Source: Bryopsis sp. KO-2023
Lineage: Eukaryota > Chlorophyta > Ulvophyceae > Bryopsidales > Bryopsidaceae
Assembly (NCBI GenBank): GCA_030272585.1
Contig: BSYQ01000008.1
Span: 4,526,001-4,590,000 of the forward strand
Reading direction: 5' to 3'
Length of the DNA: 64,000 nucleotides
The notes beneath the pieces are model-generated. The model was not told the DNA's origin, made no database searches, and saw nothing but the letters and a program-made list of their open reading frames with translations. Positions 1 to 64,000 of the stretch are shown piece after piece; the first letter of the stretch is position 1, and each line of letters starts with the position of its first letter. A program made the position numbers and the translations under genes.

Positions 1-66
1 AAAAGAAGGTTTTTCCGTTTTTGTCTGGGAAACATTATCAAAGCAATAACAATATCCACTGCTGAC

Positions 67-902
67 TGAAAACCCATCCCAGAAGGTGAACAACATCAGC
101 ATGCTTCGAGTCCAGTTCACATTGATGGCTGCAGCAGATCCAGTCACCTGAAAAAAATTCACAAGGATCTGAAGAACAACACCGTACAAAAATTCTCAAA
201 TGTTTCTGTGGTGTTTTATTTTGTTGTTTTTCATTGAACATTTTTTACAACAATGCTCTGGCCATCTTTTGCTCCAAGAATCAGCGCTTGCATGTCAGAC
301 TGATTTATCAGCATCTGTGAAAGTCTGTTACTGTTTTGTCTTGAAAAAAAAAGCATTACACATCAGCATTCCAAAAAAGCACCATGAAAAAAATCGTCCA
401 AAATTTTGATAATTGGGGCAGAGTGCTGCAACTATTCTGTGTAGAGAATAATTGCTGCAATTGTTTCACTTCTTTTTCGAGGGCTTGCGTTTCCTTTGCC
501 AACCCCCCCCCCCACCCAAAAAGAAAATGGAAAAGTTTTAAGTGAATGAACAACAGAATGAAACGTATCAACAAGCTCTCTTTAAGAACTACATATGAAC
601 TATAGATGAGTTCTTTTTCATTTCCTCCACCTGAAATATGCGGTGGCGACCAGCCCTGTCGGGTTTAAATATCTTTTAATATCAACCTCTGCCAACTCTG
701 TGGACCCTGGATTTCCTTGCTTCAATATCGCAACTGCCAAATCGAGAAAAAGAAAAAAAACATTGAGGAAAAAAAAGAAAAGTCGCACCACAGCCACCAA
801 GCCAATCAGCAACTTTTCCAGAAAAAAAACATTTTTTTTTGGGGGGGGGATTTGACACATACCGAATTTCCCACCTTGAAAATGTCGGATGGTCTCGATT
901 TC
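67..902 (-). CDS. Exon pieces of an unrecognised minus-strand gene, 3' end off the left edge
   Basis: Four exon-like blocks read on the minus strand. 875-902 encodes EIETIRHFQ and ends in phase 1. 631-733 continues in phase and contains AILKQGNPGSTELAEVD, then ends in AG before GTGGAG. 249-314 encodes MLINQSDMQALILGAKDG and follows a CACAG acceptor. 67-147 contains INVNWTRSMLMLFTFWDGF, with donor GTCAGC. Between the second and third blocks a coil-like stretch around 400-505 (ETQALEKEVKQLQQ) is open, but I could not join it in phase. An acidic stretch at about 930-1005 may belong upstream. No domain is recognised. The first two blocks agree in phase with each other, as do the last two; the middle join is unresolved. 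It could be a decayed gene. Confidence 0.4.
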
Positions 903-1299
903 CTGAAATGTAATGCAAAACGAAATGTGAAAACGAAATGCCAATTCAAAACAGAGTCTTCATACATTCCGGAGATCATCGAATCATCGGCATCAGTTTC
1001 AGCAGGGGGGGGTGGAACCTCCAGGGGTGGACTTCTCTCTCCTCTCTTTGTTTTTTGGTGTCTGTAATGCAAAAAGTAGAACAGACTGAACCTTCAAGTT
1101 CAACTGTTGCAACATAGACACATGGAGGCAAAGCTGACCAGGTCTATTTATATATATCTTTTATTTCGATTGGCTTACAGCCTGTGGAGGTTTGAAGGTG
1201 ATCAATCTGGGGGAACCAGTTGCAAATTTCATAGGTTTCCACATTCTCCATTAACAGCAGCAGCGAGGCCTTTTCCACTGCTCTGAACTCTTTTACTCA

Positions 1300-1592
1300 C
1301 CATAAAACTCTCGACGAGTGATTCCCTTCCGACGGTGACCTCCCCTGGAAGCACCATAAAACCACCTGTCACATCAATCCTTTCCGCCGACCGCTCGTAC
1401 GCTCGTCAAGATGGTCGAAGGCGATTCTTCCAGAAGCGTTCGCTTACCCGATTATAGCGAACACATGAAGTTCCCTTTCCGCCGACGCCAACACGGTCGA
1501 AACACGGTCGAACGCGAGCGTTCTTCCAGAAGCCTTCGCTTACCCGATTACGGCGAACAGATGAAGTTTGAAAACCTTAGTCACGTGTCGTA
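1300..1592 (+). repeat. Two diverged tandem copies of a GC-rich ~80-bp unit
   Basis: The block beginning TTTCCGCCGAC and the run TTCTTCCAGAAG..TTCGCTTACCCGATTA..GCGAACA are each present twice, about 80 bp apart. The open frame across them (1411-1592) repeats the same peptide theme, SSRSVRLPDYSEHMKF then SSRSLRLPDYGEQMKF. It may be a short coding repeat or a GC-rich upstream region; nothing else supports a gene. Confidence 0.45.
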
Positions 1593-1689
1593 ATGCGCAT
1601 GTCTGACGACGTTGAATGATGTGACGGCCGGATTTGACGTCTGCATGGAGTTGGGATTTTTCCATGGGTACTGTGGGTCGTTAAGTGGG

Positions 1690-2063
1690 AGGAGTGGGGT
1701 TGGATGAACAGATGGGTTGCTTGGGATTCGGGGACTGTGGGCACTTGTGTGTGTGTTTTTGTTTTAAAAAAATTGCCTCGTTTTATGGTCACCCCGCACA
1801 GGGCTCTGTGCGGCGTTGATTTCCTGCGCGGTATTTATAACCCCGCACAGGCATCTGTGCGGGGTCGCTAATTCCAGTCGCTGACGACTTTTTCGCGACC
1901 CCAGTTTTAAGGGGATTGGAACGCCTGGGAGTCGAACCCAGGTACATACCACCGTTCCTAATACGTTTCTGTTCTGTTTCGGGTCTTAATTCGTCAGTTC
2001 GACGTTCTTCGATATTTGGCGGAGATTCGACCAACCCCGCACAGAGCGGGTTTTCCCATAGTG
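1690..2063 (-). mobile_element. CACTA-like transposon end (copy 1)
   Basis: Read on the minus strand from 2063 inward, the sequence begins CACTATGGGAAAACCCGC and matches 60,071 to about 60,450 almost base for base, in the opposite orientation. The similarity stops exactly at CACTA (2063 here, 60,071 there) and outside sequences differ, as expected for a transposon terminus. CACTATNNGAAAA-type ends are characteristic of the CACTA (En/Spm, CMC) superfamily. The segment holds several CGCACAG cores in both orientations, including a hairpin of the type CCGCACAG..CTGTGCGG. No transposase is seen, and the homology fades near 1690, so the other end of this copy is not in view. Confidence 0.6.
1918..1958 (-). 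other. tRNA-minihelix-like hairpin inside the CACTA-like end
   Basis: On the minus strand, GGAACG, a short linker, CCTGGG, TTCGACT, CCCAGG, CGTTCC and A form a coaxial acceptor-stem plus T-arm. The B-box consensus GGTTCGANNCC is matched exactly. The D and anticodon arms are absent, so this is not a functional tRNA. The same structure is present in the copy at 60,176-60,216, with changes only in the linker. Confidence 0.5.
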
Positions 2064-2516
2064 AAGGATATGTTTGTTAGAATTTCCGTGGTCCCGCCCG
2101 CCCACCACTTGATGTGCTTAGTTTCTTTCCGTTTTTCATATCTTTTTGATGGGGATTTTTTCTGTGAGCATGTTTTTTGGTGCGTGGTTTTTGCTTTTAG
2201 AAAGGGATCTGATCTATATGGATATCCGTCCTGCCTTGAGTTGGTTGGTTGGTTTTGTGTTTATATTTGGCACTGCACCAGATTGGGTGCAGGCATCAGT
2301 GAAGAAACATTGGGTTTATGTTTGGAAGTATAAGGGGACTTGAGTGAATCATGGACGGCGAGTGAGACAATTGCGGCAGCTGGCCAAGGAGACTGCCAAG
2401 AGTTATATGGCACTAAATTCAACAGGGTGCTTAATAGAGGCTGAAGATCAGATGCACGTTGAAGGTTGATAAAAGCCTCATCTCTATTGCAAGTGAGAAC
2501 GTTTTGATACGATAGG

Positions 2517-2702
2517 TTGGAGCTGTGGCGTTGGATCTCGACCGGGATTCGAACGTATGGGGAGCTGGTGCACGTGTACGTTCGGGGGCTGCGCAAGGAT
2601 TTTCGGGATAGAGTGATCAACAAAATTCCGGAGACATTGGATGAAGCAGAACGTCTGCGGAGAGAGCGGAAGCCTCCAAGGATATTCGAGAAACGATTGT
2701 GA
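2517..2702 (+). pseudogene. Possible retrotransposon gag relic
   Basis: An open stretch ends RTYGELVHVYVRGLRKDF, then RDRVINKIPETLDEAERL. A 'Y..GL+..+RDRV....P.TL.EA..L' pattern is typical of gag proteins of Ty3/gypsy-like elements. The rest of the element (protease, RT, LTRs) is not visible and the flanking DNA is AT-rich, so this would be a fossil fragment. A chance resemblance is possible. Confidence 0.3.
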
Positions 2703-5160
2703 AAAACAAATTCTGCCATCGCTGATTAAGAAAACAGAGTGAAGTTTTTTTGCAAATCTATTGAGAAGATAATATCTTGCCTTTCAATCGAAAGGCGCTG
2801 CCATCCAACGATGGAATCTGGTAACGCTTCGCCTTGCATAAGCTTGATGCAAATTCTTTGATGGATCCATTGGATGGAAAGGAAAAAAACGACACACATG
2901 TTGCGTCATGCAACCAGTCCCCAGGAGCAGTTAACATGATGTTCGATTATCTTAGCAGACTTTTGTTGAACTACCATTGACGTGGAATTCAGATCGAGGC
3001 CGACACCCTTCCTCTATCAGAACTTGAACAGCAAGCTTAAACAGAACATGTACAAGGAGAAAAAGAAGCTGTACGAAATGAGGATAAGTTTGCAACCAGC
3101 CCCCAGTTCCAGCTTCAGCCCCAGCTCCCCCGTTGATGTTCTTTTTTTTGGTAAATAACGTGTCAACCGGAAGGGCAATTCTTTGGATCTGAAAATCTTA
3201 CTTGTTCAAGGTGCAAAATGAAAGCTCCAGATGTTTAGGTTTTTGCCCGATAGTTGGTGTTGGGAAGGTTGCTTTTTAGTCAAATGGGGATAAGTCAATG
3301 CACTTAAATGGTCGCTGGAGGCACAGTGGGCGCAGGTATCGTGGCATTCAAATCTTATCTTATGCTTGATTTTGAATTTTCTTTTCTGGTTGCGTTGCTT
3401 CTGTTGGTTTGCTACGGACATTGTAAAGAAAAACATTATAGTGAATTAACCCACTGCTGCCAAAAACTACTTTGAGGTTGCATAATTATGAGGTTTATAA
3501 ACCATGTACGAACAAAAATCAATCCCAGGAGACCAGCAGAAACAAGGAGTGAATCTGATCCAAGACTTGAGCTGCCGTTCGGCGGAGTGCAAGGAGCTTG
3601 GTGCGGAGATTGTGTACGTGGGATCAAATCAAGAAGGAAGGGACATGTTTGTGGCATGTAACCCCTAGATAACTGGGGATCCGGAAATACAATCCCACCA
3701 GCCGAAACAAGGAGTGAATCTCAAAAACAAGGAAACAAGGAAAAAAAACAAAACAAGGAAACAAGGCGTTCAACTGAACAACATGAACAAAAACTGGAGT
3801 GGCCTGGTGAGAGATGAAAAAAAGCAGTGTCATTGCCAAATCAACAAAGCTCAGAGGAACTGCATGACATTGATCAATTCGTCGTTTTTTTCTGAGTTTT
3901 TTGCCCTTATATCAAAAGCAGGAGAAAAGAACCTGAACAACCATTTTTTTCTCGATCCTTGTTTTGGCCGCAAGATGGAGCTATGTGAAACGTGGCTGCT
4001 TATGCGTGGAACGGCTGCCATCACTAAAACGATAATGGTCAACCCAGCACTTTGGAACATCCAAAATCCAGAGGAAAACAATAAAGCACTTACTGTTGGA
4101 GGAGCCCCCCCCCCCAAAAAAAAAAAAAAAAGAACACAAGGTAGGAGAAGCAAAAATAATAAAACTCCATCCCTCATCCCAATAATTGCTATTTCAAGAA
4201 CGAACACAGCAGATCTCGATAAATGGCGTGGTGCACAGAAGGGGTTCATCAACGAAAAATAAAACAAAAATAATATTGAAAACAGACACAAGAAAACAAG
4301 GACCCCGCCCCGAAACGAAAGAAGGGGTTTGAAAATGCCACTGAAATTCTGGGTCAGCTCAGAAGGGCTGGACTGGGCAAATCTTATGCCTTGTGGCTGG
4401 TACCAGGATCTACAAGTAACGGTTCTGGAAACGATGTTGTCTTGTCCTTGCAATCGGCCCACTACCCAGCCGAACAACATGAACAGGGACGTCTATATAG
4501 ACGTCATCCAATCTGCCCACCCACAATCGCAGTAACTGTCAAACTGAATACGAGTCAAGAAACAGGACTAGATATGCTCCAGCCAGTGTGTTTATGCATA
4601 CTAGTATTGTGTGGCACTTCTCCTTGGGTTCTGAAACACCAGAAAAAATTGAGGGGCGTTGTTTGCGGAGCGTCCGGGCGAACTTGTGTGTGTGTACAAT
4701 TTATATCATGCTGAAGGTCAACCCCTGAAAGTACAATATTAGAAGGAAGGGTGAGATGCCGCTTTGTTAAGGGAGGCTGACATTAACAGAGCGCAGACGG
4801 CGACACAATTCAACGCACAGGGGGAGTTCCAATCGATAAACACGAGGTCAAAGCAACCACCACAATGTGTCTTTTGCCAAGAATTGTTCCTTAGTATTTC
4901 CCACAGAGATTCCTTCGAGCATTCACATTATCCACCACTCTATTTAGCCGTTGACAAGGCATGATCCCTCCATAATGCTGGACACCAGGCAGACATGCAG
5001 ACATGCATTATTGGCGGTTCAACATGGTGGCTTTAATGATCAGAATGTATTGTGATGGACCATGTTATCTCGGCTAGAACGGGAAGATTGGACAAAAGAA
5101 ACAAAAAGGGAATGTTAAGCTCCACAGTTGGGATGCGAATCCCAACACTCCTGAAAGATT
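2703..5160. other. AT-rich intergenic stretch
   Basis: No gene can be joined here. One exon-like plus-strand piece at about 3021-3095 follows a TATCAG acceptor and encodes NLNSKLKQNMYKEKKKLYEMR, but it has no partner exons. A C-run followed by an A-run lies at 4105-4131. The open frames at 3714-4262 and 3851-4480 overlap on opposite strands and show no domain. Confidence 0.35.
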
Positions 5161-5162
5161 TC

Positions 5163-5257
5163 GACTTTTATTTTTATTTTTCTTGAAACCGTGCAGCTCG
5201 TGAATTGATTTCTTTGTGTTTTAAGATGGCACCCCCCCCCCCCCCCCTTTTTTGTTC
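5163..5257 (+). repeat. Dispersed ~100-bp repeat, copy 1
   Basis: A (TTTTTA)n start is followed by ACCGTGCAGCTCG, then GAATTGATTTCTTTGTG, TTTTAAGATGGCA, a C-run, a short T-run and GTTCACC. The same ordered sequence is at 12,010-12,112 with only a few differences. Both copies are on the same strand. The defined ends and homopolymer tracts suggest a small non-autonomous element. Confidence 0.7.
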
Positions 5258-6308
5258 ACCAAAAGAAATCAGAAAAAGAAAAAATATCATTACAGCATCA
5301 TGGATTGTTTGGGGGTGATCATGAGGGGATTCTATCCTCATCAAGGGGATAAAAAAAATATCCCAGAGTCAGGCACCCATTGCACAACTAATAATGGAGG
5401 CAAGCCCCCACATCTGCTAAACGGAAAGATACAACAGTGCCCCAATTGGGCAAATTCCACCCTGAGAAAATTGAGGTTTGTGGTTGCCCAGCATGCACAC
5501 GCCAAATGTCGCGGTGCTGACGTGGAAAAATTAATGGGTTCATATCTTAGATCAAAAGAACCAAAATTAATTATTTACTTTGTTTTTGATGCTCTGTCCT
5601 CCATTAAAAAAACCATTAGGAAGAAAGAAAAACAGAGAAGTAGTAGAGAATTTATATATTTTTTTCTCTGGTTTTCACTCTCGTTCTGATTTTCTTGGTG
5701 CATCACTAAATCCTCATAGTATATGTAGATTTCTTTCCTGAATTGGCAGCGTAATGCGCTAGACTTCATTCATTAAGTCATCCACCCACCCCGGCCCCAT
5801 CATATCTTGCAAGAAATATATCACCCAACCATTTTTCTCTGAAAAATATCTACAAATGTGGAGTTTTTGTGGAGCTGCATCACTTGCATATTATAAGAAA
5901 TGAAGCGGAGCTTGCTATCTGGCATAATAGTTTTCAATCATTTATTACCAGTCACGACAAAAATGTGCATGTTCCTTGGTGTGCAAAGATTCCACTCAAT
6001 TCAATAAAACTAATGACACCAGATCGAGGCAACTGAAAGGTCAGTCAATACTCTGAAACAGGACATATTTGGGTGTTTATTTTGGCAAAGCATAGAAATT
6101 TTCGAATTATCGACCAAAAAGAATCGCCCTGTCCTTTTTTCTCAAGCAACTTCTTTTAATTTGACAATTTCCTTGCACTCTTCCAAACAAACCAGTGACA
6201 GCAATGTATTATCCCCCATATCGACCTTTCACCTATCCTTATTCTTCTTCCAAAAAAAATTCACAAAAGAAACAAACAGATGCATTATCAAAAATGAGAA
6301 AAGAACAC
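5257..6308. other. AT-rich intergenic stretch with a tRNA-like fragment
   Basis: No gene is supported. At 5740-5778 the sequence TGGCAGCGTAATGCGCTAGA, followed by GACTT..AAGTC, looks like the D arm and anticodon arm of a tRNA, but no T arm or acceptor stem follows. Short open frames at 5252-5689 and 6161-6424 show no domain or splice partners. Confidence 0.3.
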
Positions 6309-6840
6309 CGAAAAGATGCATTTGCCTTCTCCATCTCCTCCATGCTCGATTTGTTGGTTTGCTCCAGAATGGACCTCAGCATATCCACCATATGGCACAT
6401 GATTGCATAGACCATGAAGCCTAAGACACCATCCCTGGCACATCTTGACATCATCCCGGAAAAATAATTAAAAAATAAGTAAATAAATAACAATAAAAAA
6501 ATCATAATATTAACAGCAAAGCCATCAAATCCTTCTTCACCGTACTGAACAAACAATATTCATAAATGAACTTGAAATCTTCCTGGGTTCTCAGCCCCCA
6601 TAGCAAGAAAAGAAACAAAATGTTATCAAGTGGCCGTGAATCCCCCTTTCCTTGCTTTCGGGTTTTCATATACTCCTACCCATTCTTCGTTGCTCACCTG
6701 CGATCTTGTCTCAGTGGATCGAACAAAGGCAGTGCCCCCGTTGGAGGGTTTCAGAACAGTGGTGGCGGTGTTGTGCCTGTTGTGCATGATAAATTTGGAC
6801 CAGGCCACTCTTCTACCTTGACTGGTAAGCTCGTACTTTT
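6309..6840 (-). CDS. Two exons of a possible unrecognised gene
   Basis: Exon 6698-6840 follows a CTCAG acceptor, begins in phase with one carried base and encodes KYELTSQGRRVAWSKF..NGGTAFVRSTETRSQ before donor GTGAGC. It ends in phase 0. The next block, 6309-6544, starts after TTCAG in phase 0 with YGEEGFDGFAV. It then reads through a very hydrophobic stretch (IMIFLLLFIYLFFNYF) that could be a membrane segment or a retained intron. It ends with an amphipathic segment (MVDMLRSILEQTNKSSMEEMEKA) and a GTGTTC donor. Start and end exons were not found. The first exon is the more convincing. Confidence 0.35.
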
Positions 6841-6844
6841 CTGA

Positions 6845-9800
6845 GATGTGGAGAGGAAACACTTGAATTTTTGAATTTTTAGAAGGCATACATTCCATTG
6901 GGCATTGCGGAAGAGCATCCCAGCCTGCCCAAGAATTCTTTTTCTTTTTTTTTTAAACACACTTACTATGTGTGAATGAACTGTGTTGAGGCTGATTCGA
7001 TTCAGTGTCAGCAACAATAGCTTAAAAAATCAACTTTGCCCAGAGTAAATTTGAAGGTTGCATTGAAAAGTGCATCGATTACTAGAAAGTAGAGCCCAGA
7101 AAACTCGGTCGATCTTTAAAAGTGGATCTCTCTTGGAAAACAAATAATTTTAATATCCTTCTTCAATTGAACAAATCAAGTGCTTTTTTGTGGATAACTT
7201 TTTTGTCAGGTATGCTGGTTTGGCCTACCAAGATGCATGATTGATCCATGGAAGAAAGCACTCATCTTGAATTGGACAACAAACTTGCTGCGATTTAACA
7301 ATTAGATATTTGGTAGACTAAATCAAAGGGGTCTCAGAAGTTTCCCTGGCTCCAACCATATACGAACAGTCCGAGTGGGTTCTTATACGTGTTTTTGGGC
7401 TCGAATACATTACCCCCCAAAAAAGGCATTGATTGGCCTGAGAATTTGAAAGCTCTTATGTTAAAAAAGTTTAGAGGATGAGAAGAGACTTGTGGCTGTC
7501 CAAGTCCGGACTACGGAGTGAACTATGATTGCTCATTTTTGTCGGGTTCAGAAAAACTTGAATGAACTTGAATGGGGTTGACTGAGTGAAAAAAAAGAAC
7601 AATCGCCATGTTGAAAGGCATCGAAAAGTTGCTTGAAACGGGCATGTATGCACATCGCATTGACAGAATTCCATTGCTTGCTTTGCCAGAAACAAGGCAG
7701 TTGATTTTTGGGCCGATACTCACAATTGGAGAGAATTGGAAACCAAAGCGACAATAACCTTCAAATAAAATGTTGTTTATAGCGAAGTTTTTGGGGCCTC
7801 GAATTGCTCCTGGACCGTCTCCTTATTATCAAAAAGGTGGAAATCTGTAAAAAACCAGAGAAAACGCTTCAATTTTCAAAAGATCAGTGGAATTCAAATG
7901 CAAACACAGGCTGACTTGAACATGAACCCATTTCAAAAATTTACCCCCGATTTATTATTGATCTTCATGAGATGCTCGCTTGTGCTCTTCCGTTTTTTAG
8001 ATTCTCTACTGAAGGCAATCTGTCCATCCCTAACGGGTTGTTTTTCGCCTCTGCTTCATTGACACTTGCATGACTCATCCAAAAAACAGCAGCCGATATG
8101 AGCTGATACAAGGGATGGCCAATGCACAGCGCTCCAGAAACCTATGAATATTAAAATCTCAAATGGTCTGGACAAAAATTGGTGGATGATGAAACCTCAA
8201 GTCCTGAAAATTGAAACATTGCCATCACTGAATGGCAAAACACACAAAACTTGAATCTGAACATGAGCCCATTTTAAAAAGATGAGCAGTAGAAAACAGA
8301 AAAAAAGAAAGAACACACAATCGTTTGCGCATTTACCTTGACCTCCAGATGTGCTTGCCTTGCTTTGAAAATCCATTTCTCTTCACAGTACATTTTAGTG
8401 GATTTTTTTTCGATCCACACTCTCTGCATATCTCCACAATCTTGCTCCTTTGTCCTTCTGCTCATTTCTTTTTTTTCCCCACAGATTTTCAGCTGCTTTT
8501 TTTTACACTCCGTATCCTACCTCTTTTCCTCTTTTTCTTAACCTCATATTTACTTCTTTTTTTTTTCTTTTACACACCCCCCTCTAACACCTGACCTTTT
8601 TTTTCTCACTAGATGGGTTTCCCAAGCAATTGAAAATAAAAAATCAAAGTCGGGATATGGATGCTTAAACAAAGAAACAAGTTGACTTTTTTTGTCCAGT
8701 TTCCTTGAACATTGAGATTGAGAAGCACAAACTCTTGCTGAAAATCGAGCAGCTGGATTTTTTTTGAAAAACATGAGGGGCGGTAGCTTGAAGAACTTAT
8801 ACTTTCTTGACGAAGGCCAGAGAAGCTTTTGGTTGAGTATGGACCAAATAACATCCAATGTTGAAAGCATAGATGCATATTTTGTGCAGAAAAAACGTGA
8901 AACCGCGGAAAAGAGAAAGAAACAACGAACATGTCTGATTTGGGACTGGAGTCGAGAAACGTAGTTCCAAGCTGGAGGAAAAGACCATGAAGAACTCTTG
9001 ATTCCTTATGTCCCTTTGAAAAAAATAGGAAAGAAAATAGAGATTGACGTTGAAAACTTTAAAGTCACTGCATTGGCATCATCCTCTGATTTGATATGAT
9101 AAGAAAACAACTGTTGATATTTGAGTCAATGCTTGGTGCAAATCGATTGATTGAACGAGAAACTGATAATGAACCCCTCGGGATATACTTTGTTGATCAG
9201 TTCATCTGGTGCAGAATCTTCATTCCTTCTGTGGAAACAACAGAGACCCCATAGAAAAGATTTGATTGCCACCTGTTCATAGCACAAGAAAACAGCAAAA
9301 GAAAGCTGAAGAAACGCCAAAAACAACCCATTCCTGCAGGAATAATGTATCTGCAAACAATGTAGTCAATCTTGAACAAATTTCACACAAGGGCTCCTCT
9401 TACTTACACAGTTTCGTTCAACAAAACGAGAATTCTTATTTTTACATCCGACGGGAGCTTGGTTTTCTTCCTTTTGGGGGTGGAGGGAGAGGAGGCAATA
9501 CTCAGTGTTGTTTTCATTACTATATTTTACCTGCTTTTTGAAAAGGTGTTCCTGAAAGATCGAAGTATGGCCCAACCTTCCAACACTCAGCAATGTATCA
9601 TTCTGAACGATCCCTTCTTTTCTTTCCCACCCCTCTTCTGGATATCGTAACAATCTTCACTCCTGGACACTTAATGTGCTCAACCCTAAACAAGCCGCAC
9701 AAATTTCATGGAAAATTCTTCATAAAAACATGCCCACATGCTCTGGAGAGCGGCATGACTGACAAGAAATGGCTTTTTTGTTTGAAAACACTTGGTTCGT

Positions 9801-10100
9801 AGCAATTCGAAGACCGGCTGTGGCTTGGGAGGAAGAGGAAAAGTCAACCAAACACCAAGGGTAGGCCAAAGATGCTCTGCTAGCTGCTGTTGAAACTCAC
9901 AGGATAAGTGAGTTGAACTGCTGGCTCAATTTCCCCTACGATTCAAATTTCTTCTTTCCAAAGAGTCATATTGTTGGATGACTTTTCCCAAGCGTTATCG
10001 CTCATCCTTTAGCAAGAAAAAATGGGGGCCATGGCTTCTGGATGATCGAAGTCTGTCAATACAAGACAAAAATAGAACAACAATCAAACACCACCACCCT
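6845..10100. other. AT-rich stretch, no gene supported
   Basis: Several open frames of 60-107 codons overlap on both strands (for example 7471-7754, 8325-8594, 8550-8932) but show no domains and no phase-consistent exon chains. The charged plus-strand frame at 8773-8964 (MRGGSLKNLYFLDEGQRSF onward) is the most protein-like and is unproven. Confidence 0.3.
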
Positions 10101-10116
10101 GTAGGCTGAAAAGGGA

Positions 10117-10314
10117 GTGGCTACTTCCCTTCAGAAAAAAAACACAAAAAAAACAACTCGAAAAAAAACTCAAAGTACCGCAACGTTTCTCAGGGCGGCG
10201 CCAACGTCCATCCCCGCTCCCATCAATCGATTCCTGCTGAATTTGCTTGCTTCTCGTCGATTGTTCGAGACTCCGAGATTCCACGGGCACCGGCGACAAT
10301 ATGGAGGGGGCTAG
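10117..10314 (+). CDS. Possible small basic protein, 65 codons
   Basis: A GC-richer island holds a complete ATG-to-stop frame: a Lys/Thr-rich start, then STATFLRAAPTSIPAPINRF and an Arg/His-rich end (RFHGHRRQYGGG). It resembles the presequence-like composition of small organelle proteins but matches nothing I recognise. The minus strand is also open here, as is common in GC-rich promoter-proximal DNA. Confidence 0.25.
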   Translation: MATSLQKKNTKKTTRKKTQSTATFLRAAPTSIPAPINRFLLNLLASRRLFETPRFHGHRRQYGGG

Positions 10315-11128
10315 TTTGTTGTAACGCGGCCCCTCGCATTGTGCTTCGTGTCAGAGATTCGCCCACCCCGACCCAAGAAAATTCCCACCCAGCGATTCAA
10401 CCGCGCATGAGAGACCTCCGTTCCCGCGTACGACAAACGAATTTGAATGAAGTCGGACTCTGCTTGAGGGGGGTCGGACATCGGGTTGGAGTCTCCCAAA
10501 ACAAAATGAAGCTGAACATGTTGATTATGGGGACTGAAGAATCCATTTTAATCAAAGCCACACTTTAATTAGTTCCCTATCCTTCGTGTTTTTTGAGCGA
10601 AAAAAATCCTGAACTATCCACAGAATCCAATGGCTCCAAAATAAAACCCATTTAACTATTTGGATATTTGTCTGAGTGATCATTCATGAGCAAAACCGAA
10701 GAAAACCTTTTGCAGACTCTTCACTCGGAGTGCAAGCTTTGCCGATAAACTCATTTCAGACCCCTGCCAAGAGAACCTGTTTTGTTCCACCCCCAGTGTG
10801 TGCAGAGAATCGTTCACATTTCAGCTTGCTTTCCCTCAGTTAAAACAATCCTCTTTGTTGTCCCAATTGTGACTGTTTCGAGTTCCTTGCCCCCAGTCTC
10901 CAATAAGACTGTTAACAGAGGATGACTAATGCGGCAGGAGGTTCGCCATGGCGAGATCAGTCATGGGAAGAGTGTTACGGGAAGGATATGTGAGGCAGTA
11001 CACTGTACCACCCAACCACACATATTCTTGCCGACAAAACAGGCTGCGTGCACGGAAATATCCGAAAGGTTCAAACGCATCGAAGCCTTTCTTTCTGCTT
11101 TCTACTTCCTGGTGCCTTCGAGAAGAAA

Positions 11129-11858
11129 ATGCCTCGACAACCACTCAGTAAGTTTCTGGAGTCCTGTTCCGCTGGTTGCGGTGTTCGACAACGTCTCGAA
11201 CACATTTTTCGGAAGAGATTTGACAGATTTGTGGACTTTCTGTTTATCCTTGCAGATGCTGGAGCCGAAGCCTGCCTTTTGAAGCATGAAATACGAACGC
11301 TTCAAGGGCGTTTTCACCACCTTCAGGCCGAGTTCTCCTCCACGAGGACCTTGGTTAACGCCTTTAGCCAGCGAGTCGAGAGATTCCTCAGCGCGAAACC
11401 CAGTCCCAGTCCCAAAAAGAGGAAGCAAACGCCATCCAAGCTTCGAATATGGTTGTCGGTAGCGTGCTGTTTGCCGCTTCCTTGTGATGGGGACGACGAC
11501 GAGACGGACTGGCTGCTCGGAACCGAGGAGCAGAGGTAATTTCCTTCGACACTCTTCCAGTCTTGCAAGCTGTTCGATATTTCTCTTTTTTAAAAAAAAA
11601 GCGACTCTCTGAAAGCTGCTCTACTCGCCTTACACTCTGCTTGCTTTTGTTAAGTGCGACTGCGAATAAGGGATGTGGGGGATTCAGTTTCTGGCGAGCT
11701 ATTTCGTTATTGCTGTTTCGACCTTCGTGTTTGGACTGTACAGGGCCGCTGCACCCCCATCTTTCGCCTCTTCGGACAGCTCCCAGGCTGCCGTCATTCC
11801 GGACGCTCCTTTCACGTCTCCACCACCACCACCACCAGCGGGTCCTCCAGACATCTGA
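11129..11858 (+). CDS. Small unrecognised protein with a Pro-rich, membrane-segment-like tail
   Basis: Exon 1 (11,129-11,535) starts MPRQPLSKFLESCSAGCGV. It carries an amphipathic helical region (RLEHIFRKRFDRFVDFLFI, then LKHEIRTLQGRFHHLQAEF), a basic cluster SPKKRKQTPSK and an acidic DGDDDE run before donor GTAAT. The downstream block to 11,858 is open in one frame with a hydrophobic segment (FLASYFVIAVSTFVFGLY), an Ala/Ser linker and PPPPPPAGPPDI before stop. However, the phase of exon 1 (2) does not match that frame with the obvious acceptor after AATAAG. Either a different splice site is used or exon 2 is read in another frame. Expression seems likely, but the structure is uncertain. Confidence 0.45.
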
Positions 11859-11899
11859 TCATCTTGCCGATCATGGTCATTATAATTGAGTTTTTTATT

Positions 11900-12738
11900 T
11901 GAACAAAAAATGGGGAAGGGTTGATTTGTTTTTTATTTGCTTTGTTTGCAGTGTGTCTTGTTTGGGTTATGTGGCAGCACCATCAGTGGGGATGGATGTT
12001 GTAATGATATTTTTTATTTTTATTTTTATTTTTCTTGGAACCGTGCAGCTCGAGAATTGATTTCTTTGTGTTTTAAGATGGCAACCCCCCCCCCCCCCCT
12101 TTTGTTCACCTAAAGAAACTCATTCTTTGTTTCTCCTGAGAAAAAAGAAACCCACCTCACAGTCACATCCAACAGATCGTGTCTTTTCCTTTAATCCCCA
12201 AGAATCCCAATCTTACATTCATGCATTACAATCCAATCCAAAAAATCAAATGTGTTGCTTTGGGGGGGGGGGGGGTCTTCCCCCCCCCCCCCACTCCGGC
12301 CATCTGCGCATGCAAGGTTTTATGACAGAGCCTCACATGCCACTATCCCTCGTCCAAAGAATCAACTAACTATTTTAAACACAAAAATGAAACGAAGCGG
12401 TCCTCACACCGACAGGTCTAGAAAGAACGATGTGTTTCTGGAAAGAGGTGGGGACACGCCAGAAATAAAATAACAATCGAAAGGCTTCTTCTTGCTTCTT
12501 TTTTTCACCCAACCCTTTTTTCTTTTTCCTTTTTTTCCCCCCCTTCACTCATGCTTTTGCCTTGTTCAATGCTTCCGCCTCCACATCCCTGAAACAGTAC
12601 GAAAAAGACACCTTAAAAAAATACATTTCTGCCATATCGTTTCTGTGAATCAAAGGCCACGCACAGAACAAGTGAATCAGAAACCCAAATGATACAAATG
12701 GCAATTTTCTGAATATAATAAAAAAATATATTAGAAAA
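11900..12738. other. Intergenic; holds copy 2 of the dispersed repeat
   Basis: Apart from the 12,010-12,112 repeat, the stretch contains a G-run directly followed by a C-run (12,260-12,291), a potential perfect hairpin. The remainder is 3' flanking sequence of the HCF173-like gene. No gene is supported. Confidence 0.5.
12010..12112 (+). repeat. Dispersed ~100-bp repeat, copy 2
   Basis: Nearly identical to 5163-5257: (TTTTTA)n, ACCGTGCAGCTCG, GAATTGATTTCTTTGTG, AAGATGGCA, a C-run, then GTTCACC. Sequence outside both ends is unrelated, so this is a dispersed element and not part of a larger duplication. Confidence 0.7.
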
Positions 12739-15700
12739 TTACCTTCCAGTGTAAACCCCGCCGACTGTTTTGCCAGTCACTCCTTTCCGGAGACTTGCTT
12801 TTTCCAGCAGGGTGGTCCAGTCGCGCGCCTCTGGTGCTTCCTTTGGCTCAAAAGGCTGCGAAAAGGGAATGGTAGATTTCACCTCAAAGGTGGTGTCTGT
12901 CGGAGCGCTTTGACTCAAGAGCTCCACACAGAACTCAGCGATCTCTTCCCGGCTGATTTTTCCCTTTTTCCCCCCCAAAAAATAGAAATGAAATTGTCAA
13001 TTTCATGGAGATTCAAGGAACCGTACTTTCCCCGAAATAATAATAACAATAATGAAAAACAATGAGAATATACGTAAAAACGTTGCTACATTATTTTTAT
13101 AAATATTAGAGCACAGAGTAGCAAAAACAAATCTCAGCCATTAAGCAACCCAATTATCAAGCCCAAGCCACTTTATTTTTATTTTTTCCTTTTTTTTGCC
13201 CGTGTCTCCCGTTTGAAATCCAACAAAGCAGTTTTCTCAAATGCAACTCAGCTTCAAAAAGGCATTTACTTATCACAATGAAAATAAGCAACCCCGTCAA
13301 TAGCGCACACACATACAGGTTTTTCGAAAAAAAAAAACCCTGAAAAAAGTGGATACTTTCAATGAAAATCTATGCCCCCCACCGTGATCTCATCGCCTTG
13401 ATCAAATTCCAGAGGAGCTCCTTTGGGCTCTTCTGTGAGTGCACAGGGTCTGACTATGGCGAAAGGGACTCCGCAGTGTCTGACTACGTCCTCTCCTTTG
13501 AGTTTGTATGTCAGAATGCCACCCAGCTCATCATTCATTCGAACAGCAGGAGGCTGTTTGCTGATGTCGATGCCAGGTCGATCGCACCGAGTCACTCCGG
13601 AGGAACTGACCAACACCACTCGGGGAGTCTGCATCCCCCCAAAAAAAATAAATAATAATTACTAAAAAAAAACAATTGGAAGAAAAAAAAGGCTCTAGAA
13701 ACAGTATTTTGAAAAAAAAAATGAAAAAAAAAGTGTACTATTTGGAAACAGCGGTTAAAACAAGCCCCCAAAATGCAAAAAGTTGGGAGAAAACAAGGAG
13801 AAATATATTCTTGTGAGATATTTGCAGTGGAAACGAAAATAAATAATTCATCTGTTTACATCATGTCGAAAAAATGAAAAAAAACTGAAAAAAAAACGAC
13901 GCAAAGCACACCTTGACGACACCTATTTACCCTCCAACAATCTTTTTTATTATTTTTGTTTTCACACATACTAGCATGCGTCGAAAAACCGCATTCACTT
14001 ATTTTTTTCCAGGTTTTTTTTTCCAACATATTCCAAAAATAGATTTTTCAAAAAGCATCCTGTATATGTCAAATATGGCAGTTATTCGAGCACCTGTGGC
14101 TCCTTCAGGTAGCCTTTGATGTACGACATGGGGAGTGCAAATTCTCCAACGCTAAAATTGGGGTTCAATTCTCCATCATACTCGAACTTCGACAGCATGA
14201 GCTGAATGGAAGCGATTGAAGTGGGGTTGAGTTTCGCACCATCCTTTACGGTTTTTGCCCGAAAGACGGGGATAAACTCAGAAAATGGCAAGTTGATGGT
14301 TTGCCATTCGCCATCCACAGTGTCGAAACTCCTGTTCGCAGTGGGCAATTGTTGCATGGGGGGATGTTAGGATTAAATTCTGAGTTTGTTTTTTAAATTA
14401 TTCTCTGGAGACTGAGAAGCAGAAATAAAGAATTTGAAAAAAGAAATGATCGAGTGATACATGAGCACTTTTGAAAGTATTTTTTTATTTTTAAACCATT
14501 TTTTCCCTCAAAAAGGATGTACAGGTGGTCCTGGTACAATGAGTCTTGGGGTTTGGCGATGCAGGAATTTGTGCAATTTCAGTTTTTCTTAATTTCTGGA
14601 AACTGCCAGAAACAGCAAAAAAAAAACTGATAAAAACAGCTAAAAGAAAAAACTGCTACAAACAGCTTACCTGCAGAACCCAATACCATCCCAGTTGGTG
14701 TCTGTGCGGATGATCATTTTGAACCTTTGACCGTTTCCTCTGAGTCTGAGCGAAACTCCATCGTAACCCCCCAGGTCCAACCCCCCTTCGAAATTCTTCG
14801 ATCGAACAGAGGCAAATCCACCGTTGTTTGCAGCAGTGACATTGCCCCTATAAAAGCAAAAAAAAAAAAGTTCACATGCTTGTCAGTCAATTCGGGCATA
14901 AAAAAAGGCAAAAAATGAAATGGAGTTTATTAAAAAAAATAGAGCACACGCAATCTGTAGTTGGCTTTTCTTCCCCCCCCCCCATGCAAGGCGAAAACAA
15001 TATGATCTGTTTTTTCCATATTCTATTGGTTGATTTATAAACCTGGATATACACCCTTGACCAAACAGGGAGGGGGGAAAACCCAAAAACACCACCCCCT
15101 GGTATATCGCCCTTGGTGTAACCGCTCCTACTCACCTGAAAACAATGGCATCGGCCCCGTCCTCACCAGCTCCAGGAATTCTGATCAGGGAGCTCTCGGA
15201 GCAGCCCCCCATGACTACATCGTCAAGATTCCCCCATTGACTGGTCACATCGGTGGATTCCGGCCCCAGCACAGTCTTCCCCTCTCGAAGTCCGAGAGAC
15301 TCTGCTGTCATTCTCAGCAGATTCGACACTCCGTTCAATTCCACCATTTCTGGAGTGTCGCCCACCACCTCAGGGTCGTAAAACTTGATTCCCTGCCAAT
15401 GTTGGAGGTTTGCATCTCAGCCGAGGGGAAAAAAATTTATATCAAGAGAACAAAACCCAGGAAAAAAACATAAAACTGAAGAAAATCCTACGGCAAATGG
15501 GGTGGGGGCATGAGGGTGTGTGTGTGGGGGGGAAAAGCTTCTGGTTTTCGGATTTGCTGACCTGATAATATTTCTTTCTGTCGGAGGTGTCGCCCTCTTT
15601 CGGGGAGATTTTGACGGCCGAGCAAATGAGCAGAGCCCTGACGTTTTCGAAATATTCGGGAAGCAAGGTTTGCCTCTGAGTGATATCCACCGGTACCAAC

Positions 15701-17909
15701 TCCAGAGCACCACCAGGAGCAGCAGGATAGCTCCCCTACAAAAAAAAAAAGTGGAAAAAAAGAAATTCTAAACGAACGATGAACAAAAAATAAACAAGGG
15801 GAAGGGTGACGAGGAAAAACCCACCTCGCCTACCAACTACTTTTTTTTTCTCTAGTTTAAAAAAGTTACTTTTTGAGGGAAACGGGTGTCTGGAAAAATC
15901 ACAAATTAATTAAGAAAAGGAAAGGCCGCAAAGCATACCAAGAGGTCCTTGGCAAATTCCAAGTCTCTGACGAGAGCTCGAACTTTCGCCCCCCTAGCCA
16001 GAAGCTCCCTCACAACTCGTTTTCCAACACCTCCGGTCGCACCTATACCCAGAAGATCATTCTGTGAGTGTGGGGCTTCTTCAAGTTAAGCAGTCAGTTC
16101 TTTTTATTTCTTACAAAAAAAAAAGGGGGGGGGGCGGGGGGGGAAAGGGGTTGCAGAAACAGCAAAATCAGCTGAAGCAAAATCTGCCTGTTTAAAAAAC
16201 CATGCTTACACTGGTAGAAGGACAAAAACAAAAAAAAAGCATCAGGTGCAAGAGATTCCTATGATGAGTAAACTGGTTTTTCTTTCTTTCTGTTTTAAAA
16301 ACCTGCTGATACCTGATACCATGACTAATCCCTCGGAAGGCAGCTTCTGATCAGAGAGGATTGGTTCAGAGAGCAGCTGAGGGGCAATCACCTCCAGAGC
16401 ACTGGTTTTCTTCTCCTACCATCAGAAAAAAAAAGAGGTTTTTTTTTTCTACATTGACGCCACCCCCGACACATCTTGATAATAACTGTAACATTGCATT
16501 AACCATTGCGTTCAAAACCAGGCCAGCCTCTGATATGCTTTTGTCTTTTTTTCGTTGAAGGGAGGGATATTTTCTCCTATCATTCGTTCATAAATGGCTA
16601 ATGTTTTTTTTTTTTTTCTATCCTGGTTCACTGAACTCCATCCAGCCTGGTGGCAGCTGCCAAGAAATACTTTGCAAAAAAAGAAAAAAGAAATGATTTT
16701 TTTCTTTTTTTCCTTTAAAAGCTTTGTGCAATGCAACCAAAGAGCTTTTATGTTTTTATGTTTTGTTTAATAACCCGTTTCGGCAGCCTCTTCCCCCCCC
16801 CAAAACAGAAAAAAGCCATGAAAAACAGCAAATATGTTTATCATTTATTTGCTTCATTGTTTTCCATTTCCAAATTGTCCTTCAATTTTATTATTTTATT
16901 TTTTTAGGGGGGGGGGGATTCAAAAGGAAAAGAGGGAGCACCACACCTCAACGTCGGAGCCCATCATAGCTTTGGCAATTTTCAGCGGCTGGGTGAAGAT
17001 GCTGGAAATGATCTTTTCAGGGGAAGGAGGGTCGTTGAAAAACAACACAGTTTTTGCAAACCGACCAAAGTCCCACGGCTGGCGCTCACCTGCTTAACCA
17101 AATTCATACCTCCATGTTTACCTCAACACTTTTGACCTGGCTCTTGTTTCTGTTGAGATTTCTTGCTTAAATCTTTCCAAGGAAGCCCAGAAATTGGATC
17201 AACAAGGGGGAAACATTTTGTTTGTGAAACTGCTGTTGGGAATTCAAGAAAGAGGATTCCAGAGAAGCACCAGCAGGTAGGATCTATTCTTTCAAAAAAA
17301 TTAAAAAAAACACATCAAATTCAATCCCAGCTGACCTTGTCCCTGCCCCTGAGCAGCTCGGATGACTAATCTTCGAGAACTGCCAGTCCCGCTGGTTCGA
17401 TGTCCAACGACTACAACAAGGTAAAAGAAAAAAAAGCAGAATTTCTTTTCAGAACGAAATCAGAATGCCCCCTCCCCAAAAAAAAAACACAAAGAACACA
17501 TCAAATAACACAACCCTTCCCTTCCCATTACAACATCTATTATATACAAAACAGATTCCATAGATTTCAGATCCAATGGGAAAAAAAAAGAGACAAGTGG
17601 CATGTTTGCAAAGAACCCCTGATTTTTCTCATCATCATCACGATCTGATTATGATCCAAACAGAAAGCAACAAGCAAATAGTCGGTACTTCCAAAAAAAA
17701 AAGCAAATCCTAATCAAAATCATCAAAATGAGTAGAGTGCCAAGGTCACATCCAAGATTTTTCGCGCGCGAAACCAAATGCTTTCTTCGGGAGTGAATTT
17801 TTTTCTCGTCCGCGTCGGGCAAAGGTCGAAAAATAATTTCCCACACACCACGAAACGATCTCGTGCCGCAGAGAAGCGCGGTTTTCTGGTGGTTGAGTGC
17901 GTTGATCAT
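12739..17909 (-). CDS. HCF173: HCF173-like plastid psbA translation factor (atypical SDR with inserted CIA30 domain)
   Basis: Eleven exons join in phase: 17909-17849 (tentative first), 17410-17336, 17089-16947, 16415-16313, 16042-15939, 15735-15562, 15392-15136, 14847-14671, 14331-14094, 13628-13383, 12963-12739. They give about 600 residues, the size of Arabidopsis HCF173. The N-terminus is Ser/Arg/Ala-rich (SSRRLVIRAA), transit-peptide-like. PWDFGRFAKTVLFF is typical of the family. The Rossmann motif GATGGVGKRVV lies near residue 128. The CIA30 domain follows, with WGNLDDVVMGGCSESS and NGGFASVRS. The SDR half then resumes with RVVLVSSSGVTR and GKISREEIAEFC. In plants HCF173 binds psbA mRNA and is needed for its translation, in the stroma and at thylakoids. 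The first exon and its donor are inferred only from phase. An extra open exon between 17,320 and 17,170 is possible but not needed. Confidence 0.88.
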
Positions 17910-18186
17910 TGCTAGCCGGGGGTGGTGATGGTTTCGGCAGACAAAAAAATCACGATTTGATAACACCACCGGCACTTTATGTAGGGGGAAGACAGGGAGG
18001 ACCAACGATCACGTGATCATGACTCATCTTCGCAAATGTTCGGCTGTGAATTTTTTTGCTTGCTTGACAAAAATTTCATTAGAGCGCGCGTTGAAAATGA
18101 TATCTCAAAGTTCTGGACGGGCAGGAATGGAAGAAAAGGCTGGCAATTAATTTTGCCGTCGAATGCTGAATGCAAAAGCCCGACAC

Positions 18187-19286
18187 ATATTGAATGGGAA
18201 CAATATTCGGGAATTGGTTTAAACTTTTCCAAAACGATTCTGATGGTTTTTTTTCAGCAGCTTATGTCTTCTTCTTTTCATTTTCATGAGCATTCTATAC
18301 CAATTTCAGAGGACCATACATATTTAGGAATTCGGTTATCATCAAGTTCTCATCATCCTTTTTTGCCGCATATTGATTATGTTTTAGCACAGTGTCGGAA
18401 AGCAATGGGGTTTGTTTTGTCGCGTCTTTTTGCTCTGAAAATTGAGGATCCAAAAGTAGCATACAATCTTTTTAAGGTGTATGTTTTGGGCAGTATAGGA
18501 TATGGGTTTCCTATTTGGGGTCCATTCCTAACAGTTTCTCAGTGGCGTTTGTTGGAAGCAATTCATCTCCAGTTTATGAGAAGTATCCTCCGTTTGCCTC
18601 GATATACGCCAAAGGAGGTTCTGTACGGGGAATTAGGGTGTTATCCATTAGAATTAGCACTTTGGTCGCAATTGTGCCGATATTGGAACAAGTTGGTTGG
18701 GTTATCAGTTGATCGATTGCATGGAAGATTGTTTTGTTGGGGTTTTGATCAATATCACGCATCTCGATCTTCTTGGTTTGGGCGTATTTTGGGTTTTTTC
18801 AGACGGTTTTGGCCGGAGAAGATATTTTCTTCTACGACTTTGGTGGACATTTCGGAATTTCAGCGTCGTTATAAAGCTATGCATGCTGAACATGTTTTCG
18901 GTTCATCTGCATCTCGAGTTATATCTTGGTATCGGCATATTAAGTTTTCCCTCAGATTTGAACGGTATTTGACAACTTTAAAACCAACTTCTCTTCGGGT
19001 TTTCTTTACTCGTTTTCGTTGTGGTATTCATTTCTTGGAAGTGGAAGTGGGACGATATAATGGTGTACCAAGGGAAAACAGGATTTGTCGGTTGTGTCGA
19101 TCCGCGGTGGAAGATGAACGGCATTTTCTTTTTGAATGTCCTTTTTATTCTTCCTTTCGTTCTTTGCATTCAGATGTTTTTCGATGGGCTAATCCCAAGG
19201 ATCTTTTTAGTAGGGTGCCATCGGGCAAATTAGCTTTAGTTATCAGCAAAATGGCTTCAATACGTTCAGCAGGTTTACAATCCTAA
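18187..19286 (+). CDS. LINE ORF2 C-terminal fragment (reverse transcriptase end and zf-RVT)
   Basis: About 366 residues are open to TAA. GIGLNFSKTILMVFF corresponds to the RT segment just after the catalytic aspartates, and YLGIRL follows, as in other LINE RTs. The catalytic DD box itself is missing because of 5' truncation. The C-terminus has a zinc-binding pattern CRLCRSAVEDERHFLFECPF (C-x2-C-x7-H-x4-C), the zf-RVT type. By chance the frame stays open about 50 codons upstream into flanking DNA (18,036), so a longer ORF call would be chimeric. With no catalytic box, this copy cannot be autonomous. Confidence 0.88.
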
Positions 19287-19398
19287 GGTTTTTGTTTTGT
19301 TTTTGTTTTTTTGTTTTTCTTTTTCTTTTCTTTCCTTTTTGTCTTTGTTCCAGCATCATAGAGGGTGATGGCTCTCTTTTGCTGTGGGTTGTAATTAT

Positions 19399-19420
19399 GA
19401 TTATGATTATGATTATGATT
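19399..19420 (+). repeat. (GATTAT)n tail of the LINE
   Basis: Four near-perfect hexamer copies sit directly before the 3' target-site duplication. This is the element's 3' terminus. Confidence 0.85.
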
Positions 19421-19433
19421 AAAAGCCCGACAC

Positions 19434-20337
19434 GCACACACACCACTCATCGCCACAGAGCCCTTAACTGTAGAGTTGCTTCTACATATCTGTAGAACCA
19501 GTTTACACAAGTCTATGTCCTCAATCGATCAACCCGATTGAAGAAGGCGGCGGCTTCTTCGTGTGTGATCATGATTTGATTAACTCCGTAAAGACTGTCA
19601 GTCCGTCATGCAGGTACTACCTAAAAAGCAATGGGAGCTGATGTGATTGCCGGATTTGAAGGTGGGCTTACACCGTGATTTCGCATCATTCATTTTGGCC
19701 CAATCCAGATTTCCAAAACGTTATTGTTACTTGTGAGGTTTTTTCTCGATTTGGGATGTGGCATTTGTCTTCTTGCTGTGGAAGAGCTTGCGATAAGTAG
19801 GCTGGTGTTTTCAGAAGGAATATCATCACCAATGCCAGGGCTTTTGTTGTTTTTATCGACTAATTCCATAGAATGATCAAATCAGGGTCTGTTTTTCCTT
19901 CCACCAAAACAGAAGGAATCCTAGGGAAAAAAAAATCCTGAAAAAATGATCCTAGGGATCCTAGGGATCAATGGCAGTGCGTTTTTGTGATCTTCAAAAA
20001 ATTTCATCACCTCTTTGTGTGTCCTCGTGTTTTCCTTGTTCAAACGAAAAAGTGATTTGTTCTTGCATCTTCGCATGCAATGTTTGTTAGTTTGTTTGTT
20101 CGAACCAAATTTTTGACTGAATTTATTCCAGATTTCTTCGACATCTGTTTTCCAGTTGTTTTCTAGTTGGATCAGATTCAAGTTGGTCGTTTTCTTTTGA
20201 TTTGCATCCATTTCGGGTTTATTTGCTTGTAGTCAGGCATCCTTGAATTATTCTTGGTACATGTATAATAATAATGTGGATTATGTGTGCTGGATAAAAC
20301 AATTTTGTGTTGCAACAGAGGCCTGGGCTCACACATA
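19434..20337. other. Intergenic, one unassigned minus-strand frame
   Basis: A minus-strand frame at 19,921-20,211 (MDANQKKTTNLNLIQLENNW, Lys/Asn-rich) has no partner exon or domain. A small tandem ATCCTAGGG repeat lies at about 19,949-19,969. Nothing else is seen. Confidence 0.3.
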
Positions 20338-22490
20338 GAAAGATAAATGATTTGGAAAAATGACGGAGTTTGTTGAGATGTTTCCTTGTGTCGTCCAGAC
20401 AGAATCTCTCATCATCAACCTTATTTCCTTATTTTTTTAATTTTAAAAAGTAGCATATTGTGGGCCTAATTTTAGTTCATTTTCGGATTTTGGGAAAAAA
20501 ATTCAAAGCTAACTGTGACCCTCCTGGTTCAATGACAAGATTATTACTGGTGTTGATGGATGAGAAAATCGATTGAAGACGATAAAACACCCGTAAAAGC
20601 CTCACCCCCCCCCAAAAAAAAAAGAAAAAAAAAGGGGATCCATGTGCCCTGGAATAAAATTTTCCTTGTGTCATTTTTCAGCTGAGATACATTGTCCAAT
20701 GTTTTGCCACAAGAATTATCATTCTGGAAGTGTAACTAAGCTCCAATAACTTGCTCAAAATTCTGAAGGCTTTTGCCTTCATATTTCAATGCAAATTTCG
20801 TTCACAGACGGTTCATCATTGAGGCTGCACTTGATTGCATTATTTTTTGATGGTCAATGATTCTCGATTTGAAAATCTTGATTCCCTCATCCCATGACAA
20901 AAAAATCGCTTGTGCGAGCAGAAATTCTTTACAAAATACCCACAGAGTGACACTCCTCATTATCCCTTGATATCCACCTCCGACTCTCAAAATAGATTTG
21001 CGCCATCCATGTGTCTATGCATGAATCCTCTTACTCATTTTTTAAAACCCTCCCCCCCTCTTTTTTTTTTTTTTGCTTTCTTTTTTTCACCCCCAATTTT
21101 TAACTCAGATTTCCCCCCTTTTTTTTTTTTTTTGCCTTCTTTTTTCACCCCTAATTTTGAACTCAGATTTCCCCCCTCTTTTTTTTTTTTTTTCTATCTT
21201 TTTTCACCCCTCCTTTTTCAAGTCAGATTTGCCCCCAGAATATTCACTTTTTTTTTGTTTAATAAATTTTCCCATACGAATGCTCCCCCCCCTTTTGAAA
21301 CTTGCCCTCCCCTTTTTGGAATAAGGATTCTTTTTAATTTTATGGCTACCCAACCTTTCAAAATTCAATCTCCAGCCTCGACACACTTTCTGATTTTTTT
21401 CCCCCCTGTTTGCTTGTTGCACCATTCCATTTCCATTTGCATTAGGCATCCCATCAGAGTGCTACTGTTTCACACCACCTGATATATCTTTTTTTCTTCT
21501 GATTTTCCCCCACTCTTTTTTTTTAATTTCCTGCCAGTCTTTCTTGATTTCTGCCACTTTTTTTTGATTTTCCTCCACTGTGTTTCGATTTTCCGCCACT
21601 CTCTTTTTTGATTTTCTGTTACTCTTTTTTGATTTTCCTACCACTGCGTTTCGATTTCCGTCACTCTCTGTTTTGATTATCCGCCACTCTTTTTTGATTT
21701 TTCACCCCTCCTTTTGATTTCTTGTTTTACCATTCCTTGATGTTATTATCCACCTTTTTTTTGGTATGTTCGCCAACCATGGATGACTTTTTTTTGTACC
21801 ACCTGCAGCACAATGTTTTGGCCAGAAAATTCCCCACCAGAAATTCTGAACCCAGGCTGCTTGCTCTTCCTCCAGGTACATCTCAGCGTCACTAGAATCA
21901 AGGCTTCGTTCCAAAAGGTGGTTAGCACCTGGTTTTCTGGAGAATTCCTTCACTCTCCTTGACTCCATCCCTCTCTTTGAAGCACACAAAATTGTTCTGT
22001 GTCTTCTTCTTTTGAATCCAAGCCAGTTGCTATCCAGTACCCTCCATTGAGACACCACTGTCCATTCCTAACCGGCACTTTTTTCGGGATTTCTTCTGTG
22101 GGGGTCAAACTCCTGTTTATGATTTCTCGATTGAAACCTGCAAAAAGGAAAAAATGAAAAAAGACAAGACAGTCATATCTTTCCATATGATTTTTCAAAC
22201 CTGGATCAACGGCCCCATGAAGAACAAGCCCCCCCCCTCCCTCTTTTAGCTACATTTGCACAACACAATAGCATCCACTGACTTATGGGGTAATATCAAG
22301 CAAATCTCATTTTTTTTGCCGGGGGAGGGGGCTGGGGAAAGAACGATTTTGGAAAAAATTGAGAATCCATCTCAAGAGGTTGTCTTTTCTCTGATATAAA
22401 ATTTCAGCAGGGAGAAAATTGCAAAGGTTGGGATCGCAAATGTTGCAAAGAAAGGATTCTATATTTCTGTGTGGATGTACTTACGACTCC

Positions 22491-24240
22491 TCAACGCTCC
22501 GGGTGGGTGTTTGATGGTGGCTTCTTTTCTGTTTGGTTGATTTCCTGATTCCTCTGATCCCTCTGGAAATTCTTCAACAAGTTGCTTTCACCGGGGGTTT
22601 TGTTTTGGAGACCCTGGCCCTGGATAACCACAAGAAACCCAACTATTTGTATTGTTGCAATACACAAAGTAACAAAAAAGCAAAGAAAAGCAAATTTTTT
22701 TACCTGCATTTTTCCCCACATGCCGTCAACGATTCGACTGGCCTCGCGCATCCCTTTGGAAAACTGGTTTGGAGGAAAGAGGAAAATACAAAAAAGGTGT
22801 TGATAAGCAAACTGTTGTCATGCAAAAAAAGGATCTTAAAAAGAACCACATGCAGTCCATAAAACAATCCACATCAAGATCAAAAGAAGGGAGAATTTCA
22901 AAAAACCCCTTTCCATCAGAATATACAACAAACAAAAATGGGGCTCAGTCACCCTATGTTGAGCACATGCTCCTTTCAAAGCAAGTCAATTTTGCATACT
23001 ACAGTTTCTCGTTCAACACCAAGGCATGATACAAACAAACAACAAGCGAAATGGAATTCTCGTTTTGGGTGGAAAACTATACGTGGCAAACATACTATCA
23101 TTTCTTGACTGCTGCCGGTATTGCTAGCTGATCCTCGATTTTCCTTTCCCTCTTCATGCACATAATCCGCCATAGGGTCCTCCTGAGGTTTCCAAAAATC
23201 GCTCTCGCTCGACATGACATCATCCGGCACTCGTTGCCCCAGCTCAGAGGTATTTGATTTTGGAATCTAAAAACAGAACACAGAGCTCATTAAGTAGTCA
23301 TCATGCAAGCTTTTTTGTTTTTTTTTTCAAGGCCCACAAGCAGTTCTGGTATTCAACACATTTGTTGTTTTAAAACAAACTCAATCAGCAGTGGCTGATG
23401 GGAGAGAAAAGATACAACACCAGCAGCAAACATAAGGAGCTTTGAAGCTGAAAAAATAATAGTACTTAACAAATTTGTTAAGTACTAATATTCTTTCAAC
23501 TCAGCCTCTTTTCCACATATGTACATATCACTTTTTCCAAGCACCTCATCAGTGGAAAGGGTCCTCCAAGCTGTATCAATTCATATCATTTGCAAATGAT
23601 TTTCTTTTCATTTGTACTTACCACTGGGTGAATATCCAGGCAGGATTCTTGGGGGGGCTGGTCTTCAAGCATTTGGGTTTTCCACTCTTCCTCCAGTTCC
23701 TTTGCCTTTTCTGGGGCCCATTTGAGGATGAAGTCCTCCTCTTGAGCTTCCTGCAAATCTTGGAGCACCTCGAAAGTCTTATAAGACTCCTGGACAAGAT
23801 TCAGCAGTTGCTCCCTTTCCTTCACCACCTCATTGAGTTTTGTAGTCTGGTCCTGTTGCAGCAAAAAATACACAAGGGAAAAAAAAATATAAGACACATT
23901 CATCTTGTCAATCGAACGTAGAAGCGAGGACAAAAAAAATGTCGCAACGGAAAGGGCGTCGCCTTGTTTAACCCAGCCGACCGACCTGCTCTTTATCAGA
24001 CAACTCCTGGACGTCTTTTTCCAGCTTGGTGATCATTCCTGATTTCTCAGCCAACTCCTCTTTCAGCTGGGACCTTTCCTCTTTGATATCGGCCAGTTCG
24101 CTTTCAAGCAAACGAATCCTCTCCTTCCCTTGTTCCACTTCCACCTTTGAAACCATTTGCAAGTCCAAGGGGTCCCTGGCTCCATCGTAAAACTCCCAAA
24201 CAAGTGCACTGAGCGCACTCACTCGTTTGAATAAACCCAT
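22491..24240 (-). CDS. Coiled-coil protein, paralogue A (281 aa)
   Basis: Five exons join exactly: 24240-23986, 23852-23622, 23266-23096, 22763-22704, 22619-22491. All lengths are multiples of three and every junction is in phase 0. The start MGLFKRVSALSALVWEFYDG is shared with paralogues B and C. Heptad-rich coiled coils follow (EQGKERIRLLESELADIKEE, then LKEELAEKSGMITKLEKDV; exon 2 VVKEREQLLNLVQESYK). The tail is acidic and Gln/Asn-rich. No signal peptide or membrane segment is seen. The function is not recognised; the Trp/Phe-containing N-terminal cap plus long coils suggest a structural or scaffold role (inference). Exon 1 looks like a fusion of exon 1 and the end of exon 6 of paralogue C. 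A GTAAGT donor-like sequence lies just past the TGA, so an alternative 3' end is possible. Confidence 0.75.
23461..23486. repeat. Perfect 26-bp palindrome in an intron (unit A)
   Basis: The arm AGTACTTAACAAA is followed immediately by its exact reverse complement. It sits in the intron between exons 2 and 3 of gene A. The same palindrome, unchanged, is in unit B at 30,427-30,452 and is absent from unit C. Confidence 0.85.
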
Positions 24241-26849
24241 CTTAAAACTCTTCTGATAGAGAGTCCGTAAGTTCAAGAGCTCGCCAAAACACCAAGAAAT
24301 TGACTCGCTAAGCGCAAATGCAAACACCAACACGCATAGTCGTTGGAACTCAAAGTCGTCAACGACACACACAGTCGTCGTTGATGGGACGTACAGTCGT
24401 CAACGGCACAGGACCTCCTCCTGGATGTGTTTCGATTTTGGATCAGTCGGATGATCAATCAAAACCAAAACCCAATGTTATCAGTTTAAGTGTTTGTAAA
24501 GTGTGGAGTCTTGTGTAAGGCGATAAGACAAGATACTTCAAATTATGTGTTTGATTGTGTAGGATGGGCGGCTGGATATTTTTTGCAAGCACCTACAAGT
24601 GTGTGTTTGAGTGTGTGTGGGAGAAATAGAAATTTTTGTGGAATGTTGCAACCTGCCACAAGTGTGGAGCATCTTTCAGCAAACAAGTTCCCCCCAAATC
24701 ATGTCCCAACAGTTTAGGGGGGTTGGAACCCCTTTTACAGCCAAAACTTATTTTTTTTTATGCGACCCACACATGGCTTTTTTTCATCCTAACTCACACT
24801 GACTCAGAAAAGCACAGTCACATCAACAATCATACACGAATTATAGATTTCCAAAGTTTCTTTTTCCTCCCTTCCCCTCTTCTTCATTAACTGTTGAACG
24901 CATTTTTTGTGGATCAATTTTCCATGCTTTTATCAGCACAAAGAGGAACTAGGTGAAATTCTGATGTAAGAAGAAGAAAACCATCCACAAACCACTGGAT
25001 CAAGCTCTTTTTGAAAAGAGAGCATACATTTACCCCCCAAAAAAAAACAAAAAGATTTGAAGTACTGATGCAGAAAAGGAAATTTGGGAGCCTTGGAGCC
25101 TGATGAGCAAGAAAATTGCATTTATCAAAACCCCTTTACAACCAACAGTCGACATCCCATGGGATGAATTACAGTGCTCTATTTTCAACATCTTCTGAGA
25201 TTTTTGAGGGACAGCTGGAACAGAAAACTGCATGTTCTTTTGAATTGCATCCCTGGCAGTGCTGGTGGCTACACCGCGGTCAGTCGCTCCACAGCAGCTC
25301 CAACACCCCTGTTTTCCTGTTTGGTATTCAGCTGAGCATCCCACAAGCAAGATCAACTTCTGTTGTCGGCTTTTAACCCCCCAGATAGGGAGGCCAACAT
25401 TAAGAGCCCTAATTTCCAGCCACATTTCTTTCCCAGCATCGCCCAGAGTTTTCCCACCTTTCCCAGCCTGTAAGCCTTGCAATTATCTCGCAATTATAAC
25501 AGCATAGACTTATCCGGCGTTCATCTCTCAGTACTTTTACCACCCTTAGCGAGCCCAGGGACGGTGATTCTCACAAAAACAAAGCCCAAATATATACTGT
25601 GCCACCACAAAACAGAGAACATACCTTCCTTCTTGTCATATCAGAATATGTCCTATTCCTGGCTAGTGCTACTCTCTAGATCCAACGGGCGCAGATCACG
25701 CGGTTGTGCCCCCCCTTCGCTGGCGTCCCTTTCTTTGTGTTTTGTTTCTTTTTTTGATCAGTTGATTTGATAGTGTGGGGTGTTGCATCGGATCGCTTTT
25801 ATTAAAATTGTCACTGATATTGACAGGGTGATCTGTGGGTGATTGGGGTTTTCCATCTTTGCGTTTGTGGGATTTTGTGCCAAAAGCCAACGTTTTGGGG
25901 GGAAAGAGCTCCAGGGTATCTTTTTCGTGAAGTATCTTTTTTCTTTTTTGGGAAGGGGGGATTTTCAGCAAGAACAGGGTAGAGCATAAAACTGATTTTG
26001 CATTTGTGTTTGAATCGCTGATTTCATCTTTGAAAAACTGAAAAAAAAATGACACAGATCGTATAATTTTATGACGAAGGGAAGCAGGATATTGGATTTG
26101 CTGCCTCCTTTTTTTGGGTCCCAAAATCCACATGCCGATATTAATTTTTAAACTGGTTGTCTGTATGATTTTGGATTTTTTTTTCTTATAAATTTCGAGA
26201 AAAGAGAAGTTTGGGGATGTGGCATGGTTTTCTTGACAGCTTCTAGATGTTTGTGCTGCATCTGTTCAGAAATAATCAATTGGGCACTTCTGCTTTCATA
26301 TATGTTTTAACTCATGGTGTAAAAAAGATTCAAAAACCTGTTTTGAGGATTTTTAATTTGCGGCAACTTCGTCTCTTGCAAAAGAACTGGTGTGGGGGTT
26401 GAAAATCCCTGGCTGGATTTTCTGAAGCAGATTCTCAGCTCTAGACTCAAAACCACAGTTGATGTGACTTTGCATAGATTCTTGATATTTCAGATCTAAA
26501 AATATCAAGGGTGACTGCAAAGCATTCAACAGTTTCGTCTTTTGTGTATTCGGTATGTCATACTAAAATTAAAATGAATATTTGTCAATAACATTTTCCA
26601 TTTTGGTTGGCTTGTTTCCTCAACCCTGTCTCATTCCATAGCTGGAATCAACTTGATCAAATATAAAGTAGAATTTTTTCGTTTCCTCACCCTATTGCAC
26701 TCCAAGCCAGTCAAAAATTAGTGGGGTTCATTCATTCCCTTTTGTGCAAAATAGATATAAACATGTAGCAAAAAAGTTTCTTGGACTGATTCATCCTTTC
26801 GAGTTTGGCTGGAGTTTTCCAGAACCAAAAATTGATCCATGCATGCTCT

Positions 26850-27457
26850 TGAGATAATATTTGTTTAATATTTCAACTGGCCTTCATTGTCATCACCAAT
26901 TAGTTTTAGGGTCTGTTTCTTATTAGGGTTTGTTTCTTAATTGTCCAGCACCAACTCGAAATTTTCCCCGATTCCAACCATGGCAAGTCTCCATGACATA
27001 TTTTTTCACCTCTTTCATGTTGCATTTCCTTCAGTGAAAGGAAAATTTCATTTTCCAAGGGCACCAGCTGCCTTGTGAATATCTAGGGGTGTTCTTTTCT
27101 GATGGAAGGTTGAGGAGGAGGGGGAATTCATCAACACCACCATTCGGGTCGCTGGAAACAAGGACGGTTTTTTCGGAAACAAGGAACGCCCATATCTCAA
27201 GAGATTCGAAGGGGGTTAGTCCGCTATTTGTCGTGAGGACCGACTTGGGCTCAGTATATGAAGGTGTTTCAGGTGCACAATGCTTTTTACTCATAGATAA
27301 AGATTTACAATAACACTGAGAATGTTATTTTGGTTTCCAAGTCTACGTCTTGCTCGAGACAACCAACCAACTACCACAGTTACATTAAAAAACACAAAGA
27401 GGCCATCATATCATTAGTTGTTCTTTTCATCAGAGCCATTGCTACTTCCCACGACGG
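26850..27457. other. Unique spacer between duplication units A and B
   Basis: About 600 bp without a counterpart elsewhere in the window. Both strands are open at 27,031-27,313 (for example, minus-strand TNSGLTPFESLEIWAFL). This could be an orphan exon, but neither strand gives a clear start or a paired splice site. Confidence 0.35.
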
Positions 27458-29584
27458 AAAGATAAATGATTTGGAAACATGACGGAGTATGTTGAAATGT
27501 TTCCTTGTGTTGTCCAGACAGAATCTCTGATCATCAACCATATCTCCTTAATTTCCTTATTTTTTTAAATTTTATATAGTAGCATTTTGTGGGCCTAATT
27601 TTTACTTCATTTTCGGATTTTGGGAAAGAATTTCAAAGCTAACATTGATCCTCCTGGTTCAAGGACACTACTACTGGTGCTAATGAATGAGAAAATTGAT
27701 TGAAGACAATAAAACACCCCTAAAAGCCGCCCCCCCCCTCCCCCCCCCCCCAAAAAAAAAGAAAAAAGAAAAAAGGGGGATCCTGAAAGAAATTTTCCTT
27801 GTGTCGAGATGAGATACATTGTCCAATGTTTTGCCACAAGGATTATCATTCTGGAAGTGTAACTAAGCTCCAATAACTTGCTCAAAACTCCGAAGGCTTT
27901 TGCCCTCATATTTCAATGCAAATTTAGTTCACAGACGGTTCATTGAGGCTGTACTTGATTGCATTATGTTTTGATGGTCAATGATTCTCGATCTGAAAAT
28001 CTTGATTCCCTCATCCCATGAAAAAAAGTCCGCTTGTGCGAGCAGAAATTCCTTACAAAAAACCCACAGAGTGACACTCCTCATTATCCCTCTATACCCA
28101 CCCACCTCCGACTCTCAAAATAGATTTGCGCCATCCACATGTCTGTGCATGAATTCTTTTACTCATTTTTCAAACCCTCCCCCCCTCTTTTTTTTTTTTT
28201 TTGCTTTCTTTTTTCACCCCTCATTTTTTCAGGTAAGATTTACCCCCTCTTTTTTTTTCTGCTTTCTTTTTCCTACCCCTCAATTTTCAAGTCAGATTTG
28301 CCCCCAGAATATTTAGTTTTTTTTAGAATAAATGTTCCCATAGGAATGCTCCCCCCCCTTCGAAACTTGCCCTCCCCTTTTTGGAATAAGGATTTAAAAA
28401 AAAAAAGGTGCCACTCTCCATCCAGCAGAGTTCAGTATTGAATCTCCAGCCTTGACATAGTTCCTGGTTTTTTCCATGTTTGCTTGCTGCACCACTTCAT
28501 TTCCATACTCTTGCTGATCCATCCCATCAGAGTGCTACTGCTTCACACCACCTGATATATCTTTTTTTCTTTTGATTTTCCCCCACTCTTTTTTTATTAT
28601 TATTTCCCGCCAGCCTTTCTTGATTTTCCTACCACTGTGTTTCAATTATCCTCTACTCTTTTTTTTAATTTCCCGCCACTCTTTTTTGATTCGCCTAACA
28701 CTGTGTTCCGATTTTCCGCCACTCTTTTTTGATTTTCCGCCACTCTTTTTTGATTTTCCACCCCTCCTTTTGATTTCTTGTTTCATGATTCCTTGATGTT
28801 TTTATCCACCTTTTCTTTGTATGTTCGCCAACCATTTGATTCAGTTTTCATGGATGACTTTTTTTTTGTACCACCTGCAGCACAATGTTTTGGCCAGAAA
28901 ATTCCCCACCAGAAATTTTGAACCCAGGCTGCTTGCTTTTTCCTCCAGGTCCACCTCAGCATCACTGGAATCAAGGCTTCGTTCCAAAGGGTGGTTAGCA
29001 CCTGTCTGGAAAACTCCTCCACTCTCTTTGACTCCATCCCTCTCTTTGATGCACAAAAAATTGTTCTGTTCAATGGGCTGCACCATGTCTTCCTCCATTA
29101 CACCCAGCCAAGCCAGTTGCTATCCAATACCCTCCATTGAGACACCACTGTCCAATCCAAACTGGCACTTTGTTGGGTTTCTTGTGTACGGATCACACAA
29201 ACTTCTGCTTATGGTTTCTTGATTGACCCTTGGAAAAAAAATACGAAAAAAGACAACACAATCATATCTTTCCATATCATTTTTCAAACCTGGATCAATG
29301 CACCCATAATAACCACCCTCCCCCCTCTTCTAGCTTCATTTTCACAACACAATAACATTCACTGACTTATGGGATATAATATCCACCAAATACTTTTTCT
29401 TTTTTTTCGGGGGGGAGGGGGGGGGCAGGGGAAGAATGATTCTGGAAAATAATGGGAATCCATCTCAAATGGTTTGTTTCCTCTCTGATATAAAATTTCA
29501 GGAGGGAGAAAATTACAAAGGTTGGGATCACAAATGTTGCAAAGAAAGGATTCTATATTTCTGTTTGGCTGTACTTACGACTCC

Positions 29585-31218
29585 TCAACGCTCCGGGTGG
29601 GTGTTTGATGGTGGCTTCTTTTCTGTTTGGTTGGTTTCCTGATTCCTCTGATCCCTCTGGAAATTCTTCAACAAGTTGCTTTCGCCGGGGGTTTTGTTTT
29701 GGAGACCCTGGCCCTGGATAACCACAAGAAACCCAACTATTTGTATTGTTGCAATACACACAGTAACAAAAAAGCAAAGAAAAGCAAATTTTTTTACCTG
29801 CATTTTTCCCCACATGCCGTCAACGATTCGACTCGCCTCGCGCATCCCTTTGGAAAACTGGTTTGGAGGAAAGAGGAAAATACAAAAAAGGTGTTGATAA
29901 GCAAACTGTTATCATGCAAAAAAAGGATCTTAAAAAGAACCACATGCAGTCCATACAACAATCCACATCAAGATCAAAAGAAGGGAGAATTTCAAAAAAA
30001 CCCTTTCCATCAGAATACGTAACCAACAAAAATGGGGCTCAGTCACCCTTTGTTGAGCACATGCTCCTTTCAAAGCAAGTCAATTTTGCATCCTACAGTT
30101 TCTCGTTCAACACCCAGGCATGATACAAACAAACAACAAGCGAAATGGAATTCTCGTTTTGGGTGGAAAACTATACGTGGAAAACTATACGTGGCAAACA
30201 TACTATCATTTCTTGGCTGCTGCCGGTATTGCTGGCTGATCCTCGATTTTCCTTTCCCTCTTCATGCACATAATCCGCCATAGGGTCCTCCTGAGGTTTC
30301 CAAAAATTGCTCGCGCTCGACATGACATCATCCGGCACTGGTTGCCCCAGCTCAGAGGTATTTGGTTTTGGAATCTAAAAACAGAACACAGAGCTCATTA
30401 AGTAGTCATCATGCTGAAAAAATAATAGTACTTAACAAATTTGTTAAGTACTAATATTCTTTCAACTCAGCCTCTTTTCCACATATGTACATATCACTTT
30501 TTCCAAGCACCTCATCAGTGGAAAGGGTCCTCCAAGCTGTATCAATTCATATCATTTGCAAATGATTTTCTTTTCATTTGTACTTACCACTGGGTCAATA
30601 TCCAGGCAGGATTCTTGGGGGGGCTGGTCTTCAAGCATTTGGGTTTTCCACTCTTCCTCCAGTTCCTTTGCCTTTTCTGGGGCCCATTTGAGGATGAAGT
30701 CCTCCTCTTGAGCTTCCTGCAAATCTTGGAACACCTCAAAAGTCTTATAGGACTCTTGGACTAGATCCAGCAGTTGCTCCTTTTCCTTCACCACCTCATT
30801 GAGTTTTGTAGTCTGGTCCTGTTGCAGCAAAAAACACACATGGAAAAAAAAATAAGACACATTCATCTTCAAGATAAGTTAAGTTATCAATCGAACGTAG
30901 AAGCGAGGCCAAAAAAAAATCACAACGGAAAGGGCATCGCCTTGTTTAACCCAGCCGACCGACCTGCTCTTTTTCAGACAACTCCCGGACGTCTTTCTCC
31001 AGCTTGCTGACCATTCTTGATTTCTCAGCCAACTCCTCTTTCAGCTGGGACCTTTCCTCTTTGACATCGGCAAGCTCGCTTTCAAGCAAGCGAATCCTCT
31101 CCTTCCCTTGTTCCACTTCCACCATTGAAACCATTTGCAAGTCCAAGGGGTCCCTGGCTCCGTCGTAAAACTCCCAAACGAGAGCACTCAAGGCACTTAC
31201 TCTTGCGAATAGACCCAT
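29585..31218 (-). CDS. Coiled-coil protein, paralogue B (281 aa)
   Basis: Exons 31218-30964, 30818-30588, 30374-30204, 29857-29798 and 29713-29585 have the same five lengths as gene A (255, 231, 171, 60 and 129 nt), with all phases 0 and the same stop. It begins MGLFARVSALSALVWEFYDG. Exon 2 differs from A at few positions (for example VKEKEQLLDLVQESYKTFEV). Preservation of both frames and all splice sites in two copies argues that both are, or recently were, functional. Expression cannot be judged. Confidence 0.75.
30427..30452. repeat. Perfect 26-bp palindrome in an intron (unit B)
   Basis: Identical to 23,461-23,486 and in the homologous intron of gene B. Confidence 0.85.
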
Positions 31219-34020
31219 CTTAATACTCTTTTGGTAGAAAGTCAGCAACTCAAGCGCTCGCCAAAACACAAAAGAGATAGACTCGGTAAGCGCAAATGCA
31301 AACGCCAACACGCACAGTCGTTGGAGCTCAAAGTCGTCAACTACACACACAGTTGTCGTTGATGGGACGTACAGTCGTCAACGGCACAGATGTGTTTCGA
31401 TTTTGGATCAGTCGGATGATCAATCAAAACCAAAACCCAGTGTTATCAGTGTAAGTGTTTGTGGAGTCTTGTGTGAGGCGATAAGACAAGATACTTCAAA
31501 TTATGTGTTTGATTGTGTAGGGTGGGTGGAGATTTTCTGTAGGCACCTACAAGTGTGAGTTTGATTGTGTGTGGGAGAAATAGAAATTTCTGAATAGTGA
31601 ATGTTGCAACATGCCACAAGTGTGGAGCATCTTCTTGCAAACAACTTCCCCCCTAGTCATGTTTCAACAGTTTAGGGGGGTTTGAACCCCTTTTACAGCC
31701 AAAAGTTCATTATTTTTTTATCCTCAAACACCTCGATGAAAATGACCCACACATGGCTTTTTTTCATCCTAACTCACAGTGACCCAAAAAAGCACAGTCA
31801 CATCGACAATCATACATGAATTCCAGATTTCCAAAGTTTTTTCTTCATCCGTTCCCCCCTTCTTCATTAACTGTTGAACGCATTTTGTGTGAATCAATTT
31901 TCCATGCTTCTATCAGAATAAAGTGGAATTAGGTGAAATTCTGATGTAAGAAGAAGAAAACCATCCACAAACCACTGGATCAAGCTCTTTTTGAAAAGAG
32001 AGCATGCATTTCCCCCCAAAAAAAAAAAAAGATTTGAAGTACTGAGGCAGAAAAGGAAATTTAAGAGCCATGGAGCCTGAATAATATAAATTGCATTTAT
32101 CAAAACCCCTTTACAACCAACAGTCGACATCCCATGGGATGAATTACAGTGCTCTGTTTTCAACATCTTCTGAGATTTCTCAGGGACAGCTGGAACAGAA
32201 AACTGCAGGTTCTTTTGTGAAAAGCCATTGACTAAGGGTCAGTCGAGGAGCAAACAGCCGAAGTTTTGTGCCACTTGGTTTGCATGAATTGCTCACAGCT
32301 CCGCGATATCCTGCGACATCAACTCTTAATGTGGGTTAAGCTCTAGAGATTCAGTCCATTCCTGCATTGAACAGACTTGCAAGGGTGCCCGATTCTTGAA
32401 TTGCATCCGTGGCAGTGCTGGTGGATACACCGCGGTCAGTCGTTCCTCAGCAGCTCCAATGCCCCTGTTTTCCTGTTTGGTATTCAGCTGAGCATCCCAC
32501 AAGCAAGATCAACTTCTATTGTCCCTGCTTTTAACCCCCCAGATAGGGAGGCCAACATTGAGAGCCATAATTTCCAGCCACATTTCTTCCCCAGCACCGC
32601 CCACAGTTTTCCCACCTTTCCCAGGCTGTAAGCCTCGCAATTATAACAGCATAGACTTCTCTGGCGTTCATCTCTCAGTACTTTTATCACTATTAGCGAG
32701 CCCAGGGACGGTGGTTCTCACAAAAACAAAGCCCAAATATATACTGTGCCACCACAAAATAGAGAACATACCTTCCTTCTTGTCATAACAGAATATGTCC
32801 TATTCCTGGCTAGTGCTACTCTCTGGATCCAACGGGCGCAGATCACGCGGTTGCGCCCCCCCTTCGCTGGCGTACCTTTCTTTCTTTGTGTTTTGTATTT
32901 TTCTTAGGCAAGAGTATTGTTTTGATCAGCTGAATTGATAGTGTGGGGTGTTACATCGGATCGCACCCACCAAAATTCTCAGTGATATTGACAGGGTGAT
33001 CTGTGGGCCAAAAGCCAACGTTTTTGGGACGGGGGAAAGAGCTCCGGGGTATCTTTTTCGTAAAGCCTCTTTTTTCTTTTTTTAGAAGGGGGGATTTTCA
33101 GCAAGAACAGGGAGGAGCATAAAATTGATTTTGCATTTGTGTTTGAATCGCTGATTTCATCTTTGAAAAAATAAAAAAAATGACACAGAGACGTAGTAAG
33201 GGAAAAGGAAAAGAAACCAAAGATCGCGTGATTTTATCACGAAGGGAAGCAGGATACTGGATTGGTTGCCTCCTTTTTTGTTGTCTCAAAATCCACATGC
33301 CGATATTAATTTTTAAACTGGTTGTCTGTATGATTTTGGATTTTTTTTTTCTTATAAACTTCGAGAAAAGAGAAGTTTGGGGAGGTGGCATGGTTTTCTT
33401 GACAGCTTCTAGATGTTTGTCCTGCATCTGTTCAGAAATACTCAATTGGGCACTTCTGCTTTCATATATGTTTTAACTCATGGTGTAAAAAAGATTCAAA
33501 AACCTGTTTTGAGGATTCTTAATTTGCGGCAACTTCGTCTCCTGCAAAAGAACTGGTGTGGGGGTTGAAAATCCCTGGCTGGATTTTCTGAAGCAGATTC
33601 TCAGCTGCAGACTCAAAACCACGGTTGATGTGCAGTGGAATTTGCATAGATTCTTGAGATTTCAGATCTAAAAATATAAGGGTGACTGCAAAGCATTCAA
33701 CAATTTCGTCTTTTGTGTATTCGGTATATCATACTAAAATTAAAATGACTATTTTGTCAGCATTGGGTAAAATTTTCCATTTTGGTTGGCTTTTTTCCTC
33801 AACCCTGTCTCATTCCATAGCTGGAATCAACTTGATCTAATATAAAGTAGAAGTTTTTCGTTTCCTCACCCTATTGCACTTCAAGCCAGTCAAAAATTAG
33901 TGGGGTTCATTCCCTTTTGTGAAAATATATATATATACATGCAGCAAAAACGTTTCTTGGACTAATTCATCTTTTGGAGTTTGGCTGGAGTTTTCCAGAA
34001 CCAAAAATTGATCCATGCAT

Positions 34021-35230
34021 CCCAAATGAGCAAATCAATACACACATCAATATAGACAAACTATCTTGCTTCAGTTGAAAATTCATTCTCATAATTAAAT
34101 AATGCTCTCAATCCAACCATAATTTTAATTGACGTTCGTGTGATACTGTTAGATACTGTGTTTTTCGTTACCACTAGAAGATTGAGATAAAAACTTGAAT
34201 CTCATGAACAACAGATTCACAGCTATGGAGAGCTTTTCAAAAGATAAAATCACTGCAGGGTGATGGTCAATATTCCTTCACTTGACTGAACACAATAGAG
34301 GAAGTGTCTTGACAAAAAAAAAGCCACAGCAAATATTGCAATGTTTCTCACTCCTGACATCGACCATCAAGTCCGTGCGGCATTTTTTCCTAGTCTGCCA
34401 AGAGTTCTCTTCGCCACCCCCCCCTCCTCATTTTTCACCTCAGCCCCTTTTTTTCCCCAAGCTTTTTTTTTTTCTTTCTTTTTGGTTCACTTCCTGCCCC
34501 CCCTCCCACCTTACTGAAATGAGTCCTCCCATTTTTGGAACTTGGATACTTTCCAATTGTACGGCTGTCCAATTTTTTTCACCCTCGAGATCCACAACCG
34601 ATTCCCCAGACCTGGCAAACAAACTGAGTCATAGCATGCTAAGCTCTTGGTGCACAGAATCCTGCTTGACTGCAAAAATCTGTTCCCAGTTAACTGCTGA
34701 AAATTTCCACTCCACTATAGTGTGAGACAGTAATGTTTCTTTTCCTTCCTTGGAGGCTTTCATGGCCATTTATCCACCGAATCTCCCTCGCCAGTCAGAC
34801 TTCCATGATTCACGCCAGCAACTTCCTCTCCCAACCAAGGCTCCAATCCCTCTGACGATACGACAACACTTTGGGGTTTACGATTCTGGCTTGCATGGCG
34901 ATGTGCAACTGATGTCCTTTGAAACAGATCTGCCCCAGATCTGTATCACTCTGGCTGCCTTTCTGTTTTTTCAAGAAAAGTGTCGTTTTCTTTGCTGCAG
35001 AAATCAGTGACCGTCTCCAGCATTGACATAATTCTTCTTTCCTTCCTCTTGTTGCACCTTCTCTCAATAAAACACCAAATGTTGAGCCAGATCTTCCAAC
35101 ATGCAGGCCTGAACATAAAGGGAATAAGTCGCATCACATCAGGATTAGTCATTACTATACCCAAGCCAGTTTCTGACCAACACCCTCCAATGAGACACCA
35201 CCTTCAATTCCTAACCAGCATCCCCACAGG
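34021..35230. other. 3' flank of unit C, diverged from the units A and B flank
   Basis: The order of T/C-rich blocks and a segment GTGGTGTCTCATTGGAGGGT (minus strand, about 35,175-35,212) match the A and B flanks at 22,030-22,070 and 29,120-29,160, but with many differences. This shows that C belongs to the same tandem series and is older. Open frames here have no domain. Confidence 0.45.
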
Positions 35231-35705
35231 GGTTCCTTTCATGAGAAATTAGATAATGGATAACAAAACCCCAAATAGTTTTGGTGAAAGGTACTCGATA
35301 AATTCATCGATTGATACTGACCTGCATTCTTTTCTGCCTGATTCAAATATTGCGGAAGCTTCTCAGGCCACGGGTCAGTCCAGCTCCAATTGCATTCTTG
35401 GGTCCCCCAGTCGTTTTCTTCGAAAAGGAGCTCATCGTCAGCAGCTTCCTCGTATTTCTTTTTGCCAAAAGGGGAATCCTGTTTTCTCCAGAACTGATAC
35501 AGAAAAAAAAGCAAGGCACAGGATGCATCACTTCAAAATTTCACATAATAATTTTCAGATATTCCAAGTAACATGCACGGTGCTTCAAAACATTGAACCA
35601 AACCCCGCCCCCTCTTTTATTATTTTATTTTTTTTAAAGGGAAGAATTCCACCACCTCGCAATAAATACTAGATCTTTGTAACAGCCAATGAACGCTGGG
35701 AAAAC

Positions 35706-38700
35706 TCACTTGTCTTTGATTGGGCCATCACAGTGGATTTGCTTGCAAGCTTCATGATATGCAATCCAGCCCAGCGCATGATTAAAAGCTTTATGTTCAA
35801 ACAACCTCTGGCCAAAGACCTGGACCTCGTAGTCGTTGACCCTGTCTGAGAAGTTTTCAATCCACCTGCTGTGATATTTCTGGAGGTTCTGCATCCCCCA
35901 AAAAACCACACACACACAAAGAAGAATTACATCAACAAAAAAAATGCAGCCAAATTTCTGTAGTGAAAAAATACTCACTAATTGTCCAGTTCCCAAACTG
36001 TTTGAACACTAAAGGTTCTCTCGTTTATAGCTCAGCCAGTTTTCTACATGCCACTTTTATTCTCCAGAAACAAGTATTGCATCAACCCCCCCCCCCCCTC
36101 CCAAAAAAAAAAGAACCCTGATCAGGGAACCCTCATGAGCTTTTATTTACCAAACAGGTGAATGTTGAGTTTGCATCTCCCTCTTTCTAAGCACACTACC
36201 AGTGGGAAGGGTCCTCCAAGCTGTATGAAATAATTTTTCCTTTCATTTGTACTTACCACTGGCTGACTATCCATTTTTGGGGGCTGGTCTGCAGAACTTT
36301 TGTTTTTGTCTACTTGCATTTCCTTGGACTGTTCCCATTTGAGAATTAACTCCTTTCCTCGAGCTTCCATAATATTTTTGAACTCCTCCTCCATGGACTC
36401 ATTGGTTTTTTTCATCTGATCCAGCTCCTTCTCTTCAGTTTCCAGCAGTTGCTCCCTTTCCTTGACCATCTCTTTCAGCTCTTCAGTTTGGGATTCAAAA
36501 TCCTGATACAAAGAAACAATGGGTGAAAACACCCCCAAAAAGAAAAAAACAAGCATCAAGACACATCCATGCTTGTCAGTTGAACATAGAAGCGGGGACA
36601 AAAACAATGTCACCAAGGAAATTGCCTTGTTTATGTATCCAACAACCGACCTGCTGCTTGTCGGACAACTCCTTGATGTTTCGCTCCAGAATGCTGATCA
36701 TTCCAGAATTTCCTTCATTCACATGGGCTGCACCATCCTCCATGACATGATCAAAAGTTGGATCCACATCCTTGAGATCGTCAAGATTCACCTGGAATCC
36801 AAGAAATCGAAATTAAATGATGAGTCATACCAAGAGAGAGAAAAACCCCCCCTCCAGAAACGGCACCATTCCAATTTAGCAACACAGAGCTTGAAGGGAA
36901 AACAGGTTTAATTTTTTCTACATGGAGGGTAATTCAGGTTTCTATCATGTGGAAACCAGATCCTTCATTCATAGATACTGACCTTTGGCATTTCAATGAA
37001 GAAAATTGGAATCCCCTGAGTGACAGAAGAATCGCAGTTCACAACAAGGTTCATTTTTTTCATTGCCTCTTCAACAGAGACCTCGACAGCCAACATCTTG
37101 GCCTCCAAATCAGTGTTGCTGGGCAGTGAAAATTCAGCCCATTCCTTTGCAATTCCTTCAAGCTTTTGCAGCTCTGCTTGATGCTCCTCCTTCCTACTCA
37201 CCAATAAAAGTGCAGGCGATAGATCATTCAGCCAAAATATGACTATTGTACAGAAAGAAGCTGCTGGATTTCTGAGAGCTGAATGGCTTGATCAAGCTCA
37301 ATTGAGCCAGGTATTGACGTACACAAAACCAGCTGGAAAAAAACCTCGAATTTGGTAGGGCAAAGATCATAATCTTCGCCAACAACAATTCATAATCATT
37401 TTTTTGAGATAACACGACACAGTGGATTTTTTTTTGAATGTGTATATATTGGGTGATTATTGGTGGTGCATTATCAGAAATGATGATCCATTCTTCGGTG
37501 GAAAAGCAACAGGCATCAAAAAAACAGACACACACATATAATTAACAAATGGGGATGTTCAGCCCAGACTTGAGGCTCAGCCAAGATGAAAATATGATCA
37601 GTTCAAGCTTGAAAAAGAGGGATTGCACAAGATTGGTTAGAGTTCAAGTATGGATACCTCTCAGTAGCATCCTTTTTGATTTTTTCTGACTCGTCTTGCA
37701 GTTTTTGGATCTCCTCCTGGAGCATGGTACCGTTGAGGACATCTGACCACCTTTTTTCAAGTCCTTTCCAATATCCAGGCTTTTGCTCCACATCGGGAAC
37801 CTCATCAACAATTTCAGAGGTCTGTCCAGCAGCCTTTGGCACCCCAAGTTCGTTCTGGAGCATCAGAGCAAAACATTCTGATCAGTCCAGGTGACCATGA
37901 CTGACTGGATTGTTTTCTTGTTCTATTTCTCTCTTTCAGAGGCACAGGGAAAAACCACATAGGCCCAGCTTGATTTCAAACTGGGTGACTCCTATTTTTT
38001 CATTCAATTTTAGGATGTGGATGAGATTAAGGGCTCCATCTGTTGGATTACTGAGTGCATGATCAGGATCACCTTTCTTGTGGTTATTTGATCCACTTAT
38101 ATCGATAGTTGACAGATTATTGATTCAAAAATGCAACCACATCAAATTAAGAATGTACTCTTCACACATACACACAAAAGAATCGAAGCATAGATGCTTC
38201 AAAAGCTTACCATCAGATTGTCGATTCGGGCTTCCAATTTCTCGGCTGATTGTGCAGCCAACTCCACCTTCATTACCTCCATTTCAACTTTTTCAGCCTC
38301 GAGATTGGACCTTTCCTCTTCAAGCTGATCCTTTTGAGCCAAGAGCTGCAGAAAAAAAAAAACAAAAAAACACTGGGTCAGCAGAGTTGCAACCCCATGA
38401 ATTAATTTATTGATTGCATTCACTCAATCCCCACTCGAGCTGTCTCGGCACCGTTACCTGGTCGGCCTTCTCCACAAGGCTCAGCGCTTTCCGGTTCAAA
38501 CTTTCCTTCAGCGCGGCCATCTGATCCTTCAACGCTCGGTTGGCCTCTTTGATTCCGGCGCCTGGTATGGATCACGCAAAAAAAAAGTAAAAACGATGGA
38601 AAAGGAAAGGAAAAGTCGACTTTGGTGGCACGGAGCAGTTTCTGTCCCGACCACAGTTCAGGCTGAGCACTCACTATCGATCCTCTCGCGCTCCAGCTCC

Positions 38701-38885
38701 AACTCCAGAACACCTATTCTCTCCTCCTTGATCTCCGCAAGCTCCCCCTCCAAAAGACGGATCCTTTCCCTGGCTTGCTCCACTTCTGCCGTCGAAACCA
38801 TCTGCAGATCGAGCAGGTCGTTCGATCCGTTGTAGGCGTCCCACACAAGACCGCCCAGGGCGTTAACCCTTGTCAGGAAACCCAT
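35706..38885 (-). CDS. Coiled-coil protein, paralogue C (long form, 475 aa)
   Basis: Eight exons agree in phase: 38885-38675, 38561-38458, 38345-38211, 37854-37658, 37193-36983, 36791-36651, 36502-36257, 35888-35706. It begins MGFLTRVNALGGLVWDAYNG, like A and B. Coils follow: EQARERIRLLEGELAEIKEE, NRALKDQMAALKESLN, DQLEEERSNLEAEKVEMEV, then EELKEMVKEREQLLETEEKE. The last exon ends CKQIHCDGPIKDK before TGA. Exon 7 (EELKEM..ILKWEQSKEM..DQPP..QPV) is homologous to exon 2 of A and B; exons 2-5 are absent from them. A GTGAGT donor overlaps the stop, and a Trp-rich open block at 35,340-35,508 (NDWGTQECNWSWTDPW) with its own splice sites lies downstream. That block is out of phase with this donor, so the 3' end may differ. 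Function is unknown. Confidence 0.75.
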
Positions 38886-39520
38886 CTTGCAGACTCCCCA
38901 AGAAATATTCACTCCAAACGCAAACGAAAACGCAAACGCAAACGCACACTCGTCGATGGAAAACAAAGCGCAGAGGACCTCGTCGTCGAAATGCGGCGAT
39001 TTTGTACAGGTATCGATTTTTGGAAAATTAATCAATCAATCGAAAACTACAGGCGGTTTTCAGCGATCAATCCCGTTAAGGTCTTTGGTGGCGCCAAGAA
39101 GCCCAGACAGAAATTTCCTCCCCCAAAAAGCAGTGTTGGGTTGTGGCTAATGAAGTTTTTTTAATAAGAATCAGTAGCACAGAGAACTCACAGTTTCAAC
39201 TCCCAATAGAAAAAGAATCCCCCTTCCCCCAAGCCAATCGACCACATCCATTTGGAATTGAGGAAAATGGCAAGACCTTCTCACCTTCTTCTTTGGCCAT
39301 TTTTAAAGAATGTTTTTCTTTTTTCCTCGAAGGAGAAAAAACATTTTTCCTTTTTTAGGTTTGAAACAGCTAGCCTGTTTCTGGGAATATCTACATATCT
39401 ATAAATGCATCAGCCATCTTATCTCAACTGTTACAAAACCAGCATCCCCACAAAACCTTCTTCAGACTCTTTCAACAAAAACAGACAAACAGAAAAACAA
39501 GGCCCCTCTGCAGACAAAAC
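38881..39520 (+). repeat. Inverted repeat arm 1 (5' region of gene C)
   Basis: The first codons of gene C, its (CAAACG)n-rich leader and upstream DNA to about 39,520 reappear inverted at 59,427-60,070. The leader hexamer run lies at 38,918-38,946 and is shared by both arms. Confidence 0.85.
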
Positions 39521-39803
39521 AGACCATCACGAGCAAAACCTAAACAGAGAAAAAAAAAGTTAACAATAACAACGAAGTCTTCTTCCCCCCTCTCCATTTT
39601 TCATGGTTCTGACTTCGCTTTTAACGACCCTGCACTTTCTTACAGTGCAAATCCAATCAGACTTCAAAATTCCATTTCCATCACAACACCGCCCACAGAA
39701 AACACTTCCAAATTTATTGGCATAATTTCTTCCCCCCCCCCCCCCCTCTCTTAAATTATCATTTATTTTTCTTTGGAGAAACTAGATCTCTCTGATCTAA
39801 CTT
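39521..39803. other. Short AT-rich spacer
   Basis: Contains a C-run at 39,732-39,748 and the 3' flank of the PAN-like gene. No gene is seen. Confidence 0.5.
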
Positions 39804-42800
39804 CTAATATAAACCCTTCAAGCAGCACAATGCTGAGACTTCCGCCGGCCCATAACCCGAACAATCGCCACCTCCAAATCCGCCATCCAAACTGGAACAC
39901 CATTCTGGACGAGGTGCCAAATGACCTCCTGCATTATTTAAAGAAAAAAAAAGAGGGAAAAAAAAACGAACTCATTCAAATCCAATCAAACGAATCACTC
40001 TTTTTGATTCCGTGGTGTTGTTTTTCAAACAACGCCCAGGTTCACGGAACAAGTGAATGCAACAGCTATTGCTGGGATGGAAAAAGACGAACAGCGAATA
40101 GGTCAAGTTACGTTTCATAATACACTCAAGACATATCAAATTCCATGATTGGAGCAATATTATTTCAATCATTACACCCTGGGGCCTGTTCGGTGAATTT
40201 TGAATAGAATAGGAGGGGTGGTATGTGCGGCTGCTCCAATCAGATGATTCTATGACTGACTTGGAACAGGTTTCAACAGAAATATCCACTCCGCCTTTTC
40301 AGAAGAGTAATAAGAAAAGAGGGGGGCTCCGATTGACAGTGTTTTTTGGTGGTGGTGACAAAACCCTTACCGACAATGGGCTGTTGCTGAACCATGCAAG
40401 CTTCCAGTGTCAGCATGCCAGACTTGGCTTTCGACAGAATACATGTCCTGAATGCCTCCTTTTCGGTGGCCTTCCAAACAAAGGATCGACCACTGCAGTA
40501 CTTGCTGCACATCTATAAACCAATAAGCAAAAAAAAAGAAACTTGAGGGACTGTTGGAATGATGAAAGCAGTTCTTTTATTTTTCCTTTCTTCTAGGCGT
40601 TAGAAACTGGGAAAATGGGGAAGCTGAAAAATGGGAAAATTTTCGTACAGGCAGAAAGCGAAGCGTGCAGGTATTGACGGTGGGCATTTGACAAGGATAG
40701 GCTTTTTTTTTGCTTTAAAAAAAATTATGGATTCACATCATGCCACTGAGTTGCCTCGTTAGCATGACAGGGGGTATCCTGTGAGGCCTCCATTAAAAAA
40801 AAAAAGAAATTTTAGTTAATGTATTTTGAAACAGGATTAATCACCTCATTGTGGACGGTTTTTATAGTGCAAGTTCGCTCCAAATATAAATCAAACATTC
40901 ATTCATTCATATTTAAAAACACTTATTGACACAATCCTGGCCACAGGGACTGCATTAATTGCATGCACACCTCTTGCCCACAAATTTGGATTGGGAAGAC
41001 CCCTCCGAGAGCAGCTGTTGCAAGCCTCATATCAGCAGAAACCACAAAATCCAAAATACCGGATTTCTCTGGCCCTGCTGCGCTTCTGCTGTCCTTTACT
41101 TGCCCGTTCAGCATGTATTTCAAAGCCCCGGCCTCCTGGAATCAAAATTTTAGGCATTTGGTGTGTTTTTTACTCTTTTGTTGCTGCAGATGTCTTGCAC
41201 TCATGGGATGGAGTGGAATGGAAAGGTACATCATGTATTTTGCCATTGAGAATTATACAAGTTCTTTTTCGAGTGGCATTTTTTTAGTAGTCGGGAGAAA
41301 CCCTTTCTCTTTCCACCCCATTTTTCTTTCCTTTCATTTCACTATTCATTTATTAATTATTGGTACTGAACAAGACATACATCCACTGCAAAAATATTAA
41401 TGGGGAAAAAAATCCCATTCGAGAAAAATGAGAGTGTTTTAAGACAACATAGAGGAAAATAATAAAAATATAAAAATATTTTTTTATTTTTTAGAATTTT
41501 TAAAAAAGAATTTAAAAAATACATAGAATTGAAAAAAATCTATTAAAGAAATTGGAACCTGTGGTTCGCTCAGGACATTGTCGGTGGGTGCAATGATCCA
41601 GCAGTCGTTTTCCGAAGCCCCAGAGCAAGCGGAAGAGCAAAGATTCCCATCGTCCGGAATATTCCCTCCGTTCACGAAGTTATTCCCTCGCGAAATATGA
41701 ACTGTGTCCGTGATCACACCTGGACCCCCCCCCCCCAAAAAAAAAGAAAGTAATTAAAAAAAAAATGAAAATTGAAATACCCCCCCCAAAAAAATAAAAA
41801 ATATAAAAAAAAATAAAAAAAGAAACTTTATAAAAAGAATTGAAATACCCAAAAAAGAGTACTTGGAAAAAAGAATCGAATTAAACTTCAACTGCATGTC
41901 TTGCAAAGAAAAAAGAATGAAAAAAAAAACGTGCAAGCATCATGGGGCAACTCACCCGAAATGAGGGAACCTGATGCACCTTTCCCTACCGACTTGAACT
42001 GGGGGTTGCTTTGGTCGACAGACTTCATGGTGCATCTGCCGCTGCAACTATTGTCTGAGCAATACGTCCATGCATTACAGCTCGAGTTTTCTCGACACAG
42101 TCTGCAGCAATCCGCCTTCCAACCCAGAACAAACACAAAAAAAAAAACACCCCCTCAGATTATTGCCACACAGGATCCCCCCCCCTCCTGTACATACGAA
42201 ATCATCTTGCAAAAACGAAGCACCAGAACTGATTCCTGCACCATGTTTTTCTTTTCGTTGGAAACAACGGAATTTTGAAACAAATGCCCAAAGCTGTTAA
42301 AAAGGTTGTCATTATGCGCTCCAGAGTGTCTTTTAGCAGGACACAGACAGAAATGGTATTGAGCCTCAGCAGAAATCCTTTTTCAAAACCAAATCGCATC
42401 ATAACACACCCAATAGCCCATCCATCATTCAATTAACAGATCGAGTCTGCTGTGCTAAAAATAGCACCATGACTGCAACGTCATTTGGCGAAAAATCTGA
42501 ATTGATCAGGTTGAGTGGACGCACTCAAAAAATGGATCCCTGTTTGTCTTTTGGAGGGTAAATACGAGGATAGCCTCCGAACAGCAAAAAATGACGTCAA
42601 ATTCGCCTCTAACGGACGTATTGACTTTCCTTGTGCTTCGATCCAGGGGCGATCGCGTTTTGTTGTTCAGTCCGCAGATCTAGAAACCTCTTCTCGTGGA
42701 GCTTATACGCTGGCAGCTGATTTCTAGTTGTTTTTTTTCCCGACGTGAATTACATTTCTCGACTATTTTGACGCCATTCAAGAAAGGGCGGAGTTCGGAT

Positions 42801-42980
42801 CATCACCGGAGACGCCGCGTTGGCCTCAGATATCACGCTGCCTTGAATATCCGCCCAAAGGCTGTTGCACTGGCGAGGTCCAGTCTGCCATGCGAAACCC
42901 GCCGCCGCCACATGCGCCCAGCATACCAGGCAAAATATCACGAGAACGAAGCGATCTGGCGTGCTGCGTATGGGGTCCAT
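39804..42980 (-). CDS. Secreted Cys-rich protein with a PAN/apple-like module
   Basis: The first exon (from 42,980) encodes a clear signal peptide, MDPIRSTPDRFVLVIFCLVC then WAHVAAAG; its 3' border is not resolved. Joined exons are 42115-41956, 41719-41559, 41135-40971 (end tentative), 40512-40371 and 39928-39804, with matching phases. Exon 42115-41956 has CCRLCRENSSCNAWTYC and CSGRC, the Cys spacing of PAN/apple-type modules that bind proteins or sugars. Later exons are also Cys-rich (LCSSACSGASENDCW; CSKYCSGRSFVW; WCSSLDGGFGGGDCSGYG, then CCLKGLY at the end). A secreted or cell-surface adhesion role is inferred. At least one exon between 42,131 and 42,740 may be missing from this model. Confidence 0.6.
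42515..42727 (+). CDS. Possible small plus-strand ORF (weak)
   Basis: A 70-codon open stretch (VDALKKWIPVCLLEGKYEDS, with SIQGRSRFVVQSADLE near the end) runs opposite the first intron region of the PAN-like gene. Its composition is protein-like but it has no ATG at its start and no splice partner. It could instead be an exon of the minus-strand gene read on the wrong strand. Confidence 0.2.
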   Translation: MDALKKWIPVCLLEGKYEDSLRTAKNDVKFASNGRIDFPCASIQGRSRFVVQSADLETSSRGAYTLAADF

Positions 42981-43579
42981 TGTCTCCTGAGCGACGAGTG
43001 GAGTTTCAGCTACAGGTTAAGCCGATTTGGAATGGTGTGAAGCTCGACATCAAGTCTTTTCATACCAGCCCCACCTGCGAACAGAGCATGCCGTTTTCGA
43101 CTCCTATTTCCAGCAGGCTGGACGGTCGAAGCACCGATTCGCAACAACAAACATAAAACTTAAACATAAATTACATTGTGGAGGAGAATCGCCAACAACA
43201 AACAGTCGGCTGTAGACCCTGGCTGTCATCATTGGCTGAGATCATTTTTCTTGTTCCGCCGTTTTTGCGCGTGGATCGTTGATCGAGGACTGATTTCAGA
43301 TTGAGGGATCGTGGAGAGGGCGTTTCGCTGGACGCACGGGATAGAATTCTCCTCATTGTAGGTAGTTCCCTGGGGTAGCACTCCCAGGTGGCCCTTCTGT
43401 GTGGTGGTTGTCCTTGTGGTTGCCTCAGGTTTGTCATGGATCGAGCGATCGCTTGTTTCTTGTGTCAGTTGCTATTTGATTTTCCCTCGAAAATGGCATG
43501 AATGGCAAAGTGCCTGATCGATTATTCACTTCTGTGGGAAGGAGTGATTCAGTTGAATAGTTGCTGGCAGATTGTACAG
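42981..43579. other. GC-richer upstream region of the PAN-like gene
   Basis: CpG-containing and open on both strands (for example minus 43,171-43,437), as in other 5' regions of this window. No gene is supported. Confidence 0.35.
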
Positions 43580-43582
43580 TTA

Positions 43583-43836
43583 GAGCATCCCCACCGCGGA
43601 ACTCATCCTCATCTCAACTCGCCCACGTGCGAGCGAATCGCGACTATCGTTACGAATTCGTAGCGAAGTTACGTGATTTTCGAGCTGAGAAAGTGAGGCC
43701 GACCTCATTTCGGTAACTCGAAATTAGGCCGGCCTCATTTCCTCAGCTCGAAATCACGTAAATTCGTAACGATAGTCTCGATTCGCTCGCACGTGCGCGA
43801 GTTGAGATGAGGATGAGTTCCGCGGTGGGGATGCTC
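43583..43836. mobile_element. Foldback MITE, PIF/Harbinger (Tourist)-like, 254 bp
   Basis: The two arms (about 100 bp each) are inverted copies starting GAGCATCCCCACCGCGGAAC and ending with its reverse complement. A short loop contains GGCCGACCTCATTTC. TTA flanks both sides (43,580-43,582 and 43,837-43,839). A 3-bp TWA-type duplication and a GAGCATC terminus fit PIF/Harbinger-derived MITEs known from plants. It has no coding capacity. Confidence 0.85.
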
Positions 43837-44767
43837 TTAGGATTCTTGGTTGGGGTATTTGAAGGGACTCCGGTGGTTGGAACAGGGACCATACTTACAA
43901 AAACGAAGGAGAGGAAAAAATACAAAGGGACGTGAACTGGCAGCAAAGCCAGACAGAAATCATGAAATGCACCTGTGGATGCTTTCCTCACAAAAAGTCC
44001 AACAGACAAAGATTTTTAAAAAAGGCCAAAAATGTCTACCACAAAATGAACAGACAAGAACATAAGAAAAAGAACCCTGGTTATTGAGCATAACATGGAA
44101 CGACATATATTTTTTTTTCCTCGTTTTCCTTTTTACCTCTCCCCATACCCACACTTCATTGAAAATGAAACGAAAAAAAAACAAAAATTACTCTCTTGAG
44201 ATTTCTCCCTTCCTGAAAATTGTCACTGCCAATCGATTTGAACGTGAACTCATCTTTCTTTCCACTCACGCTTTTTTTTTTCTTTTTTGGCTTTGTGTAG
44301 TTTGTTCTTCTCGTCTTTTTTTCCCCCCCCGGAACGCCCCCCCCCCTCTCCCACTTTTAGAAAAACGAAAAAAAAAACAGAAAAACTGGTTTATCACTTT
44401 CACTTTTTGTCATAAATTCTCCATAACTTGTTTCTGATGACTTTTTTTTTTCTGGAGGGGGGTTGTTTTCTCAATTCTTTTCTTTTTTCCTGTGAAGTTT
44501 CGGTGGATGTCGTGCTTTGGCACTCCACACAGGAAAAGATCACCATAACAAAAATCTCCCAAAAAGCGGCCCCCACTTTTTGAAATCAACCCAAAATACG
44601 ATACCGTCCTATTCCCTCCAGGATTTCTTTTTTATCGAACAAGTTAACAATAGGGTCTCCCCTCTCCCATTCCCCCAAAGAGAAAAAAAACAAAAAAAAC
44701 AAGACACACACACACACACATTCATGCACACAAACGACCCTAAATATCACCACCAAAATAAAGCATT
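43837..44767. other. Intergenic
   Basis: T/C-rich 3' flank of the next gene, with homopolymers and a (CA)n run at 44,705-44,719. No gene is seen. Confidence 0.5.
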
Positions 44768-47700
44768 TTAGGACTCCGCGGCCATCCTTCTTTTTCTCAA
44801 TCGAGTAGTCCGCTCAGTTGTTTCGCCAGTTTCCACGGGTGGGGATGGGGCTGAAGCTGCGGCTGCCTGTTCGACCAAAAAAAAAAATTGTTAATTTTAT
44901 GTTTCGTTTATATTAATATACACACACTGGTAGACTAATGCCGTCTGTTCCACATTTTAGCCGACGAACTTCGATCCACACAATCGTCATTTCTTTGTAA
45001 GAAAGGTTAAAGCACCCCCCCCCCGGGCAATATATCTCCGTTGCATTTCTCCGAAATATATATGTTTACATTCACATTTTCAGCTGTACCCCACCGTACA
45101 AATGGCCTTTACAGGGGAGTTTGTGAAACAATGCTTTTGCAATAAAAGGTTTGAATACATGTTTTGCTGAGGGGGGGCATCTGTTTTGCAATCAGTGGTC
45201 ACCTCGGAAGCATTGGTGGCGGTGGTGGTGATTCTTTGGCGCTTAACTTGCTCCGGTGGTTCGCTGGGACTGGGGGATGGCCTCCTCTTTCCAGAAGTAT
45301 TGTTGGTTGTGGTGATCATTGTGGTCTCCGTCACGATCCTGGAATTTTCCCAATTAAAAAATTAAAAAATAATTGAAAGTCCCCCAAAAAGAACCAACAA
45401 AACTCCCCCCCTCCCCCCAAAACTAAATATCAAAAAAGGAAAGGACAGGGAAGGGGGGAAAAAAAAGATGAACAGATAAATAAAAAAATTGTGAGCAATA
45501 AATTGGACAGGGGAGTTTCATAATCAAACAAAACCTTGCACACTCTCCCATTTCTCTTTCGAGAATCGTGTTCCTTTACATTTGCTTCAATTGATCAGTT
45601 ATTATCCATGCATCATTCCCGGCATGATTTTTCGTGCTTGCAAAAAAGAACAAAAAAAAAAACGCTGTTATCACACCTTTCCGAAATGCCGAATTCTTGC
45701 TCAAGTTCCTCCAATGTGGTCTCCACCGCTTTTCGGCTGCCGGAGCCCCCTTTCCACGTGAAAACATTTCCAAACCAGCCCCTGCCCTCGGACCTCACTG
45801 TCATGGGTGTCAGCTCGTTGTGGCTGGTGGTTTTGATTTGATCGGTTATGATGAAATCCTCCTTCTTTTCCAACCATTGCGAAAGAAAGCCGCCCTCCCT
45901 TTTCAACCAATCCATCTCAGCTTGCCTTACTCTCCTCAGTTTGGGCCAGATCTTTTTTTTCAATTTAGTAAGGGGAAAAAGCACACCAGAAAGAGATATC
46001 AGCGGCGCGAAATGAACGAGAAAAAGAATTGAATGCAAGGGGCAATAGATGGGGAGAGTGGAAAAGGAGTGGTGAACTAGTTCATGTGGGTTTCAACGAA
46101 AACAGCGGGAAATTTTGGAAATTTTGAAACATGGAAAAGAACTTGGAGAACGAAGTGGATCAGAATCCCTCCCTGAAGTGATGATTACGATCCAAAAATA
46201 GAAAGAAAACTTTGCAGATATATGAATTGATTCTTGTAGACCTCATTTTCAAGCCTTCCAAAAAAGATTTTCCCCAAAAATTTGCCTCCCCTAAGGATTT
46301 GTTTTCTGTAATATCCAGATAATTGTGTTCTGCTACTGGAAAATGTTGTTTCAGATTTTGATGTTCGATATGCTGCAGTACCTCCTCATGGAATCTGATG
46401 ATTTTGGTGATCTGTTCTTGAATCCAAATTCTTCGGGAATTCAGCTCGGCTTGCTCTTCTTCGAGGATTCTGTTGGGACATAGTTAGTTCTGTTAAAAAC
46501 TTGTTTTTGAGGACATATTTTAACCCCCTCCCTCTCCCTCCTTGCCCCATACCCCATATTAAAAAAAAAGAGTATAGAAGAGCAGAAGGGTAAGTGTGGA
46601 ACAGCAGATTGTACAACACATCCTCGAATTAACATCTCTTATTTTATCAATGCTGCATCACCTCCCCCCCTCCCCTGATATTCAAGAAAAAAAAGAAACA
46701 ATTAAAGAGAAAAAACAAACAAACAAGGCAAAGTTGAGTTGGGAAGCCTACCGATATTGTGCAGAGATTTTCAATTCCCTCTGTTTGATGATCTCACTGC
46801 GCTCCGTAATCTCGAGCGTGGTCCTGCGGTGAGAATATAGAAACCACAAGAAAATATTATATCATGATGATTTTTGTTATCATTGAATATCAAGTGAATG
46901 GGGTATTAACTTTCCACGAGTGCATTGCAAGAGGAAGGGAAGGGAAAACAAAAAATATATATTTTTTTTTCCTCACCTCTCCATTTTACATCTGAAATCA
47001 TCCTCCCTGAGCAGCAAGAAAAAGAAAAAAACACACACACGAACACACTTGTCGCTGTCAAAATACGGGTACAACACCATTAATTATCAATCGATGAATC
47101 AAAAGATATCTCTCTGTTCATGTCAATTTTTTTTTTTGGTCCCGTTGAGTGTAGCGAGATGGTTTTCCAGTGTAAAGAAAAACCCAACCAAGGAATTCGT
47201 AACTACCCTATTGAAGAGCACATTTTTTTCCTGATAAACATAAAGGAGGTATTAATTAAATATGTAAGAAAACCATGAATTTGATCCAAGCATGGCACCC
47301 TTGGTGTCTTCCTCCATTGTTTATTCATTATTTACGCCCCCAATGAATAATCTCTGCTGAAACGTGCCTTTCCAAGAAAAGTCTGAGGGAAATCTGAGGA
47401 GCAAAATGCTTTTATCCATGCTTTGATTGATGGGGAAAAAAAGGAATTTGAATAGACCTTACCTTCCGATCAAGTCATCCTCACTCTCTTTAAATTCGGT
47501 TTCCCTTTGTTTCAAATGTTCAGTCAACCTCCTGTTCTCATCTCGATGCTCCCTTGCCCTGCAGGCAATTCAAAGATTTACTTTTTTTTCCCAGGCAACA
47601 TAGAGCTGATTTTTGGGAAATCAGCCGAAAGCAAGGGGTGCGATGTTGGAAAAAGCAACTGATCACTCGAATTACCATGGTAATCAATTAGACGATAATC

Positions 47701-50105
47701 TTGAGGAAAAACAATGCATTCGACTCTGTAGAACGACCCCAACCATCCGCAAAAAAAACCAAAAACATTCGAAGGATTCTTGTTTTTACAGAAAAGTGAA
47801 GAAGAAGAAAAAAAAAGAACATTTGATAGGTGTTTGGATGTGTTTGTGTTTTCTGGAGGGAAATTTTTCGGGATCCACATACTTCGCAACTTCCAGCTCG
47901 AAGCGTTTCCTGTATTCCTCAAAGCTAGATTCTCTGCAAAGACAAAGAACAGAACATTCTGCCAACTGAGATTATTAATTTCAAGAATTCATAAACTCCA
48001 GCTTGGGATGACGTAAGAACAACAACACTGACCACATATGGCATGCTCTCTTTTCCCCAAAAAAAGAGGAGAAAAGAGATGAGGGACTTCAAAACATTGA
48101 CCACAATTCTTGCCACACCTTTCGATCAACTCCATCTCCCTTCTCTTAATTTCCTGTTCTTGAGTCACAATACGAGTCTCCCTGGCAGCCAGCTTTTTGC
48201 TCTCACTGCACCAAACAAACCCTGGTCAGACTCTACAAACATCGGAGTCACTTCAAAATTCATGGGGAGGAGATTTACCCTGGCAGCGAGATTTCTTCAA
48301 AACTGTTACCATCGTCTTTGTCTTTTTCCCCTTTGCCTCACTTTCTTATTTTTATTTTTCTTGAGGAGCCATTTCACATTTCGGTTAAGGGTCTTGCTCC
48401 TTGTATGAGCCAACCGAATCGAATGTTTTCTCATATCAAGAATGGGGAAAATCTTCTGTGTGTGAGCTAGCTAGTACTGCCATATGTTATAGCAATAAAA
48501 AGTGAAGGCAACAGCAACAGAAGTACACTTTTATTTATGTGTGTGTGAACAACTGCTAATCCTATGTTGTTTTGAGTGCTGTGTGAAAGCACTTGTCAAG
48601 ACAAAAGAAAAAATATTAGAAAACACTGCATTTACATGAGAGAGAGAGAGTAGGATGTCTACGATTTTTGTTCGGACTTACATTTCTCCAAACTCCTTTA
48701 CTTTCTTTTGCTCCTCCGTCACGAGTGCGAGCCTGGTGGGGACAACAACAAGATGTAGCAGTCAGAGGAAAGTCGGCAAGGCAAGGGAGTCATTAACGCA
48801 AAGCTTGATTTGAATGAGCAAAAGTTAAAGTCTTCTTGTTGTGGAAGGTAAGTGAATGCTGCATGGAGAGGGACACCAACTCACTCAGTGCACGGCACTC
48901 TTGCCAGGTAGTGAAGGTCTGACTTGATATTCCCATTTCAAAGATACTATCCTATCTAGCAGCGATTGACCATTGCTATGTTTATAGTTGCTATGGAAGG
49001 GAGCTATCCATAAACCCATGCTGGGGAAATACTGCTTGAAGTGCTTCGTTTTGAAGCTTCCCGGGAGAGCAAACTCAATCATGGGCAGAATGACTAGTAC
49101 TTTGGTGTTTACTCAACACTGGCTCGCATGTTGTGAGAAGCTTTGTTTGTTTCATGCTACAAGTTTCTTCTCCAAAAAACAAGTATGTGGTTTTGTGCTT
49201 GGAGTGGAGCGACTCACTTGGTGGAGAGCTCTGCTTTTTCCTCGACAAGCTTTGCGTTGCTGAGCAGCCAACTACGATGAAGAAAAAAGCACCTCAGAAG
49301 AATGCAAACTATTTCAAACACAGACACACAATGTGGAATGTGTGGATCAATCGTCGCAACAGTGGTTGGCACACACACCTCTCATATTGTCTTTTGAGCA
49401 GGTCGGACTCCCTGGTCGATATTTCACTCACTTTGTGGGAGAACCTGTTGCAACATCAACATAAAATGATATTAGAAACACTGTCAGCTGTTGGTATTTC
49501 TTAGCTTTATTAGATGCTGTGGTCCAGTAGCTTTTCCTGCAAATTTATGAAATATATGAGGAGTATTAAGGGCCTTCTATGGACTGACTGTGTGGGTTGA
49601 GGGAGTTAGTCCCCAAACATGTCTTAGGTCATCTACCCCTGACGATCGAGTAAAGATTTCGCGGTGGAGCACTTCGTTCAGTCCCTACTCAAGAGTGTTT
49701 CACGAAGGAAACGAGAGGAAACCGAACAAGAAAAAATCCATCAACGCTAATCTCTCTCACGTTTGAAGGTGTTGGAGGGCGTCCACAAGTTTTTCCGGAA
49801 CTGGGCGCGCCGGGTCATCCTGATCGGCAAGAGGGAGATGTTAGTCCACGAGAACAAACTGTGGAAGGATAAGGGAGCCGAGATGTTCTGTGCCCCCCCC
49901 TCCCGCAGGAAAATCTGAGCCTAATCAGCCGTAATTCGCTGAGGTACAAGCTAGTTGCCACGACCACCCCGTTATCCTCCGCCAACAGCAAGGACAATAG
50001 GTCCACAGGTAACTTAACGCCATCCGCCAAATATCCATAAATCGAGGAAGCACCAAGACTTTTCGCAACAAAACCTCGCGACACACGCGTGAATGCAGGC
50101 CACAC
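44768..50105 (-). CDS. Coiled-coil protein with basic C-terminus, 15 small exons (~438 aa)
   Basis: Exons: 50105-49968 (tentative), 49819-49761, 49444-49379, 49271-49218, 48899-48885 (tentative 15-nt microexon), 48732-48682, 48205-48119, 47933-47883, 47558-47463, 47006-46977, 46823-46752, 46469-46382, 45951-45677, 45338-45203, 44866-44768. All junctions agree in phase. The middle is one long Glu/Lys/Arg coiled coil (ARETRIVTQEQEIKRREMEL; REHRDENRRLTEHLKQRETE). Next comes a Trp-rich patch (EMDWLKREGGFLSQWLEKKE; GRGWFGNVFTWKGG) and a Thr/Ser/Pro-rich tail with KRRPSPSPSEPPEQVKRQR and RTTRLRKRRMAAES. These basic clusters look like nuclear localisation signals (inference). No family is recognised. 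The N-terminal exon is placed by phase only. Confidence 0.72.
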
Positions 50106-51346
50106 TTATTACGACGGATGCACCGCACTTGCCAAGCCCCTCCTCGCTGGAAACGAGAGCGGAAACAACAAAGGAGAAGCTCGTCTAGTTCGGGGGGGGA
50201 GCACTGCAAGCATTCTTAGTTACCAGGTCAAGACAGCCGCAAAAACGGCACTCGGCCCCGTTCGCCGGTTTTTCGCTCCGCGACCCCATCTCTGATATCA
50301 CTGGCGAAGTAGAGTGTGAGTTGTTTCGCGCTCGGGTGAACAGGTTGACGGAAACAAAAGTTTGAGCACGAGCCTTTCGCACGCCGCGTAGTGAAATGGA
50401 ACTTTCAACGTCAACTCGGGATAATCCGAGGATCGGACATGATGCCGAGCAATTTCGCCGATTTGGTGAACCCCTGTTGCGATTCGATTTCTTTGTTCGA
50501 TTCAGCCACAATTTGTGTTTGAAGGGGAAAAAAAACAAAAACAGAAGCCAGTACAAGATAAAACACCAGTGCTGAGTGGTTCAGAAAAGCCCCTTGGCGA
50601 CAGAGAGTCCCTGCTCCGAAACCTGTACAACTAATCCATGGCTTTGTTATGATATCTGACCCCGCTGAGTAAACCTCCCATTTTTTTCTGAAGCTAAAGT
50701 TGCTTGATAGCCCTTGTTGTGATTGTACCTTGCACAATAAGGGACAAAACAAAGGCTGCTTTCGAGCCTCCAAGAGTTTGAAAACTAATGAAATGAAATT
50801 AATGAAATCAAGCGAAAAAGCAAAATAAAAAGAAACTCCAGTGGGTCAAGTTTGCTTCCTGAAGTCTGGGTCATTTTTTTGCAGCAGTGCTTGATGCATG
50901 AAAGTTCATGTCTTTCTTTCCATTTGTTAATTTTTTTAATTTTTTTGGGGGGGGTGGGAGGAGGATTTGGGGAAGAAGGAGGAAATAATTCACACACGAG
51001 TTGTTTTTTTGACTGGATTCCTTAATGGCACTTGAGAAAATTTTAAATGAAAGATTGGAGTGAAGTGGGCTGATGGAGTTGTTGGAGGTGACGAGGCAGC
51101 ACTTGTCCTGCACACTACAAAAGCCCAACCTAAAATCCCGTCTCCGTCCAATGCTGTTTCCCCCTGTCCCGTACAACAGCGGAAAACTGCAGCTTTTTGT
51201 TTTGTTCCGGTGCTCGCCATCAAGACTTTGTTTTTCGTTCGTTTCGTTGAAAAAAAAAAAAGAAAAAAGCATCGCTCCTCGCTGAGCAAAAAGACAAGAA
51301 AAAAGATAAGACAAAAAAACAGCCCTGCGGGTGCCACGCTTTCGAG
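50106..51346. other. Divergent intergenic region between the coiled-coil and two-module genes
   Basis: The flanking genes point away from each other, so both promoters should lie here. The first 300 bp are GC-richer with many CpGs and open on several frames, a pattern seen at other gene starts in the window. A T-run followed by a G-run is at 50,939-50,954. No further gene is supported. Confidence 0.4.
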
Positions 51347-53972
51347 ATGAATCTTTCGGACGTTGTGTGTGATGCTGTTTACGTCGACCACACTGAGGTG
51401 GGAATCGTATCCAGTAGCGACCTCCTTCCAAGTTTTTTTCTGTTTGGATTTCCGCTGGTTTTGTTATGTTTCCCCTTCCATTTTTCTCCATTCAGTCGGC
51501 CGAACGGAGTGTTGCTGTGGTTTCAAAAAAGAGGAAACAGAACTGCCCAACAGTATGTGAAAAAAACTTGAAAGGAGCCCCCCCACCCCCAAACCCAATC
51601 ACCACCAAACACAAGACAAACAGCATCTTTCCCTTTCCTTTTTCTCACAGAAAAGAATGCCTATGGTATTTTTTACGCCCAACAGAAGCTGTCCAGTACT
51701 GGGGCCATGATTTTCTGTTCGAAAATATTTTCCCTTCAGGAGAATCTGTCGTTTTATTTTTTTCTGGGCTCATGCCCAGTTCATTTCAATTCTGTGATCT
51801 TCCCCTTCTGGTGGAAAAGCTAATATCATTTCTTTTTTCCTTTCAATTGCTCGTTGAGAAAATTACAGGTTCCATAGTGAATTATAGGTGAAAAAAATTC
51901 AGCTACTGTTTAGAATTGTGTTACCTTAGCAACAACATAAGGTAGCAAAGGCCGAAGGCTTGCTTGTTTGTTTTTTCAATTGGAAAAAAAAATTCACTTT
52001 ATTGATGCCTGTATTTCTGCGGCAGCAAAGTTTTATGTTCACACTTTTTTTCAGACATTCTGTTTGATTTTTTTCTAGGTGAAGCTACCTTCGTCAAACC
52101 GAGGGGAGCGATTTTATTTGAAATTTTATTTGATCGATAAATTGGGGAGGGAGGTTTTGGCCGTCACTGCCGACGACCAAGGGGATGCCCATTATCGATA
52201 CAAAAATGCAAAAGGCTTCAACCATTATGGAAGGCTGGACTCGAACAGCAGAAAGGATGTTATTATGTGGTGAGTCATTATTCTGTTTAATGTTGAGATA
52301 TATTTTAAAGGAAAAGAAAGAAAAAAAAAATTAGGTGAGGAATTCGTGTAAAATGTGAAGGCAGAAGCGATGCGATTATTACTTTTAATTTTTTATTTAT
52401 TTAGTTAGTTTTATAGAGAAATGTGTGTGCATTTAGAAGTCTTTTTTTTAATTTTTGAGATTTTTTTGAAAATTTTTGATTTTTGAACGTCAAAATTATC
52501 TTAGAAGGCGACTGATAGCTGAACAAAATTTTGTGCAGGCTTTTCTGTAAGTTTGCCATGGAGTGAAAATGTAGAAACCTGGGGTGTGCTATTTTTCGTG
52601 CTTTTTTTTTTTTTGGTCTGCAAAAGAGTGCCAAATGCTGTGGAACCAAACAGGATTGTTATTAGAAAAAAAAAAATCCAGGCACAGAAATTTCCGTTTT
52701 TCGTTGTGTTTGAGGATGCATGTTTTTTTCCTTCTTTTTTTCCTAGCTGAATCCTTCTCAGAAACAGTCACATCGTTCATGTCAGAAGTTTTTTTTTTCA
52801 GTGTGTTTATGACTGGTTTTAACAAGTCCATCTTATTTGTGCATGTGCCGTCGTCTTGGAAAATTGTCGAAAAAAAAAAAGGCTGGAAAAGATCATTCGG
52901 CTTTCTCAGCAGAGAAGAGGGGCAGGGCAATCAGAGGGATCCTCGAGGCTAAAAATAGAAACAGAAGATCACCCCGAAGGGGTGTACCTTGTTCGAGATA
53001 GGTGCAGTTCATCCTGGTTTTCTCCCCCCCAAAAAAAAAAAATAATATATTGAAATTTTAAAAAAATTACTTGTTTGTGACTAAAACCTTCGATATGAAA
53101 ACATGCAGGAGTCCAGTTTTCTTATTTTTGAAAATTGGGTCGCAATCGGATGGATTTCTTATTATTTGTTTTTGCCCTGGAGGAAGCTGATGGCAGTCTT
53201 GTTTTTTTGCAGTCAGGAACATGTGGTTTTGCCCGATGCTCGAAGATCGACCAGATGGTTTTTGACGGATCAATATGGTGACTCCCATTTGGCTGTGATC
53301 GGTATGGAGAATCAAGCCAGAGATGGACATTACGTTTACACAGCAGTAAGTGATCCGTCGATCATAGTTAGAGATTTTTTTTTGAAATTCTATTTAACAT
53401 CCCACGATGTGCACTGGAAACCCTGAACAGAGCCGTCAAATTTCTTGAATTTCTCGACCGCACTTTCGTGTCGTAATTTTACTGATGTTTTGTTTTGTGG
53501 TTCCAGTTAGCAACAGCTCCCAGAAAAATCCTTTACGTAAAGAAATGTGCCGAAGGCTTTTTATTTGCCCTGGCACTTTTACATGGTCTTGAATGATGTT
53601 ATCTCAGTAAAACAACATGAAATACCTTCCATCACAACATATGTCCAGTGATCATATCCCCCCCCCTGACTGCATTTCGTTGTTGTTTTTTTTTTGCTTC
53701 TTTCGGAATTCGAACAGCAAGAGCCTTTCGCTTCGCAACTGCCGTTGGAGTGTCGAAACAAGGCAGGGGTGTATCATTGGTTGGAAAGCTGGATTGCACA
53801 TGGCTCCGATGAAGGGGGCAGCCAATCCACGAGGGGCCCCAATCGTCTGAGCAGAGGAAAAAGACCCCGGCCTGTCGTTCTGGATCTGGAACACAATGAT
53901 ATTGACAGGTGGGGCTGGGAAACCAACCTTCTGGTCATTTCCATGTTGGAAGGAATTTACGGGTGCAATTGA
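51347..53972 (+). CDS. Unrecognised protein with two tandem FLxDxxG-LAV-HYxY modules (253 aa)
   Basis: Seven exons fit in phase: 51347-51397, 51496-51552, 51651-51695, 52079-52269, 53213-53345, 53507-53536, 53718-53972. The start is MNLSDVVCDAVYVDHTE and a basic patch SKKRKQ follows. Module 1 reads FYLIDKLGREVLAV, then DDQGDAHYRY. Module 2 reads WFLTDQYGDSHLAVIG, then QARDGHYVYTA. The spacing is the same in both, so they are likely repeats of one small beta-rich domain (inference). The C-terminal exon has YHWLESWIAHGS, a basic RGPNRLSRGKRPRP linker and a hydrophobic end. No signal peptide or catalytic motif is visible. I do not recognise the family; the basic patches allow a nuclear role. Confidence 0.75.
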
Positions 53973-54993
53973 TCATCGATAAAAGCAGAGATCTGCTGCT
54001 TGGCCTTGTGGATTTCGTTTTTTTTTTTTTTTTTTTCTACTGGTGGGCTTTTGATAGCAGTAGTGAAAGGTAGGTGTGAGATCACTGCAATTTTTTCTGC
54101 AATTTTTTCTTCTTATTTATTTTTTTTTTTGGGGGGGGGAGAAACTGATTTTGATGATATCGCTACATCGGGGAATGAGTGCCGAAAGCGTCCTGTGACG
54201 ACTTCGGTTGACGATTATAGCTTTCTCTTAGCTTTTACGTCTGATTCGATACATCCACCCGAAACCTCGGAAACCTCGTAATCTTCCTCGTGAATTCTGC
54301 GTGTCCCGCTGGGTTGGGCCTATTTTTCGTCCGGCAGGTAAGGATATCGTGCAAAGGCTCCGCAACGCGCCGGCGCTCGCTTCGCTCTCGTTTTGTGGTT
54401 GGAAAAAGCTCGCTTTTTTCCTTTCTTTGGCGATCGCGTAATCGGAGACCGTGTCTTGCAAACACCTCCGGTCGTTGCTTGCTGCAACGACCTCACCCAG
54501 CGGATTCGCAACGGGGCGTTTCGACACAAAACGCTCGTCGCTCGACACCATGGGACGCGGGAGGAAAAGATGTCTCGGAGACAGGTCTGATCTGGTTTCA
54601 ATGCTGGTCGTAACCGTATCGGAATCAGCAGAGAAAGCCGATCCCTGCAACCCCCGCTCGTGTCCGTCACGCTCCGTAACGTTTGCGAAACTCTGTCGGA
54701 AGGTAGAGCGTTCCACAGACCTCCCCCCGCCTCCGGTCGATCTTTAGAGTGCCGCGGTTTCTTCTTCTTACCGATCGACTCGCGGCCCTCTGAAGGGTTT
54801 GAGAAATTGTACAGTTTTTAAACATGTGCGGTTGGGGGTGCCAACGCGCGCGTTGTCCCATCAACGCTTTTGGCCAAGATTACGTAACCCAAAATCGCAT
54901 CTTGATGAGATGTCCGATACGTGCAATCTGCCCCATCGATCATTCTAAAAATAGTTTTGATTCTATCGGGATTGAGTTTGCTGTTTTGACTGG
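53973..54993. other. GC-rich, CpG-containing region upstream of the TFIIS-N gene
   Basis: Long overlapping frames exist on both strands (minus 54,228-54,716, 162 codons; several plus frames), as expected in GC-rich DNA with few stops. None carries a domain. A T-run plus G-run lies at 54,119-54,139, followed by an open acidic block (FDDIATSGNECRKRPVTTSV) that might be a terminal exon. It is best read as promoter-proximal DNA. Confidence 0.4.
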
Positions 54994-57900
54994 ATGTACA
55001 CACACAGAATGACAGGATCTCCAAAACGCCAAAGGCTGTCTGAAATCGAACCTGAAGATGATTGTCACGAGGGGAGTTTCGAACCCCTGTGGGTTAGGGA
55101 AGGCCGGGAACATGCCATGCAAGAGGCCTACAGGTATTCCACTAAACTTGTCAAAATCCCCTCGATGGTATTGGCTGTATTGGTTAGGGTAATTTGCCAA
55201 AGTGGTTTGAAGATCAATCGCGTTGTTGAAATCACAGCTGCTTTTGGCCAGGTGGACTTCGAAGCAGCAATGAACAAGGAAGTCTGCATTTTTTCTTTCT
55301 TTATTTTTTGATCTTTCTTTCGTTTTTTTGATCTTTTGCGGGTTTTTCTTGTGTGCATCTGAAATTTGCTGGGTATTTTTCCTTCTTTTTTTGCCTCCAG
55401 GCGAAGGACAATTGCAGTGAGGGCCCTTGCTTGGATGAAAAGCGAGCCCTCCGATGACGAAATCAAAATCGTGGAGTATTGGCATGATATATTGAAAGAA
55501 TTGGTCAACCGCTGGGAAAAGTCTGAGGTACTTCGTTTGGAAGTTTTTTTTTTTCCCTTTGAAAAAATAGTGGAAGAAGAACATCGACACGTGTGGAGCA
55601 CCCCAATAGACGTTTTATGAACCAATGAATCAAACTTTGTTTATTGCTTCTATTCTTTTGCTCCCTTTCATTCTTTATTTTCTCTAAAAAGAAATGGAGG
55701 CCGTATCGCTGCATACACCCCCCCAGACATGCACACATGAGAAAAAAAATCGTTCAAGAAATCGATGCATCAATGTAAAGTCAATGCGTATATGTGCCAT
55801 CGTAAAAATAGGCAAAAATGGATGTGGATGAGCAAGCTGAAAGAGGCAATGAACAGCAGCAGCAGGAGGATGTGGAGGAGGAGGAGGAAGACGACCCTCA
55901 CTGGCTGAGACTGTGTGTGGAAGCTCTGAAAGAAATCGGAACGATGTACATGCCTCTCAAACTGATGTCAAAAACGGGGGTCCTCAGAACCATCGTTCGC
56001 CTCAAGTCACATCCAGACAAGTGCATTGCCCGGTGAGCGGTATGGGGTCTTTTTTCTTTTTTTTCTTTTTTTTTCTTTTTTTAAAATGGGGGTTTTAGTG
56101 TGGTTTTTTGGTTTTTTGGTCGTGGTTTTTTAATTTTTTTTTGGAGGGGGGCATTCTGTTTTCGCTAAATAGCAGTCACTGTGATGATTTGCCTTCGGGG
56201 AAGTCTTTTTTGACAGGGTATTTTTGGGTTTCTGAATGTAGATATTCTTCGTCGGTCGCTCGAGACTGGGAGCATATGATGCTGTCGCACACGGAGACTC
56301 TTTTGGACCCGATTTACATTCGGGACCCCGTGAAGGAGTTTGAGGCCAAGCTTTCCAACGGGACGCCGTCCACTCCCCCCGCCAGTGCCCCCAAGAAGCC
56401 TATCGACCAGTTCGAGGCCAAATCGGAAAGTGCGGTCGAGAAAATGGAAATGAGCGGGGTGGAAGATGGGGACAGAGAAGTGGAGGGTGGAAACCCAGAC
56501 ATCGTTGTTGCAGATTCATCCAAGGTATGTTGTTGTTTTTTTAATTTCAACTTGAAAATAAATAAAAATGTTTTTTTGGAATGTTTATGAAAAACTTCAG
56601 ACACAACCACCACTGCCAACACCATAGGGCATTTATTATCGAAGAAAGAAATTGTTCCTTCGATAATTTTTAATTTTCCAAAAAAAGAATTGTTTTTGGA
56701 TTCCAGGGACCAAGTATCAGTACGGAAGGCAGCGAAGGCATCATTAACACTACAATCAAGGTATGCATTTTTTCCACAGATAAAATACTTTTATTTTTAT
56801 TTTCAAGGGAGTTTTGCTTGGTGCTTTTTCCAAGCACCCGGATAAAGGGTCAAATATATATTCAGTACCACTTTTTTTTTACCCCAATTGTGGTTCATCT
56901 TTTCCCAGGTGGAAGAAAATGGGCTTGCTAGGGTGGAATTCCAGTTTAAAAAGAAAAGAAGGGCAACGGATGAAGAAGAAAGAAATGTGGTGAACTCAAC
57001 AAGCAATCCTATCAAGCAGGAAGGCGTGGATGAAGGTGAGTTGAAACCAAGTCAGATGGCCTCTTTTTGCGTTTTTTTTTTTCTTCTTTTTTTTCTTTTT
57101 TCGTTCCGATGGCCAAAATTGTTTCATTTGCCCCTCCTAGCTGGGTGCCTTTTTTTTATTGGTGGTTTCTGGATCAATGCAGCAACAGGTGTGGAACAAG
57201 TGCCTGTGTCTGACAGAGAAGCAGATCCTGATCGGATCAGTGAAATTCAGTCGATGGGTGCCAGCGAAACAACACCAAAACTTGATGATGCAGAGGTCCC
57301 AGAAGAGAAACCGGAACAGGTATGGCATTTCGCCTTCATGGGCTATTCCTTCAGTACCTTGCACTTTTTTTGGGGGAGGGTTGTATCAGTATGTTTTGCT
57401 TTGTTTTTTTTGTTTTTTTTTGTTTTTTTCGACTGTTCCCCTTATCAATAGGTGTTCATCATCTCGGCTTTCTTTTCAACTATTCTTTTCATAGTAAGTT
57501 TTCTTTTCATAGTAAGTTTTCTTTTCAGGGGGGGGGGGGGGGGAAACAGACTAATTTGTTCCATCGGTTTGATTTTTACAGCAGACTCCAGAAACTCCAG
57601 AAACAGAAACGAAAGATCCGGTGCTGGGCTCTCCAGAAGAAACGCTTTCTGAGCAGCCCCCTGTTTTGGAAGCGAAAGCGGGGTCGGACGGTGACAATGC
57701 TTTAGACAGCTCTGCCGAAAAAAATGGTGTGGAGGCAACCAACAAAAGACCCCCATCCATTATTGGAGGAAAAGAGCTTCCCAGTAAGCAGGGAGGGCTC
57801 TTTTTCTTTCCCTTTGATCCACTTCGGTTTTCCTGGAAAATGAAAAATGTGGTTTTCGGTCATCACCTCACTCAATTTTTGGGGGTGTTTTCTTTTTCAA

Positions 57901-58588
57901 CCCCATGGGTGTGAGGGGGGGAAAAAACCATGTTTTTCATTTTTGAAGAAAATTGAAGTGAAACAGAGGAAGGGAGGGGGGATTTAGTTGTTTTTTTTTT
58001 GCTGGTTTTCTAATTCTTGACGGGCGTGTGGAGAGAAATGAGCAATCTTTTTGATTTTTTCAAATTTTTTTTTGCATTCAGAAGCAATAGCCAAAAAAAT
58101 CCATGGACAAATCCACAGGATGATTTTAGACGGACCATTTTGCTCCTATTTTTCAAAAAGGGAAATCCTTCCCCCCCCCCCCAAAGAGTCACAAGGATGC
58201 AAAAAAAAGCTGGATTCAAAATAGAAGCAATCATAACCAAGCTGTGGTATGTTTATTGTTGATTCTTGCAGCCATCAGCATATCCTGTATTAGTTGAAAG
58301 CATTCCGGTAAATTTTAATTGATTGATGGACAACGCGGAGCATAAAGCCTTTTTCATTACTGAACAGCGTTTTGTTTTTGTTTGTTTGTTTTTTTCTGGG
58401 ATTTTGATTCAGGCATACTTCATGGCAGGAGAGCATCAAAGGAGTTGCCAGGGTCAAAGAGTGAACTGGACTCCGGTGCAGAATCAGATATGTCATTAAA
58501 CTTGGAGGAAATCCCGGATGAATTTTTCGAAGGGGCCGACGGATCAGGAAATCAAGTCACCCCTGCGACTGACAATGCAGAGGATTAG
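54994..58588 (+). CDS. TFIIS N-terminal (LW) domain protein, transcription-elongation type (488 aa)
   Basis: Nine exons agree in phase: 54994-55133, 55401-55527, 55812-56032, 56242-56524, 56707-56760, 56909-57035, 57183-57319, 57582-57783, 58413-58588. After an acidic Gln-rich segment, residues about 120-178 read LRLCVEALKEIGTMYMPLKL, then GVLRTIVRLKSHPD and SSSVARDWEHMM. This is the helical bundle with trailing Trp seen in the N-terminal domains of TFIIS, IWS1, Med26 and LEDGF-type proteins, which dock intrinsically disordered transcription-elongation partners. The remainder is acidic and disordered, with KKKRRATDEEERN as a likely nuclear signal. There is no TFIIS zinc ribbon, so it is not canonical TFIIS; an IWS1-like or other scaffold is more likely. 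A start at 55,009 is equally possible. Confidence 0.75.
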
Positions 58589-59426
58589 TGGAGATTTCCA
58601 ACACATTTTCCTTTTTTTTTTGTGTTTTCTTTTTTTTTGTGTGTGTGTGGCGAATGGGGATTGCAATTAGTCTTCAGTGCTTAGTGCTATTGTTATTGTG
58701 GTAGTCTTTTCTGTTTATTTGTCAACGGGGTGAAAAAAAGTCATCGAAAAGGAAACTGCTTTTTTTATCTCTCTTTTGAGATTGCCATTATAGATCCAGT
58801 GGATAGTGTGGGAGGGGTGTTTGCTTCTCTTGGAACTTATATGTCCATATATATGTACAAATATTGCATTCAGTTGGGACATGGAACTGGAGAAAAAGAG
58901 GATGGTTAAATCATCTGTTCACTTGTGTGAATTCATCTTTCATGGTCCGTCGGAATGTTTCTGAAATGGAAGAAAACACCATAGTCTGAGACTATTAGTC
59001 TCCTAGTTCCTGAGCCATCACATCCCCCAGTGAAATTCTACAGAGCCAAGATCCAGATGCAGCTGAAGAATCCACACCTGCTAGTGGAGGCATTTTAATC
59101 CAGGAACAATTATTTCCCCTCATCCATCAATCAATCGACCTACTGCAGAAGCTACACTCCAAAAAGCCAGATCTTTCTTAAAACACTCTCCAGATCATGC
59201 AAAAAGTGCAAACAAATGGGACAATCCCCCCCCCTCTAAGAAATTGTGAACAATCAGTTCGAAACCCTGAAATTGACCTTGGTTTTTCTGGAAACAATAG
59301 CTAATGCTATTACGTTCATTAGGTCTCATTGGGGGTTTCCCAACCTTGGGGAGAGCATGCATACATACGTACATACATGCATCCTGGAGGACCTGTTTTT
59401 GCTGTGTTGTGGAAAATTGCAACCAT
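58589..59426. other. 3' flank of the TFIIS-N gene
   Basis: AT-rich with T-runs; a CATACATACGTACATACATG run at 59,357-59,380. No gene is seen. Confidence 0.5.
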
Positions 59427-60070
59427 GTTTTGTCTTGTAGAGGGGCCTTGTTTTTTTGTTTGTCTGTTTTTGTTGAAAGAGTCTGAAGAAGGTTTTGTGG
59501 GGATGCTGGTTTTGTAACAGTTGAGATAAGATGGTTGATGCATTTATAGATATGTAGATACTCCCAGAAAGAGGCTCCTAATTCGAACCTGCAAGCGGAA
59601 AAATGTTTTTTCTCCTTCGAGGAAAAAAGAAAAACATTCTTAAAAAATGGCAAAAGAAGAAGGTGAGAAGGTCTTGCCATTTTCCTCAATTCCAAATGGA
59701 TGTGGTCGATTGGCTTTGGGGAAGGGGGATTCTTTTCTTTTGGGAGTTGAAACTGTGAGTTCTCTGTGCTACTGATTCTTATAAAAAAAAATCATTAGCC
59801 AGAACCCAACACTGCTTTTTGGGGAAGGAAATTTTGTCTGGGCTTCTTGCCCTTAGCGAGATTGATCGCTGAAAACCAATTTGTAATTTTCGATTAATTG
59901 ATTAATTTTCCAAAAATCGATACCTTTGTACAAAATCGCCGCATTTCGCCGACGAGGTCCTGTGCGCTTTGTTTTCCATCGACGAGTGTGCGTTTGCGTT
60001 TGCGTTTTCGTTTGCGTTTGGAGAGAATATTTCTTGGGAGTCTGCAAGATGGGTTTCCTGACGAGGGTTA
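59427..60070 (+). pseudogene. 5' fragment of a fourth coiled-coil paralogue, disrupted (inverted repeat arm 2)
   Basis: Inverted copy of 38,881-39,520: same upstream sequence, same TTTGCG-type hexamer leader, and an exon 1 start at 60,049 reading MGFLTRV. After GTTA the match to paralogue C ends abruptly and CACTATGGG begins. The fragment is on the plus strand, so its remaining exons would lie beyond the inserted element, outside the window. Confidence 0.8.
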
Positions 60071-60175
60071 CACTATGGGAAAACCCGCTCTGTGCGGGGT
60101 TGGTCGAATCTCCGCCAAATATCGAAGAACGTCGAACTGACGAACTAAGACCCGAAACAGAACAGAAACGTATTA

Positions 60176-60216
60176 GGAACGGTCGGATGTACCTGGGTTC
60201 GACTCCCAGGCGTTCC
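60176..60216 (+). other. tRNA-minihelix-like hairpin, copy 2
   Basis: GGAACG, linker, CCTGGG, TTCGACT, CCCAGG, CGTTCC: an acceptor stem stacked on a T arm with an exact B box, as at 1918-1958. The stems are conserved between copies and the linker differs. Confidence 0.5.
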
Positions 60217-60449
60217 AATCCCCTTAAAACTGGGATCGCGAAAAAGTCGTCAGCGACTGGAATTCGCGACCCCGCACAGATGACTGTGCGGGGCTATAAA
60301 TACCGCACAGGAGATCAACGCCGCACAGAGCCCTGTGCGGTGTGACCATAAAACGAGGCAATTTTCTTAAAACAAAAACACACACACATTTGCCCACAGT
60401 CCCCGAATCCCAAGCAACCCATCTGTTCATCCAAACCCACAAGGTTTAA

Positions 60450-61093
60450 TAGCCCAAACACCATCCACACAATGTACCCCGCACAGAAGTCCACAACCCC
60501 CGCCCACACAGCCACATGCCCCGCACAAACACCGCGAAGAAAAAGAAGGAAGATCTTCTTACTCTTTCACTTGCTCTTTCGAGCAGTTTTCGGGGTTTTG
60601 GGTGAAATTCATTCAAAAAAACACACACACAGTTGTGCCCACAGTCTCCGAATCCCAAGCAACTCATCCGTTCATCGAAACCCGCAAGGTTTAATAACCC
60701 ACAATATCATCAGAAAAACTATGAGAGCACGCACGTTAGTCGGAATCAAAAAAGGCCGCAGAGGGCTGTGTGCGGCGTTCCGACTCCGCACGATACGCAT
60801 TCATAACAATACCAAACAAGAAAACCCAGTCCCCGAAGCTCAAAAAAACCTTGACGTTCATCCAAATCGATCAACTTCGGCTAATCTTGACATGTCGAAC
60901 CAAAAAGCCACACAAAAAAGAACAGGAAAACAACCACCACCGCACAGAAATCTCAACAGCCACGCACAAAAACCCATACACCCCGCACAGACCTATTTTT
61001 TCGGAACGAGCGACGTTTTGGGGACGGCGAACGTTCCTCCTCGGCCACAAAACAACAGCCCCGCACACAGGCGCGTAAACCCCGCACCGCCGT
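60450..61093. other. Motif-rich 3' flank of gene H
   Basis: Contains many CCCGCACA/CCGCACA cores, two copies of a CCGAATCCCAAGCAAC block, and (CA)n runs. The plus strand is open (60,472-61,191) only because the motif happens to lack stop codons. No gene is supported on that strand. Confidence 0.5.
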
Positions 61094-63817
61094 TTACTTC
61101 TTGCGCGACGACCTGCGTTTTTTTGGTGAATCCTCCTTCGCCTTCTTGGACCTCCGCGTTTTCTCGGCCTTTTCCAGAGCCTTCTGCCTGATGGACTTCT
61201 TCCCACTATCGTACAACCGATCCCTGTCCCTCTTTTTTTTGGGCGGTTCATCCTCCCCCGCACTTGACTCGTAGTCGGGCTCGGCATCGTCGCCAATGTC
61301 CTGTGCGGGGTCCATGGGATCCTGTGCGGGGCTGTCGTGATCGTCACCAGCGCCGCACTCTGTGACCGCATCCTCGAGATCTGGTGCTGGAAGACCGTGA
61401 AGCGCTGCCTCCGCGCTCTCGGAGAAAGGGCCGCCGGAGGTACCGGAGGCACCGGAGGGACCACCGGTGTCATGACTTCCGGATACCTCTCCTAAGCCGC
61501 ACACACTAGTTTTAGCCCCGCACACACACATAGAAACCCCGCACACCAGAACATCAACAAAATGGTTACAAACACTGACTTTTTTGAACCACGCACAGAA
61601 GTCCTCCGACCCCGCACGAAACAGGAAAAAACATGTGTCGACAACCAATCAATCCCTCACCTGGATCCAGTGGAGGCGGCTGCAGTACACGGGGAATGGT
61701 GGGCTCCCTTGGCTGCTTCCCACGGGCGATCTCCTCCGGGGTCTCCTCCTCGGGTGGTGGCTGACGCACCTGCGTGCACACGAGAAATCAGTTAGCGCAC
61801 GAAGTATCATTAACCCCGCACAGAAGACCTTCAACCCCGCACAGAGACCGAAACAGCAACACCTAACCAAACACGCACAGACACAATCGAGGCCCGCACA
61901 GACAAGTTCATAAGAGGCACGCACAGAAACAACCCACCCCCGCACAGAGACATTTGAGACACGCACATCAAGTTCTGCACTCACCACGGAATCATGGAGC
62001 AGCGTCCCCGTCTCCGCGAACCTCCGCTTCATCGCCTTCACCTCGTCCACCCACGCTACCTCGGTCGTGTACCACTCGTCGTTCGGGACGAGGGTGGCGC
62101 GCAGGTGGACGGTGTCCTGTATTTTCTCGGTGCGGGTGGCGTTTTCAGTCTCGAGGGCGTCGATTCGCTTTTTATGCTGCTTGATGTTGCGCCTGCTATC
62201 CTGCACCCTACAGCCCCGCACACACCGGGGTTAGAACCGCACACACACACACGAACCCCGCACACACACAACACCCCGCACACAGATAAAACCCCCACAG
62301 CCCCGCACAAACGCGTATACACCCCGCACAGAACAGGAAAAGGGCGCTTACCTGTCGACCACTCGTTGGCAGAGCGTGCGGTACCCGATGACGAATCCCA
62401 TGCGGCCCCCAACCACGCCTTCTTGATTCTGGGCGTGGAAGAGGATTCTGAAGATCGCCGCCCCCATCATATCAATAAGGCGCGGGCGAGTGGTTGGCGA
62501 GACCACATTTCCTCCGACCTGCCCACCACGCACACACAATGATTAACCCCGCACACACTAACATTACCCCCTCCCCAACACCCAAACACCGCACACACAC
62601 ACAACAACCCCCCGCACACACACAACAGAACCCCGCACACACGTACTGCAACCCCGCACAGCTTATAGTTCTCTGTTTTTTACTCACCGTTATCCCGTCA
62701 GGCATATTTTGCCTTGACGCGAGCATCCTCATCGGGTTGCGGAGCGTCGGAACGATTTCCTGAGCCCAGTATTGGTTGATCAGCTGTTATACAAACACAC
62801 ATGAGGAAAAAAGTTAATTAACCAACCAGTACCCCCGCACGAAGGTCGTGGAGCCCCGCACAGACGTTACTTAGCAAAACATTTGAGGAAGGGGTGCATA
62901 TAATTTTGTGCACCGCACCTGACCTTGAGGACCCCGCACAGGACTTGCCTTACCTTGTTTAGCCACCCAAACTCTTTTTCGTTCTTGTAGCGGCGCCTGG
63001 TTTTCCCGTCCTTCACCACCTTCACTATGAGCCTCGTGTCGAGTCTGCCCGTGATGCTCTCTGCCTGGGTACTCTTGATAGATGGCAAACGAGCAGGCGT
63101 GGGAGTCGCCATAGCGACGAGCATCTCCTTCGCCGCCTCGACGACAGCCTGTACACCGCACAAAGGCGTTACCACCCCGCACCACAATGTTTCAACCACG
63201 CACAGAGACACAAAAAACATAAAACACGCAACACCGCACAGAAGCACAACAGCACCGCAGATGAGAACATCCACCCCGCACACTCACCATATCGATGGGC
63301 TCTACCACTGCATAGCCAATGGATTCCACCACGTGCAGGTAGCTCTCCATATTTTGGATGGTGGAAACGAGGGCTTCGTCGATGACATTGAATATGGGCT
63401 TGTTTATCGTCTTCGTCGACCAGAAGTGTATTTTTCTGCCTGTGAAAGTCTGAAAAAAAAGACAACATAGAATTTAGAGACAACCCCGCACACGGTCCCT
63501 GTGGCCCCGCACAAATCGAGAAGGAATTCCTCATACCCCCGCACAACAATCCGTGAAGCCCGCACGGAGATATGGACACCCCGCACAAAAACCCTGTACC
63601 CCGCACAGCGTAAAACGTTTACCACACAGATCACAAGTTGTTAAACCGAGCCGCCTTTGCGAATAACAGTCGTCTTCGTGGAACCAGATTTTTTCCTCAC
63701 CGCAATAAGAGCCGACGCCGTAAAAGGCCTCAGTTCGCCGTACTCCTCGAGGATCTCGCGCTCCCTGCCCTCGTTGTCGCCAGTCATTTTGTTAAGCACT
63801 TCCTCAAGTGCTCCGAT
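61094..63817 (-). CDS. Gene H: nuclear-type protein with motif-filled introns (>=488 aa, 5' end off the window)
   Basis: Eight exons join in phase: 63817-63701, 63449-63288, 63148-62954, 62783-62688, 62518-62352, 62207-61985, 61769-61661, 61491-61094. Another exon may lie near 63,900-63,960. The central part has RLDTRLIVKVVKDGKTRRRY, LINQYWAQEIVPTLRN and MMGAAIFRILFHAQNQEGVV. A short coil follows (IKQHKKRIDALETENATRTE), then a Pro/Glu linker. A Gly/Ser/Asp region leads to a very basic tail (EPPKKKRDRDRLYDSGKKS; AEKTRRSKKAKEDSPKKRRS) typical of nuclear proteins. No transposase DDE/D motif or known domain is recognised. The coding part is GC-richer than the other genes here. It could be a protein carried by the CACTA-like element, including a DNA-binding accessory protein of the TNPA kind, or a host gene. 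Confidence 0.6.
61491..63640. repeat. ~21-bp-period degenerate array, core CCCCGCACA (sense strand TGTGCGGGG), filling gene-H introns
   Basis: In the intron between 61,769 and 61,985 core starts are at about 61814, 61835, 61871, 61892, 61917, 61937 and 61959. Between 62,518 and 62,688 they are at 62525, 62547, 62587, 62610, 62631 and 62652. Between 63,449 and 63,701 they are at 63484, 63505, 63537, 63557, 63579 and 63599. Steps are 20-25 bp, or about twice that where one copy has decayed. The core is well kept while the 10-13 bp between cores varies freely, unlike an ordinary minisatellite. The same strand orientation is kept in all introns examined. Confidence 0.85.
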
Positions 63818-64000
63818 CTCGTTAAGGGTAAGCACAAGAAAGAAAACAATCATTTTTGCAAAACGATAGAAAGGTAGACCGCACACACCGAGTTCACCAG
63901 GGTTCTCGAGCTCGATTGCCCCGCATGAAGCGCCAGGGGTGGGTTACATTATTTATAAACTAATTAGTGTGACTTGCGTAATGTGGACTGCTTTAGTTTC
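63818..64000. other. Right edge, probable further exon of gene H
   Basis: On the minus strand, TPGASCGAIELENP is open at about 63,900-63,945 before a GTGAAC donor-like site. It may be the next upstream exon of gene H. The window ends before this can be tested. Confidence 0.3.

Follow-up and report, generated by a model that had tools for sequence, protein, structure and literature searches.

A sub-terminal repeat phased at 21 bp in the introns of a CACTA-type transposon of the green alga Bryopsis

Gene H, located in a 64,000-nt stretch of DNA from the green alga Bryopsis sp. KO-2023 (the window), carries arrays of a nine-base word with a main step of 21 bp in its introns. The sequence-only reading that drew attention to these introns had treated H as an ordinary gene. 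It is a transposon gene and not a host gene, contained in a CACTA-type element that uses the same word as the sub-terminal repeat of both ends, in both orientations, and also carries it in introns and coding exons. The explanation favoured here builds on the element, its copies, the word, its spacing, the selection acting on it and its persistence in diverged relatives. With moderate confidence, the word is proposed to be the element's own DNA recognition site, whose arrays would be bound by an element-encoded protein, with an anti-silencing or regulatory role in the interior.

Gene H (61,094-63,787, minus strand) was modelled from the sequence, giving eight exons and 478 aa, and homologous exons occur elsewhere in the genome; further exons may lie upstream of the model start at 63,787. 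Exons 1 to 4 are located at 63,701-63,787, 63,288-63,449, 62,954-63,148 and 62,688-62,783, and exons 5 to 8 at 62,352-62,518, 61,985-62,207, 61,661-61,769 and 61,094-61,491. All seven introns of the spliced model are GT-AG and all seven contain cores of the motif, where at least four had been claimed. The word reads TGTGCGGGG in the sense of the H transcript and CCCCGCACA on the other strand. Its GTGCG core is found six times in intron 1 (63,450-63,700; steps of 20, 21, 21, 32 and 21 bp), five times in intron 2 (63,149-63,287; 42, 36, 21 and 21 bp), four times in intron 3 (62,784-62,953; 21, 57 and 21 bp), six times in intron 4 (62,519-62,687; 21, 21, 23, 40 and 21 bp), six times in intron 5 (62,208-62,351; 21, 27, 18, 21 and 21 bp), eight times in intron 6 (61,770-61,984; 21, 21, 25, 21, 36, 21 and 21 bp) and five times in intron 7 (61,492-61,660; 21, 52, 21 and 21 bp). 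By eye, a weak copy rich in C is plausible near 62,567. At 14 places, the genome is at least 83% identical to one H exon (residues 235-313). The H protein has a basic C-terminus, no match in Pfam at E values up to 1 and no recognised DNA-binding domain. A comparison with PDB sequences gave two weak matches only (E 0.065 and 0.068), both to a receptor, which were taken as chance.

In the H introns (1,257 bp in total), all 40 cores read GTGCG in the sense of the transcript and CGCAC is absent, as the claim of a single orientation had it; the full TGTGCGGGG accounts for 22 of the 40. The exons (1,437 bp) contain three GTGCG and four CGCAC. Among the 33 consecutive intronic core steps, 21 measure exactly 21 bp, and the next peak in the distances between all pairs of cores is at 42 bp (8 pairs). 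When an equal number of cores was placed at random, 20,000 trials yielded 0.90 such steps on average and never more than 7; 1,000 dinucleotide shuffles yielded 0.02 on average and never more than 1. The periodicity reported by the sequence-only reading is thus real and exceeds shuffled sequence, but its loose range of 20-25 bp narrows to a main step of 21 bp.

Within the window, CCCCGCACA occurs exactly 35 times, compared to an expectation of 0.25 in 64,000 nt, and all except four of these (1,792-2,043) fall within 60,091-63,607. In the suggested scan of the 91-Mb genome, the 9-mer is present 3,270 times, versus 314 times for the word read backwards. It is clustered, with 504 pairs at 17-25 bp, 252 of them at exactly 21 bp, and the reversed word forms no pair at 17-25 bp anywhere in the genome. 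In 264 kb of examined DNA, mostly selected for motif clusters, 403 exact motifs were located, of which 388 lie between paired termini. The remainder come from two loci with one terminus each in view, 11 motifs next to the one at C2:426,323 and four in a deleted copy (window 1-2,063). No exact motif was found away from an element in these 264 kb. This speaks against a host protein, either a repressor or a chromatin organiser, as the binder of the arrays. Any cooperative binder could serve, and the 21-bp step demands no more than that; however, an element gains no reason to retain sites for a host repressor, and a host binder is regarded as very improbable.

Two further arrays in the window (21,500-21,720 and 28,602-28,777), with a CCGCCACTC core, were considered as a sign of a general 21-bp rule and rejected, as they are situated in the two halves of one duplication outside the element. 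This direct duplication of ~7.1 kb (20,338-26,844 and 27,457-34,020, 85-90% identity) carries one CCGCCACTC array with a 21-bp step per half. Elsewhere in the window, a 433-aa open frame at 17,985-19,283 (plus strand) shows a sub-threshold match to the reverse-transcriptase zinc-binding family PF13966 (E 0.014) and is perhaps a LINE remnant.

Selection on the word was measured in the four copies that were available at length, aligned over gene H, namely C8 (the focal copy), C2a, C2b and C2c, of which C2a is the most diverged. Between C8 and C2a, 11 of 232 intronic motif sites have changed (4.7%), compared to 242 of 894 spacer sites (27.1%; p = 6e-16) and 188 of 1,420 exon sites (13.2%). The six outermost bases on both sides of an intron were scored separately, as splice sites (11/84 changed in C2a). 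These rates leave gapped sites aside; with gapped sites counted, p for C2a is 1.4e-15. The outcome is the same when words are defined in C2a and scored in C8 (8/228 versus 245/898 in spacers, p = 3e-18). C2b differs from C8 at 2 of 238 motif sites and 108 of 920 spacer sites, and C2c at 3 of 238 and 45 of 934. The word contains a CpG, which would normally be expected to speed up its change where CpG is methylated. The intronic words are more conserved than the adjoining coding sequence.

These figures bear out the view that the core is under selection and is not a product of slippage, and defining the words in other copies leads to the same conclusion. A neutral minisatellite spread by slippage would find some support in the one tandem duplication that is visible, in intron 1 of C2a. 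As a full explanation it is refuted by the difference between spacers (27.1%) and words (4.7%), and by steps of 21-22 bp that are retained in a distant relative on C10. Because words change less than spacers and exons, and because this diverged relative keeps the word at 21-22 bp, word and spacing are judged from the alignments to be under purifying selection.

Relatives of H outside the main family were found at C10:1.02M (exons 32-50% identical) and C2:1.748M (44-53%). From the two together, 980 bases selected for intron content were analysed, and the C2 locus was already known to contain one word pair when it was selected. The C10 relative has 12 GTGCG cores in 560 bp, all in transcript sense, and no CGCAC. 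Its two introns, which flank the same exon as focal H introns 4 and 5, show steps of 21, 65, 22 and 21 bp and of 21, 21, 22, 22, 22 and 21 bp. Alignment of the C10 spacers to C8 exceeds base-shuffled controls by 2.3 and 3.0 sd; the spacers are therefore not wholly unrelated, and slight homology or a common composition persists. The C2:1.748M relative carries four cores with one exact pair at 21 bp and is probably a decayed copy, since its exon has an in-frame stop. In the C10 family, transposase exons are 57-75% identical and H exons 32-50%, which means that H diverges faster. More distant transposase families, named C, D and E, are 37-59% identical by exon, and for their copies on C2 to C4 the pairs listed include no exact 21-bp pair at a distance of 10 kb or less. 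Family C loci (C2:583k-596k, C2:982k-996k, C2:6.49M and C4:2.72-2.74M) have weak H matches (43%, E ~1e-6), and this family may use another word.

The element that contains gene H was delimited by its termini, homologous copies and an empty site. It occupies 60,071-64,000 of the window (plus strand) and continues to C8:4,599,666 (L031:9,666, where L031 position x equals C8 4,590,000 + x), with a total length of 13,596 bp. The left terminal inverted repeat CACTATGGGAA is located at 60,071-60,081 (plus strand), and the right terminus of the focal copy, TTCCCATAGTG, at L031:9,656-9,666. Genome-wide, CACTATGGGAAAACCC has 44+37 occurrences, and the termini of relatives are either the same as in the focal copy or of the CACTATAGGAA type. 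The host DNA flanking the element has an empty-site relative within the window (36,985-39,521, minus strand), in which GGGTTAACGCCC is uninterrupted at ~38,864; it matches the left flank of the occupied site at 91.8% over 662 bp and the right flank at 84.8% over 1,911 bp. Comparison with the empty site places the left copy of the target-site duplication TTA at 60,068-60,070 (plus strand) and the right copy at L031:9,668-9,670, after one extra A beyond the right terminus. Because the empty site reads through, the focal duplication can be read as TTA, with a single additional A at the right end of the element, and the insert as 13,596 bp. The 3-bp flanks are identical at eight of ten paired element ends, a count that excludes five further ends without a partner in the examined DNA and includes a GGG within a G run and a TTT within a short T run. 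The two pairs that do not match are C2:1,630,547-1,633,820 and the focal copy, the latter explained by the extra A.

From the left, the element consists of the terminus, sub-terminal DNA, H (minus strand), a transposase-like gene (plus strand), an SNF2/helicase piece, a dense array and the right terminus. The left sub-terminal region (60,071-61,093), downstream of H, has 12 CGCAC and four GTGCG in 1.0 kb, some of these cores forming inverted pairs (e.g., 60,270/60,285). In the right sub-terminal array of ~1.1 kb, 35 CGCAC and nine GTGCG are present; 10 of 34 CGCAC steps measure 21 bp and eight measure 13 bp. As this array mixes both steps, only the introns follow the 21-bp rule strictly. An exact motif pair, 21 bp apart, also lies in the coding last exon of H (61,302-61,331, minus strand), where it encodes PAQDPMDPAQ in an orientation opposite to that of the intronic cores; four other copies have the pair with a near-identical spacer (C2:167,392, C2:212,910, C2:241,211 and C2:7,663,016). 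The array had been described as a feature of introns, and it does fill every intron of H, but it is not confined to them, as the element ends and two coding exons carry it as well.

The occurrence of one word inside the element and at its ends would also be expected if the internal copies were ordinary CACTA sub-terminal repeats, needed for excision and insertion only, duplicated inward and without a function of their own in the interior. Short, internally deleted derivatives that retain the ends agree with this, and so do the TNPA repeats of En/Spm, which are outlined as cis-determinants of transposition (PMC2613891). Passive copies should, however, decay like spacers, yet the internal words change about six times less, and they persist in relatives whose H exons are about half identical or less. 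Repeats without an internal role are thus considered rather unlikely, and a recognition site that also acts in the interior is preferred.

Several features of the element and its kin were recorded alongside. Part of a second, internally deleted copy lies at window 1-2,063 (minus strand) in the opposite orientation; it extends beyond the left edge of the window, and of its termini only the left one, at 2,063, is in view. The stretch 1,694-2,063 is 96% identical to 60,071-60,440. The captured piece of a host SNF2/helicase gene (L031:6,100-8,000; C8:4,596,100-4,598,000) matches PF00176 (E 1.7e-5, just under the cut-off) and PF00271 (E 3e-10), and is internally duplicated (L031:6,517-6,669 and 6,861-7,015). 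A 4-kb element at L044:1,613-5,603 (C1:1,256,613-1,260,603) has a CAC target duplication and the motif at both ends, more densely at the right. It shares no aligned stretch of at least 150 bp with the focal element and is likely a non-autonomous carrier. A tRNA-like "top half" was noticed in the left sub-terminal region (60,177-60,217) and at L044 ~1,720-1,765, seen by eye as a T-arm with GGTTCGACTCC enclosed by an acceptor-like stem. ARAGORN identified no tRNA gene in the window, and Rfam no family at gathering score.

Divergent from H, a plus-strand gene extends from L031:48 onward and probably encodes the transposase. At 16 places, the genome is at least 94% identical over residues 183-307 of the transposase query. 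The protein has an N-terminal Cys/His cluster with a weak zinc-ribbon match (E 0.0035, below the cut-off) and no match in Pfam, Transposase_21 included. In this genome, Transposase_21 (PF02992) matches only on C12, and a 54-aa stretch of the putative transposase aligns weakly (E 0.27) inside that match. By eye, the protein may resemble Tnp2. Since Pfam does not recognise it, the element is classed as CACTA-type on structure, with a putative enzyme domain. Introns 2 and 3 of the ten modelled for this gene contain four and six cores, introns 1 and 9 one each, and the other six none; the motif also occurs within coding exon 2. The same exon contains a long run of glutamate codons (an acidic tract, L031 ~513-655), and tRNA-like pieces were noticed by eye in the third intron (L031:1,099-2,043).

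The orientation of the word follows transcription, with ratios of 40:0 in H introns, 16:0 in relatives and 10:2 in transposase introns. This counts against reading the word as a DNA site, because a DNA site needs no fixed orientation, and it is the main support for a role in RNA, in which the words would be G-rich intronic signals for splicing or transcription in the pre-mRNAs of both divergent genes. The structural form of this idea, proposed for the GGGG runs, did not hold up: fold z-scores range from -0.69 to 1.84 across the seven introns (100 base-shuffles), with no excess of folding, and GGGG runs with a spacing of 17 nt are poorly suited to forming quadruplexes. A signal read directly from the RNA sequence could still act, since orientation does follow transcription. 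It would have to accommodate both orientations of the word at both ends, the opposite sense in coding exons and at most one core in eight of ten modelled transposase introns, and we are aware of nothing in RNA that would call for steps of exactly 21 nt. Overall, a function in RNA is unlikely. As the motif occurs in both orientations at the ends and in the opposite sense in coding exons, action on DNA is favoured. The intronic bias could stem from avoidance of CCCCGCACAG in transcripts, where its AG would be a false 3' splice site.

Under the favoured explanation, in which the word is the element's own recognition site, the sub-terminal repeat would have been retained and multiplied into all seven H introns and into introns 2 and 3 of the transposase gene. 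Two helical turns of DNA measure 21 bp, and neighbouring proteins would therefore sit on one face of the DNA. Such a one-faced array had been suggested before and fits the step, whereas the binding itself is something that we infer, along with the action on DNA instead of RNA, the identity of the binder and the anti-silencing. Cooperative binding could be performed by H, a candidate on account of its basic tail, or by the transposase, whose N-terminus carries a Cys/His cluster. Binding of the arrays at the ends would serve transposition; in the interior, it would keep silencing at bay or control the divergent promoter, by analogy with TNPA of Spm and VANC of VANDAL. The genome has matches to DNA methylase and Piwi families, so silencing machinery to escape may exist. 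The host is photosynthetic, with 107 matches to the light-harvesting family.

A broader proposal is put forward tentatively, at less than even odds in our estimation. An algal CACTA lineage may have evolved self-recognition independently of plant VANC, with an element protein that coats helically phased 21-bp arrays in introns, exons and ends and thereby keeps the element open or marks it as self. Families would share one unchanged word even where their H proteins are no more than about half identical, while families that have diverged further seem to lack it and may use other words. Introns are usually regarded as free sequence, and here they seem to be scaffolds of binding sites for a mobile element, which would account for words that are more conserved than neighbouring exons. 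If the arrays do recruit an element protein, self-recognition of the VANC or TNPA type would have more than one origin, one of them in a distant alga. The two-turn spacing offers a direct structural hypothesis, and the many copies, together with diverged relatives with and apparently without the word, make co-evolution of word and protein testable in one genome. Among the papers listed by searches of open-licence PMC text, no title or abstract opening describes motif arrays in CACTA introns.

Among known systems, the CACTA elements (En/Spm or EnSpm, such as Spm/En of maize and Tgmt* of soybean) are the closest in structure. CACTA termini and a 3-bp target duplication are shared (PMC2613891), and the ends, target duplications and sub-terminal repeats agree with the outlines given in PMC2613891 and PMC8978399. 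Elements with TNPA repeats further share direct and inverted sub-terminal repeats and a second, fast-evolving protein, and TNPA-like proteins are summarised as diverging faster than the transposase (PMC2613891). Deletion derivatives and captured pieces of host genes are likewise common to both. In contrast to these elements, the word in Bryopsis also fills the introns of the element's genes and enters coding exons, 21 bp being its main step. The second gene differs too, standing apart and being transcribed divergently instead of arising as a splice form, and the Pfam family Transposase_21 misses the transposase. For En/Spm, an element protein is outlined as a binder of the ends that also affects promoter methylation (PMC2613891, PMC1636069, PMC10398659), and TnpA as activating Spm with demethylation (PMC10398659).

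Fungal DNA transposons with TET/JBP dioxygenases share the principle of a transposon carrying a gene suited to countering DNA methylation (PMC12730594). H differs in having no dioxygenase domain (no Pfam match), and the opening of that abstract mentions no motif arrays.

In its use of a motif, the element resembles VANDAL21 of Arabidopsis, for which VANC21 is summarised as binding a motif of nine bases that lies in introns, between genes and in terminal regions (PMC5735166). Shared are such a motif in the intronic, intergenic and terminal non-coding DNA of one family, its tandem multiplication (PMC5735166, PMC10398659) and a fast-evolving extra protein encoded by the element. The word itself differs, and H has neither of the VANC domains DUF1985 and DUF287 (Pfam gives no match up to E = 1). 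VANDAL elements have Mutator-like termini and a longer target duplication, whereas CACTA ends and 3-bp duplications are found here. The selection on words versus spacers and the 21-bp step were measured in Bryopsis, while anti-silencing is proposed by analogy. The Bryopsis element would thus follow the CACTA plan in a modified form and act in the manner of the VANC system, to which it does not belong.
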